A DNA stretch of 64,000 nt from Pseudomonadota bacterium (GTDB lineage Bacteria; Myxococcota_A; UBA9160; SZUA-336): the NCBI GenBank assembly GCA_003247575.1, contig QJZC01000008.1, positions 1 to 64,000 of the forward strand. The letters run 5' to 3'. Every line of letters begins with the position of its first letter. Within the stretch, counting starts at the first letter, position 1. Shown piece after piece: positions 1-64,000 of this stretch. Position numbers and translations under genes: made by a program. The notes beneath the pieces are model-generated. The model had not been told where the DNA came from. It saw only the letters and a list, made by a program, of their open reading frames with translations, and did not search any database.

Positions 1-184
1 CGAGTTCGGGGATATCGACGAGACTGGGCATCTCGGGCTCGGTCGAGCCGGCGCCGGGGTGGATGTCTATCTGACACGGAACCTGGCGCTCGGGGTGCAG
101 GCGGCGTATTCGCGAGGGCTTGGCTCCGACTTCGAGGATCTGGCGTTTTTCACGGCTGGAACCTCGCTCATGCTGCGATTCTAG
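1..184 (+). CDS. C-terminal end of an outer-membrane beta-barrel protein (partial)
   Basis: The reading frame is open from the left edge (frame starting at base 2) to a TAG at 182-184, giving 60 residues. The visible part has alternating hydrophobic and polar strands (GVDVYLTRNLALGVQAAY, then DLAFFTAGTSLMLRF) and ends in Arg-Phe. A terminal aromatic residue is the usual beta-signal recognised by the BAM complex, so this is read as the last two or three strands of an outer-membrane barrel (OmpA/OmpX-like or porin-like). The N-terminus and any signal peptide lie outside the window, so the family cannot be named. Confidence 0.6.
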   Translation, partial: EFGDIDETGHLGLGRAGAGVDVYLTRNLALGVQAAYSRGLGSDFEDLAFFTAGTSLMLRF

Positions 185-288
185 TTTTGTAGCACTTCGT
201 CCAGTTGAATTTGAGAAGCTGAATGCGAGGCTCTCGCGGCCGGCGCGCAGTTGGGTTTTCGACGCGCCGGCGCGAGCTTCGCCACGAA

Positions 289-762
289 TCAGCGCTGGTA
301 GGTTCCGATCAAACGGTTCATTCCGAGCACGTAGGGCTCGACCTTGTCCAAGAACTGTCCGAGCGTCAGCCCGGCCTCGAGCTGCGGGTTTCGGTCGAGC
401 GCAAGAATCCAGAAGTAGTAGTGGTGAAGGCCGTGTCCCTCGGGAGGCATGGGCCCGCCGTAGGCCTGCTTCCCGAAGTCGGTCGCTCCGCAGGTTCCCT
501 CAGACGTTCCTTCTTGCAGGCTAGTGACGGACGCGGGCAGGTTGTAGAGCACCCAGTGGACGAATCCGTAGGTGCCGTTCTTGATCAGAGGCGCATCCGG
601 ATCATGACAGACGACCGCGAACGACTGCGTGCCGTCGGGAGCTGCGCTCCAGGCGAGCGCCGGTGAGACATCATCGCTTTCCCCGGTGTGTTTGCTGGGG
701 ATCGCCCCACCGTTCTGAAAGGCGGAGCTCTTGAGCTGCATGTTCGAGAGCGCGAATCCCAT
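289..762 (-). CDS. YbhB/YbcL-type PEBP (Raf kinase inhibitor-like) family protein
   Basis: A 157-residue protein with the hallmarks of the bacterial phosphatidylethanolamine-binding-protein family: an N-terminal segment with VSPALAWSAAPDGTQSFAV, the ligand-pocket motif DPDAP, GFVHWVLYNLP, and GHGLHHYYFWILALD, which corresponds to the GxHRY..F motif. There is no signal peptide, so it is probably cytoplasmic. Length fits YbhB/YbcL homologues (about 150-180). The biological ligand of bacterial PEBPs is generally unknown, and nothing nearby suggests one. It is transcribed away from the Kazal lipoprotein gene across a 337-bp gap, so it probably has its own promoter. Confidence 0.9.
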   Translation of the reverse strand: MGFALSNMQLKSSAFQNGGAIPSKHTGESDDVSPALAWSAAPDGTQSFAVVCHDPDAPLIKNGTYGFVHWVLYNLPASVTSLQEGTSEGTCGATDFGKQAYGGPMPPEGHGLHHYYFWILALDRNPQLEAGLTLGQFLDKVEPYVLGMNRLIGTYQR

Positions 763-1099
763 GGGCTGTCTCCTATGCTGAGTTGAGTCGGCCCGATCCT
801 ACACCAGAGCCGCCGATCCTCCGAGTCCGCGAGGGGCGGGGGGCCGGTCGAGCCCTGCGTTCCTCCCCCGTGAGCGCACGAGTCTCTGCTGCAGGCGGAA
901 CGCGAGGCTGGCGTCGTGGGCCCGCGGGTCGGGGCTCCGATTGGCGGGTAGCTAGTCTCGGTGCCCCACTGGCTGGCTGATCCATGGACCGGGGCGTATG
1001 CTCTACGCGCGTCCGCATGGGAGTGCGCGCGTGGTGGAAGCGGCGCGGGCGTCCATTCCGTCATCCCGTTGCAATCGCGTCGTTCGAACGGAGTGGATC
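763..1099. other. Divergent intergenic region
   Basis: This 337-bp stretch separates the leftward PEBP gene from the rightward Kazal lipoprotein gene and should hold both promoters. I see no convincing -10/-35 pair, hairpin or repeat. Open frames crossing it have no recognisable protein features. Confidence 0.4.
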
Positions 1100-2194
1100 A
1101 TGCGTCTGCCAACCCATGCACTGTGCTGCTGTCTACTGAGCCTTGGAGCGGCTGCGTGTGCCCCCGAGACGGCTCCAACGCCTGCGCCGATCGCCGAGAA
1201 GCCTGCGACAGCCGACCCGGCAGGGACGCCCGAGTCGCTCGCGCAGGGCTACTACGAGGTCCGACGCGACCTGCGCCGCTGCGCTCGTCCCCGCTGTGGC
1301 GGGTACTTCCTGCGCAGCTCGAATCTCGCCGAGACGCTCTGTGGCGACGGTCAGCGAAGCGAGCGCTGCTATGTTGCAGAGGTCGATTGGGCATCGGGCG
1401 GCCCGGATGGCGAACTGGAGGTGCGGTTTGCCGCGTCTCCCGAGCGCTTCGTGGTGCGGGGTACGCTGGAGCCCCTCGATGGGGCAGGCACGGGAGCGGG
1501 AAGCTTCTGGTCGCTCCGTGTCTCTCAGGCCTTCGAAGACTCCGAGGCCGGCGACTCCGAGGCGCGCGACTCCGGGCCCCGCGAAGAGCCGGAGGCGTCG
1601 CGGGTGGAACCGCAGACTCCCGTGGGGACTGGATCGGCGGACGAAGGTCGTGCTGCGGGCACCCTTTTTCGCGTGCGGCCCACCGAGGTCGTGTGCATCG
1701 CGTTCCCCTGTCTGTCGTTCGAGGCGAGCGAGCTCAATGCGGGAACGGCCCCAGAAGCGATCGCGGACGTCGATCTCTCTGGTCTCGGGAGCGGCGCCAC
1801 GCGGGTACGAGAGGTGTGGGAAAGCTCGGGCGCGCCGCTGTTGCGGGCGACGCGGATCGAGGTGACCGGGCCCGCGGGTACGGCACCCGGGCTGCGAGTG
1901 CTGCGAGCCTACCTTCCTGCCCCGGCCCAGGGGCAGGTGGGCCCCGGAGGCGTCCAGCGGAGCTGCGGGAGCCGCGGGCTGGCGCCGTGCGAGGCGGGAA
2001 ACTTCTGCGCCTATCCTCGCGGCGCGAACTGTGGTCGAGCGGATGCACCCGGGACTTGCACGCCGCGTCCCGAGATGTGTACTCAGATCTTTGCGCCGGT
2101 GTGTGGCTGTGATGGGCAGCGCTACTCGAACGAGTGCGTCGCCAATGCGGCTGGCGTCAGCGTGGACCCAGAAGGCAGCTGCGACCTTCGCTAG
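1100..2194 (+). CDS. Lipoprotein with DUF6748-like region and C-terminal Kazal-type domain
   Basis: A 364-residue predicted lipoprotein. The chosen ATG is followed by MRLPTHALCCCLLSLGAAAC, a signal peptide ending in a lipobox; the upstream in-frame extension is basic and lacks these features. Residues about 50-100 carry a Cys-rich block (RRCARPRCGGYFLRSSN) resembling DUF6748 proteins of Myxococcota. The middle is low in complexity and acidic (about 145-175). The last 75 residues contain a Cys-rich segment and then PVCGCDGQRYSNEC, the signature of Kazal serine-protease-inhibitor domains. The protein is probably surface- or periplasm-exposed; protease inhibition is inferred from the domain only. 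The GNAT gene follows 26 bp downstream and may be co-transcribed. Confidence 0.8.
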   Translation: MRLPTHALCCCLLSLGAAACAPETAPTPAPIAEKPATADPAGTPESLAQGYYEVRRDLRRCARPRCGGYFLRSSNLAETLCGDGQRSERCYVAEVDWASGGPDGELEVRFAASPERFVVRGTLEPLDGAGTGAGSFWSLRVSQAFEDSEAGDSEARDSGPREEPEASRVEPQTPVGTGSADEGRAAGTLFRVRPTEVVCIAFPCLSFEASELNAGTAPEAIADVDLSGLGSGATRVREVWESSGAPLLRATRIEVTGPAGTAPGLRVLRAYLPAPAQGQVGPGGVQRSCGSRGLAPCEAGNFCAYPRGANCGRADAPGTCTPRPEMCTQIFAPVCGCDGQRYSNECVANAAGVSVDPEGSCDLR

Positions 2195-2220
2195 GTGCAG
2201 GAGTAGTGAGGAGAATCGGA

Positions 2221-2691
2221 GTGGCCCTCGGCAATGTGTGCGAGTGGAGTCGGGCTGGATATCGGATCAGTACCGACCCTGCGCGGATCGATCTCGATGT
2301 GGTGACGACCTATCTGGCCGAGGAGTCGTACTGGGCGCGCGGGGTTCCGCGTGGGACGGTTGCGAAGTCGATCGAGCAGGCCGTCGTGTTCGGGATCTAC
2401 TCGGACCCGGGCCCACAGGTCGGCTTCGGCCGCGTGATCAGCGATCTTGCGACGATCGCCTTCGTCAGCGACGTCTTCGTGCTCGAAGACCATCGGGGGC
2501 AGGGGCTCTCGAAGTGGCTCATGGAGTGCATGATGGCGCACCCGGAGCTCCAGGGGATGCGCCGTTGGTTGCTCGTGACGCGCGATGCGCACTCGCTGTA
2601 CTCGCGCTACGGCTTCAAGAGTCTGGAGGCTCCGGCCAGGTTCATGGAGATCCGACACGCTAACGCGTATGGACGGGCCGCGAATCATTGA
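2221..2691 (+). CDS. GNAT family N-acetyltransferase
   Basis: A 156-residue protein starting at a GTG preceded by TGAGGAGA; the longer frame to 2134 runs into the previous gene. The core FVSDVFVLEDHRGQGLSKWLM contains the acetyl-CoA pyrophosphate-binding R-G-x-G-[LI] motif of GNAT motif A. It is followed by LLVTRDAHSLYSRYGF, the typical motif B with Tyr near the C-terminus. Many small GNATs of this layout acetylate amino groups of small molecules or proteins, but the substrate is not visible. It lies 26 bp after the Kazal lipoprotein gene and about 110 bp before the acyltransferase-3 gene, all on the same strand. Confidence 0.88.
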   Translation: MALGNVCEWSRAGYRISTDPARIDLDVVTTYLAEESYWARGVPRGTVAKSIEQAVVFGIYSDPGPQVGFGRVISDLATIAFVSDVFVLEDHRGQGLSKWLMECMMAHPELQGMRRWLLVTRDAHSLYSRYGFKSLEAPARFMEIRHANAYGRAANH

Positions 2692-2801
2692 AGAGTTGCC
2701 GTTGAACGAGCCTCGACGGTGCCGGCCATCTGCACCGCTGTCTTCCTGCGGGCCAGGCGCAGAGACGCACTCAGAAGTGTGGAAGCGGCCTTGGAGGAGC
2801 C

Positions 2802-3854
2802 ATGTTGGGTAGCGTTCGATTCCTGCTGGCCCTGCTCGTGATGCTGTCCCACTTTCCGCCGAATGGTTTGCCCCTGAATGTGGGAGTGGTCGCGGTGATC
2901 TGCTTCTACTTCATTTCCGGATTCCTGATGCGGAGAAGCTATGAGAGGTTCGAGTCGAACTCCAACCACCCGATCTGGACGTTCTACGTCGATCGCGTCC
3001 TGCGACTGTTTCCCCAGTATTTGCTCGTCTGTTGGGCTTCCTTCGCGCTGATCTACCTACTCGGGCGTGAAACGCGGGTTCCGTATCTTGCGCAGGAGAT
3101 CACGCCGCTCAAGGTCGTGCTCAACACTCTGCTCCTGCCCACGAACTACGTATTTCCTCCGTTCGTGGTCCCGGCACTGCTGCCGCATCCCATCATTCCG
3201 CCGGCGTGGTCGCTGGCTTCCGAGTTCCATTTCTATCTGCTGTTGCCTCTCCTCTTCAGAGCGCGAGAAGGGGTTTGGATGGCCTGGTTGATCGGGGCTG
3301 CGGCGATTCAGTGGGGCGGTTTCTGGTCCACGAACCCGACTTTCGCAACGGCCGCCATCGGCTACCGCTACATCCTGGGAGTGCTCGTCGTCTTTCTGTT
3401 CGGGTACGGATTCGCGGAGACAGGTACTCGAAAGTCGTACGCAGCCTGGGGTGTCTGGGCTGGTTATCTCGTGCATCTGCTCTTGTCGTGCGCTCTCCTG
3501 GGCCTTCGCTCACATCCCTTGGTTCTCGAGGTCGCGCTGGGTGGGGCGATCGCCTTGCCGCTCACGCACTTGTCGATGCGGTGGACCTGGCGCAGCCGGA
3601 CGTGGCAAACGGTCGATCGGGTCCTCGGGGATCTGGCCTATCCGATCTTCATCTCGCACTTCCTTGCCTACTACCTCGTCGAGCAGCTTTTCGGGCTCGG
3701 ATATGCGCGGCCCGTTTCTTTCTTTCTGGTGTCTCTGTCGTTCTGCTCCGCCGTCTCTTGGGGGCTCATGCGCACGCAGCGCAGATTCGATGCCTATCGA
3801 ATCGATCGCCGCGGATTCGAGAGTTTGACTCGAGGTCAGGTCGTCTCCGCCTAG
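2802..3854 (+). CDS. Acyltransferase 3 (OafA/YrhL-type) integral membrane acyltransferase
   Basis: A 350-residue polytopic membrane protein with about ten hydrophobic segments. The start is supported by GGAGG just upstream of the ATG. The N-terminus has MLSHFPPNG, with the His of the conserved catalytic region of acyltransferase-3 proteins, followed by GFLMRRSYERF and YVDRVLRLFPQYL, matching the family's F(L)..R..RI.P motif. WSLASEFHFYLLLPLL matches the W.l..E..fYl..P block. Relatives O-acylate sugars of LPS, capsule, peptidoglycan or glycolipids at the inner membrane. The substrate is unknown; the adjacent AMP-binding enzyme suggests a lipid-related context but does not prove it. Confidence 0.9.
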   Translation: MLGSVRFLLALLVMLSHFPPNGLPLNVGVVAVICFYFISGFLMRRSYERFESNSNHPIWTFYVDRVLRLFPQYLLVCWASFALIYLLGRETRVPYLAQEITPLKVVLNTLLLPTNYVFPPFVVPALLPHPIIPPAWSLASEFHFYLLLPLLFRAREGVWMAWLIGAAAIQWGGFWSTNPTFATAAIGYRYILGVLVVFLFGYGFAETGTRKSYAAWGVWAGYLVHLLLSCALLGLRSHPLVLEVALGGAIALPLTHLSMRWTWRSRTWQTVDRVLGDLAYPIFISHFLAYYLVEQLFGLGYARPVSFFLVSLSFCSAVSWGLMRTQRRFDAYRIDRRGFESLTRGQVVSA

Positions 3855-3958
3855 GGGGGAGAATCGCGGCAGTCGGCCCGTGGCAGAGTGCAGGGAGCGT
3901 TGAGTTCTCGAGGGGGCTCCACTTACAATCGTGAGATGCCAGTCCAAGGGAGCAGAGT

Positions 3959-5512
3959 ATGGCCACCCCGGCGATGATCGCGGCGCAGGAGCCCGGTCGC
4001 TTGGCCATCGTGTTCGAGGATGGTGAGCTCCGGGAGACGTACGGGGAGCTCGAAGCGCGCTCGCGCCGCATCGCCGTTGCGCTTCGGCGCGCCGGGCTCC
4101 AGCACGGGGACAACGTGGCGGTACTGGTGCCGAACCACCCTTGCTTCTTCGACATCTTCTGGGCTTGCCACCGTGCCGGTCTCTATTTCACGCCAGTCAA
4201 TTGGCACCTGCAGCAGAGCGAGCTCGACTACATCATCGAGAACAGCGATGCGAGCGCCTTCTTTGCGGCGCACGAGTTCGGGGAAGTGGCTTCCCGGGTT
4301 CCGCTCGGGAGGGCCCTTACGCGTGTCAGCCTCGGGGGGGCGATCGACGGCTTTGCGCCGTTAGAGCAATGGATCGAGAACGTACCGGAGGACGCAAAGC
4401 TAGAAGAGGAGCTCGAAGGGGCCGTCATGCTCTACTCCTCGGGTACGACTGGACGACCCAAGGGGGTGCGGCGGCCCTTGCTGCGACTGCCTGCAGGGGA
4501 TCCGATCGCAGCCCTCGGCTCGAGCGCGCTGGTGGGGATGTTCGGCATGAGCTCGGAGACGATCTATCTGAGCCCGGCCCCTCTCTACCATGCCGCTCCG
4601 CTCACCTTTGCGGCGGGGCTGATGCGGCTCGGTGCCTGCGTCGTCATCATGCGGCGCTTTGATCCAGAGCGAGCCCTGCACCTGATCCAAGCGCAGGGGG
4701 TTACGGCATCGCAATGGGTTCCGACTCACTTCAAGCGCCTGTTGATGCTGCCTGCCGAGGTGCGAGCGAGGTACGACGTTTCGAGGCTCGAGCTTGCGGT
4801 TCACGCCGCCGCTCCCTGTCCCTTGGCGGTCAAGCGCGACATGATCGAGTGGTGGGGGCGAGACGTGATCGTCGAGTACTACGCTGGGACCGAGGGCGGG
4901 GGTACGCTGATTCGTGGCAGCGAATGGCTCGATCACGTGGGGAGTGTCGGCCGCCACTGGACGGGCGGGCGCATCCACATTTTGGACGAGCGAGGAGAAG
5001 AGATCACGCAGGCAGGTCGGGAAGGTGCAGTTTACTTCGAGGCCCCCGCGAATCCTGAACAGCGCTTCCGCTACTACAAGGATCCTGAGAAGACCGCAGG
5101 GAGCTACCGCGGGGCGCTGTTCACCTTGGGCGACATCGGATACCTGGACGCGGGAGGCTATCTGTACCTCACCGATCGCCAGTCCAACATGATCATCTCT
5201 GGTGGAGTGAACATCTATCCGCAGGAGATCGAGAATCAGCTTCTTACACACTCTCATGTGGCCGATTGCGCCGTCATCGGTGTGCCGAACGACGACATGG
5301 GCGAAGAAGTGAAGGCCGTCGTGGTGCCGCGCGCGGGAGTGGTGGCTGGGCGCGAGCTGGAGCGCCTCCTGATCGCCTACTGTCGCGAGCACATCGCTCA
5401 CTACAAGGCCCCGCGTTCGGTCGACTTCGTCTCGGAGTTGCCACGCACGGAAACCGGGAAGATGGCCAAGCGCTTGCTTCGGGACCGCTACTGGAGCTCT
5501 GTCGAAACGTAG
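3959..5512 (+). CDS. AMP-dependent acyl-CoA synthetase (FadD-like)
   Basis: A 517-residue adenylate-forming enzyme that should activate a carboxylic acid to its CoA thioester via an acyl-AMP. Motifs in order: LYSSGTTGRPKGV (phosphate-binding A3, about residue 158), YYAGTEGGG (A5), FTLGDIGYLDAGGYLYLTDR (A7/A8, with the GD..Y..D and R hinge), IISGGVNIYPQEIE, and a C-terminal PRTETGKMAKRLLR with the catalytic Lys. The start ATG has AGGGAG upstream. Pocket residues that would fix chain length cannot be read by eye. It lies about 100 bp after the acyltransferase gene on the same strand; the long gap downstream suggests it ends a transcription unit. Confidence 0.93.
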   Translation: MATPAMIAAQEPGRLAIVFEDGELRETYGELEARSRRIAVALRRAGLQHGDNVAVLVPNHPCFFDIFWACHRAGLYFTPVNWHLQQSELDYIIENSDASAFFAAHEFGEVASRVPLGRALTRVSLGGAIDGFAPLEQWIENVPEDAKLEEELEGAVMLYSSGTTGRPKGVRRPLLRLPAGDPIAALGSSALVGMFGMSSETIYLSPAPLYHAAPLTFAAGLMRLGACVVIMRRFDPERALHLIQAQGVTASQWVPTHFKRLLMLPAEVRARYDVSRLELAVHAAAPCPLAVKRDMIEWWGRDVIVEYYAGTEGGGTLIRGSEWLDHVGSVGRHWTGGRIHILDERGEEITQAGREGAVYFEAPANPEQRFRYYKDPEKTAGSYRGALFTLGDIGYLDAGGYLYLTDRQSNMIISGGVNIYPQEIENQLLTHSHVADCAVIGVPNDDMGEEVKAVVVPRAGVVAGRELERLLIAYCREHIAHYKAPRSVDFVSELPRTETGKMAKRLLRDRYWSSVET

Positions 5513-5667
5513 CGTTGCAGCGCAGTTCGATCCGACGGGGCTCTCTCCACCCGATGGGTGTGGTTTCGTGTGAGCATGCGCGGTTGGGCGCTGCGCTCGC
5601 GATCTGAATCAAATCAGTCACGTTCGATGGCTTCAAATCGCATGCTGTATCAGCTGCGTTCGAGCTC

Positions 5668-5850
5668 TATAATTTGCTGCGTACACCGAGCTAGGAAGCA
5701 GGATACGAGAGAAACTACGAGAGGAACTGGCAACAAAGAAGCGTGAAGGGCCGGACGCAGCGTCCGGCCGCGACTTCGAGTGGGACCGATCGTCTCGCTC
5801 CTCGGCCGTGCCCACGGTGCGCCTCAAGCCGTGGGCACGGCTTATTGCTT
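5668..5850 (+). ncRNA. Candidate small RNA (promoter-like TATAAT to terminator)
   Basis: A consensus -10 hexamer TATAAT lies at 5668-5673, though without a good -35. About 75 bp further on is an 8-bp stem with 5-nt loop (5749-5769), and then a perfect 13-bp stem followed by a T-rich stretch (5805-5850). Together they could define a transcript of roughly 165-170 nt with two hairpins. I do not recognise it as 6S, SRP, tmRNA or RNase P RNA. An untranslated tail of the upstream gene is an equally simple explanation. Confidence 0.25.
5805..5850 (+). terminator. Rho-independent terminator candidate
   Basis: GCCGTGCCCACGG at 5805-5817 is perfectly complementary to CCGTGGGCACGGC at 5829-5841 (13-bp stem, 11-nt loop) and is followed directly by TTATTGCTT. 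It lies 293 bp after the acyl-CoA synthetase stop, far for that gene alone, which is part of the argument for a separate small transcript. Confidence 0.65.
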
Positions 5851-6161
5851 AATGGCTCGGGGCGATCCACTTGCCTCCGGGCGATTCGCTGAGTGCGCTC
5901 GTTCACCGTGGTGCCATCGGTGTCGAGCTGTAGCTGTTGGGTGTAGGACGCTACATCTTGCGATGTGAGGGGCCATCTCTGCAGAGAGAAGCATTCCGCG
6001 AGATTTCAGATTGCGCGTTGATCTGCAGGGCGTAGCCGAGTCCGTGCTCGAATGTCGTGTTCTTCTAAAGATTCAATGTTTAGCGAAATTTCAGTGCACC
6101 GATGCATGTGTATGCAGTGAGATGTGGTGTGGTGGCTCTATGAAAACATCTCGACCAACTC

Positions 6162-6219
6162 TCACAAGGGCGGCAACGTGCCTCGCATCTGGGAAACGCG
6201 CGGCCCGAGGAGGTTTGCA
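6162..6219 (+). promoter_or_regulatory. Leader elements shared with the paralogous gene at 63 kb
   Basis: TCACAAGGGCGGCA at 6162-6175 and AGGAGGTTTGCA at 6208-6219 occur identically upstream of the second propeller/cytochrome gene (complements at 63066-63079 and 63021-63032). Spacing to the start codon is nearly the same (47 and 49 nt from the first element), while the sequence between them is unrelated. The second element includes the Shine-Dalgarno. The first may be a promoter-proximal, mRNA or protein-binding element. Confidence 0.5.
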
Positions 6220-6222
6220 CTG

Positions 6223-9174
6223 ATGAGTTCGAGGCGGTTCTCAGTACTTTTCTCGATTGCTCTGTTGGGCGGAGCGGCTTGCGACATGCAGCCGTTCGTA
6301 TCGACGCCCGACGTGAACCAAGGCTTCATCAACTTCGAGACGATTCCGACGCGGGCGGTCGCTACGTCCTCCGATGGAACACGCCTATTCGTGAACAACG
6401 TTCCCGATGGGCGACTCGAGATCTTTGATGTCTCTCCAGCGGGACTCAGTCCCGCCGGAAGCGTTCAGGTAGGGCTCGATCCGATCTCGCTAGCCGTTCG
6501 CAACGACAGCGAGGTCTGGGTAGTCAACCATCTGTCCGATAGTGTGAGCATCGTCGATGTAGGTTCTACTCCACCGCGTGTAACGCAGACGTTGCTCGTG
6601 GGGGATGAGCCGCGCGACATCGTGTTTGCGGGACCCGCTGGCGAGTTCGCGTTCATCACCGCGGCGCGACGGGGTCAGAATCACCCAACCAATACCGTCG
6701 AGCTGACACAGGTACGCGGCGAACCGCGCGCCGACGTGTGGGTATTCGAATCGGACAGTCCCGGATCGGATCTCGGAGGATCTCCGCTCACGATCCTGCC
6801 CCTGTTCTCCGACAAGCCTGGCTCTCTGGCGGCGACTCCGGACGGAGGGACGGTCTTCGTCTCGGTGTTCACGTCGGGGAACAAGACGACGGTGATCAGC
6901 GACAACGCCGTCTGCAGCGGCCCCGGTCCACTCGCGGGGAGCGCTCAGGCATCGGCGCAGAATGATGGGCCGTGCATGCTCGAGAACGGTTCCACGTCTC
7001 CTGGTGGTGTTCCGGGGCCGAACGTGAATCAGGCCGACGGGGCTCCGAATCCTCGCGTAGGGATCATTGCAACGAACAATCCAGTGACTGGCGCATGGCT
7101 CGATGCGGCGGGCCGGGACTTTCGCGCGGCCGTTCCGTTCACTATTCCGGACAATGACGTGTTCACGATCGATGCGACGGGTCCCGTGCCGGTGGTGTCG
7201 GGCTCGTTTCAAGGTGTGAGCACACTCAACTTCAACATCGTGGTGCATCCGACCAATGGGCGCGCCTACATGGCGACGATCGACGCGATCAATCAGAACC
7301 GCTTCATCTCGCTCCCCGGAATGGGGCTGGGGCCGAATCCGGGCGGGCCTGGACCCCTTCAGGCGGATCCGGTCACGGGAGAGACGCTTCGTGGACATCT
7401 GTATGAGTCCCGAGTCGCAATTCTGAATCCCGATGGCTCCTTCGTCACGCGGCACCTGAACAAGCACATCGACTATGAAGCGTTCCCCGTTCCTGCAGGA
7501 ACGAAGGCACGCAGCATTGCTCAGCCGCAGTCCCTCGTGTTCTCTCCGGATGGAGAGACTCTGCTCTTCGCCGGACTCGGCTCGAACAAGATCGTTCCAT
7601 TCGATCGCCAGGCGCTGGAGGACGATTCGTTCGTCCCCGATGCCTCGACGCATATCTCGCTGAGTGGGAACGGCGGGCCTGCAGATCTGGTGCTCGATCC
7701 GAACGATCCGAGCCGCCTGTTCGTGTACAAGCGCTTCGACAACTCGGTCGCGGTCGTCGACCTCGATGCTCAGGCGGAGATCGATGATGTGCCGCTGTTC
7801 AACCCCGAGCCGAGCATCGTCAGCACCGGGCGCAAGTTCTTCTACGATGCGAATTTGGGCTCGGACAACGGCGAAGCCAACTGCAGTGTCTGCCATCCGT
7901 CGGCAGACAAGGACGACCTGGCTTGGAATCTGGGCGCGCCATTCCTCGGCTTGGGTGCAAACCCGAACCAATTCGTAGCCGGAATCGCGATCGGACTCGG
8001 CGGAGACAATCAGCCGACGGTCCAGTTCAACCCGATCAAGGGGCCGATGACTGTGCTCACGTTGCGTGGGCTCAAGGACTCGGGCCCGATGTTCTGGCGC
8101 GGAGACATGACCACGCCAGGGGACGTGCTGAATACGCGTGCGAACTTCATGCTGTTCAACATCGTCTTCGACGCCTTGAATGGAAGGACGGGCGGGATCG
8201 CCGACAGCGACATGGCCGATCTGACCAGTTGGGCCCTTACGTTGGTCCCGCCGCCCAATCCACATCGTCCGCTGGACAACTCCTTGACTCCGGATCAGGA
8301 GGCGGGCCGTGGGATCTTCACCAACACAGGCGTCGGCGCAAGCGGAACCACCGACGTGATCTTCGTCTGCAACAGCTGTCACGCGTTCAATCGCGGACAG
8401 GGGCAGTTCGGGGCAGGCGGTCAGATGTCCACCGAGGGGGAGACTCAGTTCTTCAAGGTGACCCAGCTCCGCACGACCTACGACAAGGTCGGCATGTTCG
8501 GTCACACCTTCGGGGACAATGGCGATCCCCGGACCTTGGGCGGACCCCGGGTGAATGTGGGCGATCAGGTGCGAGCAACGGGCACCCTACACGACGGCTC
8601 AGCCGCCGGCGCAGAGGAGTTCTTGACTGCGGGGGTGTTCCAGCTGACTGCTCCGGAGCTCAAGCAGGTGGTAGATTTTACCTACGCCTTCGAGAGCAAC
8701 GTTGCACCGATCGTCGGTCAGCAGGTCACGATCGGTCCGAACAGCGATGCTGCAGCGCTCGATCGAGTCGCGCTGCTCGAGCAGCGAGCGGGGAGTCCGT
8801 TCGTGATGACGGGGCCGCTGCAGACGACCGAGTGCGATCTGATCGCCAAGGGCGTCGTCGCAGGGGACCAGATCGGGTACCTCTTCCAGCCCGGGTCAGG
8901 GAATTATTTGGATGATACGGGGAACTCGATCTCGGCAGCGGGCTTGCGGGCTCAGGCCCAGGTCTCGGGTCAGGAGGTAACCTTCACCTGCATCTACCCA
9001 GGCGGTGGAACTCGTGTGGGTATCGACCGCGACCAGGACGGAATCCTCGACGGTGGCGTGCCGAATCCTGGCGGGGGTCCAGGTCCAGGTCCGGGCCCCG
9101 GCCCGGGACCCGCGCCGACCGGGAATCCGCTGATCGACTTCCTGAACGACCTCTTCGCAGGGCTCTTCGGCTAG
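6223..9174 (+). CDS. Beta-propeller/di-haem cytochrome c lipoprotein, copy A
   Basis: A 983-residue predicted lipoprotein. The ATG at 6223 follows AGGAGG, and MSSRRFSVLFSIALLGGAAC ends in a lipobox. Residues about 40-500 form YVTN/YncE-like propeller blades (for example TRAVATSSDGTRLFVNN, PISLAVRNDSEVWVVN). Two c-type haem sites follow: CSVCH (C554-H558) and CNSCH (C716-H720), the second in a cytochrome c peroxidase/DHOR-like region. Near the end are a DRDQDGILDGG calcium-type motif, a Gly-Pro repeat linker and a final GNPLIDFLNDLFAGLFG. It is probably periplasmic or surface-attached and redox-active; the substrate is unknown. A close paralogue lies at 60071-63016 in the opposite orientation. 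Confidence 0.88.
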   Translation: MSSRRFSVLFSIALLGGAACDMQPFVSTPDVNQGFINFETIPTRAVATSSDGTRLFVNNVPDGRLEIFDVSPAGLSPAGSVQVGLDPISLAVRNDSEVWVVNHLSDSVSIVDVGSTPPRVTQTLLVGDEPRDIVFAGPAGEFAFITAARRGQNHPTNTVELTQVRGEPRADVWVFESDSPGSDLGGSPLTILPLFSDKPGSLAATPDGGTVFVSVFTSGNKTTVISDNAVCSGPGPLAGSAQASAQNDGPCMLENGSTSPGGVPGPNVNQADGAPNPRVGIIATNNPVTGAWLDAAGRDFRAAVPFTIPDNDVFTIDATGPVPVVSGSFQGVSTLNFNIVVHPTNGRAYMATIDAINQNRFISLPGMGLGPNPGGPGPLQADPVTGETLRGHLYESRVAILNPDGSFVTRHLNKHIDYEAFPVPAGTKARSIAQPQSLVFSPDGETLLFAGLGSNKIVPFDRQALEDDSFVPDASTHISLSGNGGPADLVLDPNDPSRLFVYKRFDNSVAVVDLDAQAEIDDVPLFNPEPSIVSTGRKFFYDANLGSDNGEANCSVCHPSADKDDLAWNLGAPFLGLGANPNQFVAGIAIGLGGDNQPTVQFNPIKGPMTVLTLRGLKDSGPMFWRGDMTTPGDVLNTRANFMLFNIVFDALNGRTGGIADSDMADLTSWALTLVPPPNPHRPLDNSLTPDQEAGRGIFTNTGVGASGTTDVIFVCNSCHAFNRGQGQFGAGGQMSTEGETQFFKVTQLRTTYDKVGMFGHTFGDNGDPRTLGGPRVNVGDQVRATGTLHDGSAAGAEEFLTAGVFQLTAPELKQVVDFTYAFESNVAPIVGQQVTIGPNSDAAALDRVALLEQRAGSPFVMTGPLQTTECDLIAKGVVAGDQIGYLFQPGSGNYLDDTGNSISAAGLRAQAQVSGQEVTFTCIYPGGGTRVGIDRDQDGILDGGVPNPGGGPGPGPGPGPGPAPTGNPLIDFLNDLFAGLFG

Positions 9175-9186
9175 TCAGGGCCCGTA

Positions 9187-9217
9187 GTCGGGCCCCGGTC
9201 TGGGGCTGGGGCCCGAC
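9187..9217 (+). terminator. Hairpin after copy A
   Basis: GTCGGGCCCC (9187-9196) pairs with GGGGCCCGAC (9208-9217), a perfect 10-bp stem with an 11-nt loop, 13 bp after the stop codon. TTTTCCTCT follows only after about 11 further bases, so it may act as a 3'-end stabiliser or as the first of two tandem terminators. Confidence 0.5.
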
Positions 9218-9261
9218 CTTGCACCCGGTTTTCCTCTCCTGGGAGCCGCCGGGTGCGTAGA

Positions 9262-9317
9262 GCGGCGGGCTCCGTGGGCACTGTCCTGCGGAGAACCCGC
9301 CGCATTCGCTTTCCTCT
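9262..9317 (+). terminator. Terminator with same design as the one after copy B
   Basis: GCGGCGGG and CTCCG (9262-9274) pair with CGGAG and CCCGCCGC (9289-9303), with a 2-nt bulge, followed by ATTCGCTTTCCTCT. The arm GAGCGGCGGGCTCCG, without its first two bases here, is also found on the minus strand after copy B (59946-59993), so the duplication appears to include the terminator. Confidence 0.6.
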
Positions 9318-9393
9318 GGCGGCGCCCCACGGAGGAACCACTCGCAGACCCGAGCACCGAGGAAGCGCAGGATTCTGAGAGGATTTGTTCAGG

Positions 9394-10290
9394 CTAGTCG
9401 GCGATCAGGAACTCGGTTCGCGGGCGGTGGAAGGTATCCGGATCGAACAGCGTGTCGGGAGCCTCCGCTGGGAGTAGCTGGTGACGAATGGATACGGTGA
9501 TCTGCTGATTGCTGGAGGGCGCATCATAGACGATCCGAGTCGGGAGTAGATGAGCGCCCAGGGGCTGGATGTCCCTGCGATCGACGCGCGCGATCAGCGA
9601 GGGGTCGCGATCGTTCTGCCGGGCGAAGTGGCGGAACTCGAGGATCGCAAAGTCGCGCTCTGCGATCGCGAGCTCGGTGCGATCGAAACCGCGATCTGCT
9701 CTGGACCGCACCACGATTCGGTGAACGCGTTCGCCCTCGAACTCTGCCGGGCGGCGGCTCAGGATCTGAAAGCGGGGTTTGAATCCCGGGCGGAGGGAAG
9801 TCATGGAGCCGGTCACTCGGTTCCCGTCCGGCTGATCGAACCATGTGCCCGTGAATGGATCCGCAAGCCGGAACGTCGTCGGAAATGGATCGGATCCCGC
9901 AGTGCGCACGAAGGCGAACGTACGTGTCTGGCCGTCCTGAGCTTCGACCTGGAGCGTCCGGCTTCCGGCAATGGCACGGGGCTCCAGGTTTTCGATCAAG
10001 GTCCGCTCCTCGCCATCGATCGAGCGCTGGAACACGAGGAATCGCGAGATGCTCGGCTCCGCCGCACCTCCGGTACGGGTCGTCTCGATCTGCATGATGT
10101 GTTCGGCGGGGAGCAGCTTCGCGTAAGCTGTCTGGACGATCTCGGCTGCGGACATGGCGTCGATCGGAGAGCGTGCGGATGTCGTCGAGCGAAAGAGCTC
10201 CGCGACCTCCTGCGCCTGCACGCTAGCTCCTTCACCCACTACACCCAGCAGACATGCCAGTCCGAGAATCCCTGGGGCGAGATAGCGCAA
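9394..10290 (-). CDS. Exported LolA-like (outer membrane lipoprotein-sorting protein family)
   Basis: A 298-residue protein beginning with a TTG preceded by GGAGG, with a signal peptide ending near ASVQAQ. The remainder follows the COG2834-type lipoprotein-sorting fold: SAAEIVQTAYAKLLPAEHIMQIETTRT, then an ERTLI..EPRAIAGSRTLQ region, LADPFTGTWF, YDAPSSNQQITVSIRHQLLPAE and FDPDTFHRPRTEFL at the C-terminus. In many Gram-negatives such proteins sit next to RND/MMPL transporters and are thought to carry hydrophobic ligands through the periplasm. No such partner is adjacent here, although an MMPL protein is encoded 20 kb away. It is transcribed divergently from the formate-THF ligase gene. Confidence 0.75.
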   Translation of the reverse strand: MRYLAPGILGLACLLGVVGEGASVQAQEVAELFRSTTSARSPIDAMSAAEIVQTAYAKLLPAEHIMQIETTRTGGAAEPSISRFLVFQRSIDGEERTLIENLEPRAIAGSRTLQVEAQDGQTRTFAFVRTAGSDPFPTTFRLADPFTGTWFDQPDGNRVTGSMTSLRPGFKPRFQILSRRPAEFEGERVHRIVVRSRADRGFDRTELAIAERDFAILEFRHFARQNDRDPSLIARVDRRDIQPLGAHLLPTRIVYDAPSSNQQITVSIRHQLLPAEAPDTLFDPDTFHRPRTEFLIAD

Positions 10291-10398
10291 TTGAACCTCC
10301 GATGGCCATTATCGCCAATCAAGGGGTGAAAGTGGTGACCGGGAGCACTTCTGTGAGTGAGTAGTGAGCGCGGGTTGCTCGGGCAATGGGGGGACTAC

Positions 10399-10439
10399 CC
10401 GGGCGGAGCCCGCCAATGCGATCATGGCGGCCCGGTTTT
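10399..10439 (+). promoter_or_regulatory. Terminator-like hairpin in the formate-THF ligase leader
   Basis: CCGGGC (10399-10404) can pair with GCCCGG (10430-10435), with an inner GGCGG/CCGCC alternative, and TTTT follows at 10436-10439. It ends 23 bp before the GTG start, where a terminator would act on the downstream gene, so attenuation is possible. It does not match the ZTP (pfl) or THF riboswitch consensus that I can recall. Confidence 0.35.
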
Positions 10440-10461
10440 GCTGACGTAGGGGGAGCATCGC

Positions 10462-12132
10462 GTGCCGAGTGACGCCGAGATCGCACAGGCTGCCAGGCTC
10501 GAGCCGATCGCGCGTGTGGCGGCTCGACTGGGGCTGGATGAGTCACAGCTCGAGCTCTACGGACCGCACATTGCCAAGGTGGATGGAGCCGTGCTCGAGC
10601 GGCCGAGATCGCGGCGCGAGGCGCCGCGGCTCGTGCTCGTGTCGGCGATTACCCCGACCTCGGCAGGTGAGGGGAAAACGACCACCAGCATCGGGCTGGC
10701 GGATGCACTCTCGAGTTTGGGTAGCTCTGTCTGTCTCGCACTCCGGGAGCCTTCGCTCGGTCCGGCTTTTGGGCTGAAAGGGGGTGCGACGGGAGGTGGA
10801 TACAGCCAGCTCGTTCCCATGGAGCGAATCAATCTCCACTTCACGGGAGACTTCCACGCGGTCGGGGCGGCGAACAACCTACTCGCTGCGCTGATCGACA
10901 ACCACCTCCAGCACGGAAACCAGCTCGGGCTCGACCCCAAGGCGATCACCTGGCGACGTGTGCTCGACATGAACGATCGCAGCTTGCGTCGCATCGTGGT
11001 GGGCCTGGGTGCGCCGGCCGACGGAGTCACTCGCGAGACCGGGTTCGACATCACCGCAGCATCCGAGGTGATGGCCATGCTGTGTCTCGCAGACGATTCC
11101 GAGGATCTGCGCGCGAGGCTCGTGCGGACGCTCGTCGGGTTCACGCGCTCCGGTGATCCCGTGACCGCTGGGCAGCTGGGTGCCGCGGGTGCGATGCTCG
11201 CCCTCCTGCGCGACGCGCTCAAGCCCAATCTCGTACAAACGCTCGAGGGCACCCCTGCGCTCGTGCACGGGGGTCCCTTCGCGAACATCGCGCACGGCTG
11301 CAACAGCGTGCTGGCTACGCGTCTGGCTCTGCACTGTGCGGACTGGGTGGTGACCGAAGCGGGGTTCGGATTCGACCTGGGTGCGGAGAAGTTCTTCGAC
11401 ATCAAGTGTGCCTCGGCAGGGCTGGATACTGCGGCCGTCGTGCTGGTGGCCACCTGTCGTGCGCTCAAGCTGCACGGCGGCGTCGCTCGGCGCGATCTCT
11501 TGCGACCGGATGCGGGCGCGGTCGAACGTGGGCTCGTCAACCTGGAGAAGCATGTCCAGAACATCCGCGCTTTCGGCGAGACTCCAGTCGTCGCATTGAA
11601 CCGCTTCGCGAGCGACACGGATCTGGAGCGCCAGGTGGTCGCTCGCCGCTGCGACGACCTCGGAGTTCCGTTCGCGGAGTCGGAGCACTACGCGCAGGGT
11701 GGACGCGGTGCGCGCGCGCTCGCAGACGTCGTCCAGCGTCACGCGGAGAAGAGCCGGGTTCCGTACACTCCGCTCTACGCGTGGAGCGATCCGGTCGAGT
11801 CGAAGATCGCTGCGATCGCGACGCGGATGTACGGGGCAGGATCGGTCGTGTACACGCGTCAGGCGAAGCGCGACCTTGCTCGGGTCAGCCGGCTCGGATA
11901 CGACGGACTGCCGATCTGTGTCGCCAAGATCCCTGGTTCTCTCTCCGACGACCCGAATCTCAGGGGAGCGCCACGGGGCTTCGAGCTCACTGTACGCGGC
12001 ATCGAGATCAATGCCGGGGCTGGCTTCTTGGTGGTTCTCTCGGGTGAGATCATGCGCATGCCGGGACTCCCCAAGCAGCCGCTCGCGCAGCGTATCGACG
12101 TCGCCGAGGGTCGCATCGTCGGCCTGGAGTGA
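10462..12132 (+). CDS. fhs: Formate-tetrahydrofolate ligase
   Basis: A 556-residue enzyme making 10-formyl-THF from formate, THF and ATP in cytoplasmic one-carbon metabolism. The length is normal. The ATP-binding segment is TPTSAGEGKTTTSIGLADAL (from about residue 65), followed by LREPSLGPAFGLKGGATGGG, INLHFTGDFHAVGAANNLLAA and VLDMNDR, all diagnostic for Fhs. FANIAHGCNSVLATRLAL and EAGFGFDLGAEKFFDIKCA follow. The start is GTG at 10462 with GGGGGAG upstream. The gene is alone on its strand after a divergent region; no folD or glyA is nearby. A terminator-like hairpin precedes it. Confidence 0.97.
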   Translation: MPSDAEIAQAARLEPIARVAARLGLDESQLELYGPHIAKVDGAVLERPRSRREAPRLVLVSAITPTSAGEGKTTTSIGLADALSSLGSSVCLALREPSLGPAFGLKGGATGGGYSQLVPMERINLHFTGDFHAVGAANNLLAALIDNHLQHGNQLGLDPKAITWRRVLDMNDRSLRRIVVGLGAPADGVTRETGFDITAASEVMAMLCLADDSEDLRARLVRTLVGFTRSGDPVTAGQLGAAGAMLALLRDALKPNLVQTLEGTPALVHGGPFANIAHGCNSVLATRLALHCADWVVTEAGFGFDLGAEKFFDIKCASAGLDTAAVVLVATCRALKLHGGVARRDLLRPDAGAVERGLVNLEKHVQNIRAFGETPVVALNRFASDTDLERQVVARRCDDLGVPFAESEHYAQGGRGARALADVVQRHAEKSRVPYTPLYAWSDPVESKIAAIATRMYGAGSVVYTRQAKRDLARVSRLGYDGLPICVAKIPGSLSDDPNLRGAPRGFELTVRGIEINAGAGFLVVLSGEIMRMPGLPKQPLAQRIDVAEGRIVGLE

Positions 12133-12390
12133 GCACCGCACCAGCGATTCCCTGCGCGCCTCGGCAGGCCCGGGCGGGAAGGGAGTCGAACCGACTCCTA
12201 GGCACGAAGCATGCACCGCGTATTCCTGCGTGGTCGACGTACAGCTCGGCCAGGCCCTAGCGAGAATAGAGAGGACAACGGCCGCGTCGAATCGTCATGC
12301 GCACGGGTGTCGAGATCGAGATTGCCATCAAGCCCGCGTGGTCGTGACACCCACTCGCAACCGGGCAACCCGGCGGAAGGAACCTCGAGA

Positions 12391-13194
12391 ATGGAACAGC
12401 TCGTTCGAGCGATGCAGACGACGCGGGCTTGGCGCGCGTGCGCGGGATGGATCGCGGTCAGTGTCGCGCCCTCGGCCTTGCAGCGCTCGGCCGCTAGGCT
12501 GGGCAGAAGGCCAGCTCGCTCGCCGGGACGCGCGATTGCCGGCGTGGTGTCGGCCGTCTATCTAGCGGCCTCGATCTCTGGGTGTACGAGCACGAACCCG
12601 TTCACCGGAGAGAGCGAAACGAGCAAGACGACGAAGGGAGCCGTCCTGGGTGGGCTCGCAGGGGCCGCTGCTGGCGCCCTCACCGGCAAGGACAGTCGAG
12701 ATCGACGCAAGCGCGCTTTGATCGGAGCAGGAATCGGTGCGCTTGCGGGCGGAGCCGTCGGTCGCTACATGGACCTCCAGGAAGCCGCCTTGCGAGAGCG
12801 ACTGGCCCGGACAGGTGTTGGAGTTGCGCGCTCGGGCGACGAGATACAGCTCTTGATGCCCGGCAACGTCACCTTCGAGACCGATCGCGACGCGATCCGA
12901 GCCGAGTTCTTTCAGGTTCTGAGCGATGTCGCGCTCGTTCTGAACGAGTATGAGAAGACGCTGATCGAGATCACCGGATTCACCGACAGCACCGGTGAAG
13001 ATGCCTATAACCAACGGCTCTCGGAGCGGCGGGCGGAATCGGTGCGGAGCTACCTGTCGGCGCAGGGGGTGCGCCCGGTGCGGCTCGTGGCCCGCGGTCT
13101 GGGAGAGCGAATGCCGATCGCATCCAATGACACGCCGGAGGGGAGAAGACAGAACCGGCGGGTCGAGATCCAGCTGATTCCGCTCACCGAGTGA
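12391..13194 (+). CDS. OmpA-family lipoprotein with glycine-zipper region
   Basis: A 267-residue protein with an OmpA-like peptidoglycan-binding domain at about residues 160-265: TFETDRDAIRAEFFQVL, IEITGFTDSTGEDAYNQRLSERRAESVRSYL and NDTPEGRRQNRRVEI, with the conserved Asp and Arg that contact diaminopimelate. Before it are Gly/Ala-rich glycine-zipper segments (GAVLGGLAGAAAGALTG, GAGIGALAGGAVGRYMD), as in YiaD-type lipoproteins. A lipobox-like LAASISGC puts the acylated Cys at residue 65, so the leader is unusually long and basic. The ATG with GGAAGG upstream is the best start seen, but the true start could lie further in. It probably anchors the outer membrane to peptidoglycan. Confidence 0.85.
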   Translation: MEQLVRAMQTTRAWRACAGWIAVSVAPSALQRSAARLGRRPARSPGRAIAGVVSAVYLAASISGCTSTNPFTGESETSKTTKGAVLGGLAGAAAGALTGKDSRDRRKRALIGAGIGALAGGAVGRYMDLQEAALRERLARTGVGVARSGDEIQLLMPGNVTFETDRDAIRAEFFQVLSDVALVLNEYEKTLIEITGFTDSTGEDAYNQRLSERRAESVRSYLSAQGVRPVRLVARGLGERMPIASNDTPEGRRQNRRVEIQLIPLTE

Positions 13195-13227
13195 GCGCTA
13201 CCGACCTAGAGCAAAGGAGCTTCCATC

Positions 13228-13674
13228 ATGTTCGAACCACTGACGACCTGTGATGTTGCTGGCCCGCTTCGACGAGGCGCCCAGGCTCTGCGCGAACTCG
13301 CGCGTTCGATTCCTCGGGTGGCCGCGGCTGTTGCGCTGGTGGCCGTGGCGGCCCCCGGAGTGCGGGCCGAGGAAGAGGAGTCCTTTCAGCGTGCCGTGAT
13401 CAACTTCGTCGATCTGGGCGGAATCGACGACTGGCGCGCGGACGGATCGGACGCGATCTTGATCAAGGGGCGCAACAAGTCCTGGTTCCGCGCCACCTTC
13501 TTCGGAGCTTGCATCGGTCTCCAGTTTGCCGAGACGATCGGTTTCATTACCGATTCGAGCGGTGCGCTCGACAAGTTCAGCTCGATCCTGGTGGATGGTG
13601 AGCGCTGCTGGTTCCGCACGTTCGTGAAGATCCCGGATCCCGAACTCGAGAAGAAGCGCGAGAGCGAGAGCTGA
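13228..13674 (+). CDS. Exported protein, DUF6491-like
   Basis: A 148-residue protein starting 33 bp after the OmpA-family gene with AAAGGAG upstream, so probably in the same operon. It has a long leader with a hydrophobic core (VAAAVALVAVAAPGVRA). The mature part contains INFVDLGGIDDWRADGSDAILIKGRNKSWF, ATFFGACIGLQFAETIGFI and DGERCWFRTFVKI. This resembles DUF6491 proteins, small periplasmic or lipoprotein-like proteins in which a short beta region with two spaced Cys recurs. The Cys in GACIG and in ERCWF may form a disulphide. Function is unknown. Confidence 0.7.
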   Translation: MFEPLTTCDVAGPLRRGAQALRELARSIPRVAAAVALVAVAAPGVRAEEEESFQRAVINFVDLGGIDDWRADGSDAILIKGRNKSWFRATFFGACIGLQFAETIGFITDSSGALDKFSSILVDGERCWFRTFVKIPDPELEKKRESES

Positions 13675-13761
13675 GCCCCGGCCAGCGTCGCAGGACTCGA
13701 GCTCGGGGGGGAGACTGCGGATCGCACGGGGCACGCGCGGGCCAGTGCGTGCGTCCACCCC

Positions 13762-14619
13762 TCAGTCCAGATCGCTGGCTTGATGGCGTTCGGGAACACG
13801 CGTCTCCTCGTTCCCGAAGGTGCGATTCACGCGCTGTCCCCGCTTCACCGCTGGTCTCTCCTTGATCTCGCTCGCCCAACGGCGTACGTGGCTGTAGGAC
13901 TCGACGTCGAGGAACTCAGCGGCTTCGTAGAGTCTTCCCAGGGCCATCGCGCCGTACCACGGGTATGTGGCGATATCGGCGATCGTATACTCGTCGCCGG
14001 CCAGATAGCGGTGTTCGGAGAGACGCCGATCCAGCACGTCCAGCTGGCGTTTGACCTCCATGGCGAAGCGGTTGATCGGGTATTCCCACTTCTCGGGGGC
14101 ATAGGCGTAGAAATGACCGAAGCCACCGCCGAGAAACGGTGCGCTCCCCATCTGCCAGAAGAGCCAGGACAATGTCTCGGCGCGCTCGATCGGTGTGTTG
14201 GGCAGGAAGTGGCCGAACTTCTCGGCCAGGTGCATCAAGATCGCGCCCGACTCGAAGACGCGTAGGGGTGGAGAGGTGCTCCGATCGAGCAGGGCCGGGA
14301 TCTTCGAGTTGGGGTTGATGGCGACGAAGCCGCTGCTGAACTGGTCACCCTCCTGGATGTTGATCAGCCAGGCGTCGTACTCCGCTTCCTTCTCGCCGAG
14401 GGCGAGGAGTTCCTCGAGCATGACGGTCACCTTCACCCCGTTGGGTGTGGCGAGCGAGTAGAGCTGCAACGGATGCTTCCCGATGGGGAGTTCCTTCTCG
14501 TGCGTCGCACCTGCGATCGGCCGATTGATGTGCGCAAAGCGCCCACCGCTCTCGCTCTCCCACCTCCAGACCTTGGGGGGAACATAAGCTCCTGGCGCGT
14601 TGGACTGTGAATCGGTCAT
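13762..14619 (-). CDS. yghU: YghU-type glutathione S-transferase
   Basis: A 285-residue protein very close to E. coli YghU along its whole length: AHINRPIAGATHEKELP, GKHPLQLYSLATPNGVKVTV, MLEELLALGEKEAEYDAWLI, DQFSSGFVAINPNSKIPALL, FLGGGFGHFYAYAPEKWEYP and GDEYTIADIATYPWYG. YghU is a Nu-class transferase that binds glutathione disulphide and has disulphide-bond reductase and organic hydroperoxide activity. The ATG at 14619 has AGGAGG just upstream; the frame stays open to 14940, but the extension has no homology to the family. It is convergent with the DUF6491-like gene and divergent from the TonB receptor gene. Confidence 0.95.
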   Translation of the reverse strand: MTDSQSNAPGAYVPPKVWRWESESGGRFAHINRPIAGATHEKELPIGKHPLQLYSLATPNGVKVTVMLEELLALGEKEAEYDAWLINIQEGDQFSSGFVAINPNSKIPALLDRSTSPPLRVFESGAILMHLAEKFGHFLPNTPIERAETLSWLFWQMGSAPFLGGGFGHFYAYAPEKWEYPINRFAMEVKRQLDVLDRRLSEHRYLAGDEYTIADIATYPWYGAMALGRLYEAAEFLDVESYSHVRRWASEIKERPAVKRGQRVNRTFGNEETRVPERHQASDLD

Positions 14620-14972
14620 GCTTGCCTCCTGTCGCGGGACGTGGTGCCTGGAAGGTCGGGACGTGGGGCCGAGCGGGCGTCCTGCCACGTGGGCGCCCTG
14701 CCATGCGAGCGCCCTGACTGGACTCCGCATCATGTGGACTCCGCATTGTGGCAGAACTGCGAGCGCGCGTCCTCGCTCCAGGCCGTGCGCGCGGGCGCTC
14801 GCGCGCTGGAGGTACAGAAGGATGCTCGGTCGCAGCTGAATTCTAAAGGAATGATGAAATCCGACGTGTGCGCCGACGCGATCTGTCCAGGGACTCTGAT
14901 GGCCCGAAGTTGGAAGCTCAAACTCGCTTCTGGATTTCACTAAGATGTACGTCGAGGTGAGGAGGGAATCCG
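14620..14972. other. Divergent promoter region between yghU and the TonB receptor gene
   Basis: This 353-bp region contains a locally A/T-rich patch near 14838-14865 and GAGGAGGG just ahead of the receptor start. I found no operator-like palindrome or terminator, and the overlapping open frames look like non-coding sequence. Confidence 0.4.
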
Positions 14973-17606
14973 ATGCTAGCTCGAGTCACACGATCCATAT
15001 TCCTCGGGGGCACAGGTCTCCGTTGCACAGGTCTCGAAGTCAGCTCTCTTTGGCTTTGGGCTGCACTGGTTCTCTGGACGTCGCTACCTGTCACGGGTGC
15101 AAACGCGCAAGGTGCTGCCGACACGAGCGAGGCCCAAGCCGCCCCGGGACCCTCCTCGGAGCCTGTCGATGGCGCGCCGGCTGGCATCGAAGAGATCACC
15201 GTTACCGCGCGCAAGCGTGAGGAGAGCCTCCAGGCGACGCCGATCTCGATGATCGCGTTCGACGAGGAGGAGCTCGAGGGACGACAGATCGTCCGCATCA
15301 CCGATATCGGAGAAGCGGTCGCGAACCTCAAGCTCGATACCGGCAACGGCAGTAACAACCAGACTCGGATCTACATCCGGGGAGTCGGGCAGGACGACTT
15401 CCGGGACAATGTCGACCCGGGTGTGGGTTTGTATGTCGATGGTGTGTATCTGCCCCGCTTGACGGGAAGCGTCGTGAGCACGCTCGATGTGGAGGGAATC
15501 GAGGTCCTGCGGGGGCCCCAGGGCACCCTCTTCGGCAAGAACACGGTCGGTGGAGTCGTCTCGATCCGCACCCGCAAGCCGCAGCCCGAGTTCGGTGGCT
15601 CAGCACTGCTGCGCGCGGGCAGCCTGGGGCAGCTCGACACGCAGGCGACCCTCAATGTCCCGCTGATCGCCGAGCGAGCCTTCTCTCGCCTGACCTTCGA
15701 GACGCAGACCGATGATGGCTACACGCGCAACCGGACCAAGGACTCCCGAAGCGGAGACAACAAGCTGCTCAAGGCTCGGCTGGCGTTGCGTCTGCTGCCG
15801 CGCGACGACATGACCCTGGATCTTTCCTACGAGCAAACCAAGGAGGATGAGCAGGTTCCCACTCCGGAGTGTCGTCTCGGAAATCCCTTCGCGTCGGGCC
15901 GCTTTCTGTCCGACAACTTGGCCGCTGGCCCGAGCTCGGAGTCCTTCGTCGATGCCTGTGTGGGCGACCGCGCAGACGATTCCCCGCGCACGGCGGGGGC
16001 CGACTTCGACCAGCAGGATGACGTCGATACGAGCTTCGCCACCGCCACCTTCAGTTGGGACCTGTCCGAACGCGTGACGTTCCGCTCCGTTTCGTCGTGG
16101 AGACGAGTAGACGTGCGCACCAAGCGCGCCGATCTCGATGCCACCGCGGCGGATGCCTTCGGAATCGGCACCCTTCGGAATCAAGACGACGCCCTCAGCC
16201 AGGAGCTGCAGATCACGGGTCGCGCCCTCGACGATCGTCTCGACTACACCGTGGGCGCCTATGCGTTTCTAGAGAAGGGCCACAGTCTGACTCGGTTGTC
16301 TGCTCTCTCGAACCTACTGGACGCCATTCGCGCGGGGACGACGGGTAGCTTCGTGCTGCGGGATTCCGTCTTCACCTTCGATCTACTGGACGTCGATGGT
16401 GGGCTCACGGACGCCGTGCTCGGACTGAATGGGGCGGGGACCACGCGCTTCGATACCCGTAGCTATGCGGGCTTTGCAGAGGCGACCTACGACCTCACCT
16501 CGAAGTTGAGCCTGACCGCGGGTGCGCGCTTCACCACGGAGCGCAAGGAACGCCAGGGAAAGACGGTGCCGTTGCCGGATGCGGCGCAGTTCGCCTCGCG
16601 CGCGGACCGCGCGCAGCCCACCCTGGGCGTGCCGGTCAGCTCGAGATTCGGCCGCTGGACTCCGCGCGTGCAGCTCGAGTACCAGGCTACGGACAGGCTG
16701 TTCGGATACGCCAGCTACAGCCGCGGCTTCAAGAGCGGTGGCTTCAACCGGAGCGTCGTGTCGGCGCTCGATCGACGTTCCGGTGGCTTGCGCTCCAGCC
16801 CGGAAGACCCCGGCGAGTTCGACGAGGAGGTGCTCGACAGCTACGAGGTGGGGCTCAAGACACAGTGGCTGGACAACCGGCTAGTGGTGAACCTCGCCGG
16901 GTTCTACAACAAGTACCGCGACATCCAGCTCACAACGGTGCAGATCGATGAGGATGGTGTACCAGTCGCGCAGATCAACAACGTGGCGAAGGCCGCGATC
17001 TACGGGCTGGAGCTCGACCTGATCTTCCGCCCGCTGGCTCAGCTGACCGTGACCGGAGGGCTCGGCTTGACTCGGTCCGAGTATCGAGACTTCACGGCTC
17101 GCATCGATACGGGGACCGAGCTGCTCCGAAGCGGACGGATCAACCCGGAGACGTGCCGAGATCTGACCCCGGCGAACTGCGACCCGGTCTCGTTCCTCAA
17201 CGCCACGGGCTTCGTGTTTGCACCCATGAATCTTCCCATGGCCGACTTCTCGGACGAGGACCGTACCAACACGCCGAACTTCAATGCGAACGTCTCCGTG
17301 AACTACATCCTCGATCTCGGAGGGTGGGGCACCGCGGCGGCCCGCGCGACCTACTTCGTGCAGGGGGACGTCGAGTACGCGACGTTCAACGACGACCAGG
17401 TGCGCCAGTCCACCTATGGACTGTTGAACGGGCGCATTGCGTGGGAGCTACCCGATGGCGCTACGACGATCTCCGTCTCGGGGCGCAATCTGCTGAATCG
17501 CAGCTATGTGACGGGTGGATTCAGCCTCGATGATACGAACGGTGTCAAGACCGCGTATCGCTCGCGGCCACGCACCTGGAGCATCGAGGTCTCGCGCCGC
17601 TTCTGA
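14973..17606 (+). CDS. TonB-dependent outer-membrane receptor
   Basis: An 877-residue receptor with AGGAGGG ahead of its ATG. A long signal peptide ends near residue 47 (TGANAQ). The TonB box EEITVTARKREE lies at about residue 74, in the style common among alphaproteobacterial-type receptors. The plug domain follows (IYIRGVGQDDFRDNVDPGVG, GIEVLRGPQGTLFGKNTVGG, then VVSIRTRKP), and then a 22-strand-type barrel with YASYSRGFKSGGFN, EVGLKTQWLDNRLVVNL and a final TWSIEVSRRF ending in Phe. Receptors of this class take up siderophores, vitamin B12 or other large substrates using TonB energy. Specificity is not readable, but an ECF sigma factor and a Fur-like palindrome lie 2 kb away. Confidence 0.94.
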   Translation: MLARVTRSIFLGGTGLRCTGLEVSSLWLWAALVLWTSLPVTGANAQGAADTSEAQAAPGPSSEPVDGAPAGIEEITVTARKREESLQATPISMIAFDEEELEGRQIVRITDIGEAVANLKLDTGNGSNNQTRIYIRGVGQDDFRDNVDPGVGLYVDGVYLPRLTGSVVSTLDVEGIEVLRGPQGTLFGKNTVGGVVSIRTRKPQPEFGGSALLRAGSLGQLDTQATLNVPLIAERAFSRLTFETQTDDGYTRNRTKDSRSGDNKLLKARLALRLLPRDDMTLDLSYEQTKEDEQVPTPECRLGNPFASGRFLSDNLAAGPSSESFVDACVGDRADDSPRTAGADFDQQDDVDTSFATATFSWDLSERVTFRSVSSWRRVDVRTKRADLDATAADAFGIGTLRNQDDALSQELQITGRALDDRLDYTVGAYAFLEKGHSLTRLSALSNLLDAIRAGTTGSFVLRDSVFTFDLLDVDGGLTDAVLGLNGAGTTRFDTRSYAGFAEATYDLTSKLSLTAGARFTTERKERQGKTVPLPDAAQFASRADRAQPTLGVPVSSRFGRWTPRVQLEYQATDRLFGYASYSRGFKSGGFNRSVVSALDRRSGGLRSSPEDPGEFDEEVLDSYEVGLKTQWLDNRLVVNLAGFYNKYRDIQLTTVQIDEDGVPVAQINNVAKAAIYGLELDLIFRPLAQLTVTGGLGLTRSEYRDFTARIDTGTELLRSGRINPETCRDLTPANCDPVSFLNATGFVFAPMNLPMADFSDEDRTNTPNFNANVSVNYILDLGGWGTAAARATYFVQGDVEYATFNDDQVRQSTYGLLNGRIAWELPDGATTISVSGRNLLNRSYVTGGFSLDDTNGVKTAYRSRPRTWSIEVSRRF

Positions 17607-17639
17607 CGGGTCGGTTGGCCGCCGGAGTCGGTGCGAAGG

Positions 17640-18842
17640 TCAGCTCCCCAAGCAGGCGGCGATCTGAGCCGCGATCTCGTCGCTGAGCGCCGTGAGGCCG
17701 GCCGCGTTCGGGTGTACGGTGTCGATTTCCCCGGGCTGCATGAAGAATCCCTCTTCGAACCAAGGATCGGCGCTGCCCGGGCGATGCGGATCACTGAGCT
17801 TCTCGAAGTCTATCAGCCGAAGGCGGGATGGATCGGATGCGACGACGGCGCGGATGAGCTGGTTCAGCTTCCGTTGCCGTGCGAGCAGACGCGCGTCGCC
17901 CCATGGGGCTTGGTCGGCTCCGGCCGTGCGCACCGTCATGAACACGCGGCAGGGAATCGGAGCGGTGGCGGAGCGCATGCGCCGAAGCGTGTCCGCGACA
18001 CGCTGTTCGAACTGATCCAGGGTCTCGTTCGGAGGGGATCCGTAGACATCGTTGGTGCCCAGCTCCAGGACGAGCACGTCGGGAATCGATGGGCCTCTCG
18101 CAGCGGGATCTCGGATGCCCGCGGCGATGCCTCGGGCTGCGGCGAGCATCGACAACAGGCTCTGGCCTGACTGGACATCGAGGAAGAGCTGGCGGTCGGT
18201 GAACTGCTCGACGAGGCGCGACGCCATCTGAACGCCGATGCTGTCGCCGAGGAAGGCGACCCTCGCAGTCTCGGCTGGACCTGCGTAGCAGCCGAGGTAC
18301 ACGTTGCAGCGATCTCGCGTACGTCCGAGTCGATCCTCCGGGTCCGTCTCCGTCGGAGTCCTGCGGCGGCTGCGAAACTGGATGCGAGGATTCGAGCGCG
18401 GGCTACGCGACGTCATCAGGATCGCGTCGCGTCCAGCTACATCCTCCCACCACATCTCGTAGCCTGCTTGATCGAATGCAAGCGTCACGAAGGGAAAGGC
18501 GAACCCGTCATTCAGCCTGGAGAACAGCCCCTCGATGGTCGCTGGCGTCCACGATTCGAGGCGAGCGAATGTGTCTGCGTCGTCGACGAAGGGGCCGTAT
18601 GCGGCATCGGGTGCGGACCGATACTCGAGGTTCACTACCTGGATGCGAGCTTCGTCCTCGCTGGTCGAACCGAGCTGATACGTCACGCGGTAGGCGCGCC
18701 CGTCAGGCTCGCTGCAGGTGCCGGTCTGGACTCTGCCGGCTGGTTCGGATGATTGCTCGCTGCTGAGGTCCGAATTACAGGCAAGTGCCAGCAAGCTCGT
18801 GATGATCGCGAACAGAGGGATTCGGCGGGGTACGAGTCTCAT
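17640..18842 (-). CDS. SGNH/GDSL-family hydrolase lipoprotein
   Basis: A 400-residue predicted lipoprotein (lipobox SLLALAC around residue 22). The C-terminal half is an SGNH hydrolase: FLGDSIG carries block I with the catalytic Ser, LELGTND is block III with the oxyanion Asn, and DTVHPNAAG is block V with the catalytic Asp and His. These enzymes act as esterases, deacetylases or lipases on sugars and lipids; the substrate is unknown here. The N-terminal part (about 40-190) has no family I recognise. It ends 33 bp from the TonB receptor stop in convergent orientation and starts 112 bp from the sigma factor stop, so it may be co-transcribed with the sigma gene. Confidence 0.88.
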   Translation of the reverse strand: MRLVPRRIPLFAIITSLLALACNSDLSSEQSSEPAGRVQTGTCSEPDGRAYRVTYQLGSTSEDEARIQVVNLEYRSAPDAAYGPFVDDADTFARLESWTPATIEGLFSRLNDGFAFPFVTLAFDQAGYEMWWEDVAGRDAILMTSRSPRSNPRIQFRSRRRTPTETDPEDRLGRTRDRCNVYLGCYAGPAETARVAFLGDSIGVQMASRLVEQFTDRQLFLDVQSGQSLLSMLAAARGIAAGIRDPAARGPSIPDVLVLELGTNDVYGSPPNETLDQFEQRVADTLRRMRSATAPIPCRVFMTVRTAGADQAPWGDARLLARQRKLNQLIRAVVASDPSRLRLIDFEKLSDPHRPGSADPWFEEGFFMQPGEIDTVHPNAAGLTALSDEIAAQIAACLGS

Positions 18843-18954
18843 GGCTACTTCTTCTCTCGATCGGCAGGGTGAGCCGCTGCGAGCTGCATCGCTCCGAGAC
18901 CACAGGATTCCACAGATCGATGGGTGCGCCTATGCTCGGGATGCCGTCGGGAGC

Positions 18955-19542
18955 TCAGACGGATTTCAGCCCGTGCTTCTGGATACGTTGCTGGCAGCGA
19001 ATCGTGGCCTTGCGGACGTGCTTCTCGACCATGCTGCGGGAAATCGCAAGTCGCGCCGCGATGCTGTCGTGCGTCAGTCCGTACAAGCGGTGCATCACGA
19101 AGACTTCGCGGCAGCGCGGGGGCAGCTGCTCGATCTCGTCGGCGAGGATCCCGACGACTTGGCGCGCCGCGGCGATGCGGTCGGGACCCGGGGTGCCGCA
19201 TTCGAGATCGCGTTCCCACTCGAGCGGAGAGAGGACTTCGAGCTGCATTCGCATCTCCCGGGCGCGACTTCGGACGATGTTGAGTGCGACCCGAAAGAGG
19301 TAGGGTCGCGCCGTTGCTGCCTCGAGCGCCGGCTGGTATCGGAGCAAGCGAGCGAACGCGTCCTGCGCGACGTCTTGGGCCGTGGCCTCACACTGCAGCA
19401 GCCGTAGCAGGTAGTGCTCTAGCGCGTTTCGGTGCATCGCATAGAGCTGTTCCACGAGACCGCGGTTGGAGGTTTGGCGTGGTGGTGAGGCTCCCCGATC
19501 CGTGGACTCCGTGTCGAGGACGAGGGACGAACTGGCAGACAT
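18955..19542 (-). CDS. ECF-type RNA polymerase sigma factor (FecI-like)
   Basis: A 195-residue sigma-70-family protein. Region 2 is LLRLLQCEATAQDVAQDAFARLL followed by RPYLFRVALNIVRSRARE, which binds core enzyme and the -10 element. Region 4 is EIEQLPPRCREVFVMHRLYG followed by the helix-turn-helix LTHDSIAARLAISRSMVEKHV. The spacing fits the ECF group, and the region 4 wording resembles FecI-type factors that control TonB receptors. No FecR-like or other anti-sigma gene is adjacent, so its control is unclear. The upstream gap contains a Fur-box-like palindrome. The nearest candidate target is the TonB receptor gene. Confidence 0.9.
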   Translation of the reverse strand: MSASSSLVLDTESTDRGASPPRQTSNRGLVEQLYAMHRNALEHYLLRLLQCEATAQDVAQDAFARLLRYQPALEAATARPYLFRVALNIVRSRAREMRMQLEVLSPLEWERDLECGTPGPDRIAAARQVVGILADEIEQLPPRCREVFVMHRLYGLTHDSIAARLAISRSMVEKHVRKATIRCQQRIQKHGLKSV

Positions 19543-19593
19543 CTCTGATTCCTATCAATGGACGGCCAACGGAGAGGGTACATTATTCAGATC

Positions 19594-19610
19594 TTGAAAT
19601 TCAATTTCAA
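19594..19610. promoter_or_regulatory. Fur-box-like palindrome upstream of the sigma factor gene
   Basis: TTGAAATT-C-AATTTCAA is a perfect 17-bp inverted repeat in an AT-rich island of otherwise GC-rich DNA, 52 bp ahead of the sigma factor start. The central TGAAATTCAATTTCA matches 10 of 14 fixed positions of the 7-1-7 Fur motif TGATAATnATTATCA. It is therefore a candidate iron-responsive operator; binding is inferred. Confidence 0.45.
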
Positions 19611-19682
19611 TATCATTGTGTAAGGTAGAGGCGCTTGCTGGAATGCCGGCCCGATCAGACGGAGAGAAGGGGAGAACGAGGC

Positions 19683-21206
19683 TCAGGCGCCGAGCAGGTA
19701 GCTCCGCTGGTAGCGGCTGGTCCGGTTCTCGATGATGAGTTGGATGCCCCCCTCGGGTGTCGAGGCATACGTCTCGACGATCTCCTGATCCAGAGGAACC
19801 CGGTCGAGAGCGATCCCGGTGAGCTCGTCGCGATCCGCGAGCGCCGGGTCATAGGGAAACCGCACCTCCGTGCACGGGAGCAGATTCCCGGCCGGCTGCC
19901 CCTGGTCATCGACGTCACTGCATTCGACGAAGCGCAGGTGACCTACCCTGTGCGCGGGGCGATAGCTGCGCGTGGCGAGCACCCGCGATTGCTCTCGCGG
20001 CGCCGCATCCTTGGGGAGAATGGGATCGAAGATCTTCTCGTGGCCCGAGTCGGACTCGCGCCAGACGCCCAAGTGTCGAGTGATCGCCTCGCGCACGAAG
20101 ATGTCGGCGGATGCGTCACCGGCGACGGCGAGCCCGATCGCGGTCGCGGCGTGTGGCTGCGGAGCCAAGCGCAGCTTGCGCCCCACACGCTCTCGTAGCT
20201 TGCGTCCGACGATGGGCAGTGCGGAGGCGCCACCGACGAGGTAGAGCGCCGCGAGGGCCTGAGGATCTGAGATCTCCGGTGCCGTGCGGGTGAGGCGCTC
20301 GAGTAACTGGTCCACGATGGTGAACGTCTGAGACACGAGCGCTTCGCAGCGCGTGTAGAAATCTGCGACTTCGACGATTGCGCTGCCCAACTCGCCATCG
20401 ATTGCGGAGAAGTCCAGTAGCAAGCGCCTCGTGTTGGGTCTGAGAGCTTCTTTCGCCTCGCGACAGACCTCGAGCACGCGAACTCTATCCCCTGGAGTCA
20501 GGCCAGAGGTCGTGATCCCCAGAGGCTCACAAGCCAACTCGAGGAGCAGCTCGTCGAACTCGCTGCCCCCGAGCTTGGGAAGCCCGGCGCTCTGCAGGAG
20601 CTCGAAGCGACGACCCGTGAAGCGAATGGCTGCGGTGTCGAAGGTGCCTCCGCCGAGGTCATAGACGACCACATACTGCTTGGGGCTGCGGGCAGAGAGT
20701 ACAGTGCGATGGCGATGTGCGAACTCGATCGCCGCGGCTGTCGGCTCGTTCAACATGCCGCGCACGTCGAAGCCCGCCAGTCGGAATGCTTCTAGGGTGA
20801 GATAGCGCTGCCGTGTCCCGGCCAGCGCAGGAACGGCAACCATGGCCGGAATGGGCGCGGTAGTCGCCAGAGTGAGATTGCTCGATCCGAGCAGCATCTC
20901 TCGGATCCAATCGAGGTACGCCGCGAGGAGCTCTAGCGCGGTGGTCGGAGCCAGGGCATCCACGACGTCGTCTGGCGCGAGCCCGGAGATCGCGCGTTTC
21001 ACCGACGAGACACAGGCTGACTTACCCTGGGACATCGCGTCTCGCGCAAGGTCGCCGAAACACAGCGCGTTGGACTCCAGTACGGCCCAACCCGGTAGGT
21101 GGTCGCGGAACTCGCCTCCGATATCGAAGTGGACCACGGGGTAGTCGCCGGCGCTTACGTCCGCGATCACCGTTCGAGTCGTTCCCAGATCCACCCCGAG
21201 AAGCAT
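19683..21206 (-). CDS. Hsp70/DnaK-like ATPase
   Basis: A 507-residue Hsp70-family protein. The actin-like ATPase motifs are all present: GVDLGTTRTVIA (phosphate 1, N-terminus), NEPTAAAIEF, VVYDLGGGTFDTAAI (phosphate 2, about residue 190) and YLVGGASALPIVGRKL (adenosine, about 330). After the ATPase domain about 130 residues remain, so there is room for part of a beta-type substrate-binding domain but not for the full lid of DnaK (about 640 residues). No DnaJ or GrpE is nearby. It lies 150 bp after the NTF2-like gene on the same strand and may be the last member of the long cluster or a separate unit. Confidence 0.88.
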   Translation of the reverse strand: MLLGVDLGTTRTVIADVSAGDYPVVHFDIGGEFRDHLPGWAVLESNALCFGDLARDAMSQGKSACVSSVKRAISGLAPDDVVDALAPTTALELLAAYLDWIREMLLGSSNLTLATTAPIPAMVAVPALAGTRQRYLTLEAFRLAGFDVRGMLNEPTAAAIEFAHRHRTVLSARSPKQYVVVYDLGGGTFDTAAIRFTGRRFELLQSAGLPKLGGSEFDELLLELACEPLGITTSGLTPGDRVRVLEVCREAKEALRPNTRRLLLDFSAIDGELGSAIVEVADFYTRCEALVSQTFTIVDQLLERLTRTAPEISDPQALAALYLVGGASALPIVGRKLRERVGRKLRLAPQPHAATAIGLAVAGDASADIFVREAITRHLGVWRESDSGHEKIFDPILPKDAAPREQSRVLATRSYRPAHRVGHLRFVECSDVDDQGQPAGNLLPCTEVRFPYDPALADRDELTGIALDRVPLDQEIVETYASTPEGGIQLIIENRTSRYQRSYLLGA

Positions 21207-21356
21207 GTGGACCAGAGTTTCGCGCAGTTGGTGGGGCGTGCGCCAGCTCGAGTTTCACCCCATGCGCCTCTCGTCTCACGGATGGGTGACGCCCTTGCGC
21301 CGATGGTGACGGTAGAAGGAAGCTCTACCCGTATTCGGACGCCCGAGTGCGTGGGG

Positions 21357-21818
21357 TCAGGCGGAAACGGGCAGCATGCCGAGCTTGGGACCGTAGACGG
21401 CGATGTAGCGGAGCATGCGCGCGCGATCCTCCTCGGAGTATCGGTCCTCGAGCTGGACGATCGCCGGGCCGTCGAAGCGCGCGACCTCGTCGAGCTCGAA
21501 CACGAGATCCGGCGCTTCGGGGTGCGTGTAGCTCACGCGTCCCCGGATCTCGACGACCGATCCGTCGCTGCCGGATTGCGTCAGACGTAGGAGCTCGGGT
21601 GAGCGTGTTGCGAAGCGACGATCGAATCCATCGAGAATCTGGCGCAGGTAGCTGACGATCGCATCGCGACCTTCGAAGTAGCCGCCGAGCGGGGCTGGGA
21701 AGGGGACACGGTAGCTCGCACCTTCGGCAAAGTGTGCGGCGACCGCGTCCCAGTCATCGGATTCGAAGGCGCGCTCGAAAGCGGTTGCATAGGCGATGAA
21801 CTGGGCTACGTAGTCCAT
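21357..21818 (-). CDS. SnoaL/NTF2-like protein
   Basis: A 153-residue protein with the cone-shaped NTF2-like pattern: FIAYATAFERAFESDDWDAVAAHFAEGASYRVPF at the N-terminus, then FEGRDAIVSYLRQILDGFDRRF, and beta strands ending FELDEVARFDGPAIVQLEDRYSEEDRARM. Such proteins may be polyketide cyclases, dehydratases, isomerases or simple ligand-binding proteins; the catalytic residues are too variable to assign one. It starts 18 bp after the WD40 protein stop, so it is probably translated from the same mRNA as the cluster upstream. Confidence 0.75.
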   Translation of the reverse strand: MDYVAQFIAYATAFERAFESDDWDAVAAHFAEGASYRVPFPAPLGGYFEGRDAIVSYLRQILDGFDRRFATRSPELLRLTQSGSDGSVVEIRGRVSYTHPEAPDLVFELDEVARFDGPAIVQLEDRYSEEDRARMLRYIAVYGPKLGMLPVSA

Positions 21819-21836
21819 GGGCTCCCTTGCGCGGCA

Positions 21837-23702
21837 TCAGCCATTCGCGTGAAGCTCCGCTTCGTTCGCACTGGAGACTCGACTCGCGTTGTGCTGGAAC
21901 AGCTCATTTCGGCGTACGTCGATCACGCGAGCGGTGCCGCGCATTGCGTCCCAGACGCGGATGGTGCCGTCTCGACTCCCCGAGATCAGGCGTCCGTCCG
22001 AATTCCATTCCAGGGTGCTCACCTCTCGCTGATGTCCGTCGAGAGTGTGCAACGGATGCCCGCTGGATGCATCCCAGATTCGTACGGACGTGTCGAACGA
22101 AGAAGTGGCGATGTAGCGTCCATCGGGCGAGAAGGCGATTCCCCAGATCGTGCGTGTGTGCCCGTGGAGCTCGGTCAGCAGCGCGCCTGTGTGCGACCAG
22201 ATCCGGCCCACTGTGTCGCGTCCCCCACTCGCCAGCTTCTCGCCGGTCGGAGACCAGGACAGGCAGATCACCGGATCCGCATGTCCCGTGAGCTCCGTCT
22301 GCACAGAGAGAGGTGTTCCTGTACATAGCGCGATGTGTGTGTTTCGCCCCGCAGCGGCCAGCAGCTCTTTACGGGGGGACCAAGCAACGGCATAGATCGC
22401 CTGGTCGAAGATCGGGGTGCGGCCCAGCGGTTGACCCGTATCGCAGTCGAACAGCTCGATCGAGCCGTCTTCGCAGCCGATGGCGATTCGGCGTCGCACG
22501 ACGTCCAGGGACAGGCTGTGCGAGGGTGCGCCCAAGCGGTGCTGGGAGTTGAGCGCGAGGTCGTCGAGTTGCCACTGGCGCAGCCAGCCATCGAGGCCGG
22601 CCGTCCAGACGGTCTGGGTTGCTGGGTCCACACACAGCGCTCGGCTGGTGCGCTCGTGGGCTTCCCTTCTGGATTCCGATCCGTACCCCTCTGCGGCGAG
22701 CACGCGCAGGCTGCGATCTCCCTGCATGAAGACGATGCGCCGATCGCTCGTTCCGACCACCCCGGTTACCGCGCGGTTGGCGCCGACACTGCACTGTTCG
22801 ATGCTCGCTCGTTGGACATCGAGGATGCGTATGCAGCCGTCGATCGATGCCGTGGCCAAGCGGTCGCCCGCTCGGTTCCAGGAAACCCACTCGACCTCGT
22901 CGCGATGGCCTTCGATCTGTCCGAGCGGCATGCCGGTGACGGCGGACCAGAGGCGCACGCTGCGATCGTGGGAGCAGCTCGCAATGATGCGTCCATCGGG
23001 GGACACGGCAGCAGCGTCGATGTCGTCGTCGTGCGCCGCGATGCAGATCAGCTCGCGCCCGCTGGGGACATCCCAGACGCGTACGCTGCGATCGTGTGAG
23101 CAGGAGATCAGGCGCTGTTCGTCCGGAGTCCAGGCCACGGTGTTCACGTTGTGGAGGTGGCCGCCGAGTGTGCGGACGAGCCGGAAGGATCTCATGTCGA
23201 AGAGTCGGATCGATCCGTCGTCACAGCTCGTCGCGAGCATCTGACCGCTCGGTGAGAATCGCACGTCCTTGACCAGGCCGCCGTGTCCTTCCAGCACAGC
23301 CAGGCACTCGCCTGTCCATGCGGACCAGAGCCGCGCGGTTCGATCGGCGGAGCCGGTGGCCACGCACTCTCCGTCGGGAGCGAAGCAGGTTGCCCAGATC
23401 GGGCCCTCGTGTCCGCTCAGCCAGTACATGCGCATGCCCGTCGAGGACTCCCAGATCCCGGCTTTGGCATCGTTGCTTCCGGTTGCAATGCGCGATCCAT
23501 CGCTGCTCCAGGTGGCCGACCAGACGCCGTCCTGATGACCGACGAGGCGTCGCTTCGGGGACAGGTCGCGGGCTCCCCAGATGATCGCGCTTCCGTCCTC
23601 GGATGCGGATACGATTCGATCGGAGCGCGGCGACCAGTTCACCATCCAGGCGGGCGCACTGTGTCCGCCCTTCACCGACTCGAGGCGGTTGATGTCGTTC
23701 AT
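21837..23702 (-). CDS. WD40 double-propeller protein 1
   Basis: A 621-residue protein made almost entirely of WD40 repeats. I count 14 consecutive units of about 42 residues, which would form two seven-bladed propellers. Canonical blades include LVGHQDGVWSATWSSDGSRI, LEGHGGLVKDVRFSPSGQML and LHGHTRTIWGIAFSPDGRYI; blades 8-11 are degenerate. No kinase, enzyme domain, signal peptide or membrane segment is seen, so it should be a cytoplasmic scaffold. Its ATG overlaps the stop of the flippase-like gene by 4 bp (ATGA), and the long upstream open frame lies inside that gene. A second protein with the same 14-repeat plan is encoded four genes away in the cluster. Confidence 0.92.
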   Translation of the reverse strand: MNDINRLESVKGGHSAPAWMVNWSPRSDRIVSASEDGSAIIWGARDLSPKRRLVGHQDGVWSATWSSDGSRIATGSNDAKAGIWESSTGMRMYWLSGHEGPIWATCFAPDGECVATGSADRTARLWSAWTGECLAVLEGHGGLVKDVRFSPSGQMLATSCDDGSIRLFDMRSFRLVRTLGGHLHNVNTVAWTPDEQRLISCSHDRSVRVWDVPSGRELICIAAHDDDIDAAAVSPDGRIIASCSHDRSVRLWSAVTGMPLGQIEGHRDEVEWVSWNRAGDRLATASIDGCIRILDVQRASIEQCSVGANRAVTGVVGTSDRRIVFMQGDRSLRVLAAEGYGSESRREAHERTSRALCVDPATQTVWTAGLDGWLRQWQLDDLALNSQHRLGAPSHSLSLDVVRRRIAIGCEDGSIELFDCDTGQPLGRTPIFDQAIYAVAWSPRKELLAAAGRNTHIALCTGTPLSVQTELTGHADPVICLSWSPTGEKLASGGRDTVGRIWSHTGALLTELHGHTRTIWGIAFSPDGRYIATSSFDTSVRIWDASSGHPLHTLDGHQREVSTLEWNSDGRLISGSRDGTIRVWDAMRGTARVIDVRRNELFQHNASRVSSANEAELHANG

Positions 23703-24601
23703 GCTCTCATCTCCACGCATTCGGCCGGTGCCCTCCCGCGGATCCATAGTGCGACCAGGCCGATGGGAACCCGGAGCACCAGGAGGCTGAAGGTATAGGC
23801 CAGTCCAAAGGCCAGCAGACGTTCCTGAGATGCGAAGTCTCGGAAGAAGAAGGCGATCGCTGCCTGCGCCGTGCCCACACTCCCGACCGATATCGGGAGC
23901 GCGCCGATCGCAAGCACCAGGGGGGTCTGTGCGATCGCGGGTCCCCACGGAAGGATGGCTCCGAAACAGGCGGAGCCCAACACGATGAACACGGCGAAGC
24001 TCGCGTGCATCGACGCCCGCATGAATAGGGCGATCCAAAGACGTCGAGGCGGCAGCTCGCTCAGAACCCGCAGTAGCGGCTGGCGCTTCAGCCATCTGCG
24101 AGTTCCCCGGGTGGCGACGACGATCAGAATCGCGGCGCACGCCAGCGCAGCGAGCGGGCCGCGGATCTGAAGCTGACTGGCATCGAGGGTGAATGAGCCG
24201 AGAAGTGCGAGCCCGGTGAGAGCGATCAGGTCGAGAGAGTAGTAGGCGAGCAGACTCCCGCTCGCCCTGGCCAACCCAATGCGCAGCTCGTGGCCCAAGG
24301 TAGCGGCCAGAGCGGCACTCGCAGCGTGGAAGTTGAGGGCGAGAAAGGGGTAGCTCGCGGCGCGCAGGAGGGCCAAGGTACGTAGACTCGGAACCGGAGC
24401 ACCCTCTGGCAGTAGTGCGCGCAAGGCGAGCACGTCGAGTGTGAGCCAGATTCCGATGAAGACGAGGGAGAGAGATAGGTAGCGCGCGAATGATGCTGTC
24501 GCGAGCGCCTGTAGCATCGCTGCGCCGTCCACCCGTGCGAGCAGCACGGCGAGAATCGTCAGCCCCACGATCCAGGGGCCTATCCAGCGCAGTGTCTTCA
24601 C
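23699..24601 (-). CDS. Flippase-like (LPG synthase transmembrane/UPF0104-type) membrane protein
   Basis: A 300-residue polytopic protein starting at a GTG that overlaps the previous stop (GTGA). It has about eight hydrophobic segments, beginning WIVGLTILAVLLARVDGAAML. The sequence ATASFARYLSLSLVFIGIWL and the conserved-looking ALPISVGSVGTAQAAIAFFF, with its glycine-rich turn before the last helices, fit the lysylphosphatidylglycerol-synthase TM/flippase-like family. It lacks the C-terminal aminoacyl-transferase domain of MprF, so it could move or handle a lipid but not aminoacylate it. It is embedded in the coupled gene string between the SDR and WD40 protein 1. Confidence 0.72.
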   Translation of the reverse strand: MKTLRWIGPWIVGLTILAVLLARVDGAAMLQALATASFARYLSLSLVFIGIWLTLDVLALRALLPEGAPVPSLRTLALLRAASYPFLALNFHAASAALAATLGHELRIGLARASGSLLAYYSLDLIALTGLALLGSFTLDASQLQIRGPLAALACAAILIVVATRGTRRWLKRQPLLRVLSELPPRRLWIALFMRASMHASFAVFIVLGSACFGAILPWGPAIAQTPLVLAIGALPISVGSVGTAQAAIAFFFRDFASQERLLAFGLAYTFSLLVLRVPIGLVALWIRGRAPAECVEMRA

Positions 24602-25308
24602 GAGGCCAGGAAGCCTATGCCGTGGACGTCTACGCAGGAGCCGTTGATGCAGACCCCGTCGGGAGATGCCAGGTAGAGGACGGCGCGCGCGACGTCCCGC
24701 GAGAGGACCTTCTGCGGGCCGGCTACACGGTCCGGCGTCGCGGCGTAGCTGAGCTCCTTGTCGACCTCTGCTGGACACACGGCGTTGACCGTAATGGATT
24801 TGTCCCAGAGCTCCTTCGCGAGCGCCTTGGTGAAGCCGATCAGGCCTGCCTTCGACGCACACTGCGCGACGAGTTTGGCGAAGCCCACCTGTCCGTCGAT
24901 CGATGCGATGTTGACGATGCGCGCGTCGCTGCTCTCGAGAAGCAACGGAAGCAGAGATTGAGTCACGTTGAAGACTGCCGTCAGATTGGTGTCGATCGTC
25001 TGGTCCCACTCCTCCGGGGTGTACTCGAGGAATGGACGCTCCATCCAGACCCCCGCATTGTTCACCAGGACGTCCAGCCCGCCGAGCTCGGCTTCTACGT
25101 CCTGACGTAGGGCGCGAACCTGCTGGCGGTCACAGATGTCGGCCACAGTCACCGAGACTCCGAGCTCTTGCCGAAGCTCCTCGAGCTCGTGCTTCGTGCG
25201 CGAAGTGGCATGCACTCGCGCGCCGGCTTCACAGAAGGCTTCGCAGATCGCGCGGCCGATGCCACGGCCGGCGCCGGTGATCAGGACGCGCTGGGGATCG
25301 GGCATCAT
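24598..25308 (-). CDS. Short-chain dehydrogenase/reductase-like protein with substituted catalytic Tyr
   Basis: A 236-residue SDR-fold protein. The cofactor motif is TGAGRGIG (residues 11-18); RTKHE suggests NADP preference, and NNAG is at 83-86. The catalytic Ser is S136 and the Lys is K153, but the position four before Lys, normally Tyr, is Gln (Q149 in AQCASKAG, codon CAG). Spacing is otherwise normal, so this is a substitution and not a misalignment. The usual acid/base catalysis should be lost or changed. Start: the ATG at 25308 shares one base with the methyltransferase stop (TGATG); an ATG three bases later is possible. Its stop overlaps the next gene by 4 bp. Confidence 0.9.
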   Translation of the reverse strand: MMPDPQRVLITGAGRGIGRAICEAFCEAGARVHATSRTKHELEELRQELGVSVTVADICDRQQVRALRQDVEAELGGLDVLVNNAGVWMERPFLEYTPEEWDQTIDTNLTAVFNVTQSLLPLLLESSDARIVNIASIDGQVGFAKLVAQCASKAGLIGFTKALAKELWDKSITVNAVCPAEVDKELSYAATPDRVAGPQKVLSRDVARAVLYLASPDGVCINGSCVDVHGIGFLAS

Positions 25309-26327
25309 CAGTCTCCCTGCTTTCGGCCCAGCCAGAGCCGCGTGTATGGAAGCACCGGGGATACGTCGATCTGCTTCAAGCCAGCTTCCGTCATCCAAGA
25401 CACGATCTGCTCGCTGTCGTGTACCTGGCCCCCGGTGTTGAGCAGCATGTCGAGTCCGAGGAGCGCTCCGACCCGAGACTCCTGTGCGAAGTCGTGGATG
25501 ACCAGATGGCCTCCAGTGGGGAGAGCTGCGGCGATCCGCTGGATGACCCGCCGAGCCTGTTCGGGAGGAAAGCCCATCAGCACGCGCGACAGGATTGCCA
25601 CGTCATACGGAGCGGCGAGCGCGCCACTCGAGAGGTCTCCATGTTCGAAGTTGAGCGCGAGCTGCTCGATCCTCTCGGCGAGTCCAACCGCCTCGATTCG
25701 ATCTCGTGCGTGTTCGAGCGCGAAGTGGTGTTCTACGAGGACGCTGCGAACGTCCGGGAGCAGTCTACACAGCGCGATCAGCAGCTCGCCGTCACCGCCT
25801 CCGAAGTCGACGACGCGCTTCGGGGACAGCTTGGAGATACGCCGTGCAATCTCTGCGAATGCCGGCCGACCGCTCTCGTGCATCGCGAGTACGTAGTTCG
25901 GTAGGAAGCGGCGTAGAACCTCGGGGTCCGAGAGGTGACGGTCGTTCGCCCAGTTTGCAGTGGGCTCTCCCGTGCGGATGCTGTCCGAGAGACCGCCCCA
26001 ACGCGTCCAGTGCCAATGGTCGTGTTGTAGCAGGTGTCCCAGATGGTCGGGGCTGTCCGGATCGAAGCAACCGGCCGACTCGGGCGAGATCTGCCAGACA
26101 GGGGCGCCTGCGTCGTGCCCGGGCTTCCGCTCCAACACGCCGTAGCAGGTGAGGGCATCGAGCCAGACGCGGAGTGCTCGCGGGTCGAGTCCGCAACGAC
26201 GCGAGAGCTCCTCGGAGCATTGCGGAGCGTGCCGCAACGCGTCGAAGAGTCCGGTCTCCAGTCCGGCGAAGATTGCCGCTGCAAAGCGAAACCCGAAGAC
26301 GCGTCGATGGAGCTCGCCCGGGGTCAT
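25308..26327 (-). CDS. SAM-dependent O-methyltransferase with N-terminal winged helix
   Basis: A 339-residue protein resembling acetylserotonin/plant-type O-methyltransferases. The N-terminal dimerisation/winged-helix region includes RFAAAIFAGLETGLFDAL and CGLDPRALRVWLDALTCYGVL. The Rossmann SAM-binding motif is RVVDFGGGDGELLIAL (about 170-185), and a later VIHDFAQES matches the post-motif segment. Such enzymes methylate phenolic or other hydroxyls of secondary metabolites; the substrate is not visible. The ATG at 26327 overlaps the stop of WD40 protein 2 by 4 bp (ATGA), which also argues against the longer upstream frame. Confidence 0.87.
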   Translation of the reverse strand: MTPGELHRRVFGFRFAAAIFAGLETGLFDALRHAPQCSEELSRRCGLDPRALRVWLDALTCYGVLERKPGHDAGAPVWQISPESAGCFDPDSPDHLGHLLQHDHWHWTRWGGLSDSIRTGEPTANWANDRHLSDPEVLRRFLPNYVLAMHESGRPAFAEIARRISKLSPKRVVDFGGGDGELLIALCRLLPDVRSVLVEHHFALEHARDRIEAVGLAERIEQLALNFEHGDLSSGALAAPYDVAILSRVLMGFPPEQARRVIQRIAAALPTGGHLVIHDFAQESRVGALLGLDMLLNTGGQVHDSEQIVSWMTEAGLKQIDVSPVLPYTRLWLGRKQGD

Positions 26328-28063
26328 GCGGCTACCGACATCCGTGCTACGTCGTTGCCCGAGGAGTCGACGACGATCAGGCTGCCCGCTCGGTCCCACG
26401 CAGAAACCAGGAAGCCTCGATCGTAGGGGGCGATCTTGGACAGGCTGGCCTCTGCAACCGTGCGGAGCTGCGTCTCTCCGGTCTGGGGATTCCACAGACC
26501 CACGGTGCCATCGTAGTAGCTGGCTCCGATCCGGCTTCCATCGCCAGCGAAGGCGACGCTCTTGGCAGAGCACGGATGCGCGCTGAAAGCTCCGATCAGT
26601 TCGCCCGAGGTTTGCCATAGCTGCACACCGTCGCGGCGCGAAGCGGTCGCGAGGCGCTCACCCGACAGGCTGACGTCGTTCAAGATGGTGCTTCCCGCGC
26701 GAAAGCAGCGCGCACGACCGCGCTCGAAGGACTTCACGCGTCCATCGCGCCCCACGCTGACGATTCCGTTCTTGGACGCAGCGATGGATTTTACCGACCC
26801 CTGGTGCTTCCCCAGCACGCGGGTAGAGTTGCGCTCGAGATCCCAGGCGATGATGTCCCCGTTGAAAGTTCCCGCAAAGAGGTGGTTCCCGGTCGCATCG
26901 AACGCGATCGCGTTGACAGGATCTCCGAGTCCTTGCCATTCCGCGATCGGGTCCTTGCTGTTTCGGTCCCAGACGAGGATCCTGCGGTCCCACGACCCCG
27001 TCGCGAATCGGGAGCCATCTCGCGTTGCCGTTACGCAGAGCACGGCGGCTCGGTGGTGTGCGACCTGGCCGAGCGAACATCGCCGCGCGAGATCCATCGC
27101 GTAGACCCCCCCGTCATCGCTGCAGATCAAGGCTGTATCATTCCCGGCGAGCGTAAAGGAGTTGATCCCGTGATTGGACTGCCGTCCGAGGTCGCGAGCG
27201 CCGTCCTCGGCGAGCAAGCTGGGTCCACTGGCGAAGCTGCCGGTCAACCAGCCTCGGGGGGTCCAGGCAAGCGTCCGATTCCAGAGCCCCTCGTGTCGAA
27301 GGGTCGCGCGTAGGGAGAAGCGCTGGGTCTCGTAGATGCGAATGCAGCCATCGTAGGCGGCGCTGGCCAGCTCGCTTCCATCGGGTGAGAACGCCACCGC
27401 CTTGACCACGCAACGTGCATCGTCGATGTGGAAGCGACGTTCGCCACTCACGGTATCCCAGATCGAGAGGCTCCCGTCGAGGCAAGCCGACGCGAGCATG
27501 CGTCCAGTAGGGTCGATGGCGATGTCGTCCACCCAGTCGAGATGGCCGCCGAGGACCTTGCGGATGCGGCCATCGCCGACGTCGAAGACCGAGACCGTTC
27601 GATCATCGGAGCAGGCCGCGAGCCGCCGGCCGTCGGGGAACCAGGCAACCGAGTTCACATCGGCCGCGTGGTGGCCTGCGATCAGAAGGCACTGGCCCTT
27701 CACGCTCCACACGCGCACGGTTCCATCGAACGATGCGGTGGCGACGTGGTTTCCCGAGGGCGAGAAGCGAATCGCGTTCACGTCATCTCGATGGCCCTCG
27801 AGAAGCGCGAGCTCACGCCCCGACGAAGCGTCCCAAATGCGTGCGGTGTGGTCACTGCTCGCCGAGCCGATCATCTGACCATCTGGTGACCAATCCACAC
27901 CATTGACGAGAGCGGTATGCCCTGACAGGCGTCGAATCGGCTCGCCCCGCTCGCTGTCCCACAGGATGATCGAGCGATCATAGCTGCCCGATGCGATGGC
28001 AGTCCCGGAAGGCGAGCTGCAGGCGCACGAAGTGGGGGCGGTGTGTCCATGTGGATGTGTCAT
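26324..28063 (-). CDS. WD40 double-propeller protein 2
   Basis: A 579-residue protein built of WD40 repeats. I count 14 units, enough for two seven-bladed propellers, as in the other WD40 protein of this cluster. Clear blades include LSGHTALVNGVDWSPDGQMI, LEGHRDDVNAIRFSPSGNHV and WQGLGDPVNAIAFDATGNHL; units 6-8 and 11-14 are degenerate. There is no signal peptide, membrane helix or catalytic domain. The start codon lies one base after the stop of the PaaK-like ligase, and the stop overlaps the methyltransferase start, so it is locked into the cluster. A scaffold or assembly platform for neighbouring enzymes is the natural guess, not shown. Confidence 0.92.
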   Translation of the reverse strand: MTHPHGHTAPTSCACSSPSGTAIASGSYDRSIILWDSERGEPIRRLSGHTALVNGVDWSPDGQMIGSASSDHTARIWDASSGRELALLEGHRDDVNAIRFSPSGNHVATASFDGTVRVWSVKGQCLLIAGHHAADVNSVAWFPDGRRLAACSDDRTVSVFDVGDGRIRKVLGGHLDWVDDIAIDPTGRMLASACLDGSLSIWDTVSGERRFHIDDARCVVKAVAFSPDGSELASAAYDGCIRIYETQRFSLRATLRHEGLWNRTLAWTPRGWLTGSFASGPSLLAEDGARDLGRQSNHGINSFTLAGNDTALICSDDGGVYAMDLARRCSLGQVAHHRAAVLCVTATRDGSRFATGSWDRRILVWDRNSKDPIAEWQGLGDPVNAIAFDATGNHLFAGTFNGDIIAWDLERNSTRVLGKHQGSVKSIAASKNGIVSVGRDGRVKSFERGRARCFRAGSTILNDVSLSGERLATASRRDGVQLWQTSGELIGAFSAHPCSAKSVAFAGDGSRIGASYYDGTVGLWNPQTGETQLRTVAEASLSKIAPYDRGFLVSAWDRAGSLIVVDSSGNDVARMSVAA

Positions 28064-28064
28064 C

Positions 28065-29375
28065 TCATTGCTCCCGAAGCAGGCGCTCGACGATCTTGCG
28101 TTTGCCGCCGGGCCCGCGCGTCAGTGTCGCCACGATGGCGACTTCTACCTGCGCATCCCCCCCGAGGATGCGCTCGAGATTGCGCTGGCTCTCGAGCTTG
28201 CAGCTCTCCAAGTGATCTCTGTGGCGCCCAGGTACGATCTGGACGCGGACCTTCGTCGGGCTTTCCTGCGTGATTCGATAGTCGCGATAGATCTGCTCGC
28301 CGGGATGGCTGAAGCAGGGTCGCTTCACCGCTACCGTGAGCTTCGATGGGTGGATCCGGCGACCGTTTCGAAGCTCTACGTAGTCGTCGTCGCGTCCTTC
28401 GAGGCGCTGGAGCACCGGAAGGGTCAGCCCGCACGTACAGGGCGACGTCTCCGCCTCCCAGGCTGCCAGATCTCCCAGGCGATAGCGGATGAAGGGTTGG
28501 GCGAAGTTGTTGAGTGAGGTGACCAGTACGTGGCCGACCTCTCCCCGCGGTACGGCTCGGCCTGCGGAGTCGACGATCTCCAGCACGACGTTGTCGGGGA
28601 ACTGATGTAGCGATCCCTGTTTGCACTCTGCGGCGATCGCCCAGACCTCGTTGCAATAGTAGTTGCACGAGATGGGGCAGCCGAAGCGGGCCTCGATGTA
28701 GCTGCGCTCGTCTTGGGACAGGGGCTCGGAGTGGACGCAGATGCGTTCGAGCTCGAGTCCGGTCAGGTCGTGATCGATGCGCTCGAGTAGCTCGAAGAGA
28801 TCGCTGGGTGTCGCTGCGAGCAGATGCGGACGGAATGCACGCAGCTGCGCTACGATGCGCTCGGGCGGATCGTTGGTCGAGATGTGCCGATTCCTGTAGA
28901 GACCTACGTTCTTCTGGAGGGGGAGCGGATAGGGGAACAAGTACGCCATCCGCTTCCAGAACTTGAAGCCGACGAGGCCATAGACGCGCTGTGTGAACAG
29001 GGTGCGCTGGTCGTCGGTGAATCGGTCGATCGCGATCTCCATACATTGTCCAGACGAGCCCGAGGTCTGCTGGATTCGACACCGGTCCAAGCGAACACCT
29101 TCTGTCAGGCACGCGTTCGGGAAGGCATCACGCACGTCGTCCTTCTCGGTGATCGGGAAGCGTTCGAGGTCCGCGAGCGTTGCCAGCGCGTCGGGATGGA
29201 CGCCTGCTTTGTCGAAGAGCTCCCTGTAGAGGGGCACCTCCGAGTACGCGGAGTGGAGCGTTCGGCGCAGACGCTGTAGCTGGTACGCCGCCAGTGCTTC
29301 GGGCGAGAGACGCAGCCGACCTTGGGTCAATGGGAGCTGCATGAGCTTGTTCAGGGTCGAGATGATCGTTCTCAT
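28065..29375 (-). CDS. PaaK/CapK-like adenylate-forming ligase
   Basis: A 436-residue protein of the phenylacetate-CoA ligase/CapK family. The N-terminus has LHSAYSEVPLYRELFDKAGV and PITEKDDVRDAF, and the ATP-binding loop QQTSGSSGQCMEIA is at about residue 104. Later motifs are CVHSEPLSQDER, FIRYRLGDLAAW and LEGRDDDYVELRNGRRIHPS, with a C-terminal lobe that includes GKRKIVERLL. Family members activate aromatic or other acids as adenylates and transfer them to CoA or another acceptor. Its start overlaps the stop of the MMPL transporter by 4 bp. It is the likely acid-activating step of the cluster, with an unknown acceptor. Confidence 0.88.
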   Translation of the reverse strand: MRTIISTLNKLMQLPLTQGRLRLSPEALAAYQLQRLRRTLHSAYSEVPLYRELFDKAGVHPDALATLADLERFPITEKDDVRDAFPNACLTEGVRLDRCRIQQTSGSSGQCMEIAIDRFTDDQRTLFTQRVYGLVGFKFWKRMAYLFPYPLPLQKNVGLYRNRHISTNDPPERIVAQLRAFRPHLLAATPSDLFELLERIDHDLTGLELERICVHSEPLSQDERSYIEARFGCPISCNYYCNEVWAIAAECKQGSLHQFPDNVVLEIVDSAGRAVPRGEVGHVLVTSLNNFAQPFIRYRLGDLAAWEAETSPCTCGLTLPVLQRLEGRDDDYVELRNGRRIHPSKLTVAVKRPCFSHPGEQIYRDYRITQESPTKVRVQIVPGRHRDHLESCKLESQRNLERILGGDAQVEVAIVATLTRGPGGKRKIVERLLREQ

Positions 29376-31624
29376 GATTCCTCCGCCGCAAGTTCCAGTC
29401 CCGGTACGCGGGTACGATGCATCAGGCGCAGTCCGGCTGGGAGCACTACGAGATCGCCGACGAGGGCCGCCAGGATCGCGCAGCAGACTAATGTCCCGAA
29501 GTGCGCGGTGGGCTTGAATCCCGACAACGTGAGAGCAGCGAATCCGCTCACGAGAACGAGCGAGCTGACGATCACTGCGCGCCCGGCGATTTCGAGTGCG
29601 CGTCGCATCGCGTGGCTCTCACTGAGGCCGAGTGCCAAGCCGCGTTGGAAGGCGCGGCAGAGGTGGATCGTGTCGTCCACGATGATCCCCATCGCGATCG
29701 AGGCGACCATCACCGTGACGACGTCGAGGCGGATGCTCGAGAACCCCATGACGGCTGCGAGGCAGGCTACGGGGACGAGATTCGCGAGGAGTGCCACCAG
29801 GGCCAGGCGCAGGGAGCGCAGCAGGACGAGAAAGACCAAGGTAATGCCCAGGATCGCGACCCCGTAACTGGCCAGCTGCCCCTCGACCAGATACTGCTCC
29901 ATCTGCGAGAAGACGGGGACGAGTCCGGTCGGGCGTGCGCTCCAGCCCGCAGGAAGGATCTCCTGGCCGCGTGAGCGAACCATGGCGATCAGTTCTTCGC
30001 TGCGGGCCGAGGTCATGCCTTCGGCACGCGTACTGATTCGCAGCCGGGGAGGCGAGTCGTGGACGAAGCGCTCCACCTCGCTCGGCGCGACGGCTTGGGT
30101 GAGGAAGAGCGCGCGTTCGAGCGCCCGTGGATCCTCAGAGTCGACTCCGGGGTAGGCGGTCTCGACCAGGTCCATGAGAGAGTGGCCGCGCGAGAGCTCG
30201 GGAATCTTGGCGAGCTCGTCCTGCATCCGCCTGACTGCGAGCAGGCTGGCGCCGGTCCGCAGGTTTTGAGCCGAGTCTGGGACGAGCTCGATCTCGAAGG
30301 GGGTGATTCCTCTCATGTGGTGCTCGAGCACACGATAGGCACGGTTGATGGGATGCTGCTCGGCGAAGAACTCACCGTCGTGCGTCGCCACCTCTACGCG
30401 CGGAATCGCGGCCGCAGCCAAGGCGAGCGACACGGCGACCAGCGACGCCGCCCAGTAGGGCCGCCGTGCGAGCCCGTTCAGACTGCCGAGCCATGCCCAG
30501 TCCGTGCGGAGGGTGGCTGCGGCCTCGAGCGGCATGCGACACATGAGTGCTGGCAATGTGACCAGCGCATGAAACAGAGCGCAGGTCACCCCGAGTACTG
30601 CAAAGAGGCCGAAGGTTTGCACGCTCGAGATCTTCACGAGGCCGAGCGATGCGAAGCCAACGGCGGTGGTCACCGACGTCCAGACGCAGGATGGGCCGAT
30701 CTCGCGCAGGGTCCACGCGATGGCGTCCTCACGGGAGTCTCCGTCGGACAAGCGATGGATGTAGCAGTCCAGCACGTGAATGGCGTCGGCGGCCGCGATC
30801 ACCATCAGCAGCGGGGGAAGCAGCGACGTGGTGATGTTCATCGGAACTCCGAGCCAGCCCATCAACCCCTGGGTCCAGAGAACCGTGGCCCCGATGACGA
30901 GCAGGCTCAGGAAGCTGGGCAGTGGACGGCGGAACAAGAGACCGGTTCCGAGGGTGACGATCAGGAGCGCGAGCGGAGTGAAGATTGCGTTGTCGCGCTG
31001 GTTCAGCACTGCGAGTTCCCGGTTGAACACGGGGGAGCCAGCGGCGAGGGGCGCAAGCTCCGCGAACTCGCTGCGCGCCAGGATCTCATCGATCCCAGCG
31101 AGTGCCTTCTGCTCGGTGTCGGAGTTGTCTAGCTCGTTCCCTGCGAGCTGCACCGCCAGGAGGAGCATGCGTCCGTCGCCGGATACCAGGCTGTCCCGTA
31201 CGAACGGGCTCTCGAGCGCGCGTGTCCGCAGATCCTCAGCGTCGTCCAGATCATCCGGCACGAGGGGACGGCTGAACGGGCCGAAAGGACCCACGTCGAC
31301 CGTCGATACCGTGTCGAGTGAGCTGACCCAGCGGACCTCGGGAAGCTCGAGCAGTGCATCCGTCAGGTCTCGCAGGCGCGCCAGCTCCGCAGGAGCGAAG
31401 GCGTCGTCCACCTCGTAGCCGAGGATGATGAGGTCGTCGCTCCCCCAGCGCTGCACGAAATCGCGATAGTTCTCGAGCTCGTCGCTGCCCTCGAGCGTGA
31501 TTACCTCGGGGTCGTTCGTCCATGCGACGCGCAGATATCCGATGGCCAGCAATCCGCTCAGGATGGCGACCAGCACGAGCGCGATGCGGCCGTGCTGGGT
31601 GACGAGTCGGGAAAGCGAGTCCAT
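29372..31624 (-). CDS. MMPL/RND-superfamily exporter
   Basis: A 750-residue protein with the RND plan: one N-terminal helix (ALVLVAILSGLLAIGYL), a large periplasmic domain, a helix bundle (about 220-400), a second lone helix and periplasmic domain, and a final bundle. Motif-like pieces include SLLPPLLMVIAAADAIHVLD and VMVASIAMGIIVDDTIHLCR, the paired polar residues expected for proton relay in MMPL/SSD proteins. These transporters move lipids, hopanoids or lipid-linked products out of the inner membrane. It starts one base after an exported protein of unknown function and overlaps the PaaK-like gene, so it probably exports the product made by this cluster. A LolA-like protein is encoded 20 kb away. 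Confidence 0.9.
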   Translation of the reverse strand: MDSLSRLVTQHGRIALVLVAILSGLLAIGYLRVAWTNDPEVITLEGSDELENYRDFVQRWGSDDLIILGYEVDDAFAPAELARLRDLTDALLELPEVRWVSSLDTVSTVDVGPFGPFSRPLVPDDLDDAEDLRTRALESPFVRDSLVSGDGRMLLLAVQLAGNELDNSDTEQKALAGIDEILARSEFAELAPLAAGSPVFNRELAVLNQRDNAIFTPLALLIVTLGTGLLFRRPLPSFLSLLVIGATVLWTQGLMGWLGVPMNITTSLLPPLLMVIAAADAIHVLDCYIHRLSDGDSREDAIAWTLREIGPSCVWTSVTTAVGFASLGLVKISSVQTFGLFAVLGVTCALFHALVTLPALMCRMPLEAAATLRTDWAWLGSLNGLARRPYWAASLVAVSLALAAAAIPRVEVATHDGEFFAEQHPINRAYRVLEHHMRGITPFEIELVPDSAQNLRTGASLLAVRRMQDELAKIPELSRGHSLMDLVETAYPGVDSEDPRALERALFLTQAVAPSEVERFVHDSPPRLRISTRAEGMTSARSEELIAMVRSRGQEILPAGWSARPTGLVPVFSQMEQYLVEGQLASYGVAILGITLVFLVLLRSLRLALVALLANLVPVACLAAVMGFSSIRLDVVTVMVASIAMGIIVDDTIHLCRAFQRGLALGLSESHAMRRALEIAGRAVIVSSLVLVSGFAALTLSGFKPTAHFGTLVCCAILAALVGDLVVLPAGLRLMHRTRVPGLELAAEES

Positions 31625-31625
31625 C

Positions 31626-32285
31626 TCAGTCCACCGCCCAGCGAATCACCGACCGGCTGCGGGCGTCGAGGCGGTCGGCAGGCTCGGACATGAAAGCGAT
31701 ACGTGCGAGACTGGCGACAGGGCGCAGCGCTAGATCCGCGATCAGGCTTCCAGCGAGGACGCGACCGGGAATGCGGGATGTATACACGGACGGGTGGATG
31801 AGAGCGTCGCGCATGAACTCGAGCGGATCCATCGGTAGGAGCGGGCCCGTATCCGTGTCGTGGAGCAACGGGTTGAGCTCACTCATCTCTGTCTGCAGGT
31901 ACCACTCGGCCTCGAGCCCGTGGCTCCCGAGAATCGCTTCGCTCCCCGAGACGTGCAGCAGGTACGCAGTGCGTGACAGAGCCTTGCTGAAGGTCGCCTT
32001 GAAGACGTGTTGCGTGGTCAGGTTGTCGTCGACGATCCCGACGATGTCCGAGGCCGCCATCAGGAGCTGACCCGCGGTGAGCGCGACCTCGGCGAACACG
32101 CCGGTTTGAAGGTCAGTCGCGCAATCGGTCAAGCCGACGAAGCCGTCGCGCATCTCCCGCAACCATGTCTGGGCCGTGCCCTGCGGCTCTTCCTCGACGT
32201 GCCAATCCAGGGACTCTGCCGCCGCGCGTGGAGCGGGCAACATGCAGGCCAGCAGAGCGGCGATCGTGCAGAGCACTCGCGTCAT
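31626..32285 (-). CDS. Exported protein of unknown function
   Basis: A 219-residue protein with a clear signal peptide (cleavage near PRAAAES). I do not recognise a family. The mature part has a Trp/Glu-rich start, a Cys-containing helix-like stretch (GLTDCATDLQTGVFAEVALTAG), and the segment LNPLLHDTDTGPLLPMDPLE, which is unlikely to be a membrane span. Its ATG directly follows the stop of the Arg-tailed protein gene with no gap (TGAATG), and its stop is one base before the MMPL gene. It therefore probably serves the exporter or its product in the periplasm. Confidence 0.65.
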   Translation of the reverse strand: MTRVLCTIAALLACMLPAPRAAAESLDWHVEEEPQGTAQTWLREMRDGFVGLTDCATDLQTGVFAEVALTAGQLLMAASDIVGIVDDNLTTQHVFKATFSKALSRTAYLLHVSGSEAILGSHGLEAEWYLQTEMSELNPLLHDTDTGPLLPMDPLEFMRDALIHPSVYTSRIPGRVLAGSLIADLALRPVASLARIAFMSEPADRLDARSRSVIRWAVD

Positions 32286-32822
32286 TCAGCGTCTCCGCCG
32301 GCGGCGTCGTCGGCCATCCTGAGTGTTTTTGTAGGCTTCGACCTGGGCGCTCTCCCACACCGCATAGCGTGCCATCTGGTCCTCGGAAAGCACGCTGCGA
32401 AGCTGGTCGTGGCTACGCGACTGACCGGCGAGGACCAGATCCCGCATCTGCTGCTCCTTGCTGGACTCGCTGAGCTCGCTCCGGTTCACGACCTCGACGA
32501 TCTCGGCGTAGACGTCGAGCGCCACGCTCTTGTAGATCGCGAGCATCCGAGTGCGTTGCTCCGGCGCGAGGGCGATGTCCTCCACGTTCTCCTCGACCGC
32601 CGCGAGTGTACGCGTGGCCATGTCCTCGGACAGTCGCTCGACCTGATCCGGCTCGAGGCGAATCCCGTTGATCTCCCACACCTTCGGGTTTTCGGTGGAA
32701 TCTGGCACCCGCGCGGCGCGGACCTCCTCCGCCTGCACCGCCGGGGAGGACGGCAGGAGGGAGAAGGCACTGCCGAGGAGTAGGAGAGTCAGCAGTCTCT
32801 TGAGGATCCTCCGCAGAGTCAT
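32286..32822 (-). CDS. Small exported protein with eight-arginine C-terminus
   Basis: A 178-residue protein with a signal peptide (LLTLLLLGSAFSLLPSS, cleavage near AVQAEE), a mainly helical, charged middle (LEPDQVERLSEDMATRTLAA, LAPEQRTRMLAIYKS, LSESSKEQQMRDLVLAG), and an end GRRRRRRRR. The mature helices resemble generic Spy/CpxP- or zinc-resistance-like periplasmic proteins, but I see no diagnostic motif. The arginines are encoded by mixed codons, so they are not simple triplet slippage. The gene overlaps the TPR protein stop by 4 bp and abuts the following gene. Confidence 0.7.
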   Translation of the reverse strand: MTLRRILKRLLTLLLLGSAFSLLPSSPAVQAEEVRAARVPDSTENPKVWEINGIRLEPDQVERLSEDMATRTLAAVEENVEDIALAPEQRTRMLAIYKSVALDVYAEIVEVVNRSELSESSKEQQMRDLVLAGQSRSHDQLRSVLSEDQMARYAVWESAQVEAYKNTQDGRRRRRRRR

Positions 32823-34081
32823 GCTTCGGGCTCCTGAAAGCCATCGCGCGAGTACCAGCAGACGTTGTCGGGCGTCTCGGCGAGCAGCATCGCAGCGTGC
32901 TCCTGGTCTACTCGATCGAGTGGAGTGAGAGCCGGCAAGGCCAGGATGCGCCGCAGCTCGCGAGTCGCACGGAGTCGATCATCGTCGCGATCGCGGCAAG
33001 CGTACTCCACGGCCAGCTCCAGTCCGAAGTCGATGCGCTTCGGTTGCAGCCGGATCGCCAGAGCGATGAGCTCGAGCGCGCGGTCGAGATCCCCGCGAGT
33101 TCCCGCCACCGCCATGTACCAAGCATCGGGTGCGAGTCGGTAGAACTGGGCGAGCGCGTAGAGCGCATCCGCTCGGGTCGAGCTGCCGAAGAATGCGTAC
33201 TCGTAGGGGAGAGTCGTGGCCCGTTCCAAAGCCTCCGCGATCTCGGCGGGCCCGCCCGCTCCGAGCATCGTGCGGAGTGCGACTCGGAAGTTGCCGAGCG
33301 CCGTCGCGCGCCGCCCTAGGGCGATCCCGCGCCATAGGTACCCTTCTGCCAGGGTGGGAGCGCGCGCGATGGCGGCATCGGCGAAGTCGAGGGCTCGAGC
33401 GAATGCGGCGCTGCGCTCCGCGGGACCGAGCTCGCGCTCGTCTTCCTCGATCTCCAGAAAGCACAGGCGCGCGAGCATCCAGTGTGGAACTGGTGACTCC
33501 TTGCGAAGCGCACGGGCCTGCTCGAGCTTTCGACGCGCCGCTTCGAATTGCCGATCGTAGAGAAGCTCCTCGGCGGACAAGAGCAGGTCGTCGAATGCGG
33601 CGAGCTGACCCAGATCGCCGGATTCCGGGGGTAGAGACACGCGTTCATAGCGGATGGTGCGGGTGCAGGGTAGGTCGAGTCCGCTCAGGTACCGCGATCG
33701 ATACTCCGGCTCGATGGGTACATCGATGTGTACGGTGAGCGTCTCGCTCCGATGGTCGCTGCTCAGCCGCGAGGTGACTTGGATGCGACCCGATCCGACC
33801 CGATAGCTGCGGATGGACCGATCGTCGACGAACGTGCTCGGGCGGTCCAGATTCCAGAAGTGGGCGCGCACGTCGACGGCATGGTTGTCCGAAAGCGATA
33901 GCTCGCGGGGCATCTCTGAGTCCGGAAGCCCCGGACATCCCGTCGATTCTGCGGGGGTCAGGACTTCGCGCTCGAGCAAGCGCGTCGGACTGCTGGAATC
34001 GGAGCCTTCTGGCTCTGCCTGTGTGGCGCGTCCGCCCGCGAAGGCCCCCACGATCCCGAGCGCGACGGGCAGCCATTTCAT
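32819..34081 (-). CDS. Exported TPR-like protein
   Basis: A 420-residue protein with an N-terminal signal sequence (VALGIVGAFAGGRATQA). The first half looks beta-rich and has an isolated Cys pair region (TGCPGLPD, DLPCTRTI). The second half, from about residue 160, is helical with TPR-like pairs: LLSAEELLYDRQFEAARRKL, RALDFADAAIARAPTLAEGY, ADALYALAQFYRLAPDAWYM and RALELIALAIRLQPKRIDFG. TPRs mediate protein binding, so it is probably a periplasmic adaptor. Both ends overlap neighbours by 4 bp (lipoprotein 2 upstream, Arg-tailed protein downstream). Confidence 0.75.
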   Translation of the reverse strand: MKWLPVALGIVGAFAGGRATQAEPEGSDSSSPTRLLEREVLTPAESTGCPGLPDSEMPRELSLSDNHAVDVRAHFWNLDRPSTFVDDRSIRSYRVGSGRIQVTSRLSSDHRSETLTVHIDVPIEPEYRSRYLSGLDLPCTRTIRYERVSLPPESGDLGQLAAFDDLLLSAEELLYDRQFEAARRKLEQARALRKESPVPHWMLARLCFLEIEEDERELGPAERSAAFARALDFADAAIARAPTLAEGYLWRGIALGRRATALGNFRVALRTMLGAGGPAEIAEALERATTLPYEYAFFGSSTRADALYALAQFYRLAPDAWYMAVAGTRGDLDRALELIALAIRLQPKRIDFGLELAVEYACRDRDDDRLRATRELRRILALPALTPLDRVDQEHAAMLLAETPDNVCWYSRDGFQEPEA

Positions 34082-34479
34082 TCCGTGCGCACCTGCTGTC
34101 CCTGTATCCGAATCGTGCGAGGTGCCCAGAGATAATAGCCATAGAAGGCGCCGGGAATCACCGAGATGAAAACATCGAACTCCGAGAACCGAGTCTCCAC
34201 GGCGAGGTTCTGGATCCTCGCCGGCGGCGCATCCTGCGGCGCCAAGTCCTCTACGCTGAAGCTCGAGTATGGGAACAGTCCCGCCAGGAACCAGTTCTTG
34301 TGGGCCTCTTCATCGAAGCTCTGAACGCGCTCGCCACTGCGGGTAGGGAGCTTGCCGAAGTAGCTGCCCTTCGGCAGCTGATGCTCGACCGTGAAGCAGC
34401 CGGAACAGAGCATCCCGAGGCTCAGTCCGTAGGCGACTCCGCGAACCACACTGCGCAAACGCTTCGATCTCTGCATCAT
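34078..34479 (-). CDS. Bor-like small lipoprotein 2
   Basis: A 133-residue predicted lipoprotein with lipobox GMLCSGC followed by FTVEH. The mature part has GERVQSFDEEAHKNWFLAGL, DLAPQDAPPARIQNLAVETR, SVIPGAFYGYYLW and a final RTIRIQGQQV. This spacing (Cys-FTV, an F/W-containing strand, a helix, then a glycine-rich hydrophobic strand near the end) resembles lambda Bor and is shared with the protein encoded just upstream. Bor-type proteins are small outer-membrane lipoproteins linked to serum resistance in enterobacteria; no phage genes are near, so that role is not implied. It overlaps both neighbours by 4 bp. Confidence 0.7.
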   Translation of the reverse strand: MMQRSKRLRSVVRGVAYGLSLGMLCSGCFTVEHQLPKGSYFGKLPTRSGERVQSFDEEAHKNWFLAGLFPYSSFSVEDLAPQDAPPARIQNLAVETRFSEFDVFISVIPGAFYGYYLWAPRTIRIQGQQVRTE

Positions 34480-34871
34480 CGAGTCTCCTCGAGGTCAACG
34501 ACGTCCCCCTCCGCCCATGCGGACCAGCTCCCACACAGGATCCCGAGACCGCACGGGATGTGAATCAGCGCGTCGATCACGTCCTGTCCGTCTCCGATTC
34601 GAAGATTCACCACGCCGTCATGGTCTCCGATCTCGCGCGCAGCGAGTTCGGCCGCATTCAGCGGTTCGCCCGTGGGGATGCCACCGTGGATCCAGAAGAA
34701 TTGACGTTGCCGCACCGAAAAGTGTCGGACCTTCTTGGCGGAGAAGCCCGGGACCTCGGCATCGGGAGTCAGCAGCTTCGGACCATCGTAGCCATGTTGG
34801 ACCGTGAAACACCCGGAGATGACCAAGCCGAGCGCAGCCGTCAGGGGAATGAGTCTAGCCGAACGAGTCAT
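34476..34871 (-). CDS. Bor-like small lipoprotein 1
   Basis: A 131-residue predicted lipoprotein, first gene of the coupled cluster. Signal peptide and lipobox are LTAALGLVISGC, followed by FTVQHGYDG. Downstream features match a Bor-like fold: HFSVRQRQFFWIHGGIPTGE, a helix LNAAELAAREIGDHDGVV, and the strand LIHIPCGLGILCGSWSAWAE with two Cys that could pair. It is a diverged paralogue of the next gene, sharing the SGCFTV-x-H start. The promoter of the whole 13- to 15-kb string probably lies in the 184-bp gap between it and the rightward SUMF1 gene. Confidence 0.72.
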   Translation of the reverse strand: MTRSARLIPLTAALGLVISGCFTVQHGYDGPKLLTPDAEVPGFSAKKVRHFSVRQRQFFWIHGGIPTGEPLNAAELAAREIGDHDGVVNLRIGDGQDVIDALIHIPCGLGILCGSWSAWAEGDVVDLEETR

Positions 34872-35055
34872 GAGTTGGCTCCTGGAGTGATCGCCGTGGG
34901 TATCGTCGATTCGACCATGAGTATCGTCCTTTTGTTCTGAACGACATGAAGGAAGGATGAAGCCCCTTGTCTAATTCTGAACCTGTGCGAGGGCTGTCGA
35001 AGGCGCTTGGCGTCGCAGGGTTGACAGATGCTGGAGATGACCCAAGCTGGCAATT

Positions 35056-35991
35056 GTGTCCTCTATCGACCCTATTCTCCTATCGAATCGGCTTCCCGCG
35101 ATGCGCGCCTGGATCGAGCGACTTCCGAGTGCAGAGTGCGGCCGCGCGGTAGAACTCTTGCTGGGCGTGGTCGAGCGGGCGGACGAGCCGCTGATGGTGC
35201 GGATCTCAGCGGGAAACGCGTTGGGAATGCTTGGAGATCCTCGGATCGACACGCTACGCCCGGCGATGTGCCGCGTGCAAGGTTCCACGTTCGACATGGG
35301 GACGGCAACCGCAGAGGCCGCGCGCATAGCCCGCGTGTACGGCATTCCTGCTCACTGGATGACGAAGTCGACGCCGCGGCACCGGGTCGAGGTCGATTCG
35401 TTCGAGATCGGGCGCTATCTCGTCACGGAGTTCGAGTACTGCGCGTTTCTCGAGGCTACGGGCTTCCACGACCGCCCGTCGCACTGGGTCAAGGGAGAGC
35501 CGTCTCCGTACCGCCGCAACCACCCGATCTACGGGATCGGATGGCAAGGTGTGCTGCTCTACGTGGAGTGGCTTCGCGAGGAGACGAGCCTGAACTACCG
35601 GGTCGCGACGGAGGCAGAATGGGAGCTGGCTGCGAGTGGGGGCGATGGACGCGCCTTTCCTTGGGGCGGGACGTTCGATGCCGGCTGCTGCAACACGCGC
35701 GAAGGGGGCATCGGGGGGACGACGCCTGTAGGCGTATACCCTCATGGCGCCTCTCCGGTGGGAGCGCTGGATCTGGCGGGGAACGTCGAGGAGTACACGG
35801 CCGACCTCTATCGGGCGTATCCGGGCAGCGAGTTCGATGATCCTGACTATGGAAGCTACAGGATGACACGCGGGGGGACGTTCTCGCTGGACGCAGACCT
35901 GGCGCGCTGCGACCGTCGGCACGGAGATCTGTATGGGAGCGAGATCGGCTTCCGGCTCGCGCGCAGCGTGGCGGGTGGCTGGTCCGACTGA
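35056..35991 (+). CDS. SUMF1/formylglycine-generating-enzyme-like domain protein
   Basis: A 311-residue protein with a SUMF1 (FGE/EgtB/PvdO) domain covering most of it: GSTFDMGTATAE, VDSFEIGRYLVTEFEYCAFL, RVATEAEWELAASGG, FPWGG, GNVEEYTADLY, and RGGTF with GSEIGFRLAR at the end. The paired copper-binding cysteines of true formylglycine-generating enzymes are not in the expected arrangement (only one Cys, in LARCDRRHG), so sulfatase maturation is unlikely; a non-haem-iron or structural role is possible. The first 75 residues are helical, HEAT-like. The GTG start has a weak ribosome site; the ATG at 35101 is an alternative. The gene diverges from the long cluster. Confidence 0.85.
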   Translation: MSSIDPILLSNRLPAMRAWIERLPSAECGRAVELLLGVVERADEPLMVRISAGNALGMLGDPRIDTLRPAMCRVQGSTFDMGTATAEAARIARVYGIPAHWMTKSTPRHRVEVDSFEIGRYLVTEFEYCAFLEATGFHDRPSHWVKGEPSPYRRNHPIYGIGWQGVLLYVEWLREETSLNYRVATEAEWELAASGGDGRAFPWGGTFDAGCCNTREGGIGGTTPVGVYPHGASPVGALDLAGNVEEYTADLYRAYPGSEFDDPDYGSYRMTRGGTFSLDADLARCDRRHGDLYGSEIGFRLARSVAGGWSD

Positions 35992-35995
35992 TTTC

Positions 35996-36013
35996 GGAGT
36001 GCCGAGGCACTCC
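35996..36013. terminator. Short hairpin between convergent genes
   Basis: GGAGTGCC and GGCACTCC form a perfect inverted repeat five bases after the SUMF1 gene stop, between it and the converging fabF-type gene. There is no T-run on either side, so termination is only suggested. Confidence 0.35.
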
Positions 36014-36083
36014 ACCACCGCTCGCGGGTCCTGTTTATGGCTTCCGGTGCCATCGGTTCTCAGACCAGCGCTTCCCTCGAGGC

Positions 36084-37352
36084 TCAGGAGCAAGCGCGGA
36101 GTACGAGCACCGCGTTGTGACCTCCGAAGCCGAAGCTGTTACTGATCGCCGTCGAGATCCTGCGCGTGCGGGCAGATCCAGGCACATAGTCGAGGTCGCA
36201 CTCCGGATCGGGATTTTCGAGGTTGCGCGTGGGAGGCACGATCCCGTGCTTGAGTGACAGGGCGGTGAAGATCAGCTCCACCGCCCCTGCGGCTCCGATC
36301 AGATGACCGATCATGCTCTTGTTGCTGCTGATCCAGAGATTCGCAGCGTGGCTGCCGAAAGCTCGCTTGATGGCCCGCGTCTCGGCGATGTCGTTCTGAA
36401 GGGTGCCCGTTCCGTGTGCATTGACGTATTCGATCGCCTCGGGTGGAAGCCGCGCGGCGCGTAGCGCACCGATGATCGCACGGGCGGCGCCGTCGCCATC
36501 TGCGGCGGGCTGAGTCTGATGCAGTGCATCGGCGGTCGCGGCGTAGCCCGCCACTTCGGCGTAGGGCGTGACACCGCGACCTCGCGCGGTCTCGAGACGT
36601 TCGAGGATCAGCACTCCTGCACCTTCGCCCAGCACGAAGCCGTCTCGATCGCGGTCGAACGGTCGGCATGCTCGATCCGGCTGGGCGTTGTTGCGGGAGA
36701 GTGCGCCGAGACGCTCGAAGCCGGCGAGCCCTTGAGGGGTGACGATGGCTTCGCTTCCACCGGTGATCACCTGGTCGAGAGAGCCCTGGCGCAACTTCTC
36801 GACGGCCTCGCCGATTGCGTGCGCGGAGCTGGCGCAGGAAGCCGCGATCGTGTAGCACGGGCCGCGCGCGTTCAGGTCGATGGCGACCTGTGCCGCGGCC
36901 ATGTTCGGAATCAGTGCGGGGATGTCGAGGGGAGAGCCAGCTCTGGGCCCGCCGCGCGCCATGCGGTCGAACGAGTCGTATAGAGTGTCGAGTCCCCCGA
37001 GACCGACCCCCAGAAGTACTCCGATCCGCTCGCGTGGCTCCCCCGAGTCGTCGAGCTTCGCATCCGCGGCCGCCTGCCGGGCCGCTCCTACGGCCAGGTG
37101 AACGAAGCGGGAGAAGCGCCGCGCAGCCCTCCTCCCCAGGATCTCTTCACCCTGCCAGTTCCGGACTTCTGCGGCGATCCGGCACTCGCTGTCGGCGTGC
37201 AGGTCGAAGCCGGTCGCGGCGACGCCGCTCTCGCCCTGGACCAGGCCGGCGAACGAGGACTCGGCGTCGTGGCCGAGCGGGGTGATCGCGCCGATTCCGC
37301 TGATGACGACCCGCTGATCCACGGAGTCCGGACTCACGGCGAGCTTTCGCAA
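36084..37352 (-). CDS. Beta-ketoacyl-ACP synthase II (FabF-type)
   Basis: A 422-residue condensing enzyme that adds malonyl-ACP to acyl-ACP. The active-site Cys is C173 in TIAASCASSAHA; the two His are in VNAHGTGTLQND and NKSMIGHLIGAAGAVE, so the Cys-His-His triad is complete. VISGIGAITPLG is near the start and ISNSFGFGGHNAVLVL near the end. The TTG start lacks a good ribosome site; the in-frame GTG at 37337 is an alternative. It follows the ACP gene by 57 bp. A solo KAS II plus ACP outside a full fab operon suggests a dedicated acyl chain for a specialised lipid, perhaps for the neighbouring cluster. Confidence 0.94.
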   Translation of the reverse strand: MRKLAVSPDSVDQRVVISGIGAITPLGHDAESSFAGLVQGESGVAATGFDLHADSECRIAAEVRNWQGEEILGRRAARRFSRFVHLAVGAARQAAADAKLDDSGEPRERIGVLLGVGLGGLDTLYDSFDRMARGGPRAGSPLDIPALIPNMAAAQVAIDLNARGPCYTIAASCASSAHAIGEAVEKLRQGSLDQVITGGSEAIVTPQGLAGFERLGALSRNNAQPDRACRPFDRDRDGFVLGEGAGVLILERLETARGRGVTPYAEVAGYAATADALHQTQPAADGDGAARAIIGALRAARLPPEAIEYVNAHGTGTLQNDIAETRAIKRAFGSHAANLWISSNKSMIGHLIGAAGAVELIFTALSLKHGIVPPTRNLENPDPECDLDYVPGSARTRRISTAISNSFGFGGHNAVLVLRACS

Positions 37353-37409
37353 CGCAGAGATCGGGCCGCAGGGGCTCTCTGGCTGGGTCCGGGCTTCCTG
37401 AGAGGACTG

Positions 37410-37658
37410 CTAGGCATGTCCCTCGAGGCGCTTCGACAGATAGATCTCGGCGGCGCCGATCGTGAGCATCTGCGGGATGTCCTCTTCGGGAATCCGAATG
37501 GCAAAATGCTCCTCTAGCGTCAGGGCGAGATCCGCCAGGTCGAGCGAGTCGGCCTCGAGGTCATCGACCAGCGAGGTCTCCGGCGTCAGGGCTTCGGGCC
37601 GGACGTCCAGCCGATCTGCGATGACTCCGATGATGCGCGCGCGAATTTCGGGATCCAA
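37410..37658 (-). CDS. Acyl carrier protein
   Basis: An 82-residue acidic protein with the phosphopantetheine attachment site EADSLDLADL; the modified Ser is S38. It begins at TTG with AGGGAGG at proper spacing. The four-helix ACP pattern is intact (IIGVIADRLDV, SLVDDLEADSLDLADLALTL, IPEEDIPQMLTIGAAEIYL). It sits just ahead of the FabF-type gene, which should use it. It appears to be a specialised ACP and not the housekeeping one, since the residues around the Ser deviate from the usual GADSLDTVEL. Confidence 0.93.
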   Translation of the reverse strand: MDPEIRARIIGVIADRLDVRPEALTPETSLVDDLEADSLDLADLALTLEEHFAIRIPEEDIPQMLTIGAAEIYLSKRLEGHA

Positions 37659-37677
37659 CGCGTCTGCCTCCCTAACC

Positions 37678-37722
37678 GCATGTGCGTATGGCGCATGTGC
37701 GTATGGCGCATGTGCGTATGGC
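37678..37722. repeat. Three perfect tandem copies of a 15-bp unit
   Basis: GCATGTGCGTATGGC is repeated three times without a mismatch, from 20 to 64 bp upstream of the ACP start codon and within the only gap between the ACP and exchanger genes. The position suits an operator array or a promoter with variable spacing; a slippage product without function is also possible. Confidence 0.9.
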
Positions 37723-37817
37723 CTTTGCGTCTGCGCATTCGGGCTGACGCTGAAGTAGTGTAGCGCCGCGTGTTGCGAGCCGCCTGAAGCCAGGGTTAAG
37801 TCGGTCGACTCGCCGTT

Positions 37818-39245
37818 CTAGCCCGATCCATAGGCAACGAGGATTCCCAAGACCAAGGCGACGATCGTGGTCATGATCGTCGCATCGAGACTGCTCAGGG
37901 TGTGGTCCTCTTCGAGCAGGGTGACCAGTACGAAGAACACCGGGAAGAGCAATAGAAAGAGTAGGGTCGCGGATAGGTTGAAGGCAATCGGCAGGTCGGG
38001 ATGACTCTCGGGCCCGATCGCCTGGAAGAGAGCGATCGCGAGCAAGGTAAACGGCATCACCAGGAACATCACCTGGGTGATCCCGCCGAAGGCATTGGCG
38101 AGCGCGATGCGGTGTTGGCCCTTGCGGTGGGCCTTCCAGAGGATCACGTACTCACTCATCCCGGCGAAGCCAGCGAGCAGGATCGACGTCGTGATCAGAT
38201 CGAGTCCGAGGTCTCCCACCGCCTCCTCCGCAACCAGGGCGATGCGTTCTCCACCGACGAAGGCGGCGACGACGCCGAGCAGCAGCAGGCCGACCAGGTT
38301 CAGGCTGGATACCTCTTTGACATCTTCGTAGACGAGCTCGCGGCGTCTCTCGGTCGCTCTAGCATCGAGCCCGAGCGCGTCTCGGACGGAGCCTTCCTCG
38401 CGCGAGTAGGCATGCAGGAGGTTTACGACGTAGACGACGAAGACCAGCAGCATGGAGAGGCCGAGCACGGCCAGGTCGATTGGGTGAAAGCTCTGCTTGG
38501 TGGTGCCCTCGATCGAGAAGACGAGCAGCACGAGTCCTACGATGCTCCCGAGCGCCGCTCCTGCGATCAGGATCTGCGTGCCTGCGCCCGTGATCGCTGT
38601 GGGCATGAGAAACTGCCCCTTCTGGTCCTTTGGCAAGAAGTACGAGTACAGGCTGAAGATCAGCGCATTGTTGTAGATCGTGACCAGTGCGATGACGAGG
38701 GCTGCCCAGGGACTGACGGGAACGATGAAGCCAATCACGACGAGCTCGGGCAGGGTGGAGAGAATCTCTGCCACGCTGCCCGCTACGTAGTGATCCCACT
38801 CCAGCCGTGCGGCCAACCTCTCGCTTGCAGTCACCAGTGCATCGCATGCTCCCTGCAACACGAGCAGGCCGACTGTGAGAGAAGCGAGGACATTGAGCCA
38901 GCCTCCTCGAAGGACGAGTTGTCTCTCGAGCAGGACCAGCGTTCCCCAAAGCAGGAGTCCGCCCACGATGCGCCTACCCCAGCGAGGATAGCCACGCCAA
39001 AGCAGGTGACCGGGGCGCCCGAGCCGAGAAATGGAGAGTCGGCGTGGGTCGATCCCGCGGCTGCGCAGCTGTTGTTCTGCTTCGGGCGATGCGCCTCTCA
39101 GCCCGACGGCAAGGGGCTCGTGCGGGCTTGCCCCGGCCGGACCATGGGGATCCGCCGATGTCCGCCGCGAGTCCTCGCTGAAGCCGTCTGCGCTTGCGGG
39201 GTGACCAGCGCTTGCGTCGGACTTGACGTCCTCGCCTTCAGTCAT
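37818..39245 (-). CDS. Sodium/calcium exchanger (CaCA)-type membrane protein
   Basis: A 475-residue protein with a long polar N-terminus (about 95 residues) and then about eleven hydrophobic segments in two halves. The halves carry alpha-repeat-like sequences: GSVAEILSTLPELVVIGFIV in the first, and GFAGMSEYVILWKAHRKGQH followed by RIALANAFGGITQVMFLV in the second, with the acidic and polar residues expected in cation/Ca2+ exchangers of the YrbG/CaCA type. A charged hydrophilic loop separates the halves (EEGSVRDALGLDARATERRR). Ion specificity is not readable. It is upstream of ACP-fabF on the same strand with a 159-bp gap. Confidence 0.75.
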   Translation of the reverse strand: MTEGEDVKSDASAGHPASADGFSEDSRRTSADPHGPAGASPHEPLAVGLRGASPEAEQQLRSRGIDPRRLSISRLGRPGHLLWRGYPRWGRRIVGGLLLWGTLVLLERQLVLRGGWLNVLASLTVGLLVLQGACDALVTASERLAARLEWDHYVAGSVAEILSTLPELVVIGFIVPVSPWAALVIALVTIYNNALIFSLYSYFLPKDQKGQFLMPTAITGAGTQILIAGAALGSIVGLVLLVFSIEGTTKQSFHPIDLAVLGLSMLLVFVVYVVNLLHAYSREEGSVRDALGLDARATERRRELVYEDVKEVSSLNLVGLLLLGVVAAFVGGERIALVAEEAVGDLGLDLITTSILLAGFAGMSEYVILWKAHRKGQHRIALANAFGGITQVMFLVMPFTLLAIALFQAIGPESHPDLPIAFNLSATLLFLLLFPVFFVLVTLLEEDHTLSSLDATIMTTIVALVLGILVAYGSG

Positions 39246-39676
39246 CGCCGAATCCCATATCGTCGATACGCACGCGCTCAGCTCTGGACAGGGGAGCGAC
39301 CGAAGGCATGCGGATGTATACCCAGTATGAGCTCATCTTTGCAAGCCGATGACGAATGCCCGAGCAGGATCGCGAAAGATGAGCGTGGCCATTGCTCGTT
39401 TGCTCTCTGCATTGGAGCGACAGAGGTTCCGACGTTGCAACAGTCGTGAGCGCGAGGCTGTGTTCTGCCGTCGTTGCTGAGCAAACGTCCTCCCGCTTGC
39501 TAGGTGCAGCCTCTCGCGCGAAGAGCATGAGAGTCAACTCATCAGGCCTAGGGAGCGTGCCGGAAACGATCTGGTAACTGCCTAGACGAGTTTTTGAAGC
39601 GAGGAGCGCGTGATGCGGATCACTCCTGCGGCTATGCTGCTTGCGTTCGCTCGCGGAGATCTCATAGTCTCCTGCC
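39246..39676. other. Intergenic region without recognised features
   Basis: This 431-bp gap lies between the divergently transcribed exchanger gene and a small exported protein gene. I see a T-run near 39590 without a stable stem ahead of it, and no convincing promoter, repeat or RNA structure. Confidence 0.4.
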
Positions 39677-40096
39677 ATGCTGATTCGAGCTCTCGCTGCG
39701 ATCAAGCAGGCTTCGTCCTGTAGACGGCTGTCGGTGGCCGCACGTCTGCTGATGTTGGGAGCCGTGCTGTCGATCTTCTCGGCCGCGGTTCAGCCGGTGT
39801 ACGCAGCTGACGAGCTGGAACCTCGCGCGGACTCCCCGTGGGTGGAAGTCGTGGCATGGATCGAAGCCGTCGCAGACGCAGGTCTGGGCGACAGCTCCGA
39901 CGATGCTTCGGGACATTCCCCACATCCACTCGTGCTCACTCCCCTCGTCGATTCGGACCGCGTTCCCTCCAAGCTCGCATTTCGGAGCCCCGTCAGGAAA
40001 GTTCGCGTTCCGTTTGCCTCTGTCGGCCAGATCGGTGGTCGTGCTCCTCCCTGCTTCGACGCCTTCGTCCTCGACGCCTTCACCTTCGGCGCGTAA
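39677..40096 (+). CDS. Small exported protein of unknown function
   Basis: A 139-residue protein with a plausible signal peptide (LLMLGAVLSIFSAAVQPVYA, cleavage before ADELE). The mature part is short and has no Cys pair, repeat or membrane segment that I recognise; it ends FDAFVLDAFTFGA. The start ATG follows TCTCCTGCC, a poor ribosome site, so it may be weakly expressed or mis-called. It lies 165 bp ahead of the SulP transporter on the same strand and could be the first gene of the inorganic-carbon locus, but nothing in it suggests a transport role. Confidence 0.5.
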   Translation: MLIRALAAIKQASSCRRLSVAARLLMLGAVLSIFSAAVQPVYAADELEPRADSPWVEVVAWIEAVADAGLGDSSDDASGHSPHPLVLTPLVDSDRVPSKLAFRSPVRKVRVPFASVGQIGGRAPPCFDAFVLDAFTFGA

Positions 40097-40261
40097 CGCG
40101 CCAATCCAGCATCCCAAAGAATAAAGAATCGCGATCTCGTCGAGTGCTGCCACATCGGTAGCGCATCGGACACCCGTGCGTGCCTGCACGAGGCCCGAAT
40201 TCTCGCGATCGCAAGCCTGCGCGCGTATGACTCACGTACGCGGCCTAGGAGATCTGTCTGC

Positions 40262-41893
40262 ATGGAGAATCAGGATTCTCGTTCGCCAGCAGCCGTTGAA
40301 CTGGAAACTTCGACCACTGGTTCCGCGTCGTTCAGATCGGATCTGACCTCGGGCTTCCTGGTCTCTCTGATCGCACTTCCCCTGTGCCTGGGAATTTCGA
40401 TGGCCAGCAACTTTCCTCCGATGGCCGGCCTGATCACAGCCATCGGAGGCGGGCTCATCGCAACGTGGCTGTCGAACTCGCAGCTGACGATCAAGGGCCC
40501 CGCTGCCGGGCTGATCGTGATTGCGCTCGGAGCCGTGATCGATCTCGGACAAGGCGACCTCGCGGCCGGATATCGCATGGCGCTCGCAGTCGGCGTCGTT
40601 GCGGGGATGTTGCAGGTCGCTCTCGGAGTCTTTCGGCTGGGGACGATCGGAGAGCTGTTTCCCACCTCGGCGGTCCACGGCATGCTCGTCGCCATCGGGG
40701 TGATCATCGCGAGCAAGCAGGCGTATGTGATGATCGGCGTTGCGCCGGAGGGGGGGGAGCCGATCTCGTTGCTCGCGCACCTTCCCCACGCCCTGCTGGA
40801 GCTGAACCCAGCTGTAGCGGCCATCGGGTTCACGAGCCTTGCGCTGCTGTTCGGGCTGCCCGCGGCGAGGCAGGCATGGCTTCGTCGGGTGCCTGCGCCC
40901 ATCCTCGTGCTCCTGTTGTCGATCGGTGCAGGAGTCGCGCTCGGCTTCGCGCAGCCACACAGCTACGAGTTCATCGGATCGCGCTACACGATCGGCCCGG
41001 ACCTGTTGGTTCAGATCTCCGACAGCCCTCTGTCGATCTTCGCGTTCCCAGATTTCTCGGCCTTGACCTCGTTTGCTGGCTGGAAGTACGTCCTCATGTT
41101 CACCTTGGTCGGGTCGCTGGAATCCCTTCTCAGCGCCAAGGCGATCGACCTGCTGGATCCTTATCAGCGCCGCTGCGATCTGAATCGCGACCTGGTCGCG
41201 GTAGGCGCCGCCAACACCTTGGTCGCTCTGGTCGGCGGGCTTCCGATGATCAGCGAGATCGTGCGTAGTTCGGCCAACATCAGCAACGGTGCTCGCACGC
41301 GACACGCGAATCTCTACCACGGCCTGTTCCTCCTGGCCTACGTGGCGTTGCTCTCGCCGGTGATGCAGCTCATCCCGCTGGCGGCGCTCGCGGCGATGCT
41401 GGTCTATACGGGATGCCGGCTCGCTTCGATCCGGGAGTGGGTGCACATGGCGCAGGTTGGATCCGAACAGCTTGCAATCTTTCTCACGACCTTGGTGGTG
41501 ACCCTTGCGACGGACCTGCTCGTGGGCGTAGGCAGCGGTATCGCGCTCAAGATGATCATCCACATGCGCAATGGGGTGCCCCTGCGCGCGTTCTTGCGTC
41601 CGGATCTTCACATCCAGGAGGAGTCGGACTCGAAGCATCGCGTGTATGTGCGTGATGCGGCGATCTTCTCCAACTGGCTCCGGCTCAAGGAGGCGCTCGA
41701 AACGTATGCCAGGCCCGCGGTTGTGTTGGATCTTTCGCACTCGATCTACGTCGATCACACGGTGATGTCGAAGCTCGACGAGCTACGCAACGAATTCAAG
41801 CGCTCCGATCGCTCGCTCGAGGTCATCGGTCTTGCACAGCACAGCTCGCTCTCGACCCATCACCTGGCTGCGCGTCGGCGCGCGACGGCCTAG
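40262..41893 (+). CDS. SulP-family anion (probable bicarbonate) transporter
   Basis: A 543-residue SLC26/SulP protein. The membrane domain begins FRSDLTSGFLVSLIALPLCL, followed by ISMASNFPPMAGLITAIGGG and LTIKGPAAGLIVIALGAV, as in SulP transporters that work beside NDH-like subunits. Further on, SLESLLSAKAIDLLDPYQRR and a short STAS-like C-terminal region (AVVLDLSHSIYVDHTVMSKL) are visible. AGGAG precedes the ATG. The DabA gene starts 16 bp after its stop, so the two are co-transcribed. SulP members carry bicarbonate or sulfate; the neighbouring DabA argues for bicarbonate. Confidence 0.92.
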   Translation: MENQDSRSPAAVELETSTTGSASFRSDLTSGFLVSLIALPLCLGISMASNFPPMAGLITAIGGGLIATWLSNSQLTIKGPAAGLIVIALGAVIDLGQGDLAAGYRMALAVGVVAGMLQVALGVFRLGTIGELFPTSAVHGMLVAIGVIIASKQAYVMIGVAPEGGEPISLLAHLPHALLELNPAVAAIGFTSLALLFGLPAARQAWLRRVPAPILVLLLSIGAGVALGFAQPHSYEFIGSRYTIGPDLLVQISDSPLSIFAFPDFSALTSFAGWKYVLMFTLVGSLESLLSAKAIDLLDPYQRRCDLNRDLVAVGAANTLVALVGGLPMISEIVRSSANISNGARTRHANLYHGLFLLAYVALLSPVMQLIPLAALAAMLVYTGCRLASIREWVHMAQVGSEQLAIFLTTLVVTLATDLLVGVGSGIALKMIIHMRNGVPLRAFLRPDLHIQEESDSKHRVYVRDAAIFSNWLRLKEALETYARPAVVLDLSHSIYVDHTVMSKLDELRNEFKRSDRSLEVIGLAQHSSLSTHHLAARRRATA

Positions 41894-41909
41894 GGCGCAG
41901 GAGGAGGGC

Positions 41910-44837
41910 ATGGGTGCTCCGAAGATCAGCGTCACTCCCATTGGAGTGGAAGGAGATCGAATGCACGCGCAAGCAGACGCCTCGCTGGACAACGACCGAG
42001 TTGCCGAACTCGAAGCTGCCGTCGCTGAAGCCGCGCGATGGCTCCCGCATCAGGGGCCGATCGGAGTCTTCGTCCACCACAACACGCTCGTAGAGCTCGA
42101 GGATCGGCCGTTTCACGACGCGATTCTCGAAGCGCATGCTCGGTTGGGAGCCGAGCCCTACTGGAGTGAAGTGGAGTATCGTCGTGCGCACCAGAACGGG
42201 CGCATCGACCCTGAGGATCTACGCTACGCACTCGATCGTGTGCTGGATCGCCGTCGTTCCCGCAAGCGGCGGCTCTGTGGGGGCCGGCTGTCTCTTGAGG
42301 AGCTGCGCGAACTGGCCCTGCATCACGACCTGGATCCCTTGGAGGCGCCCGCGGCGGAGTTCCTGCTGCGATCCGGCACGTTCTCGTCGGCGATCGTGCG
42401 CGCGGCACTTCTGCGGGCGAGCGAGCCTCTCGGGGTACCGCTTACCTCGGCCTCGCGGCGTCCACTCGAGCGGCCTCGCGACGTGTGCGTGCGTCTCGGG
42501 TGGAGCGATCCGGATTCCCGCGTACACGAAGTGCTGATCCCCGCGTGTGCCGCGTTCTGCGACCGTGGGGTGGCCAACCGCGCCTGGCCGGAGCGGGAGC
42601 TCGGGTTCTACGCTTCGATCCGAAGACTCTGGCAGGGACATCCACCAGGGGACTTCGGACGTGAGCTGGTCGCCGAGTTCGCGGCGCAGGAGTCTGAAGG
42701 ACTCGACGCGCGCGCGGCTACGCTGAGATCACTCGATGCGCTCGAGATTCCCCCGAAGGAATGGGGCACGTTCATCGCTGCGACCTTCCTCGCGTTGCCC
42801 GGCTGGTTCGGGATCATGCGCTGGATCGAACACGAGAGCGGAGAGGTCCCCATCGGCGAACCGGTTCTGATCCAGCTCTTGGCCGTGCGCCTGACCCTGG
42901 ACTTGCTGTCCCTGTCGCGTACGCTCGCAGAGTGCGGAGAGAGCTCCGATTCCCCCGCTCGCTTGTTCGAGCTGGCGATGCGCGAGCGCGAGCAGGTGCC
43001 GACGCGGGTGAGTGGCGCGGCGAGAGCGCTTCAGCTCGCCAGATTGGCCGATCTATGTGGCTGGGATGCGCCCGTAATCGAGGGGCTTGCGAACTCCGAC
43101 CTGAGGGCTCTCTTCCAGGCGCTCGATCACTTCGATGGGCTGGTGAGACGTCGTGTCTGGCACGAGGCCTATGAGCGGCACTACCGGCGAGAGATTCTGC
43201 TGGCGATTCGGGCAAAGTCGCGAATGCCGGACGATACGCCGCGGACGCCTCGTGCTCAGGTCGTCGTCTGCATCGATGAGCGTGAGGAATCCTTTCGCCG
43301 CCACATCGAAGAGGTCTGCCCCGAGATCGAGACGGTCGGTACGGCCGGATTCTTCGGAGTCGCCATCGACTATCGCGGGCTCGACGACCATGGCTATGCA
43401 CCGCTGTGTCCGGTGGTGGTGGCACCGGAACATGCGATCGAGGAGCGCGCCCACGAAGAAGATGTCCATCTGGTTCCGAAGCGAGTGCTCATGCGGGGTC
43501 TCTGGTTTCGTGGCCTTCATCGTGGGCGAGTCGCGGCACACAGCTACGGACATAGCTTCTGGGTCACGGCGCTGCTCGGCTGGGTCGCTGCGCTCCCGCT
43601 CGTGTTCTCGGTCCTGGCTCCTCGCTTTGCCGCGCGCATGGCGCGCGCAGCAAGCCGTGCGCTCAGCCCCAAGCCCCGGACGCGGCTCGAGAGAACCTAT
43701 TCGGGTGCCCAGAACGCACATGGAAAGCCACTGGGCTTTCGGCTCGAGGAGCAAATCGAACGTGTCGCCGGCCTCCTGCGTGGTGCCGGAATGGCGGAGC
43801 GCCTCTCCCAGGTGGTCCTGGTGCTCGGACACGGTTCGACGAGTCTCAACAATCCCCACGAGTCTGCGCATGATTGTGGAGCTTGCGGTGGACGCCAGGG
43901 TGGGGCGAACGCGCGCATCATCGCCGATATGGCGAACGATCCGGCAGTCCGTGCTGGGGTACGGGCCAAGGGAATCTCCATTCCCGACTCGGTCTGGTTC
44001 GTCGGTGGGCTCCATGACACGTGTAGTGACAATGTGGTCCTGTACGATCTCGATCTGGTGCCGAGCTCGCACCGGAGCGAGGTCGAGGCGCTGGCGGGTA
44101 TTCTCGATGAGGCCCGGGCACGAAATGCGCATGAGCGCTGTAGGCGCTTCGACTTTGCGCCCCGATCTCCGTCGTATGCATCCGCACTGAGGCATGTGGA
44201 ACGACGTGCGACCGCACTCGACGAGCCGCGGCCGGAGTACGGTCACGCCACGAATGCGATCTGCGTGGTCGGCCGGCGCAGGCTGACGCGACGGCTCTTT
44301 CTCGACCGGCGCGCCTTCCTGACGTCGTACGATCCAGTCGGAGATGTCGATGGCGCGATCCTGGCGGCAACCCTGGGAGCTGTGGTGCCCGTCTGCGCCG
44401 GGATCAACCTGGAGTACTACTTCTCGTTCGTGGACAACGAACGCTACGGCTGTGGAACCAAACTGCCGCATAACCTGACGGGCTGGCTCGGAGTCATGAA
44501 CGGTTCGAAGAGCGACCTACGCACGGGGCTGCCCTGGCAAATGGTCGAGATTCACGAACCCGTGCGGCTGCTCTTCGTGATCGAAGCCACGCCCGCCCGG
44601 ATCTCCGAGATCGCCCACGCGAACCCAGCGATCGCCCGAATGTTCTTCAACGGGTGGGTGCAGGTCGCCAGTGTGCATCCCGAGACAGGGCGCATCGCAG
44701 AGCTGCGGGGTGACGTCTGGCAAGCGCTGAGTGATGCACCGATTCGGCTGCTCCAGGCGCGCTCGTCTCCGGAGTGGTATCAGGGCCGGCGCGATGCGCT
44801 CGGGCCGGCATATGTCGGGCCGCTCGGCGGCAAGTGA
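41910..44837 (+). CDS. dabA: DabA, inorganic carbon (CO2/bicarbonate) uptake subunit (DUF2309)
   Basis: A 975-residue member of DUF2309/UPF0753. DabA is a beta-carbonic-anhydrase-like, zinc-dependent subunit that, driven by an NDH-like membrane partner, converts CO2 to bicarbonate inside the cell. The zinc ligands are all present: C454 and D456 (VVCIDERE), H641 (LGHGSTS) and C656 (AHDCGACGG). The C-x-D and H-to-C spacing of 15 match Halothiobacillus DabA. PIGVFVHHNTLVELEDRPFH near the N-terminus is also typical. The ATG at 41910 has AGGAGG upstream; an earlier in-frame ATG lies inside the SulP gene. Two NDH-like subunits follow, so the module seems complete. Confidence 0.96.
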   Translation: MGAPKISVTPIGVEGDRMHAQADASLDNDRVAELEAAVAEAARWLPHQGPIGVFVHHNTLVELEDRPFHDAILEAHARLGAEPYWSEVEYRRAHQNGRIDPEDLRYALDRVLDRRRSRKRRLCGGRLSLEELRELALHHDLDPLEAPAAEFLLRSGTFSSAIVRAALLRASEPLGVPLTSASRRPLERPRDVCVRLGWSDPDSRVHEVLIPACAAFCDRGVANRAWPERELGFYASIRRLWQGHPPGDFGRELVAEFAAQESEGLDARAATLRSLDALEIPPKEWGTFIAATFLALPGWFGIMRWIEHESGEVPIGEPVLIQLLAVRLTLDLLSLSRTLAECGESSDSPARLFELAMREREQVPTRVSGAARALQLARLADLCGWDAPVIEGLANSDLRALFQALDHFDGLVRRRVWHEAYERHYRREILLAIRAKSRMPDDTPRTPRAQVVVCIDEREESFRRHIEEVCPEIETVGTAGFFGVAIDYRGLDDHGYAPLCPVVVAPEHAIEERAHEEDVHLVPKRVLMRGLWFRGLHRGRVAAHSYGHSFWVTALLGWVAALPLVFSVLAPRFAARMARAASRALSPKPRTRLERTYSGAQNAHGKPLGFRLEEQIERVAGLLRGAGMAERLSQVVLVLGHGSTSLNNPHESAHDCGACGGRQGGANARIIADMANDPAVRAGVRAKGISIPDSVWFVGGLHDTCSDNVVLYDLDLVPSSHRSEVEALAGILDEARARNAHERCRRFDFAPRSPSYASALRHVERRATALDEPRPEYGHATNAICVVGRRRLTRRLFLDRRAFLTSYDPVGDVDGAILAATLGAVVPVCAGINLEYYFSFVDNERYGCGTKLPHNLTGWLGVMNGSKSDLRTGLPWQMVEIHEPVRLLFVIEATPARISEIAHANPAIARMFFNGWVQVASVHPETGRIAELRGDVWQALSDAPIRLLQARSSPEWYQGRRDALGPAYVGPLGGK

Positions 44838-44872
44838 GCTCGCTCCCCAGTTTCTAGTCCGGAGGTGTGTCG

Positions 44873-46207
44873 ATGTTTTCGGATTTGGCTTCGAGCCTGT
44901 CTGTGATCGCGGTGATCGCCGCTGGTATCCTGATCGGCAGTTCGCTCGTGGGAGTTCTCAGCATCGCCGGGCCGTGGCTCTTGATGCGCGAGGTCTCCGA
45001 AGCTTCTCGTCTGCGCGTCTTGTTCTATCTCCAGCTCGCGGGCTGGCTCGCCAGTCTGGTGCTCGCGGCCTGTGTGTTCGAGAGCGAGTCGGGTCAGCGA
45101 ATGGCCGCGTCGATCCACTGGCGGCCCGCCGAGGCGGTGGAACTCGAGCTGGGAGTCGTGATCGATGGCCTCGCCGCGAGCCTCCTGGTCGGGATCACGA
45201 GCCTCACCGGGATCGTGCAGCACTTCTCCTTCAGGTACCTGCACCGCGATGGTGGCAACGCGCGTTTCTTCTTCCTGCTCGAGCTCTTCCAGCTAGGGAT
45301 GATCCTGCTCGTGTCGGCGTCCCACCTCGTGGGTCTGATCGCTGGATGGGAGCTCGTGGGCCTATCGTCCACGTTCCTCATCGCCTACTTCCAGGAGCGG
45401 CGGGTGCCGGTCGAGAACGCGATGGTTGCCTTCGTCTCCTATCGGCTCTGCGACGTCGGGCTCGTGCTCGGCTCGGCGCTGCTCGTGCACGCACTGGGGA
45501 GCTCGAGCATCGCCGACTGGCCGACTCTGATGGACTCGGCGCGCCTCCATGCTTTCGAGTTGGAGCTGGCTGGCATCTGCTTTGTGGTTGCGACCTTGGG
45601 AAAGTCTGCACAGCTTCCTGCGAGCTCCTGGCTGCCGCGAGCGATGGAAGGGCCGACGCCGTCGAGTGCGATCTTCTACGGTGCGCTGTCGATCCATGCA
45701 GGAGTCTATCTGCTGATCCGGCTGCAGCCCCTGCTCGCGGTGGCGGTGAGTGCGCGCGTGCTCCTGCTGATCGTCGGGGGCGTGACCGCGCTCTATGCTG
45801 CGTTCGTCGGGCGGGTCGAGGCGGACGTGAAGTCGCGCTTGGCTCACGCTTCCATGGCGCAGGCCGGGTTCATGCTCATCGAGATTGGGCTCGGGCTTTC
45901 GACTTTGGCTGCCTGGCACTTGGGAGCGCACGCATGTTGGCGTACCTGGCAGTTTCTACGGGCTCCTTCGGCGCTGCACGATGCTCATCGCGCTCATCCC
46001 TTTCTGTCGCATACCCACGAGACGGAGGCTTCGGCCGGGCGAGCCTCCGCCACGGTACGCTGGTATGCCTTGCGTTTGGACCATTTCGGTCTCGATGAGG
46101 TCGTCTCGCGCGTGCTCATCCGGCCGGCGCGCAATCTGGCGGAGTTGCTCCAGCAGCTGGATCCATGGTCCGACCGCGCTAGGCGCGCCGCGAGGGGGAC
46201 CCGATGA
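44873..46207 (+). CDS. dabB: NDH-like proton-conducting membrane subunit (DabB-like, NuoL-type)
   Basis: A 444-residue polytopic protein of the proton-translocating NADH-quinone oxidoreductase family (NuoL/M/N). Diagnostic parts: VSASHLVGLIAGWELVGLSSTFLIAYFQ carries the conserved Glu in WELVGLSS, LGKSAQLPASSWLPRAMEGP the TM7/8 Lys and Pro region, and TPSSAIFYGALSIHAGVYLL the following helices. The C-terminal HLGAHACWRTWQFLRAPSALHD is characteristic of DAB-linked NDH subunits. It should couple the proton gradient to DabA. ATG 44873 lies 7 bp after GGAGG; a GTG six bases earlier is too close. The stop overlaps the next start by 4 bp. Confidence 0.88.
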   Translation: MFSDLASSLSVIAVIAAGILIGSSLVGVLSIAGPWLLMREVSEASRLRVLFYLQLAGWLASLVLAACVFESESGQRMAASIHWRPAEAVELELGVVIDGLAASLLVGITSLTGIVQHFSFRYLHRDGGNARFFFLLELFQLGMILLVSASHLVGLIAGWELVGLSSTFLIAYFQERRVPVENAMVAFVSYRLCDVGLVLGSALLVHALGSSSIADWPTLMDSARLHAFELELAGICFVVATLGKSAQLPASSWLPRAMEGPTPSSAIFYGALSIHAGVYLLIRLQPLLAVAVSARVLLLIVGGVTALYAAFVGRVEADVKSRLAHASMAQAGFMLIEIGLGLSTLAAWHLGAHACWRTWQFLRAPSALHDAHRAHPFLSHTHETEASAGRASATVRWYALRLDHFGLDEVVSRVLIRPARNLAELLQQLDPWSDRARRAARGTR

Positions 46208-47967
46208 TTCGCACAGATGTCACGCTGGGCTTGGGGCTCTGGAGTTGCTTGGTTCCGCTGTTGGCAGGTCTTTGGCTCGTGGTTCGAGGGGCGCAGCAGC
46301 GCAACCCGATCGCTCTGTCGTCGTGTGCCGCGGCTGCGGCCTGGCTCGGCTGTGTCGCTCTCGAGTTCTGGCCGGCTTCGCAGTCTGATCTCGGCCGGGC
46401 AGCGCAGAGTCTGACGTATGACCCGATCGGCACCACTCTGGCTCTCGCCCTTGCGACCGCAGGGCTCGCTCTCGCGCTGGGGCTTCCCGCAACGGAGCGC
46501 ACCGCGCGCGATCGCGGATGGCTTCTGATGAGCGAAGGCGCGCTGCTCACCCTCTATCTCGCAGATCGCTATCTGGTCTCCCCGAAGGCGCTCGAGGCTC
46601 TCGCGGTTCTGGCCGCGACCCTGCCCCTCGTGCTGACCCTGCGCGCGGGCCCGTTGGAGCGTGTCCGTGCGGCGAGTGCTGTCGGTGTGGCGCTGAGCTC
46701 GGCCTTACTGATCAGCATCGCGTGGGTTGCCGGGCTCGACCGCCTCTTGTGGCTGGGTGCGTTCATCCGCCTGGCGGCGTTTCCCCTGTACGGCTGGATG
46801 CTCTATCTGGCCGCTCGTGCGGATCTCGGGCTGTTCTGCCTCTTCGTCGTGAGTCAGCCCGGTCTATACCTCATTTCACATGGGGCGAACGCATCGATGG
46901 CGGAGCAGCCCATGCTGGTGGGAGCTCTCCAGCTCGGGGCGCTCGGAAGTGCCCTCTGTGGCGCCCTGCTGGGTAGCTTCGAGTCCGATCTCCGTCGTCA
47001 GCTCGGAGCCCTCGGAATGATCATGGGGGGGATTCTGGGGGCCAGCGTTCTCCACGCCCCGCAGGTCGCCTTGCCGGCACTCCTTGGGACCTGGTTTGCG
47101 CTCATCCTGGGAGTGGCCGGTCTTGCCCTCGTCATCTCGGCGCTGGAAGCCAGAGTGCACTCCTCGGAGACGCGAAGAATTGGACATCTCGGGCTGGACG
47201 CGCCAGCGCTGGGTGTCCTTGCGCTGACCTTCAGTCTGGCGGTGGCCGGTCTACCGGGCACGCTGGGGTTCGTCGCCGGTGAGCTGATGATCGAGGACTG
47301 GTTGGCGACTCGACCGGCGAGCGCGGCGCTCCTGGCGCTTTGTCTTGCCCTGACTGGCATTAACTGGGTCCGCGCGATCGCACGCATGTTGCCGAGTGTG
47401 GCTACCTTGAGACTGCCGCTCGACCTGATCCCGCGGGAGCGCTGCGCCGCGTTGCTGCTGGTGGCTCCGCTGATCGGCTTCGGGATTGCCCCTGGCTGGA
47501 TCCTGGCGGCGCCGGCTCCTGGAGCGGAGCGAGCAGATCTGAACTTCCGAGACGGTTGCTGCGTCTATATGTGCTGCGAGAGAGGACTGGAGAGCGGTTC
47601 CCATGAAGCTTCGAACTTGGATCGTCAGTGTCCTTGGTGCCTTGGTGGGTTCCTTCCCGATCGCCTCTTGGAGTTTGGAGCCTCTGGAAGAGGAGGCTGC
47701 CAGCGAGGAACTGCGGCGTGGGACGGGGATCTCGGATCGGGAGGCTGCGGCGGCGGAGGCATGCCTCTTCCCGCTGAAGCCACTTCCGCTGAACCCCTTT
47801 CCGCTGAATCCGGAAGGGAGTGCGCTGGATCGAATTCTCGCGTCCTATGGCGAGGCCACGATGCAGCGCGACGGGGTGCACGCAGGAACGAACGTTGCCC
47901 GGATGCTCGAGATTCTGCCCGAACAGATCCGTACCTGCACGGTCTGCGAGTGGGCAGTCTCTCCTAG
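46204..47967 (+). CDS. Second NDH-like membrane subunit (NuoN/M-type), with doubtful C-terminal extension
   Basis: The frame encodes 587 residues, but only about 440 look real: 12-14 hydrophobic helices from LGLGLWSCLVPLLAGLWLV to APLIGFGIAPGWIL, with EGALLTLYLADRYLVSPKAL, FIRLAAFPLYGWMLYLAARA and GVAGLALVISALEARVHSSE as NuoN/M-like sections. From about residue 447 the translation turns Cys/Gly/Ser-rich and runs through the next gene in another frame for 365 bp. In the +1 frame a TGA occurs at 47540-47542, just where such subunits usually end, so a 1-base frameshift (genuine or sequencing) is likely. It starts by ATGA overlap with the DabB-like gene and is probably part of the same complex. 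Confidence 0.8.
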   Translation: MIRTDVTLGLGLWSCLVPLLAGLWLVVRGAQQRNPIALSSCAAAAAWLGCVALEFWPASQSDLGRAAQSLTYDPIGTTLALALATAGLALALGLPATERTARDRGWLLMSEGALLTLYLADRYLVSPKALEALAVLAATLPLVLTLRAGPLERVRAASAVGVALSSALLISIAWVAGLDRLLWLGAFIRLAAFPLYGWMLYLAARADLGLFCLFVVSQPGLYLISHGANASMAEQPMLVGALQLGALGSALCGALLGSFESDLRRQLGALGMIMGGILGASVLHAPQVALPALLGTWFALILGVAGLALVISALEARVHSSETRRIGHLGLDAPALGVLALTFSLAVAGLPGTLGFVAGELMIEDWLATRPASAALLALCLALTGINWVRAIARMLPSVATLRLPLDLIPRERCAALLLVAPLIGFGIAPGWILAAPAPGAERADLNFRDGCCVYMCCERGLESGSHEASNLDRQCPWCLGGFLPDRLLEFGASGRGGCQRGTAAWDGDLGSGGCGGGGMPLPAEATSAEPLSAESGRECAGSNSRVLWRGHDAARRGARRNERCPDARDSARTDPYLHGLRVGSLS

Positions 47968-48166
47968 CGACGAGTTGCGGATGGCTGTAGTTGCCAGCAC
48001 GGTCTACCCGCTGCATATCGTCGGCCTGAACTCGGCACTCGAATACCTGTCGCAGGATCCGAATCCGCGCATCCGCTCGGGTGCGCGCCGCGCACTCGAG
48101 AGACAGAAGGGATTGCGCCGCAACACTGTCAGTTTGGCAGGTCGCGCCCAACCCCTGCAGAGGTAG
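47603..48166 (+). CDS. Small exported protein of unknown function
   Basis: A 187-residue protein with a good signal peptide (LRTWIVSVLGALVGSFPIAS). The mature part has a short Pro/Leu repeat (KPLPLNPFPLNP), a CTVCEWAVSP segment with two Cys, and a helical C-terminal half (MLEILPEQIRTCTVCEW, LRMAVVASTVYPLHIVGLNS) with HEAT-like pairs. No family recognised. CGGTTCCC before the ATG is not a strong ribosome site, but reading is supported by the signal peptide and by the implausible composition of the overlapping frame. It may be a periplasmic add-on to the DAB locus or independent. Confidence 0.6.
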   Translation: MKLRTWIVSVLGALVGSFPIASWSLEPLEEEAASEELRRGTGISDREAAAAEACLFPLKPLPLNPFPLNPEGSALDRILASYGEATMQRDGVHAGTNVARMLEILPEQIRTCTVCEWAVSPSDELRMAVVASTVYPLHIVGLNSALEYLSQDPNPRIRSGARRALERQKGLRRNTVSLAGRAQPLQR

Positions 48167-48214
48167 TCTGCCGAGCGAGCCCAAAGCTCTGACCCTCGTG
48201 CCGAGGGGAGTGTT

Positions 48215-49999
48215 CTATTCTCGCAGGCGTAGTCCGAGCTCTCGAAGCTGTGCCGCGTCTACTCGGCTCGGAGACCTCGTGAAGGAGTCCTGCGCGCGTT
48301 GGGTCTTCGGAAACGCGATCACGTCGCGCAGGCTCTGGCCCCCGGCCAGCATCAGAGCGAAGCGATCGAAGCCGAATGCGAAGCCGCCATGTGGTGGAGC
48401 GCCGGCATCCAGGGCGTCGAGCATGAATCCGAAGCGGTCTCGCGCCTCTTGCTCGCTGTAGCCCATGATGGCCAGGATTCTGAGCTGTAGGTCGGAGCGG
48501 TGGTTGCGCAGACTCCCCGAGCCGAGCTCGACACCGTTGAGCACCAGATCATAGTGGGTCGCGATCACCTCGGCAGGGTTCGTGTCGAGCTTGTCGATCT
48601 CGTTTTCGAGCGGAGCCACGAACGGCATGTGCATATAGGTCAGCTTGCCGTCGTCAGTCTGCTCGAAGAGCGGGAACCCTACGACGAAATGTGTGTCCCA
48701 GGGACGGCCATCGTAGCGGTCCAGCCGGGCTCCGAGCTCGAGTCGCAAGCGTCCCAGCACCTCGCACACGACCTTCTCGCGATCGGCTCCGAACAAGATC
48801 ACGTGGCCGGGTTGCAGGCCGGCTCGCTCGCTGATATTGCTGCGCTCGTCGTCGGTCAAGAACTTTGCGATCGGAGATTGCCAGCTTCCATCGGCCGCGA
48901 CGCGCACCCAGGCGAGACCCTTGGCACCGAAGGTCTTCGCAGTCTCTGCCAGTCGGTCTAGATCACCGCGGGTGAGCGCGTCCGCTTCTGGAATGGGCAG
49001 GCCGCGAACCACACCCCCCGAGGCGAGGGCAGCCGAGAAGACCTTGAAGTCGCTCGTTGCCAGCACGTCGGACAGCTCCACGATCTCGAGTTCTATACGT
49101 CGTTCGGGCTTGTCCGAGCCATAGCGAAGCATCGCCTCGCGATAGTCGAGGCGGTCGAAGGGCCGTGCGAGCTCCACGCCGAGCACATCGCGGAATGCGC
49201 GCACGGTGATGTGTTCGAGTAGCTCGAGCACATCGTCCATACCTACGAACGACAGCTCCAGATCGAGCTGGGTGAACTCGAGCTGTCGGTCTGCGCGTTG
49301 GTCCTCGTCGCGAAAGCAGCGCGCGAGCTGAAAGTATCCATCGAAGCCGGCGACCATGAGCATCTGCTTCATGATCTGCGGGGACTGTGGCAGCGCGTAG
49401 AAGCTGCCTGGATGGACGCGGCTAGGCACCAGGAAGTCGCGCGCACCCTCGGGCGTTGCGCGTGCCAGAACCGGTGTCTCGATCTCGATCAATCCACGTT
49501 CGCAGCAGGCTGCCCGGAGCGACTGTGCGAGATCGTGCCGTGTGCGCAACCGGCGCTGCATGACCGGACGTCGCAGGTCGTGGATCCTGTGCTCGAGTCG
49601 CACAGCCTCGTCGATCACCACCTCGTCCTCGATCTCGAACGGCGGAGTCGTAGCCGTGTTGAGGATCCTGAGCTCCTCGGCGAGGACCTCGACCTCGCCG
49701 GTCGGGAGATTCGGATTGACGGCGTCGTTCTCGCGCCTCTCGAGGCGGCCTCGCGCCACCAGCACCCACTCGTTGCGGATGGCCTGGGCTCGCTCGTGCG
49801 CTTCCGGAGCGGTGTCGGGCTTGAAGACGACTTGGACGATTCCGCTCCGATCTCGCAGATCCACGAAGATCACGCCACCGTGATCGCGCCGAGTGCGTAC
49901 CCAGCCGCAGACGGTGACCGTCTCGCCGATGTCGCCGGCGCGCACTTCTCCGCACGCGTGAGTCCGTCGGAGGGCGCCCAATGGGTCGAGGGTAGTCAA
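48215..49999 (-). CDS. aspS: Aspartyl-tRNA synthetase (bacterial type)
   Basis: A class II aminoacyl-tRNA synthetase, about 594 residues. The N-terminal OB domain has VCGWVRTRRDHGGVIFVDLR; the core has PVLARATPEGARDFLVPSR and FYALPQSPQIMKQMLMVAGF (motif 1/2 flanks), FQLARCFRDEDQRADRQLEF (motif 2), and the motif 3 region PPHGGFAFGFDRFALMLAGG. The bacterial GAD insertion is present between them. It charges tRNA-Asp (or both Asp and Asn acceptors). The frame is open far upstream without a good start. Homologues start a few residues before RTH.CGE, so TTG at 49999 or the TTG at 49981 is most likely; the exact start is uncertain. Confidence 0.95.
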   Translation of the reverse strand: MTTLDPLGALRRTHACGEVRAGDIGETVTVCGWVRTRRDHGGVIFVDLRDRSGIVQVVFKPDTAPEAHERAQAIRNEWVLVARGRLERRENDAVNPNLPTGEVEVLAEELRILNTATTPPFEIEDEVVIDEAVRLEHRIHDLRRPVMQRRLRTRHDLAQSLRAACCERGLIEIETPVLARATPEGARDFLVPSRVHPGSFYALPQSPQIMKQMLMVAGFDGYFQLARCFRDEDQRADRQLEFTQLDLELSFVGMDDVLELLEHITVRAFRDVLGVELARPFDRLDYREAMLRYGSDKPERRIELEIVELSDVLATSDFKVFSAALASGGVVRGLPIPEADALTRGDLDRLAETAKTFGAKGLAWVRVAADGSWQSPIAKFLTDDERSNISERAGLQPGHVILFGADREKVVCEVLGRLRLELGARLDRYDGRPWDTHFVVGFPLFEQTDDGKLTYMHMPFVAPLENEIDKLDTNPAEVIATHYDLVLNGVELGSGSLRNHRSDLQLRILAIMGYSEQEARDRFGFMLDALDAGAPPHGGFAFGFDRFALMLAGGQSLRDVIAFPKTQRAQDSFTRSPSRVDAAQLRELGLRLRE

Positions 50000-50236
50000 G
50001 CCGCGCAGGCTAGCAGGGCCTCTCGGTGGGGTCAAAGGGAGTGGTGCTGGCGGCGCATCGCGGCAGCGCGGCCGGAACGTACACAAGAGGTGAGAAATGT
50101 CACAGTCTCCCCATCTGGGCTTCGCTACTCGTCTATACGGGGTTACGCGGGCGCCAGCCTGCACCCGCGCGGGACACCGCCAGGGCAGCCCACAGGACAG
50201 GGCACCCCCCAGGAGACCCGCAGAGGAGGTTCGACC

Positions 50237-50854
50237 ATGCATGAGACACTGCAGCAGGACTCACGACCGAAGGAGTTGCCCACCCACTCGCACCCTGCGG
50301 AGGGTCTGTCACGCGCGTCGCGTCGGGCGGCTCGCCGCTGGCTGGGGATTGCCGGGGTTGCGCTCCTCGCTGGAATCTCCGCAGGGCCCGCGTCTGCCGA
50401 GGACGATCGCGACTCGCAGATTTTGAAGAATGCGCGCGAGGATCGCAGCGTGGCCGACGTCCTGCTGTTCTATGTACCCAATCGAATCTTCGATGTGCTG
50501 GATCTCGTGCGCGCGCGTGTGCGCGTGGGCCCCGGAGTTGCCGTGCGCGCGCGTGCGACAGAGGGGTTGGACGTCGGGCTCGGCTCCTACGCCTCGGTGT
50601 ATGCCGGCCTCCCTGGGCCGCGTCAGGAGGTATCGGTTCCGCTCCCCGTCGGCCTCGAGACCTACACTGGGATCGAACTGGGCCCAGGAGATGCCGAGCT
50701 CGAGGGCGGATCGCCACCGAACTACTCGGTCACGGAGTTCGGGATCAGTGTCCAAGCGGTGTTGGTCGGAATCGACGTGGGAGTGGACCCGTTAGAGGTT
50801 CTGGATCTGGTTGCCGGGCTGCTGTTGATCGACCTACGGAGCGACGACTTCTAG
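50237..50854 (+). CDS. Exported protein of unknown function
   Basis: A 205-residue protein with GAGGAGG before its ATG. A long basic leader precedes the hydrophobic core WLGIAGVALLAGISAGPASA (cleavage before EDDRD). The mature domain reads VADVLLFYVPNRIFDVLDLV, VRVGPGVAVRARATEGLDVG and GSYASVYAGLPGPRQEVS, a beta-rich pattern with alternating residues. I have no family name, though it looks like the small VPNR-type outer-membrane-associated proteins of several phyla. It is divergent from aspS across a 237-bp gap and convergent with a glycosyltransferase gene. Confidence 0.7.
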   Translation: MHETLQQDSRPKELPTHSHPAEGLSRASRRAARRWLGIAGVALLAGISAGPASAEDDRDSQILKNAREDRSVADVLLFYVPNRIFDVLDLVRARVRVGPGVAVRARATEGLDVGLGSYASVYAGLPGPRQEVSVPLPVGLETYTGIELGPGDAELEGGSPPNYSVTEFGISVQAVLVGIDVGVDPLEVLDLVAGLLLIDLRSDDF

Positions 50855-50913
50855 TTGTGATGCATCCGGGGGACGGCGCCTCGCGGCGTGCCCAGGCGGA
50901 CGTCACGCGCAGG

Positions 50914-51993
50914 TCAAACTCCTGCGACGGAACGGTACAGATCGCGAAGTCGTGACGCCGAAGCAGACCACGACAAGATCTCCGCTCGCTTCGATCCACG
51001 CTCGCGCAGATCGTCGGCCAGCTCGCGATCTTCGATCACGCGTTCTAGCCCCGCCCGAAGGGAGTCGACGTCGAGCGCATCGACCATGCACGCCGCGTCC
51101 CCCGCGACTTCCGGCAAGGAAGCGGCCTTCGAGCAGACGACGGGCGTCTCGCAGGCCATCGCTTCGAGAACGGTCAGCCCGAATCCCTCGTACAGGCTAG
51201 GCACAGCAAAGACCTCGGCAGCCGCAATCAGGTCGTTGAGATCATCCAGCGGAATCCTCTCGAGTAGGTGTACGCGTGCTTGCAGGGCGCAGCGTCCGAT
51301 CGCTGCATGCACCTCTTCCGCGCCGTCGCTGGGCCGCCCGATCAAGACTAGATTGACGTTGCTCAGCCGGGCGACGGCTTCGATCAGTCGAGCGAAGTTC
51401 TTGCGCGGGGTCAGAAGCCCGATCGAGAGAACGTAGCGCCCGAAGCGCGCTCGTAGCGCCGCGCGCCGTTCGTCAGCGATGGGGTGAAAGCGGGCTCGGT
51501 CGACGCCCAACGGAACCGGATGGACCCGACTGGGCTCGAGGTCGTACTGCTCGCGTAGCTCCCGCGCGGTAAAATCACTATACGTGACGATGTGGTCCGC
51601 TCGCCGAATGGCTAGCTCGATGCGTTCGCTTCGGTGGGTGTGCCAGTGCTCGCTGACCCAGTGGTGGTTGCGCACCGCATTCAGATCGTGAATCGTGACG
51701 ATCTTAGGAATACGGGGCGTCGCCGGGAGGAACACGCTCATCGAGTGCAGTAACGCGGCGTCGCGCAGAAACCAGCCGTTCAAGGGATCGAGGAGCACAC
51801 GGGTGCACGAATTGGGTGCTGCGCAGTCGAGCACCTGCCCGCGCCGCCAGCGCGAGAAGCGCGAGCACAACGCATAGGTCGTCGTCGGGTCGAGCCGAAC
51901 CAGATGTTCCACGAGATTGCGAATCGCGCCCGGGACTCCGCCGAAGCTCTTTCCCGCACCAGAGCTGACTTCGAGTGCGATCATCCGATTCAT
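50914..51993 (-). CDS. GT4-type glycosyltransferase
   Basis: A 359-residue GT-B glycosyltransferase. SGAGKSFGGVPGAIRNLVEH carries the N-terminal glycine-rich loop, IVTYSDFTARELREQY the middle, and the C-terminal donor-binding lobe has YVLSIGLLTPRKNFARLIEA, NLVLIGRP, and PSLYEGFGLTVLEAMACETP with the E-x7-E motif. It transfers a nucleotide-activated sugar, probably to a surface polysaccharide or lipid-linked oligosaccharide; donor and acceptor are unknown. ATG 51993 has AGCGGGG upstream; ATG 51984 is possible. It is an isolated gene, not in a polysaccharide cluster. Confidence 0.92.
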   Translation of the reverse strand: MNRMIALEVSSGAGKSFGGVPGAIRNLVEHLVRLDPTTTYALCSRFSRWRRGQVLDCAAPNSCTRVLLDPLNGWFLRDAALLHSMSVFLPATPRIPKIVTIHDLNAVRNHHWVSEHWHTHRSERIELAIRRADHIVTYSDFTARELREQYDLEPSRVHPVPLGVDRARFHPIADERRAALRARFGRYVLSIGLLTPRKNFARLIEAVARLSNVNLVLIGRPSDGAEEVHAAIGRCALQARVHLLERIPLDDLNDLIAAAEVFAVPSLYEGFGLTVLEAMACETPVVCSKAASLPEVAGDAACMVDALDVDSLRAGLERVIEDRELADDLRERGSKRAEILSWSASASRLRDLYRSVAGV

Positions 51994-52184
51994 CCCCGCT
52001 GCCCAAGGCCGCTCGATAAGCGCTACGAGGAGTCTACGATGTCCTCGTAGCTCGGCAGACGAAACCACTAGTGTGCAGGGAGAACGGAGTCAAGGCCCGC
52101 GGTGCGCAGACCTGTGCGTGCTCGACCCGGCGACCTCGGAGGCGGGTCGTCGTCCGGTCGAAGCGCTGGATCGGGTGGAGTCGT

Positions 52185-52211
52185 GGCTCGGGTCCGTACC
52201 GGACCCGAGCC
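52185..52211 (-). terminator. Perfect hairpin after the DHOR-type gene
   Basis: GGCTCGGGTCCG (52185-52196) and CGGACCCGAGCC (52200-52211) form a 12-bp perfect stem with a 3-nt loop, eight bases beyond the stop of the leftward di-haem gene. No T-run follows on that strand, so it may be a 3'-end stabiliser as well as a terminator. Confidence 0.5.
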
Positions 52212-52219
52212 GGACCCGA

Positions 52220-53896
52220 TCACCGGTTTTCGGGGGAGGCGGCTGGCTGCCCGTCAGGAAAGAAGAGAACCAGATTGTTCAGGAAGGCGAGCACGTCGTC
52301 CTGATCCGCGGTTCCGAGCGCACGAAAGCTGTCCCTCGAATCCGCAGCCTCGCCTCCGTGCTCGAGGATGGCCTCCTCGATCGTGGTCGCGCGCCCATCG
52401 TGTAGGTATGGCGCGCTGCTCCCGACTCCCCAGAGGGGCTCGGTGAGGAAGACCGACGGAGGAATCACGACCGAAGGATCGAGCGGCTCGGGTTGGGCAA
52501 TGGATTCCGCCAGCGCCTGTCCCATCTCGTGACGCTTCAGGTCGGAGAAAGCGCGCACGAGCGCGCCGCCATTGGGGCTGCTCTCGAGAGGACCAAGACG
52601 GCGCACCACCCGGTTTCCGATGCGGATGCTGATCCTGCCGAAGTTGAAGCTCAGGCTGGCATCGATGACGTTGTTCGGTTGATCGCGCGTGATATCGAAG
52701 GTGAGTGGCGCCGCAGGGTCTACGAGCAGCGGGAAGCTCGGATCCCGGCCGAAGTCGACACGGAACTCGGGATTCGGGCTCGGCTCGGCGAACGTCGTGC
52801 GGTCGAGTTCCAACGTGGGCCGATGGCAGTCCGCGCAGCCGATGTCCGCGAACAGGCCCGCTCCACGGTTGATTTGAGCGCGTTCTGCGTCGCTGAGCGA
52901 TGGAATGCCGAATCTCTGAATGGCGTCGGTGCCCGCAACACCCAGTCGCATCAGCTCGTCGAAGAGGTCATCGAGCTCGAGTAGCGACACCGGTCTCGGC
53001 TGTGATGCAAGATACACAGTCATCGCGGACACGTCCTGCACGGTGATCTCGTCCGCGACCCCGTCGAAGTCGCCGTCTACGCCCGGCCCGACGAGCTCGG
53101 TCGGAGTCATTCCGAGTGCGTTGTGAAAGGCGACGGCGTTGAAGACACGCAATGCCGCCACCGTACCCTTCCAGCCAAACGCCTTCACCACGAGATCGGC
53201 GTCCACTCCCTGCACTCCCGAAGTGTCGATCATCGGGTCTGGGCAACCCATCGGAGTGACCGTGATGCTCCCGAAGCTCACTCCCTTGCTCGCGAGAGGC
53301 TGAGTGACCGTCTGCATCTGCGCGCAGGCCGAGTCTACGGCGCTATCTCGGATGGCGACGAGGTCCCTCGTCATCTCCTCGGCCGCAAGCTGGATGCCTC
53401 CCGGCGCAAACAGGTGCGGCGGGTTTCGATTCAGAAAGTTCTTCGGATCTGCGAGTCCTCGCACACCGACGACATCCGAGATGATATTGGAGACCGCCAG
53501 GCCTGGACCATCGCCGCCCCCTCCGATTTGAGCGCCAGGATGGCACTCGGTGCAGCCTCCGGCACTCGGTCCATCGGTGCGTTTGGGCATGATTCGCGCG
53601 TACTCGTCCAGGTCGAAGCGGGGTGTGCGGGTGAATCGTTGGCCTTGGCCTACATCCGCACCGACTCCGTCGACCGCGGTGAAAGTGCTCTCGAACAACT
53701 CGTCGCCGCAGTCGAAGATCTTCAGGAAGTCGCGCGCCGCGACATCTTCATCGCAGTGCTCGATCACTCCTGGCGCATTGTCTGCGACATCGCGCAGCTG
53801 ATCCGGATCGTTGACTCCCGCAGTCGCCAAACTCCAAGGAGCTGCAGAGCTACCTGCAGCAACTAGAGTAAATACAGCACAGTTACGAAATAGCAT
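52220..53896 (-). CDS. Di-haem oxidoreductase (DHOR-type) periplasmic c-type cytochrome
   Basis: A 558-residue exported protein (signal peptide ending near SLATAGV). Two haem c attachment motifs are CTECH (about residue 113) and CADCH (about 348). The C-terminal GSSAPYLHDGRATTIEEAIL followed by EHGGEA is the hallmark of the cytochrome c peroxidase/DHOR (PF06537-like) family, in which one haem acts as electron entry and the other as the active site. Its substrate is not known. It is monocistronic, followed by a strong hairpin. It shares the broad two-haem plan with the propeller lipoproteins at 6.2 and 60 kb but is not a duplicate of them. Confidence 0.9.
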   Translation of the reverse strand: MLFRNCAVFTLVAAGSSAAPWSLATAGVNDPDQLRDVADNAPGVIEHCDEDVAARDFLKIFDCGDELFESTFTAVDGVGADVGQGQRFTRTPRFDLDEYARIMPKRTDGPSAGGCTECHPGAQIGGGGDGPGLAVSNIISDVVGVRGLADPKNFLNRNPPHLFAPGGIQLAAEEMTRDLVAIRDSAVDSACAQMQTVTQPLASKGVSFGSITVTPMGCPDPMIDTSGVQGVDADLVVKAFGWKGTVAALRVFNAVAFHNALGMTPTELVGPGVDGDFDGVADEITVQDVSAMTVYLASQPRPVSLLELDDLFDELMRLGVAGTDAIQRFGIPSLSDAERAQINRGAGLFADIGCADCHRPTLELDRTTFAEPSPNPEFRVDFGRDPSFPLLVDPAAPLTFDITRDQPNNVIDASLSFNFGRISIRIGNRVVRRLGPLESSPNGGALVRAFSDLKRHEMGQALAESIAQPEPLDPSVVIPPSVFLTEPLWGVGSSAPYLHDGRATTIEEAILEHGGEAADSRDSFRALGTADQDDVLAFLNNLVLFFPDGQPAASPENR

Positions 53897-54335
53897 CGCC
53901 AGTCCCCTATCAGTTCCCCAACAGCCCCGTCGAGGTCCGACCTGGCATCCCCAGTAGCCAGAGTTCCGCGTCCAAGACGCGTCAGAGACCCCTTCGATCG
54001 ATGCTATGACTATATAGGCTGGCCAGGCGGGGGTGTTGCGCCGTATCTAAAATGCTGATTAGAATCGCAATAGAGACACAGTGTTGTTTTGTTCACTCGA
54101 TCAACGCGAGGGAGGGTCGCTCGCGTGCTCGGTGCATCAGGGCCTCAGGTGAGTCGCGCGAAGCTTGCGGGTGACTTCCCCGTGAGACACCGATCAGTGG
54201 AGAATTCCCTGGAGGGAGCGGCTCGGCGGCTTTCGGGTCGGCTGGCACTGGATGGGGCCGAGTTCCGCCGTGGTTGCAGCTTGCCTGAGGCTTCGCTTGG
54301 TCGCGCTCCCGCGCGGGCCCGCGTATGCTCCGGTC
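53897..54335. other. Intergenic region, locally AT-rich
   Basis: This 439-bp region between the divergent DHOR-type and thioesterase genes has an AT-rich section (about 54000-54100) with TATATA and TTGTTTTGTT stretches where promoters may lie. No hairpin of note, palindrome or RNA gene was found. Confidence 0.4.
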
Positions 54336-54773
54336 ATGCCAAGGAAAGAGTTCCAGCTGAGTCACCGAATTCGCGTGCGATGGAGCGAGGTCGATCCGCA
54401 GGGGATCGTCTTCAACGCACACTACTTGACCTACTTCGACGTCGCGGCGGCAGAGTACTGGCGCGCACTCGGCGAGAGCTACCCAGAGAGCTTCCATCGC
54501 CACTCCATCGACACGTTCGTGGTCAAGGCTACGCTCGAGTACCATCGCTCTGCGCACTATGACGACGAGCTGGAAGTCTGCGCTCGTGTCGTGCGCATCG
54601 GGCGGACGAGTCTGTCCTTTGCGCTCGAGATCCACCGGGGAACCGACCATCTTCTGAGTGGCGAGCTGATCTACGTGATCGGCAATCTAGAGACGCAGGC
54701 GCCCGTGCGGGTGCCGGACTGGCTGCGACGGGCGATCGCCGCCTACGAGGTGACTCCGCCCGAAGGGGTCTGA
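54336..54773 (+). CDS. Hotdog-fold acyl-CoA thioesterase (4HBT, YbgC/FadM-like)
   Basis: A 145-residue protein with the 4HBT signature RWSEVDPQGIVFNAHYLTYF, where the Asp is the catalytic base, followed by AAAEYWRALG and VVKATLEYHRSAHYDDELEV. It should hydrolyse acyl-CoA or acyl-ACP thioesters. ATG 54336 gives the normal family length; the frame is open 84 bp further up but this part is unlike the family. The methionyl-tRNA synthetase gene follows 64 bp downstream on the same strand. Confidence 0.9.
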   Translation: MPRKEFQLSHRIRVRWSEVDPQGIVFNAHYLTYFDVAAAEYWRALGESYPESFHRHSIDTFVVKATLEYHRSAHYDDELEVCARVVRIGRTSLSFALEIHRGTDHLLSGELIYVIGNLETQAPVRVPDWLRRAIAAYEVTPPEGV

Positions 54774-54837
54774 GGCGTGGGCGCGCATGCGAAGGGAAGC
54801 GATCGCAGACCGGAAGCAATCGAGGGGGGGGAGAGTG

Positions 54838-56541
54838 ATGCAACGGGTGCTGATCACGAGTGCGCTGCCCTACATCAATGGAGTGAAACATCTCGGAAAT
54901 CTGATTGGTTCGATGCTTCCGGCAGACGTCTATGCACGATTTCTGCGCTTGCGGGGGCAGGACGTGCTCTATATCTGCGCGACCGACGAGCACGGAACCC
55001 CCGCCGAGCTGGCAGCGCTCGAGGCTGGGCTCGACGTCGCGGACTACTGCAGTCAGCAGCACGATCTGCAGGCATCGATCTACGAGCGATTCCATCTGTC
55101 CTTCGATCACTTCGGGCGGAGCTCGTCGCCACAGAACGCTGCTCTCACCCAGCACTTCTGTCGAAAGCTGAGTGAGTCGGGATTCATAGAAGAACGTATC
55201 GTGCGGCAAGTCTATTCCAATGCTGACCAGCGCTACCTGCCCGATCGATACATCGTGGGCACGTGTCCCCACTGCGGCTATGAGCGTGCGCGTGGGGACC
55301 AATGCGAGAGCTGTACGCGGGTGCTCGACCCTCTGGACCTGATCGCTCCCCGCTCGGCACTTTCTGGGAGTTGCGACCTAGAGGAGCGCGAATCCCGCCA
55401 TCTGTTCCTGAGGCAATCTGCCTTCGCGGAACGACTGCGCGCATGGATCGACGACCACCCGGAGTGGCCGGTGCTGGTGCGGTCGATCGCGTACAAATGG
55501 TTGGACGAGGGGCTCCTCGATCGGTGTATCACGCGCGATCTGCGCTGGGGGGTGCCGGTCGATCGCGAGGGATTCGAGGGAAAGGTCTTCTACGTGTGGT
55601 TCGACGCACCCATCTCGTACATCGCGGCGACACGAGAGTGGGCGGATCGAGCTCCCCAGTCGCGAGACTGGAAGCGATGGTGGCAAGCTGGAGAGGGTGT
55701 TCGGTACGTGCAGTTTCTGGCAAAGGACAACGTGCCCTTCCACACTGTGAGCTTTCCCTGCACGATCCTGGGGTCCGGCGAGGAGTGGAAGCTGGCGGAC
55801 TACATCAAGGGGTTCAACTGGCTTACGTACTATGGTGGAAAGTTCTCGACCAGCGAGAAGCGTGGCATCTTCATGGACGCGGCTCTCGACGAGTTCCCAG
55901 CAGACTACTATCGCTACTGGCTGCTCGCGAATGCACCCGAGAGTGATGACGCCAGCTTTACCTGGGCTGCGTTCGCCCAGGCGATCAACAAAGATCTCGC
56001 GGACGTACTCGGGAACTTCGTCAATCGCTGTCTTCGCTTTGCGAAGAGCCGCTTCGGCGAACGGGTACCCGAGGGAGGCGCGCCCGGGAAGTTGGAAGAC
56101 GAGCTCGCTGCCGACCTCGAGCGTTCACTGGCGAGCTACACGCACTGCCTGGAGCAGCTCCAGTTTCGGCGTGCGCTAGCGGATCTTCGCTCGATCTGGA
56201 CCCTCGGCAACGCGTATATGGATCGCGCAGCGCCTTGGGCAACCATCAAGACCGACCGCGACGCGGCTGCCCTCGCGCTCCGCACCGCCATCAACCTCAT
56301 GCGAGTGATCGCCATCGTCTCGGAGCCGGTGATCCCGAAGATCGCCAAGCTCCTTGCGGACACCCTCGAATTGGGGACCACGCGGCGAGGCTGGCCCGAC
56401 CCCTTCACGCGCGGTGTGCTCGAGGCTCTGCCGCCAGGCCACGCCTTCCGCGCGCCACCGATTCTGGTCGAGAAGATCGATGACGAGGTGGTCGCGAGTT
56501 TGATCGAGCGCTACGGGGGAGCGGAGTTGGACCCTCTCTGA
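54838..56541 (+). CDS. metG: Methionyl-tRNA synthetase
   Basis: A 567-residue class I aminoacyl-tRNA synthetase that charges initiator and elongator tRNA-Met. The HIGH-like motif is HLGN (residues 19-22, in INGVKHLGNL). The Zn-binding knuckle CPHCGYERARGDQCESC is at about 142. The KMSKS loop reads KFSTS (in YYGGKFSTSEKRGIF), a variant known in some MetRS subgroups. The anticodon-binding helical domain is present; the C-terminal tRNA-binding (EMAP) domain of E. coli MetG is missing, as in many bacteria. ATG 54838 sits behind GGGGGGAGAG. It follows the thioesterase gene. Confidence 0.95.
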   Translation: MQRVLITSALPYINGVKHLGNLIGSMLPADVYARFLRLRGQDVLYICATDEHGTPAELAALEAGLDVADYCSQQHDLQASIYERFHLSFDHFGRSSSPQNAALTQHFCRKLSESGFIEERIVRQVYSNADQRYLPDRYIVGTCPHCGYERARGDQCESCTRVLDPLDLIAPRSALSGSCDLEERESRHLFLRQSAFAERLRAWIDDHPEWPVLVRSIAYKWLDEGLLDRCITRDLRWGVPVDREGFEGKVFYVWFDAPISYIAATREWADRAPQSRDWKRWWQAGEGVRYVQFLAKDNVPFHTVSFPCTILGSGEEWKLADYIKGFNWLTYYGGKFSTSEKRGIFMDAALDEFPADYYRYWLLANAPESDDASFTWAAFAQAINKDLADVLGNFVNRCLRFAKSRFGERVPEGGAPGKLEDELAADLERSLASYTHCLEQLQFRRALADLRSIWTLGNAYMDRAAPWATIKTDRDAAALALRTAINLMRVIAIVSEPVIPKIAKLLADTLELGTTRRGWPDPFTRGVLEALPPGHAFRAPPILVEKIDDEVVASLIERYGGAELDPL

Positions 56542-56553
56542 GTGCAAGAGCTC

Positions 56554-57351
56554 TCAGAGCGTGCCGAAGCGACGTAGCTCGCGAATCAGGTGGGGCTGGT
56601 CGCTGTAGCCGAGGCGCGCGGCCAGCTGGGCGGGCTTGTCGCCGCGGGCGAGGGCGCGCCTTGCCGTATCGTAGCGGACGACTTGCGCGTACATCTTCGG
56701 AGTGCAGCCGACATGCTGTCGAAACGCTCGCTCGAGCCGCTTCAGCCCGACGAATTGTGCCGTTGCAAGTCGAGCGATCGAGATCGAACCCTGTGCCCGG
56801 TGGATCGACAGGAGTGCGCGATCGACGAAATGGGGTGGTGGATCGCAGTCCGCGCGTTCGAGGAGCAGTTGGGCGAGCTGCCGCTGCAGGTTGCGCAGGG
56901 AACCCGCGGCACCCAGCTGCTCGTACACAGACTCGGGTCGCCCGATCAGAGCGTGCAACGGGAGAGCAGAGTTCGCGAGTTCCGAGGCGTCGAGCCCGAA
57001 CAGACGCCGGAGCCGGCCCGGTCGGAAATTGAAGGCCATCTGCAGCTTCGGAGGCCCTCCACCGGCTTGGATCGGCCGCGTCTTGAAGCCGAAGACTTCC
57101 GCTTGGCAATGGCCGCTCTCGAGATCGATCGACACGATCAGGTCTGCGCCGCGCGGGTCGGGAAGTACGGTGACCTCGGCAGAATCACGAGCGGGGCCGA
57201 TTGGATCGCAGGAGAACGCCACGCTCTGCACCACCCCAAGCAAGGTGGGCGGGGCGGCGGCCTCCCAGTAGCTCGCGCGAGCCTCGGCGTCCGAGCGACT
57301 CGCTTGGAGGGAAGGCCAGTGCAAAGGTGGGGACCTGCGGACCGGGATCAC
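56554..57351 (-). CDS. AraC-family transcriptional regulator
   Basis: A 265-residue protein starting at GTG. The C-terminal 100 residues hold two helix-turn-helix units: ISIARLATAQFVGLKRLERA followed by FRQHVGCTPKMYAQVVRYDT, and ALARGDKPAQLAARLGYSDQ followed by PHLIRELRRF, which matches the AraC/XylS DNA-binding domain. The first 160 residues resemble DUF6597-type N-terminal sensor domains (YWEAAAPPTLLGVVQSVAFS), with unknown ligand. It ends 12 bp from the metG stop in convergent orientation and diverges from the VOC gene at 57462, which may be its target. Confidence 0.88.
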   Translation of the reverse strand: MIPVRRSPPLHWPSLQASRSDAEARASYWEAAAPPTLLGVVQSVAFSCDPIGPARDSAEVTVLPDPRGADLIVSIDLESGHCQAEVFGFKTRPIQAGGGPPKLQMAFNFRPGRLRRLFGLDASELANSALPLHALIGRPESVYEQLGAAGSLRNLQRQLAQLLLERADCDPPPHFVDRALLSIHRAQGSISIARLATAQFVGLKRLERAFRQHVGCTPKMYAQVVRYDTARRALARGDKPAQLAARLGYSDQPHLIRELRRFGTL

Positions 57352-57461
57352 CCGGTTAGCATCTCACCCTGTCGATTTCTTTCAAGCCCCGCGAGAGGCC
57401 CGCGAGCGAAGCTCACGCTCGTCGGCGTGAGATGCGCCTCGTGCACCACACTGGGAGACCT

Positions 57462-57869
57462 ATGACCAAGATGGAGCCTCGACTGAGCCTGATCACCCTT
57501 GGAGTTGCGGATCTGGATCGAGCGATTCGCTTCTACCGCGAGGGCCTGGGATTGCCACAGCGAGAGAGCCCGCCCTCGATTGCGTTCTTCGAGACCCGCG
57601 GCACCTGGCTCTCTCTCTACGCTCGCAAGAGCCTGGCGGAGGACGCGCAGCTCGCCAACACCGGTGAGGGATGGGGCGGATTCAGCATCGCCCACAACGT
57701 TCGCACAGAGGAGGAGGTGCAACCCCTGATCGATCGCGCCGTGGAGAGCGGAGGTACACTCGTCAAGCCCGCCCAGCGCGCCGACTGGGGAGGATGGTCG
57801 GGCTACTTCCTCGATCCCGACGGATTTCTATGGGAGGTTGCGCACAACCCTTACTTCTGGATCGAGTAG
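57462..57869 (+). CDS. VOC-family (glyoxalase/dioxygenase-like) protein
   Basis: A 135-residue protein with two beta-alpha-beta-beta-beta modules: LSLITLGVADLDRAIRFYRE followed by GLGL, and AVESGGTLVKPAQRADWGGW followed by SGYFLDPDGFLWEVAHNPYF, which has the late metal-ligand Glu of vicinal-oxygen-chelate enzymes. Small VOC proteins may be glyoxalases, dioxygenases or antibiotic-binding proteins; the N-terminal ligand is not certain here. ATG 57462 has GGGAGA upstream. The gene is divergent from the AraC-type regulator (110-bp gap) and convergent with the GH6 gene. Confidence 0.9.
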   Translation: MTKMEPRLSLITLGVADLDRAIRFYREGLGLPQRESPPSIAFFETRGTWLSLYARKSLAEDAQLANTGEGWGGFSIAHNVRTEEEVQPLIDRAVESGGTLVKPAQRADWGGWSGYFLDPDGFLWEVAHNPYFWIE

Positions 57870-57913
57870 CTCTGGAACCATCGGGCCCACGTCGGAATGT
57901 CCCACGCCGAGAG

Positions 57914-59404
57914 TCAGAGCGGGGGATGCGCGTTGCGCATCAGCTCGCGGAACTGCTCGGACGACCAAGCGCCCGAGATCGGTGTGTTCGCGAGCGCCCC
58001 TGTCTGGCTGTTGCCGTTGCGCTCATTACCACCGTAGCTCGGGTCGCACATTCGGTCGAATCCCTTTCCCTCGTCGTTCGGGATCTGCTGGCTCGAGCCG
58101 TCGGATTCCCCCGGTGGTTTGACCCAGACATAGGCATCGATCCCGGGCGCTGGGTTCGCTCGCGGGCGCTCCCCGAGTCCGGCGCCGGATTGATTGCACC
58201 AGTTGCCCACGTGGATACGCCGATCGATTCGTGACTGCTCGACGAAGGAATTCAGATCGGTGGCAGCGCTTCGCGCGGTCGGACGCCCGGGCCCTCCCCA
58301 GCCATTGCGCGAAGTGTCGATCAGCATGCCGATCCGTTCGTCGAACCCGAGCGAGACGAGCTTCGTGCGAAAGGCCTGTGCGAAGCTGAGCTCGTCTACG
58401 TAGTCGTTCCAATCAACCCACTTGGATTGTCGGATGGATGCGCCGCCGACGGATTCGCCTGCGTTCATGAATGGCTCGGACAGAGCGGAGTAGTTTGCCG
58501 TGTTGGTGATGAAGCCCTGGATCGTTCCCATGCCGGCAGACTGGCCCACCGCGGCGAAGAGCTGAGCGGCCGGGTCGAAGTTGCTCGTCCAGCCCAACCA
58601 TCCGTGATGTCCTGCATCGACGTAGTTGTAGGTGTTGGGTAGCGATCCGAGCCGCTTCAGCGCGTAGCTGACCCCTTCGACGTAACCGCCGTTCGCCTGC
58701 ATCTGGGAGCAGTTGGCGACATTCAGGTTCGTAATGAGGTTGGGGAGGGAGTCGATCTCGATGATGTTGATGATTCGGAGCGGGCGGTACTTCCGATCGG
58801 ACATGATCGCGACGATCGGATCGATGTACTCGGATCGGTAGCGCGGCAGATCATCGGGCCCGAGCTCCCCATTCGACGCGAGTGCGGCGCAGTCGCGACC
58901 GGGAAGGTTATAGATGACGAACTGGATGTACCCGGCACCCTGCTCGAGCGCCGCATCCAGGTGATCGCGCACTCCCATGGGACCATTGGAGGTGCTGTTG
59001 GCAGTGCCCTCGATGGCCGCAATGCGGTCGAGCCAGACTGCAGTCGGAGTGTTTGCAATGCGCGCTCCTCCGGGTTCGGCGGCGGCCTTCGCCTGCCACT
59101 CCGGATTCACGTAGCCGCGGGCCCCAGCATAGGGATTGTCTACTCGCTCGGGTCCCCGGCGCCCCGAGGTTTCCGTGCTCTGGGTGACACGCTCTGGAGT
59201 TGGAAGCTGAACCTCTCGAGAGCTCGTCGAGTGGGCGGGCGAGGTGACGAGCAGGGCACGCGTAGCGATCGGCTCGCGAGCGACGTGCGCAAGCGTGGTG
59301 GACCTTCCGCTCGGGATCGGTCGTTCGCTGCCGCTCGCGACCTGCGCGAGGATGAGTAGCGACAGTGCGAGCACGGTAGCCATCGGGCGCGGATCGGCGC
59401 ACAT
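57914..59404 (-). CDS. Glycoside hydrolase family 6 protein (cellulase-like), secreted
   Basis: A 496-residue exported protein (signal LALSLLILAQVASGS after the ATG at 59404, with GGGAG upstream). The GH6 catalytic domain runs from about residue 100: NPYAGARGYVNPEWQAKAAA, IQFVIYNLPGRDCAALASNG (catalytic acid Asp in the GRDC signature), IINIIEIDSLPNLITNLNVA (where typical enzymes have EPDSL), VDAGHHGWLGW and GMLIDTSRNGWGGPGRP. GH6 enzymes hydrolyse beta-1,4-glucan with inversion. No carbohydrate-binding module is visible. It lies downstream of propeller/di-haem copy B on the same strand, separated by a hairpin-rich gap. Confidence 0.92.
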   Translation of the reverse strand: MCADPRPMATVLALSLLILAQVASGSERPIPSGRSTTLAHVAREPIATRALLVTSPAHSTSSREVQLPTPERVTQSTETSGRRGPERVDNPYAGARGYVNPEWQAKAAAEPGGARIANTPTAVWLDRIAAIEGTANSTSNGPMGVRDHLDAALEQGAGYIQFVIYNLPGRDCAALASNGELGPDDLPRYRSEYIDPIVAIMSDRKYRPLRIINIIEIDSLPNLITNLNVANCSQMQANGGYVEGVSYALKRLGSLPNTYNYVDAGHHGWLGWTSNFDPAAQLFAAVGQSAGMGTIQGFITNTANYSALSEPFMNAGESVGGASIRQSKWVDWNDYVDELSFAQAFRTKLVSLGFDERIGMLIDTSRNGWGGPGRPTARSAATDLNSFVEQSRIDRRIHVGNWCNQSGAGLGERPRANPAPGIDAYVWVKPPGESDGSSQQIPNDEGKGFDRMCDPSYGGNERNGNSQTGALANTPISGAWSSEQFRELMRNAHPPL

Positions 59405-59680
59405 AGAGGGGCTCCCTATCAAGTAGAGGTTGTCAGAAATGTTAAACAAGGAACAGTTGAGGCTCAGTGGCAGCATGCGTCGGGCGGTTGTGGCCGCGCC
59501 GATTTTAGCCAGCAAGCCTACTAGCAGCCGTGGTGGTACGCCAGGATGGATCGTCTGTTCCCGTGAGATGACCCTCCGGATCCGATGGATCTCGTTGGAC
59601 TCGCGCCCAGATGTCTGAGCGAATCCTGCACTCAGACCTGTCTCTGGATCTGACTGGACGTTTCACCAGGCCTCTGCAGG

Positions 59681-59749
59681 GGCTCTGAAATCGCGGCTGC
59701 CGGGCCTAGTCGCGGACTCGAACGGCCCGGCGGCCGCGATTCCAGAGCC
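59681..59749. repeat. Long inverted repeat, 26-bp arms
   Basis: The left arm (59681-59706) and right arm (59724-59749) are complementary over 26 bp with two mismatches, both of which are G-U compatible if transcribed leftward or form A-C if rightward. The 17-bp loop is 59707-59723. It lies about 280 bp upstream of the GH6 gene and could be a large leader or terminator hairpin, or a remnant of a small inverted-repeat element. Confidence 0.75.
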
Positions 59750-59945
59750 TCGGTCGTTCGGGGTGGGCCTGGAGGGCGGCTGCTTCGTGGAGAGCTCGGC
59801 TTGCTCGGTGCTGTTCCCATACGTCTGGGGCCCTTGTGGGACCCAAGGCTGTGGCGAAGAGGGGGCAGTCTGCGGTGGGCCGGGGCGTGAGCCCCATGCG
59901 TGCGGCCGAGATCCGGCCGGTGGAGTTTTCGACCTTCCCAAAGAA

Positions 59946-59993
59946 GAGCGGCGGGTCATCCGCAGACCTTGCGATCTGCGGAGCCCGCCGCTC
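59946..59993 (-). terminator. Terminator after copy B
   Basis: GAGCGGCGGG (59946-59955) pairs with CCCGCCGCTC (59984-59993), and an inner 7-bp stem follows, with a small internal bulge. On the minus strand it is followed by TTCTTT. It has the same arm sequence as the terminator after copy A (9262-9317). Confidence 0.65.
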
Positions 59994-60026
59994 GGGAATG
60001 CACACCGCCGACGATCCGGCTGGTGC

Positions 60027-60060
60027 ACAGCTGCGTCGGCCGCTAGGCCGACGCAGCTGT
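60027..60060 (-). terminator. Perfect 15-bp hairpin after copy B
   Basis: ACAGCTGCGTCGGCC (60027-60041) and GGCCGACGCAGCTGT (60046-60060) form a perfect stem with a 4-nt loop, 10 bp beyond the copy B stop. No T-run follows on that strand, so it may stabilise the mRNA end, with termination at the second hairpin. Confidence 0.6.
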
Positions 60061-60070
60061 TTAGGCTGGA

Positions 60071-63016
60071 CTAACCGAAGAGGCCTCCGAAGAGAGCGTT
60101 CAGGAAGTCGAGCAGCGGGTTGCCGGTGCCACCACCGTTGTTGTTGTTCCCGCCGCCGTTGTTGTTGCCACCACCACCGGGGTTGGCCGCACCGCCGTCG
60201 AGGGTGCCGTTCTGGTCTCGGTCGAGACCGACGCGCACGCCGCCGCCGGGATAGATGCAGGTGAAGGTGACTTCCTGACCCGGCTGCTGAGCCTGCTGAC
60301 GCAGGGCAGCGGCCGAGATGGTGCCGCCTTCATCGGTGCGGTAGTTCCCTGCTCCGGGCTGGAACAGGAACCCCTTCTGGTCGCCATCGACGACGCCCTT
60401 CGCGACCAGGTCGCACTCGGTGGTCTCGAGCGGTCCAGTCATGGTGAAGGCGGCGCCCGCACGCTGCTCCAGGAGAGCGACGCGAGCGAGGGTGGCGTTG
60501 TCGCTGTTCGGTCCGAGGGTGACCTGCTGGCCAACGATCGGGGCGACGTTGCTCTCCATGCCGTAGACGAAGTCCACGACCTGCTTGAGCTCCGGAGCCG
60601 TCAGCTGGAAGACGCCAGCGGTCAGGAACTCTTCGGCACCGGCGGCCGAGCCATCGTGCAGAGTGCCCGTGGCGCGGACCTGATCCCCAACGTCGACTCG
60701 CGGCCCGCCGAGAGTGCGCGGATCGCCGTTGTCGCCGAAGGTGTGGCCGAACATGCCGACCTTGTCGTAGGTCGTACGCAGCTGGGTCACCTTGAAGAAC
60801 TGCGTCTCACCCTCGGTGGACATCTGGCCACCTGCACCGAACTGACCACGACTGCGGTCGAGGGCGTGACAGGTGTTGCAGACGAAGATGACGTCCGTGT
60901 TGCCCGAAGCGCCCGCTCCGGAATTGGTGAAGATGCCGCGACCCAGGTTCTGATCACCCGTCAACGAGTTGTCGAGCGGCCGATGCGGGTTGGGCGGCGG
61001 AACCAGGGTCAGGATCCAGTCGGTCAGCATGGCGAAGTCGGAGTCCGACAGAGCACCGGTCTTGCCATTCAGCGCGTCGAACACCAGGTTGAAGTTGTTC
61101 GTGAAGTTCGCGCGCACGTTCAGGACATCGCCCGGCGTGGTGGCGTCACCGCGCCAGAACAGCGGACCGGAGTCCTTGATGCCGCGGAGCGTGAGCACCG
61201 TCATTGGCCCCTTGAGCGGGTTGAACTGGACGGTGGGCTGATTGTCCCCGCCCAGTCCGAGGGCGATGCCCGAAACGAACTGGTTCGGATTCTGGGACAT
61301 GCCGAGGAACGGCGTGCCGAGGTTCCAAGCCAGGTCGTCCTTGTCGGCCGATGGATGGCAGACGCTGCAGTTTGCTTCGCCGTTGTCCGAGCCCGTGGTC
61401 GCGTCGTAGAAGAACTTGCGTCCTGCGCTGACGATGCGGGGCTCCGGGTTGAACAGCGGAACGTCTGCAACCTCGGTCTTGGCTGCGAGGTCTACGATCG
61501 CGACCGAGTTGTCGAAGCGCTTGTACACGAACACGCGATTCGAGTCGTTCGGGTCGAGGACCAGGTCAGCCGGACCGCCATTCCCAGAGAGGGGAATGTT
61601 GTTGGCAGCATTCGGAACGAACGAGTCGTTCAAGATCTCCTGGCGGTCGTAGGTCACCAGCTTGTTCGAGCCCAGACCCGCGAAGATGATCGTGTCACCA
61701 TCGGCTGAGAGAATGAGCGACTGGGGCTGCGCGATGCTGCGCTCCTTGGTACCCGCGGGTACGGGGAACGCCTCGTAGTCGATGTGCTTGTTCAGGTGCC
61801 GAGTGACGGCCGAGCCATCGGGGTTGAGGATCGCGACGCGCGACTCGTAGAGGTGACCTCGCAGGGTCCGACCGCTGACCGGGTCGGCCTGTACCGGGCC
61901 GGGGCCACTCGGATTCGGGCCGAGGCCCATGCCGGGCAGCGAGACGAAGCGATTCTGGTTGATCGCATCGATCGTCGACATGAAGGCCTGGCCATTCGGG
62001 TGGAACACGATGTTGAAGTTGAGCGTGCTCAGGCCCTGGAAGGCGCGGACGACGCGCGGGGTCCCGTTACCATTGGCGATCTCGAACACGTCGTTGTCCG
62101 GGAACGTGAACGGCACTGCGTCACGGAAGTCGCGGCCCGCACCATCGAGCCAAGCCCCGGTCCTGGGGTTGTTGGTGGCGATGATGCCGGTGCGCGGATT
62201 CGGAGTTCCGTCGGCCTGGTTCACGTTCGGGCCGGGAACGCCGCCCGGTCCGCGTCCACCGTTCTCCAGGGTGCAGGGCCCGTCGTTCTGGCGGGAGGTC
62301 TGCGCGGAGCCGGCAGGTCCAGGTCCACTACAAACGGCGGCGTCGCTGATGACGGTGGTGCCGTTGCCCGAGGTGAAGATCGAGACCAGCACGCGGCTGC
62401 CATCGGGCGAGGCTGCCAGCGAGCCCGGCTTGTCCGAAAATAGCGGAAGAATCGTGAGCGGGGTACCGCCCAGATCCGTTCCCGGATTCGCCGCATTGAA
62501 GACCCACACGTCGGCTCGGGGCTCACCCTCGACCTGGGTCAGCTCGACGGTGTTCGTCGGATGATTCTGACCGCGACGCGCCGCCGTGATGAATGCGCGG
62601 CCGTTCGCGAAGACGATGTCGCGCGGCTCGTCGCCGACGAGCAGGGTCTGCGTGACCCGCGCCGGCGTCGATCCGACGTCGACGATGCTGACGCTGTCCG
62701 AGAGGTGGTTGACCACCCAGACTTCGTTGTCGTTGCGCACCGCCAGGGAGATCGGATCGAGACCGACCTGGACGCTACCCGCGGGCGTGATGCCTCCAGG
62801 GGTGACGTCGAAGATCTCGAGCCGTCCGTCCGGAACGTTGTTCACGAACAGGCGCGAACCGTCCGAAGACATCGCGACCGCTCGCGTCGGGATGGTCTCG
62901 AAGTTGATGAAGCCTTGGTTGACGTCCGGAGTCGACCTAAACGGCTGCGGAGCGTCACAGGCGACACCAGCCAAGAGCGCCATAGAAAAGAGTGTTGAGA
63001 ACCGCCTCAATCGCAT
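60071..63016 (-). CDS. Beta-propeller/di-haem cytochrome c lipoprotein, copy B
   Basis: A 981-residue close paralogue of the protein at 6223-9174, with the same order of parts: lipoprotein signal MRLRRFSTLFSMALLAGVAC, YVTN-like propeller (TRAVAMSSDGSRLFVNNVPD), CSVCH and CNTCH haem sites, a DRDQNGTLDGG end motif, a low-complexity linker and a final GNPLLDFLNALFGGLFG. Here the linker is Gly/Asn-rich where copy A has Gly/Pro. By eye the two proteins agree at roughly 80-85% of positions outside the linker. The ATG at 63016 has AGGAGG upstream; a TTG 36 bp earlier is unlikely. Probably exported to the periplasm or surface as an electron-transfer or oxidising protein; the substrate is unknown. Confidence 0.88.
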   Translation of the reverse strand: MRLRRFSTLFSMALLAGVACDAPQPFRSTPDVNQGFINFETIPTRAVAMSSDGSRLFVNNVPDGRLEIFDVTPGGITPAGSVQVGLDPISLAVRNDNEVWVVNHLSDSVSIVDVGSTPARVTQTLLVGDEPRDIVFANGRAFITAARRGQNHPTNTVELTQVEGEPRADVWVFNAANPGTDLGGTPLTILPLFSDKPGSLAASPDGSRVLVSIFTSGNGTTVISDAAVCSGPGPAGSAQTSRQNDGPCTLENGGRGPGGVPGPNVNQADGTPNPRTGIIATNNPRTGAWLDGAGRDFRDAVPFTFPDNDVFEIANGNGTPRVVRAFQGLSTLNFNIVFHPNGQAFMSTIDAINQNRFVSLPGMGLGPNPSGPGPVQADPVSGRTLRGHLYESRVAILNPDGSAVTRHLNKHIDYEAFPVPAGTKERSIAQPQSLILSADGDTIIFAGLGSNKLVTYDRQEILNDSFVPNAANNIPLSGNGGPADLVLDPNDSNRVFVYKRFDNSVAIVDLAAKTEVADVPLFNPEPRIVSAGRKFFYDATTGSDNGEANCSVCHPSADKDDLAWNLGTPFLGMSQNPNQFVSGIALGLGGDNQPTVQFNPLKGPMTVLTLRGIKDSGPLFWRGDATTPGDVLNVRANFTNNFNLVFDALNGKTGALSDSDFAMLTDWILTLVPPPNPHRPLDNSLTGDQNLGRGIFTNSGAGASGNTDVIFVCNTCHALDRSRGQFGAGGQMSTEGETQFFKVTQLRTTYDKVGMFGHTFGDNGDPRTLGGPRVDVGDQVRATGTLHDGSAAGAEEFLTAGVFQLTAPELKQVVDFVYGMESNVAPIVGQQVTLGPNSDNATLARVALLEQRAGAAFTMTGPLETTECDLVAKGVVDGDQKGFLFQPGAGNYRTDEGGTISAAALRQQAQQPGQEVTFTCIYPGGGVRVGLDRDQNGTLDGGAANPGGGGNNNGGGNNNNGGGTGNPLLDFLNALFGGLFG

Positions 63017-63020
63017 CTGA

Positions 63021-63079
63021 TGCAAACCTCCTAGGGCTGGCAGCCCCCTCAAATTGCGTGGTCTCTGCCGCCCTTGTGA
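63021..63079 (-). promoter_or_regulatory. Leader elements shared with copy A
   Basis: On the minus strand TCACAAGGGCGGCA (63066-63079) and AGGAGGTTTGCA (63021-63032) precede the start, as in copy A. The bases between are different in the two copies, so the match is not just recent duplication of the whole leader. Confidence 0.5.
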
Positions 63080-63207
63080 CTAGTCGTCAATCGCTATCTG
63101 ACCCCAGATCCGGCCAGACGTGCGCTGAAATCGCTCTTAGGTTTGGATTCCCTAGGCTTCCAGAACGATTGGATCCGGAGCTTGCGACCGCTCAGGAACC
63201 TGCGAGC

Positions 63208-64000
63208 TCAGGAGCCGGCGACGTCTACGTTCCGCCCCAGGTTGATCCCCAGAGCGAGCGCGGACGCGCGGGCCGATTGGTCGAGCTTGCGCGCACGCGC
63301 GCACTGCTGTTCATCGCCCTCTGCGAGCATCCTAGCATAGGCGCGCTTGGTCGAGAGGACCGCTGGAGCTGCGCCTAGCTGGGTATTGAAGTGCAGCGCT
63401 TGCTCGAAGAGCTCGATGGCCGCTTCGCGCCTGCCGAGCAGATGACAAAGCCGCGCCATCGGGAAGGCGGCCGAGCCGAAGTAGCAGTAGAGCTGGTTGA
63501 CCACGTTGAGATCCCTGAAGGGGCGTAGCAGATCGAGCAATGTCTCCGCTCTCGCGCGATCTTTCAAGTACGCACAGACATCTGCACAGGTTGCGATATA
63601 CCAGAGCCAGCTGGGCTCGTTCGCCAGCGGCGCGAAGTCCTCTCTCGCCAGAGACTCGAAGTACTCCGAACAGTGATCTGTGTCACCGGAGAGCATGCAG
63701 AAGTAGGCGGCAGTGGCGGTGTCGCCGCTGCGCGCCTCTCGCACCATGCTCCCCCAATCCAGGGCTTTCGAAAGCTCTTGCGCCTGTCCTTGGACTGCGT
63801 GGATCCAGAACTCGATGGCACGCGAGGACCAGCCGATGCGTCTGTCCTCGGCCTTCTCTCCCAGCAATCGCGACTTCTGGAGGAGCTCGTGCGCCCGAGG
63901 TAGGTCTCCGTCGCCGAGCGCGCGCGCCAGCTGGAAGCGCGTGACGGAGTAGCCATAGGCGGGCACGCGATGATGGCGGGCGATCTCGGACGCCGCTTCG
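63208..64000 (-). CDS. C-terminal part of a TPR-containing protein (partial)
   Basis: The frame is open from the right edge to the stop at 63208 and encodes about 263 residues of helical, TPR-like sequence: FQLARALGDGDLPRAHELLQ, WGSMVREARSGDTATAAYFC, ARAETLLDLLRPFRDLNVVN, and a final pair RREAAIELFEQALHFNTQLG followed by YARMLAEGDEQQCARARKLD. That last pattern is typical of the C-terminal TPR region in large regulators (AAA/adenylate-cyclase or LuxR/MalT type), but the N-terminal domains lie outside the window, so this is only a suggestion. It is transcribed toward copy B with a 191-bp gap. Confidence 0.7.
   Translation of the reverse strand, partial: EAASEIARHHRVPAYGYSVTRFQLARALGDGDLPRAHELLQKSRLLGEKAEDRRIGWSSRAIEFWIHAVQGQAQELSKALDWGSMVREARSGDTATAAYFCMLSGDTDHCSEYFESLAREDFAPLANEPSWLWYIATCADVCAYLKDRARAETLLDLLRPFRDLNVVNQLYCYFGSAAFPMARLCHLLGRREAAIELFEQALHFNTQLGAAPAVLSTKRAYARMLAEGDEQQCARARKLDQSARASALALGINLGRNVDVAGS

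Follow-up and report, generated by a model that had tools for sequence, protein, structure and literature searches.

Which product, if any, would a bacterium make with a packed run of genes that combines two WD40 proteins, an acid-activating ligase, an MMPL transporter and small lipoproteins, and does such a run act as one unit? The question arises at positions 21,837 to 34,871 of the window, the whole stretch of 64,000 nucleotides analysed here, for which a preliminary description had listed thirteen genes and proposed a pathway assembling a lipid or aromatic product on WD40 platforms for export. The genes of the locus and its flanks are listed below (numbers preceded by G denote comparison genomes).

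34476..34871, minus strand: LP1, small lipoprotein with lipobox ISGC (G008 orthologue, 58%)
34078..34479, minus strand: LP2, small lipoprotein-like protein (G008 orthologue, 50%)
32819..34081, minus strand: TPR, exported protein with weak TPR matches (orthologues in G008, G034 and G004)
32286..32822, minus strand: EXPa, small exported protein with a C-terminal Arg run (kept in three genomes)
31626..32285, minus strand: EXPb, exported helical protein and cluster marker, assignable to no known family
29372..31624, minus strand: MMPL/RND transporter, HAE3-like, with sterol-sensing-type repeat (cluster members form one clade)
28065..29375, minus strand: PaaK/CapK-like AMP-forming ligase, motifs intact
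26324..28063, minus strand: WD40-2, putative ToxC-type WD40 protein (signature, alignments and tree)
25308..26327, minus strand: MTase, O-methyltransferase fold, with Met at the catalytic His position
24598..25308, minus strand: SDR, with Gln for the catalytic Tyr (QCASK)
23699..24601, minus strand: flip, LPG_synthase_TM/flippase-like membrane protein without synthase domain (orthologues in G008, G034, G004 and G006)
21837..23702, minus strand: WD40-1, 14-bladed double propeller (AF2 model), companion of WD40-2
35056..35991, plus strand: FGE-fold protein, putative ToxD type, divergent from LP1 (PDB match, motif and tree)
34872..35055, no strand: divergent intergenic region of 184 bp, by its position a likely promoter region for both units
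21357..21818, minus strand: SnoaL/NTF2-like protein, 18 bp downstream of WD40-1, not conserved with the cluster
19683..21206, minus strand: Hsp70-like ATPase-domain protein, not conserved with the cluster

The twelve minus-strand genes from LP1 (34871) to WD40-1 (21837) are one coupled unit, with FGE divergent from it. Every junction is an overlap of 1-4 bp or a gap of 0-1 bp: LP1/LP2, LP2/TPR and TPR/EXPa -4, EXPa/EXPb 0, EXPb/MMPL +1, MMPL/PaaK -4, PaaK/WD40-2 +1, WD40-2/MTase -4, MTase/SDR -1, and SDR/flip and flip/WD40-1 -4 bp. Beyond WD40-1 the distances are +18 bp to NTF2 and a further +150 bp to the Hsp70-like gene. The packed run of thirteen reported earlier was therefore recovered, as these twelve genes plus NTF2 after 18 bp, and so was the 150-bp gap to the Hsp70-like gene, which lies outside the conserved unit. 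Its membership needed revision at both ends: NTF2 is not conserved, and the FGE-fold gene 184 bp upstream had been overlooked. Internal promoters splitting the run did not appear; scans of its strand, of a kind that is weak in this organism, gave no promoter- or terminator-like site, and a scan of the same weak type gave no sigma-70 match in 34872..35055. The NTF2-like and Hsp70-like proteins, an ECF sigma factor and a GDSL protein were rejected as cluster members.

The unit is real, in that the set stays together, rearranged, across two families. In the MAG OFTM159 (G034), from another family, eleven genes including FGE form one coupled operon in the order TPR-EXPa-EXPb-MMPL-WD1-PaaK-WD2-FGE-MTase-SDR-flip, where WD1 and WD2 stand for WD40-1 and WD40-2, with mostly 4-bp overlaps. 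Scattered homologues would have argued against a unit; the core set is not scattered, and its recovery in a second family, with genes again joined by 4-bp overlaps, makes the arrangement more than chance. The comparison genomes are fragmented assemblies, among which G008, of the window genome's own family, keeps nine genes (LP1-LP2-TPR-EXPa-EXPb-MMPL-PaaK-MTase-flip), G004 carries TPR-EXPa-EXPb-MMPL on one contig and SDR-flip-cytochromes-WD1 on another, and G006 retains FGE, an SDR remnant, flip and a cytochrome trio. The export/ligase cluster of G008 lacks WD40, FGE and SDR genes, and its WD40 pair lies elsewhere, adjoining an HdrC-like protein; for FGE, G008 gave no counterpart and G004 none that is strong. 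Of the 91 genomes of the class, 4 have EXPb and 5 have WD1, and all four EXPb genomes are among those with WD1 (p about 2e-6, uncorrected for kinship). PaaK relatives at about 30%, in Streptomyces and elsewhere, are accompanied by none of the other cluster genes, bar common SDR or FGE-fold proteins. A literature search for WD40, MMPL and phenylacetate-CoA ligase together found nothing.

The predicted ligase, transporter, exported proteins and lipoproteins do lie in one conserved coupled cluster, as first described, and the family names given to the genes mostly agree by Pfam. One exception is the label 'Bor-like' for LP1 and LP2, which was rejected: neither lipoprotein has a Pfam family match at E<=1, Bor included. 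The LP2 N-terminus resembles that of LP1 (GCFTV[QE]H). The AF2 model of EXPb is poor (pLDDT 41, from a 2-row alignment), and profiles searched against the PDB gave only chance myoglobin matches for EXPb and no matches for TPR. The flip protein scores 31.6 bits against LPG_synthase_TM, slightly under the 33.4-bit cut-off.

In PaaK the P-loop, the Asp of YRLGD, GRDDD and the Lys of the C-terminal GGKRKI are invariant in three genomes; the protein falls under the AMP-binding Pfam cut-off and matches solved phenylacetate-CoA ligases at E about 1e-38. PaaK-like ligases are classical catabolic enzymes, and the neighbours of the G008 cluster, read from their sequences, resemble CoA-transferase and acyl-CoA dehydrogenase genes. 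Such neighbours would suit a catabolic cluster, in which an aromatic or terpenoid acid is imported by MMPL and the envelope proteins and enters degradation as the CoA ester formed by PaaK. However, the conserved set holds no ring-cleavage or beta-oxidation gene and, to our knowledge, MMPL proteins with known function are exporters, so that a degradative role appears quite improbable.

The WD40 proteins had been described as two double propellers. This holds for WD40-1, whose AF2 model (pLDDT 85) has 56 strands in 14 blades, enough for two seven-bladed propellers, and finds 2ymu and 1nr0 by Foldseek, while for WD40-2 it is a reading of the sequence only. Kinship of the WD40 proteins was judged by signature and tree, BLAST alone being uninformative as regular-repeat proteins dominate its matches. 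A W-x-R signature is present in 4/4 WD2 and 4/4 ToxC-like proteins and in 0/3 WD1 and 0/5 generic WD40 proteins; WD40-2 shares its N-terminus, like this signature, with ToxC-like proteins only, aligns colinearly with them (E 1e-28 to 1e-41) and joins them in a tree at a deep, moderately supported node. The best PDB match of FGE is ToxD (7spq, E 1.4e-63), every other solved structure scoring 3e-18 or worse. The motif RGG..DLAR..RRHG occurs in FGE and ToxD-like proteins and not in five other FGE-fold proteins, and the cluster FGE joins ToxD-like proteins at a deep node with moderate support (82/87). The Cys pair of formylglycine-generating enzymes is absent in the window and G034 (region RGG..ARC..RHG). 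On these sequence grounds, WD40-2 is ToxC-like and FGE is ToxD-like. In other phyla, five independent ToxD-like loci are accompanied by a WD40 gene, and the four of these that are annotated also have GTP cyclohydrolase II or RibD. ToxC and ToxD belong to the biosynthetic proteins of toxoflavin operons, and the literature on them gives operon descriptions and no mechanism.

These results do not support the proposed role of the WD40 proteins as an assembly platform or scaffold: WD40-2 and FGE appear to be closest in function to ToxC/ToxD-type biosynthetic proteins, and in G008 the export/ligase cluster does without the WD40 pair. WD40 and related domains have also been described in conflict systems of multicellular bacteria (PMC7159879), and plasmid generic WD40 matches are mostly NB-ARC, caspase and peptidase fusions. 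That the WD40 and FGE-fold proteins are such a sensor or conflict module, and no biosynthetic pair, is nevertheless very improbable indeed, since the cluster has no NTPase or effector domain and both WD40-2 and FGE carry ToxC/ToxD-specific motifs.

Modification by SDR and MTase, also proposed earlier, is doubtful. The SDR cofactor motif is intact (TGAGRGIG, matching TGxxxGIG, and NNAG), but in place of YxxxK the window, G034 and G004 have QCASK, against YCASK in aligned solved structures; an ordinary dehydrogenase role is improbable for this protein. The cluster marks out a conserved SDR with Gln consistently at the catalytic Tyr position. MTase lacks the LHDW-type catalytic His of the COMT type, three genomes having LMGF, IMGF or LMGL against VLHDW in MmcR. 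The two substitutions weigh on the reading closest to the original proposal, that PaaK activates a lipid or aryl-lipid, MTase and SDR modify it on WD40 scaffolds and MMPL exports it to the outer membrane, in a way similar to aryl polyenes. The locus does bring together a ligase, a methyltransferase, an SDR, MMPL, a flippase-like protein and lipoproteins, and directly upstream the same strand carries a FabF-like synthase (36084-37352) and an ACP (37410-37658). Yet the ACP and FabF are missing from the sister loci, and the pair was set aside as a part of the pathway; with the ToxC/ToxD matches and the unlinked WD40 genes of G008 also against it, a lipid or aryl-lipid product made in this way is unlikely.

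The sister loci add redox genes that the window locus lacks. A cytochrome trio (cytochrome b and two multihaem cytochromes) is found in G034, G004 and G006; WD1-WD2 of G006 lies beside an HdrC-like protein, a Crp/Fnr regulator and hemerythrin; an HdrC-like protein immediately precedes FGE in G053; and a hybrid cluster protein lies about 1 kb past the G034 cluster. In G061 an MMPL gene adjoins a cytochrome trio; it was weighed as a cluster member, and the MMPL tree gives no firm placement. As cytochromes or an HdrC-like protein join the WD40/FGE module in sister loci, a redox step or redox-active product is suggested. The same neighbours, with the HdrC-like protein beside the WD40 pair of G008, would also be expected if the export/ligase and WD40-FGE-redox genes were two independent systems at one locus, for example an envelope unit and a respiratory or nitrosative-stress unit. 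But in the window and G034 the two sets of genes are interleaved, with translational coupling between them, and all were kept while the order was reshuffled; WD1, moreover, is in every EXPb genome. Independence of the two is thus rather doubtful. The cluster is best read as two modules joined, one for export and ligation and one of WD40 and FGE.

Our main reading, to which we give a probability of about 0.45, is that the conserved cluster makes a small molecule and exports it through MMPL, with a borrowed ToxC/ToxD-like pair doing one step. PaaK would form the adenylate or CoA thioester of an aryl or acyl acid and so activate it; WD40-1, WD40-2 and FGE may form a cytoplasmic complex that performs or organises the chemical step; the SAM-binding MTase may methylate; and the product would cross the inner membrane by way of the flippase-like protein and MMPL, to be passed on to the outer membrane by TPR, EXPa, EXPb and the lipoproteins. 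The WD40 and SDR genes are unlinked to the export cluster in G008, and another function for them is possible. A more specific version, improbable as it stands, is that the WD40-FGE pair no longer serves the azapteridine route but builds or tailors a redox-active compound on the PaaK-activated acid, and that this compound, after MMPL export, exchanges electrons in the sister genomes with the dedicated cytochrome b/multihaem cytochrome or HdrC-like partner. If true, this would be an envelope or extracellular redox mediator and a new kind of export pathway. The cluster in any case adds nameless protein families (EXPa, EXPb and LP1/LP2) in an uncultured lineage.

Several known systems share parts with the cluster. 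Its ligase has the fold and motifs of phenylacetate-CoA ligase PaaK (2y27, 4r1l) but scores 138.7 bits against the PaaK equivalog (cut-off 646), and no paa genes are near. The transporter has two MMPL/sterol-sensing-like repeats, as in MMPL/HAE3, HpnN and RND-type sterol exporters, but scores far under the curated cut-offs of these families, and the window cluster has no hopanoid or sterol genes. Aryl polyene and MMPL-containing aryl-lipid clusters hold an acid-activating ligase, methyltransferase, SDR and MMPL exporter, types also present here, whereas the conserved set here includes neither ketosynthase nor ACP nor dehydratase, and the ligase is of PaaK type.

The toxoflavin/azapteridine operon comprises toxABCDE and the transporter genes toxFGHI (PMC6337347, PMC5851621). 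Shared by this operon and the window locus are a ToxC-type WD40 protein, a ToxD-type FGE-fold protein, a SAM-dependent methyltransferase and an RND-superfamily exporter (PMC6337347, PMC5851621); the candidate counterpart of ToxA is the cluster methyltransferase, with its O-methyltransferase fold and no catalytic His. The window locus differs in having PaaK, MMPL, the flippase-like protein, TPR/EXPa/EXPb, the lipoproteins and two WD40 proteins, of which Halobacillus also has two. Among the cluster genes there is neither GTP cyclohydrolase II (ToxB) nor a RibD-type deaminase/reductase (ToxE), so an azapteridine product via the known route is not supported; the RibA-type gene is of housekeeping type, one per genome and outside the cluster, with one distant extra copy in G034. 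The same ToxC/ToxD pair without pteridine-forming enzymes indicates that its chemistry may be separable from the azapteridine pathway, and provides new proteins on which to test it.

The window, contig C25 of a 5.8-Mb assembly that is 74% complete, contains the coupled minus-strand run claimed in the preliminary description: twelve genes leftward from 34871 are tightly joined, every junction being a 1- or 4-bp overlap or a gap of 0-1 bp. Pfam matches accorded with the gene names assigned there, apart from the small lipoproteins LP1 and LP2, which matched no Pfam family, and the TPR-like gene product is an exported protein. The proposed limits of the cluster held only from LP1 to WD40-1: the SnoaL/NTF2-like gene 18 bp beyond WD40-1 and the Hsp70-like gene following after a 150-bp gap are left outside, as NTF2, Hsp70, ECF and GDSL genes are all absent from the other loci compared, and a divergent FGE-fold gene, previously overlooked, is added. 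The gene orders compared were as follows.

Window, from 34871, minus strand: LP1, LP2, TPR, EXPa and EXPb (exported proteins), MMPL (transporter), PaaK, WD40-2, MTase (methyltransferase), SDR, flip (flippase-like membrane protein), WD40-1
Window, 35056-35991, plus strand: FGE (FGE-fold protein), in the opposite direction to LP1, start 184 bp upstream of LP1
G034 (MAG OFTM159), 4-bp overlaps at most junctions: TPR, EXPa, EXPb, MMPL, WD40-1, PaaK, WD40-2, FGE, MTase, SDR, flip
G008 (same family as the window): LP1, LP2, TPR, EXPa, EXPb, MMPL, PaaK, MTase, a 336-aa exported protein, flip
G004, first short contig: TPR, EXPa, EXPb, MMPL
G004, second contig: SDR, flip, cytochromes, WD40-1

G034, which belongs to a different family of the same class, encodes a 54% relative of the PaaK-like ligase. 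Relative to the window, WD40-1 and FGE are relocated in this genome and only the lipoproteins are missing; retention of the same set despite a reshuffled order is difficult to account for unless selection has kept these genes linked. The cluster is rare, with EXPb present in 4 of 91 class genomes and in no further case among 379 genomes sampled from the phylum. A distant EXPb paralogue (24%) lies outside the cluster in G004 (C89, L124:5523-6233), and EXPa (32286-32822, minus strand) has a C-terminal arginine run in all three genomes compared, which is odd for a periplasmic protein.

WD40-1 occurs in five class genomes, including all four with EXPb (hypergeometric p about 2e-6, uncorrected for kinship). 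The link between the WD40 proteins and the export cluster does not hold in every genome. The G008 export cluster lacks WD40, FGE and SDR genes; the WD40-1/WD40-2 pair of this genome is encoded on different contigs, with an HdrC-like membrane iron-sulphur protein after it. In G006, where EXPb is absent, the pair adjoins an HdrC-like protein, and a Crp/Fnr-type regulator and a hemerythrin accompany them. A second G006 contig (L151:6165-11228) encodes FGE, a truncated SDR of which only the last ~50 residues remain, and flip, together with three cytochromes: a 5-haem cytochrome c, a b561-type cytochrome and a multihaem cytochrome c. This locus looks like a scar left by deletion of the export and ligase genes. 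The trio, with a 13-haem third member, precedes TPR in G034 and lies between flip and WD40-1 in G004; this orthologous trio (L111:5604-8804 and L138:950-4040) is thus linked with the cluster in two families. An HdrC-like protein stands immediately before FGE in G053. No such cytochromes are near the window locus. The cluster is thus composed of an export/ligase module and a WD40-FGE module whose membrane redox partner varies (trio or HdrC-like). Genes for a hybrid cluster protein and for an Fe-S/FAD reductase lie ~1 kb downstream of the G034 cluster (L112:3753-6548).

The preliminary description had the WD40 proteins acting as scaffolds on which a lipid or aromatic product is assembled before export, a reading now displaced by a ToxC/ToxD-like pair (WD40-2/FGE). 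Against all solved structures, FGE matched ToxD (7spq) with an E-value of 1.4e-63; for the other proteins of this fold the E-values were 3e-18 or worse. It lacks the cysteine pair of true formylglycine-generating enzymes and has in common with ToxD-like proteins an RGG-x(6)-DLARxxRRHG-like motif absent from five of five other FGE-fold proteins. Plasmids of Azospirillum, Streptomyces (two), Halobacillus and Rhizobium/Agrobacterium encode FGE relatives, each next to a WD40 protein or proteins about 570-630 aa long; GTP cyclohydrolase II or RibD is also present at all four annotated plasmid loci, and the Azospirillum locus additionally encodes a methyltransferase and an RND pump. This gene content is that of toxoflavin-type operons (toxABCDE; PMC6337347, PMC5851621). 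The ToxC/ToxD-type locus on Halobacillus litoralis (Bacillota) plasmid pLDW-31 (L155) has two WD40 proteins, GTP cyclohydrolase II, a DUF692 protein, an aldo/keto reductase and a PLP enzyme.

Over its full length, WD40-2 can be aligned with the ToxC-like proteins and has the same N-terminus. Near residue 230 it also has their [AS]YD-x(20-25)-W-x-R signature, which is missing from WD40-1 and five generic WD40 proteins. The likeness was measured on ToxC-like proteins; ToxC itself is taken to be a WD-repeat protein, in part from its gene position. In the tree, WD40-2 falls outside a group of generic WD40 proteins and WD40-1 with moderate support; WD40-1 is predicted to be a 14-bladed double propeller.

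The enzymes of the cluster may include pseudo-enzymes. PaaK retains its P-loop, YRLGD, GRDDD and GGKRKI motifs in three genomes. The SDR retains its cofactor motifs, but in the window, in G034 and in G004 its catalytic Tyr is replaced by Gln; aligned solved structures show YCASK at this site. The MTase retains its SAM motif, with Met at the position of the catalytic His of MmcR, and may still methylate by a different mechanism.

Elsewhere in the window, two exported ~1000-aa proteins encoded 51 kb apart (6124-9174, plus strand; 60071-63052, minus strand) are 81% identical, match no Pfam family and each have two CxxCH motifs; they represent an unnamed cytochrome-like family, duplicated here as inverted copies. 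Inorganic carbon uptake genes (40262-46207, plus strand) encode a SulP-type transporter, then DabA and a Proton_antipo_M protein (DabB-like), and an acyl carrier protein and FabF-type ketosynthase (36084-37658, minus strand), absent at sister loci, lie just upstream of FGE.

Beyond the observed gene linkage and ToxC/ToxD likeness, we infer a working model in which PaaK would activate an acid, WD40-1, WD40-2 and FGE would carry out or organise a further step, a methyl group would be added, flip and MMPL would export the product, and TPR, EXPa, EXPb and the lipoproteins would handle it in the envelope. No dedicated GTP cyclohydrolase II is present at the locus, the genomes carrying a housekeeping-type gene. 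Assignment as a toxoflavin cluster was set aside because the known azapteridine route requires ToxB and ToxE; this cluster would work in a similar way, drawing on a WD40-FGE pair together with a methyltransferase and an exporter of the RND type.
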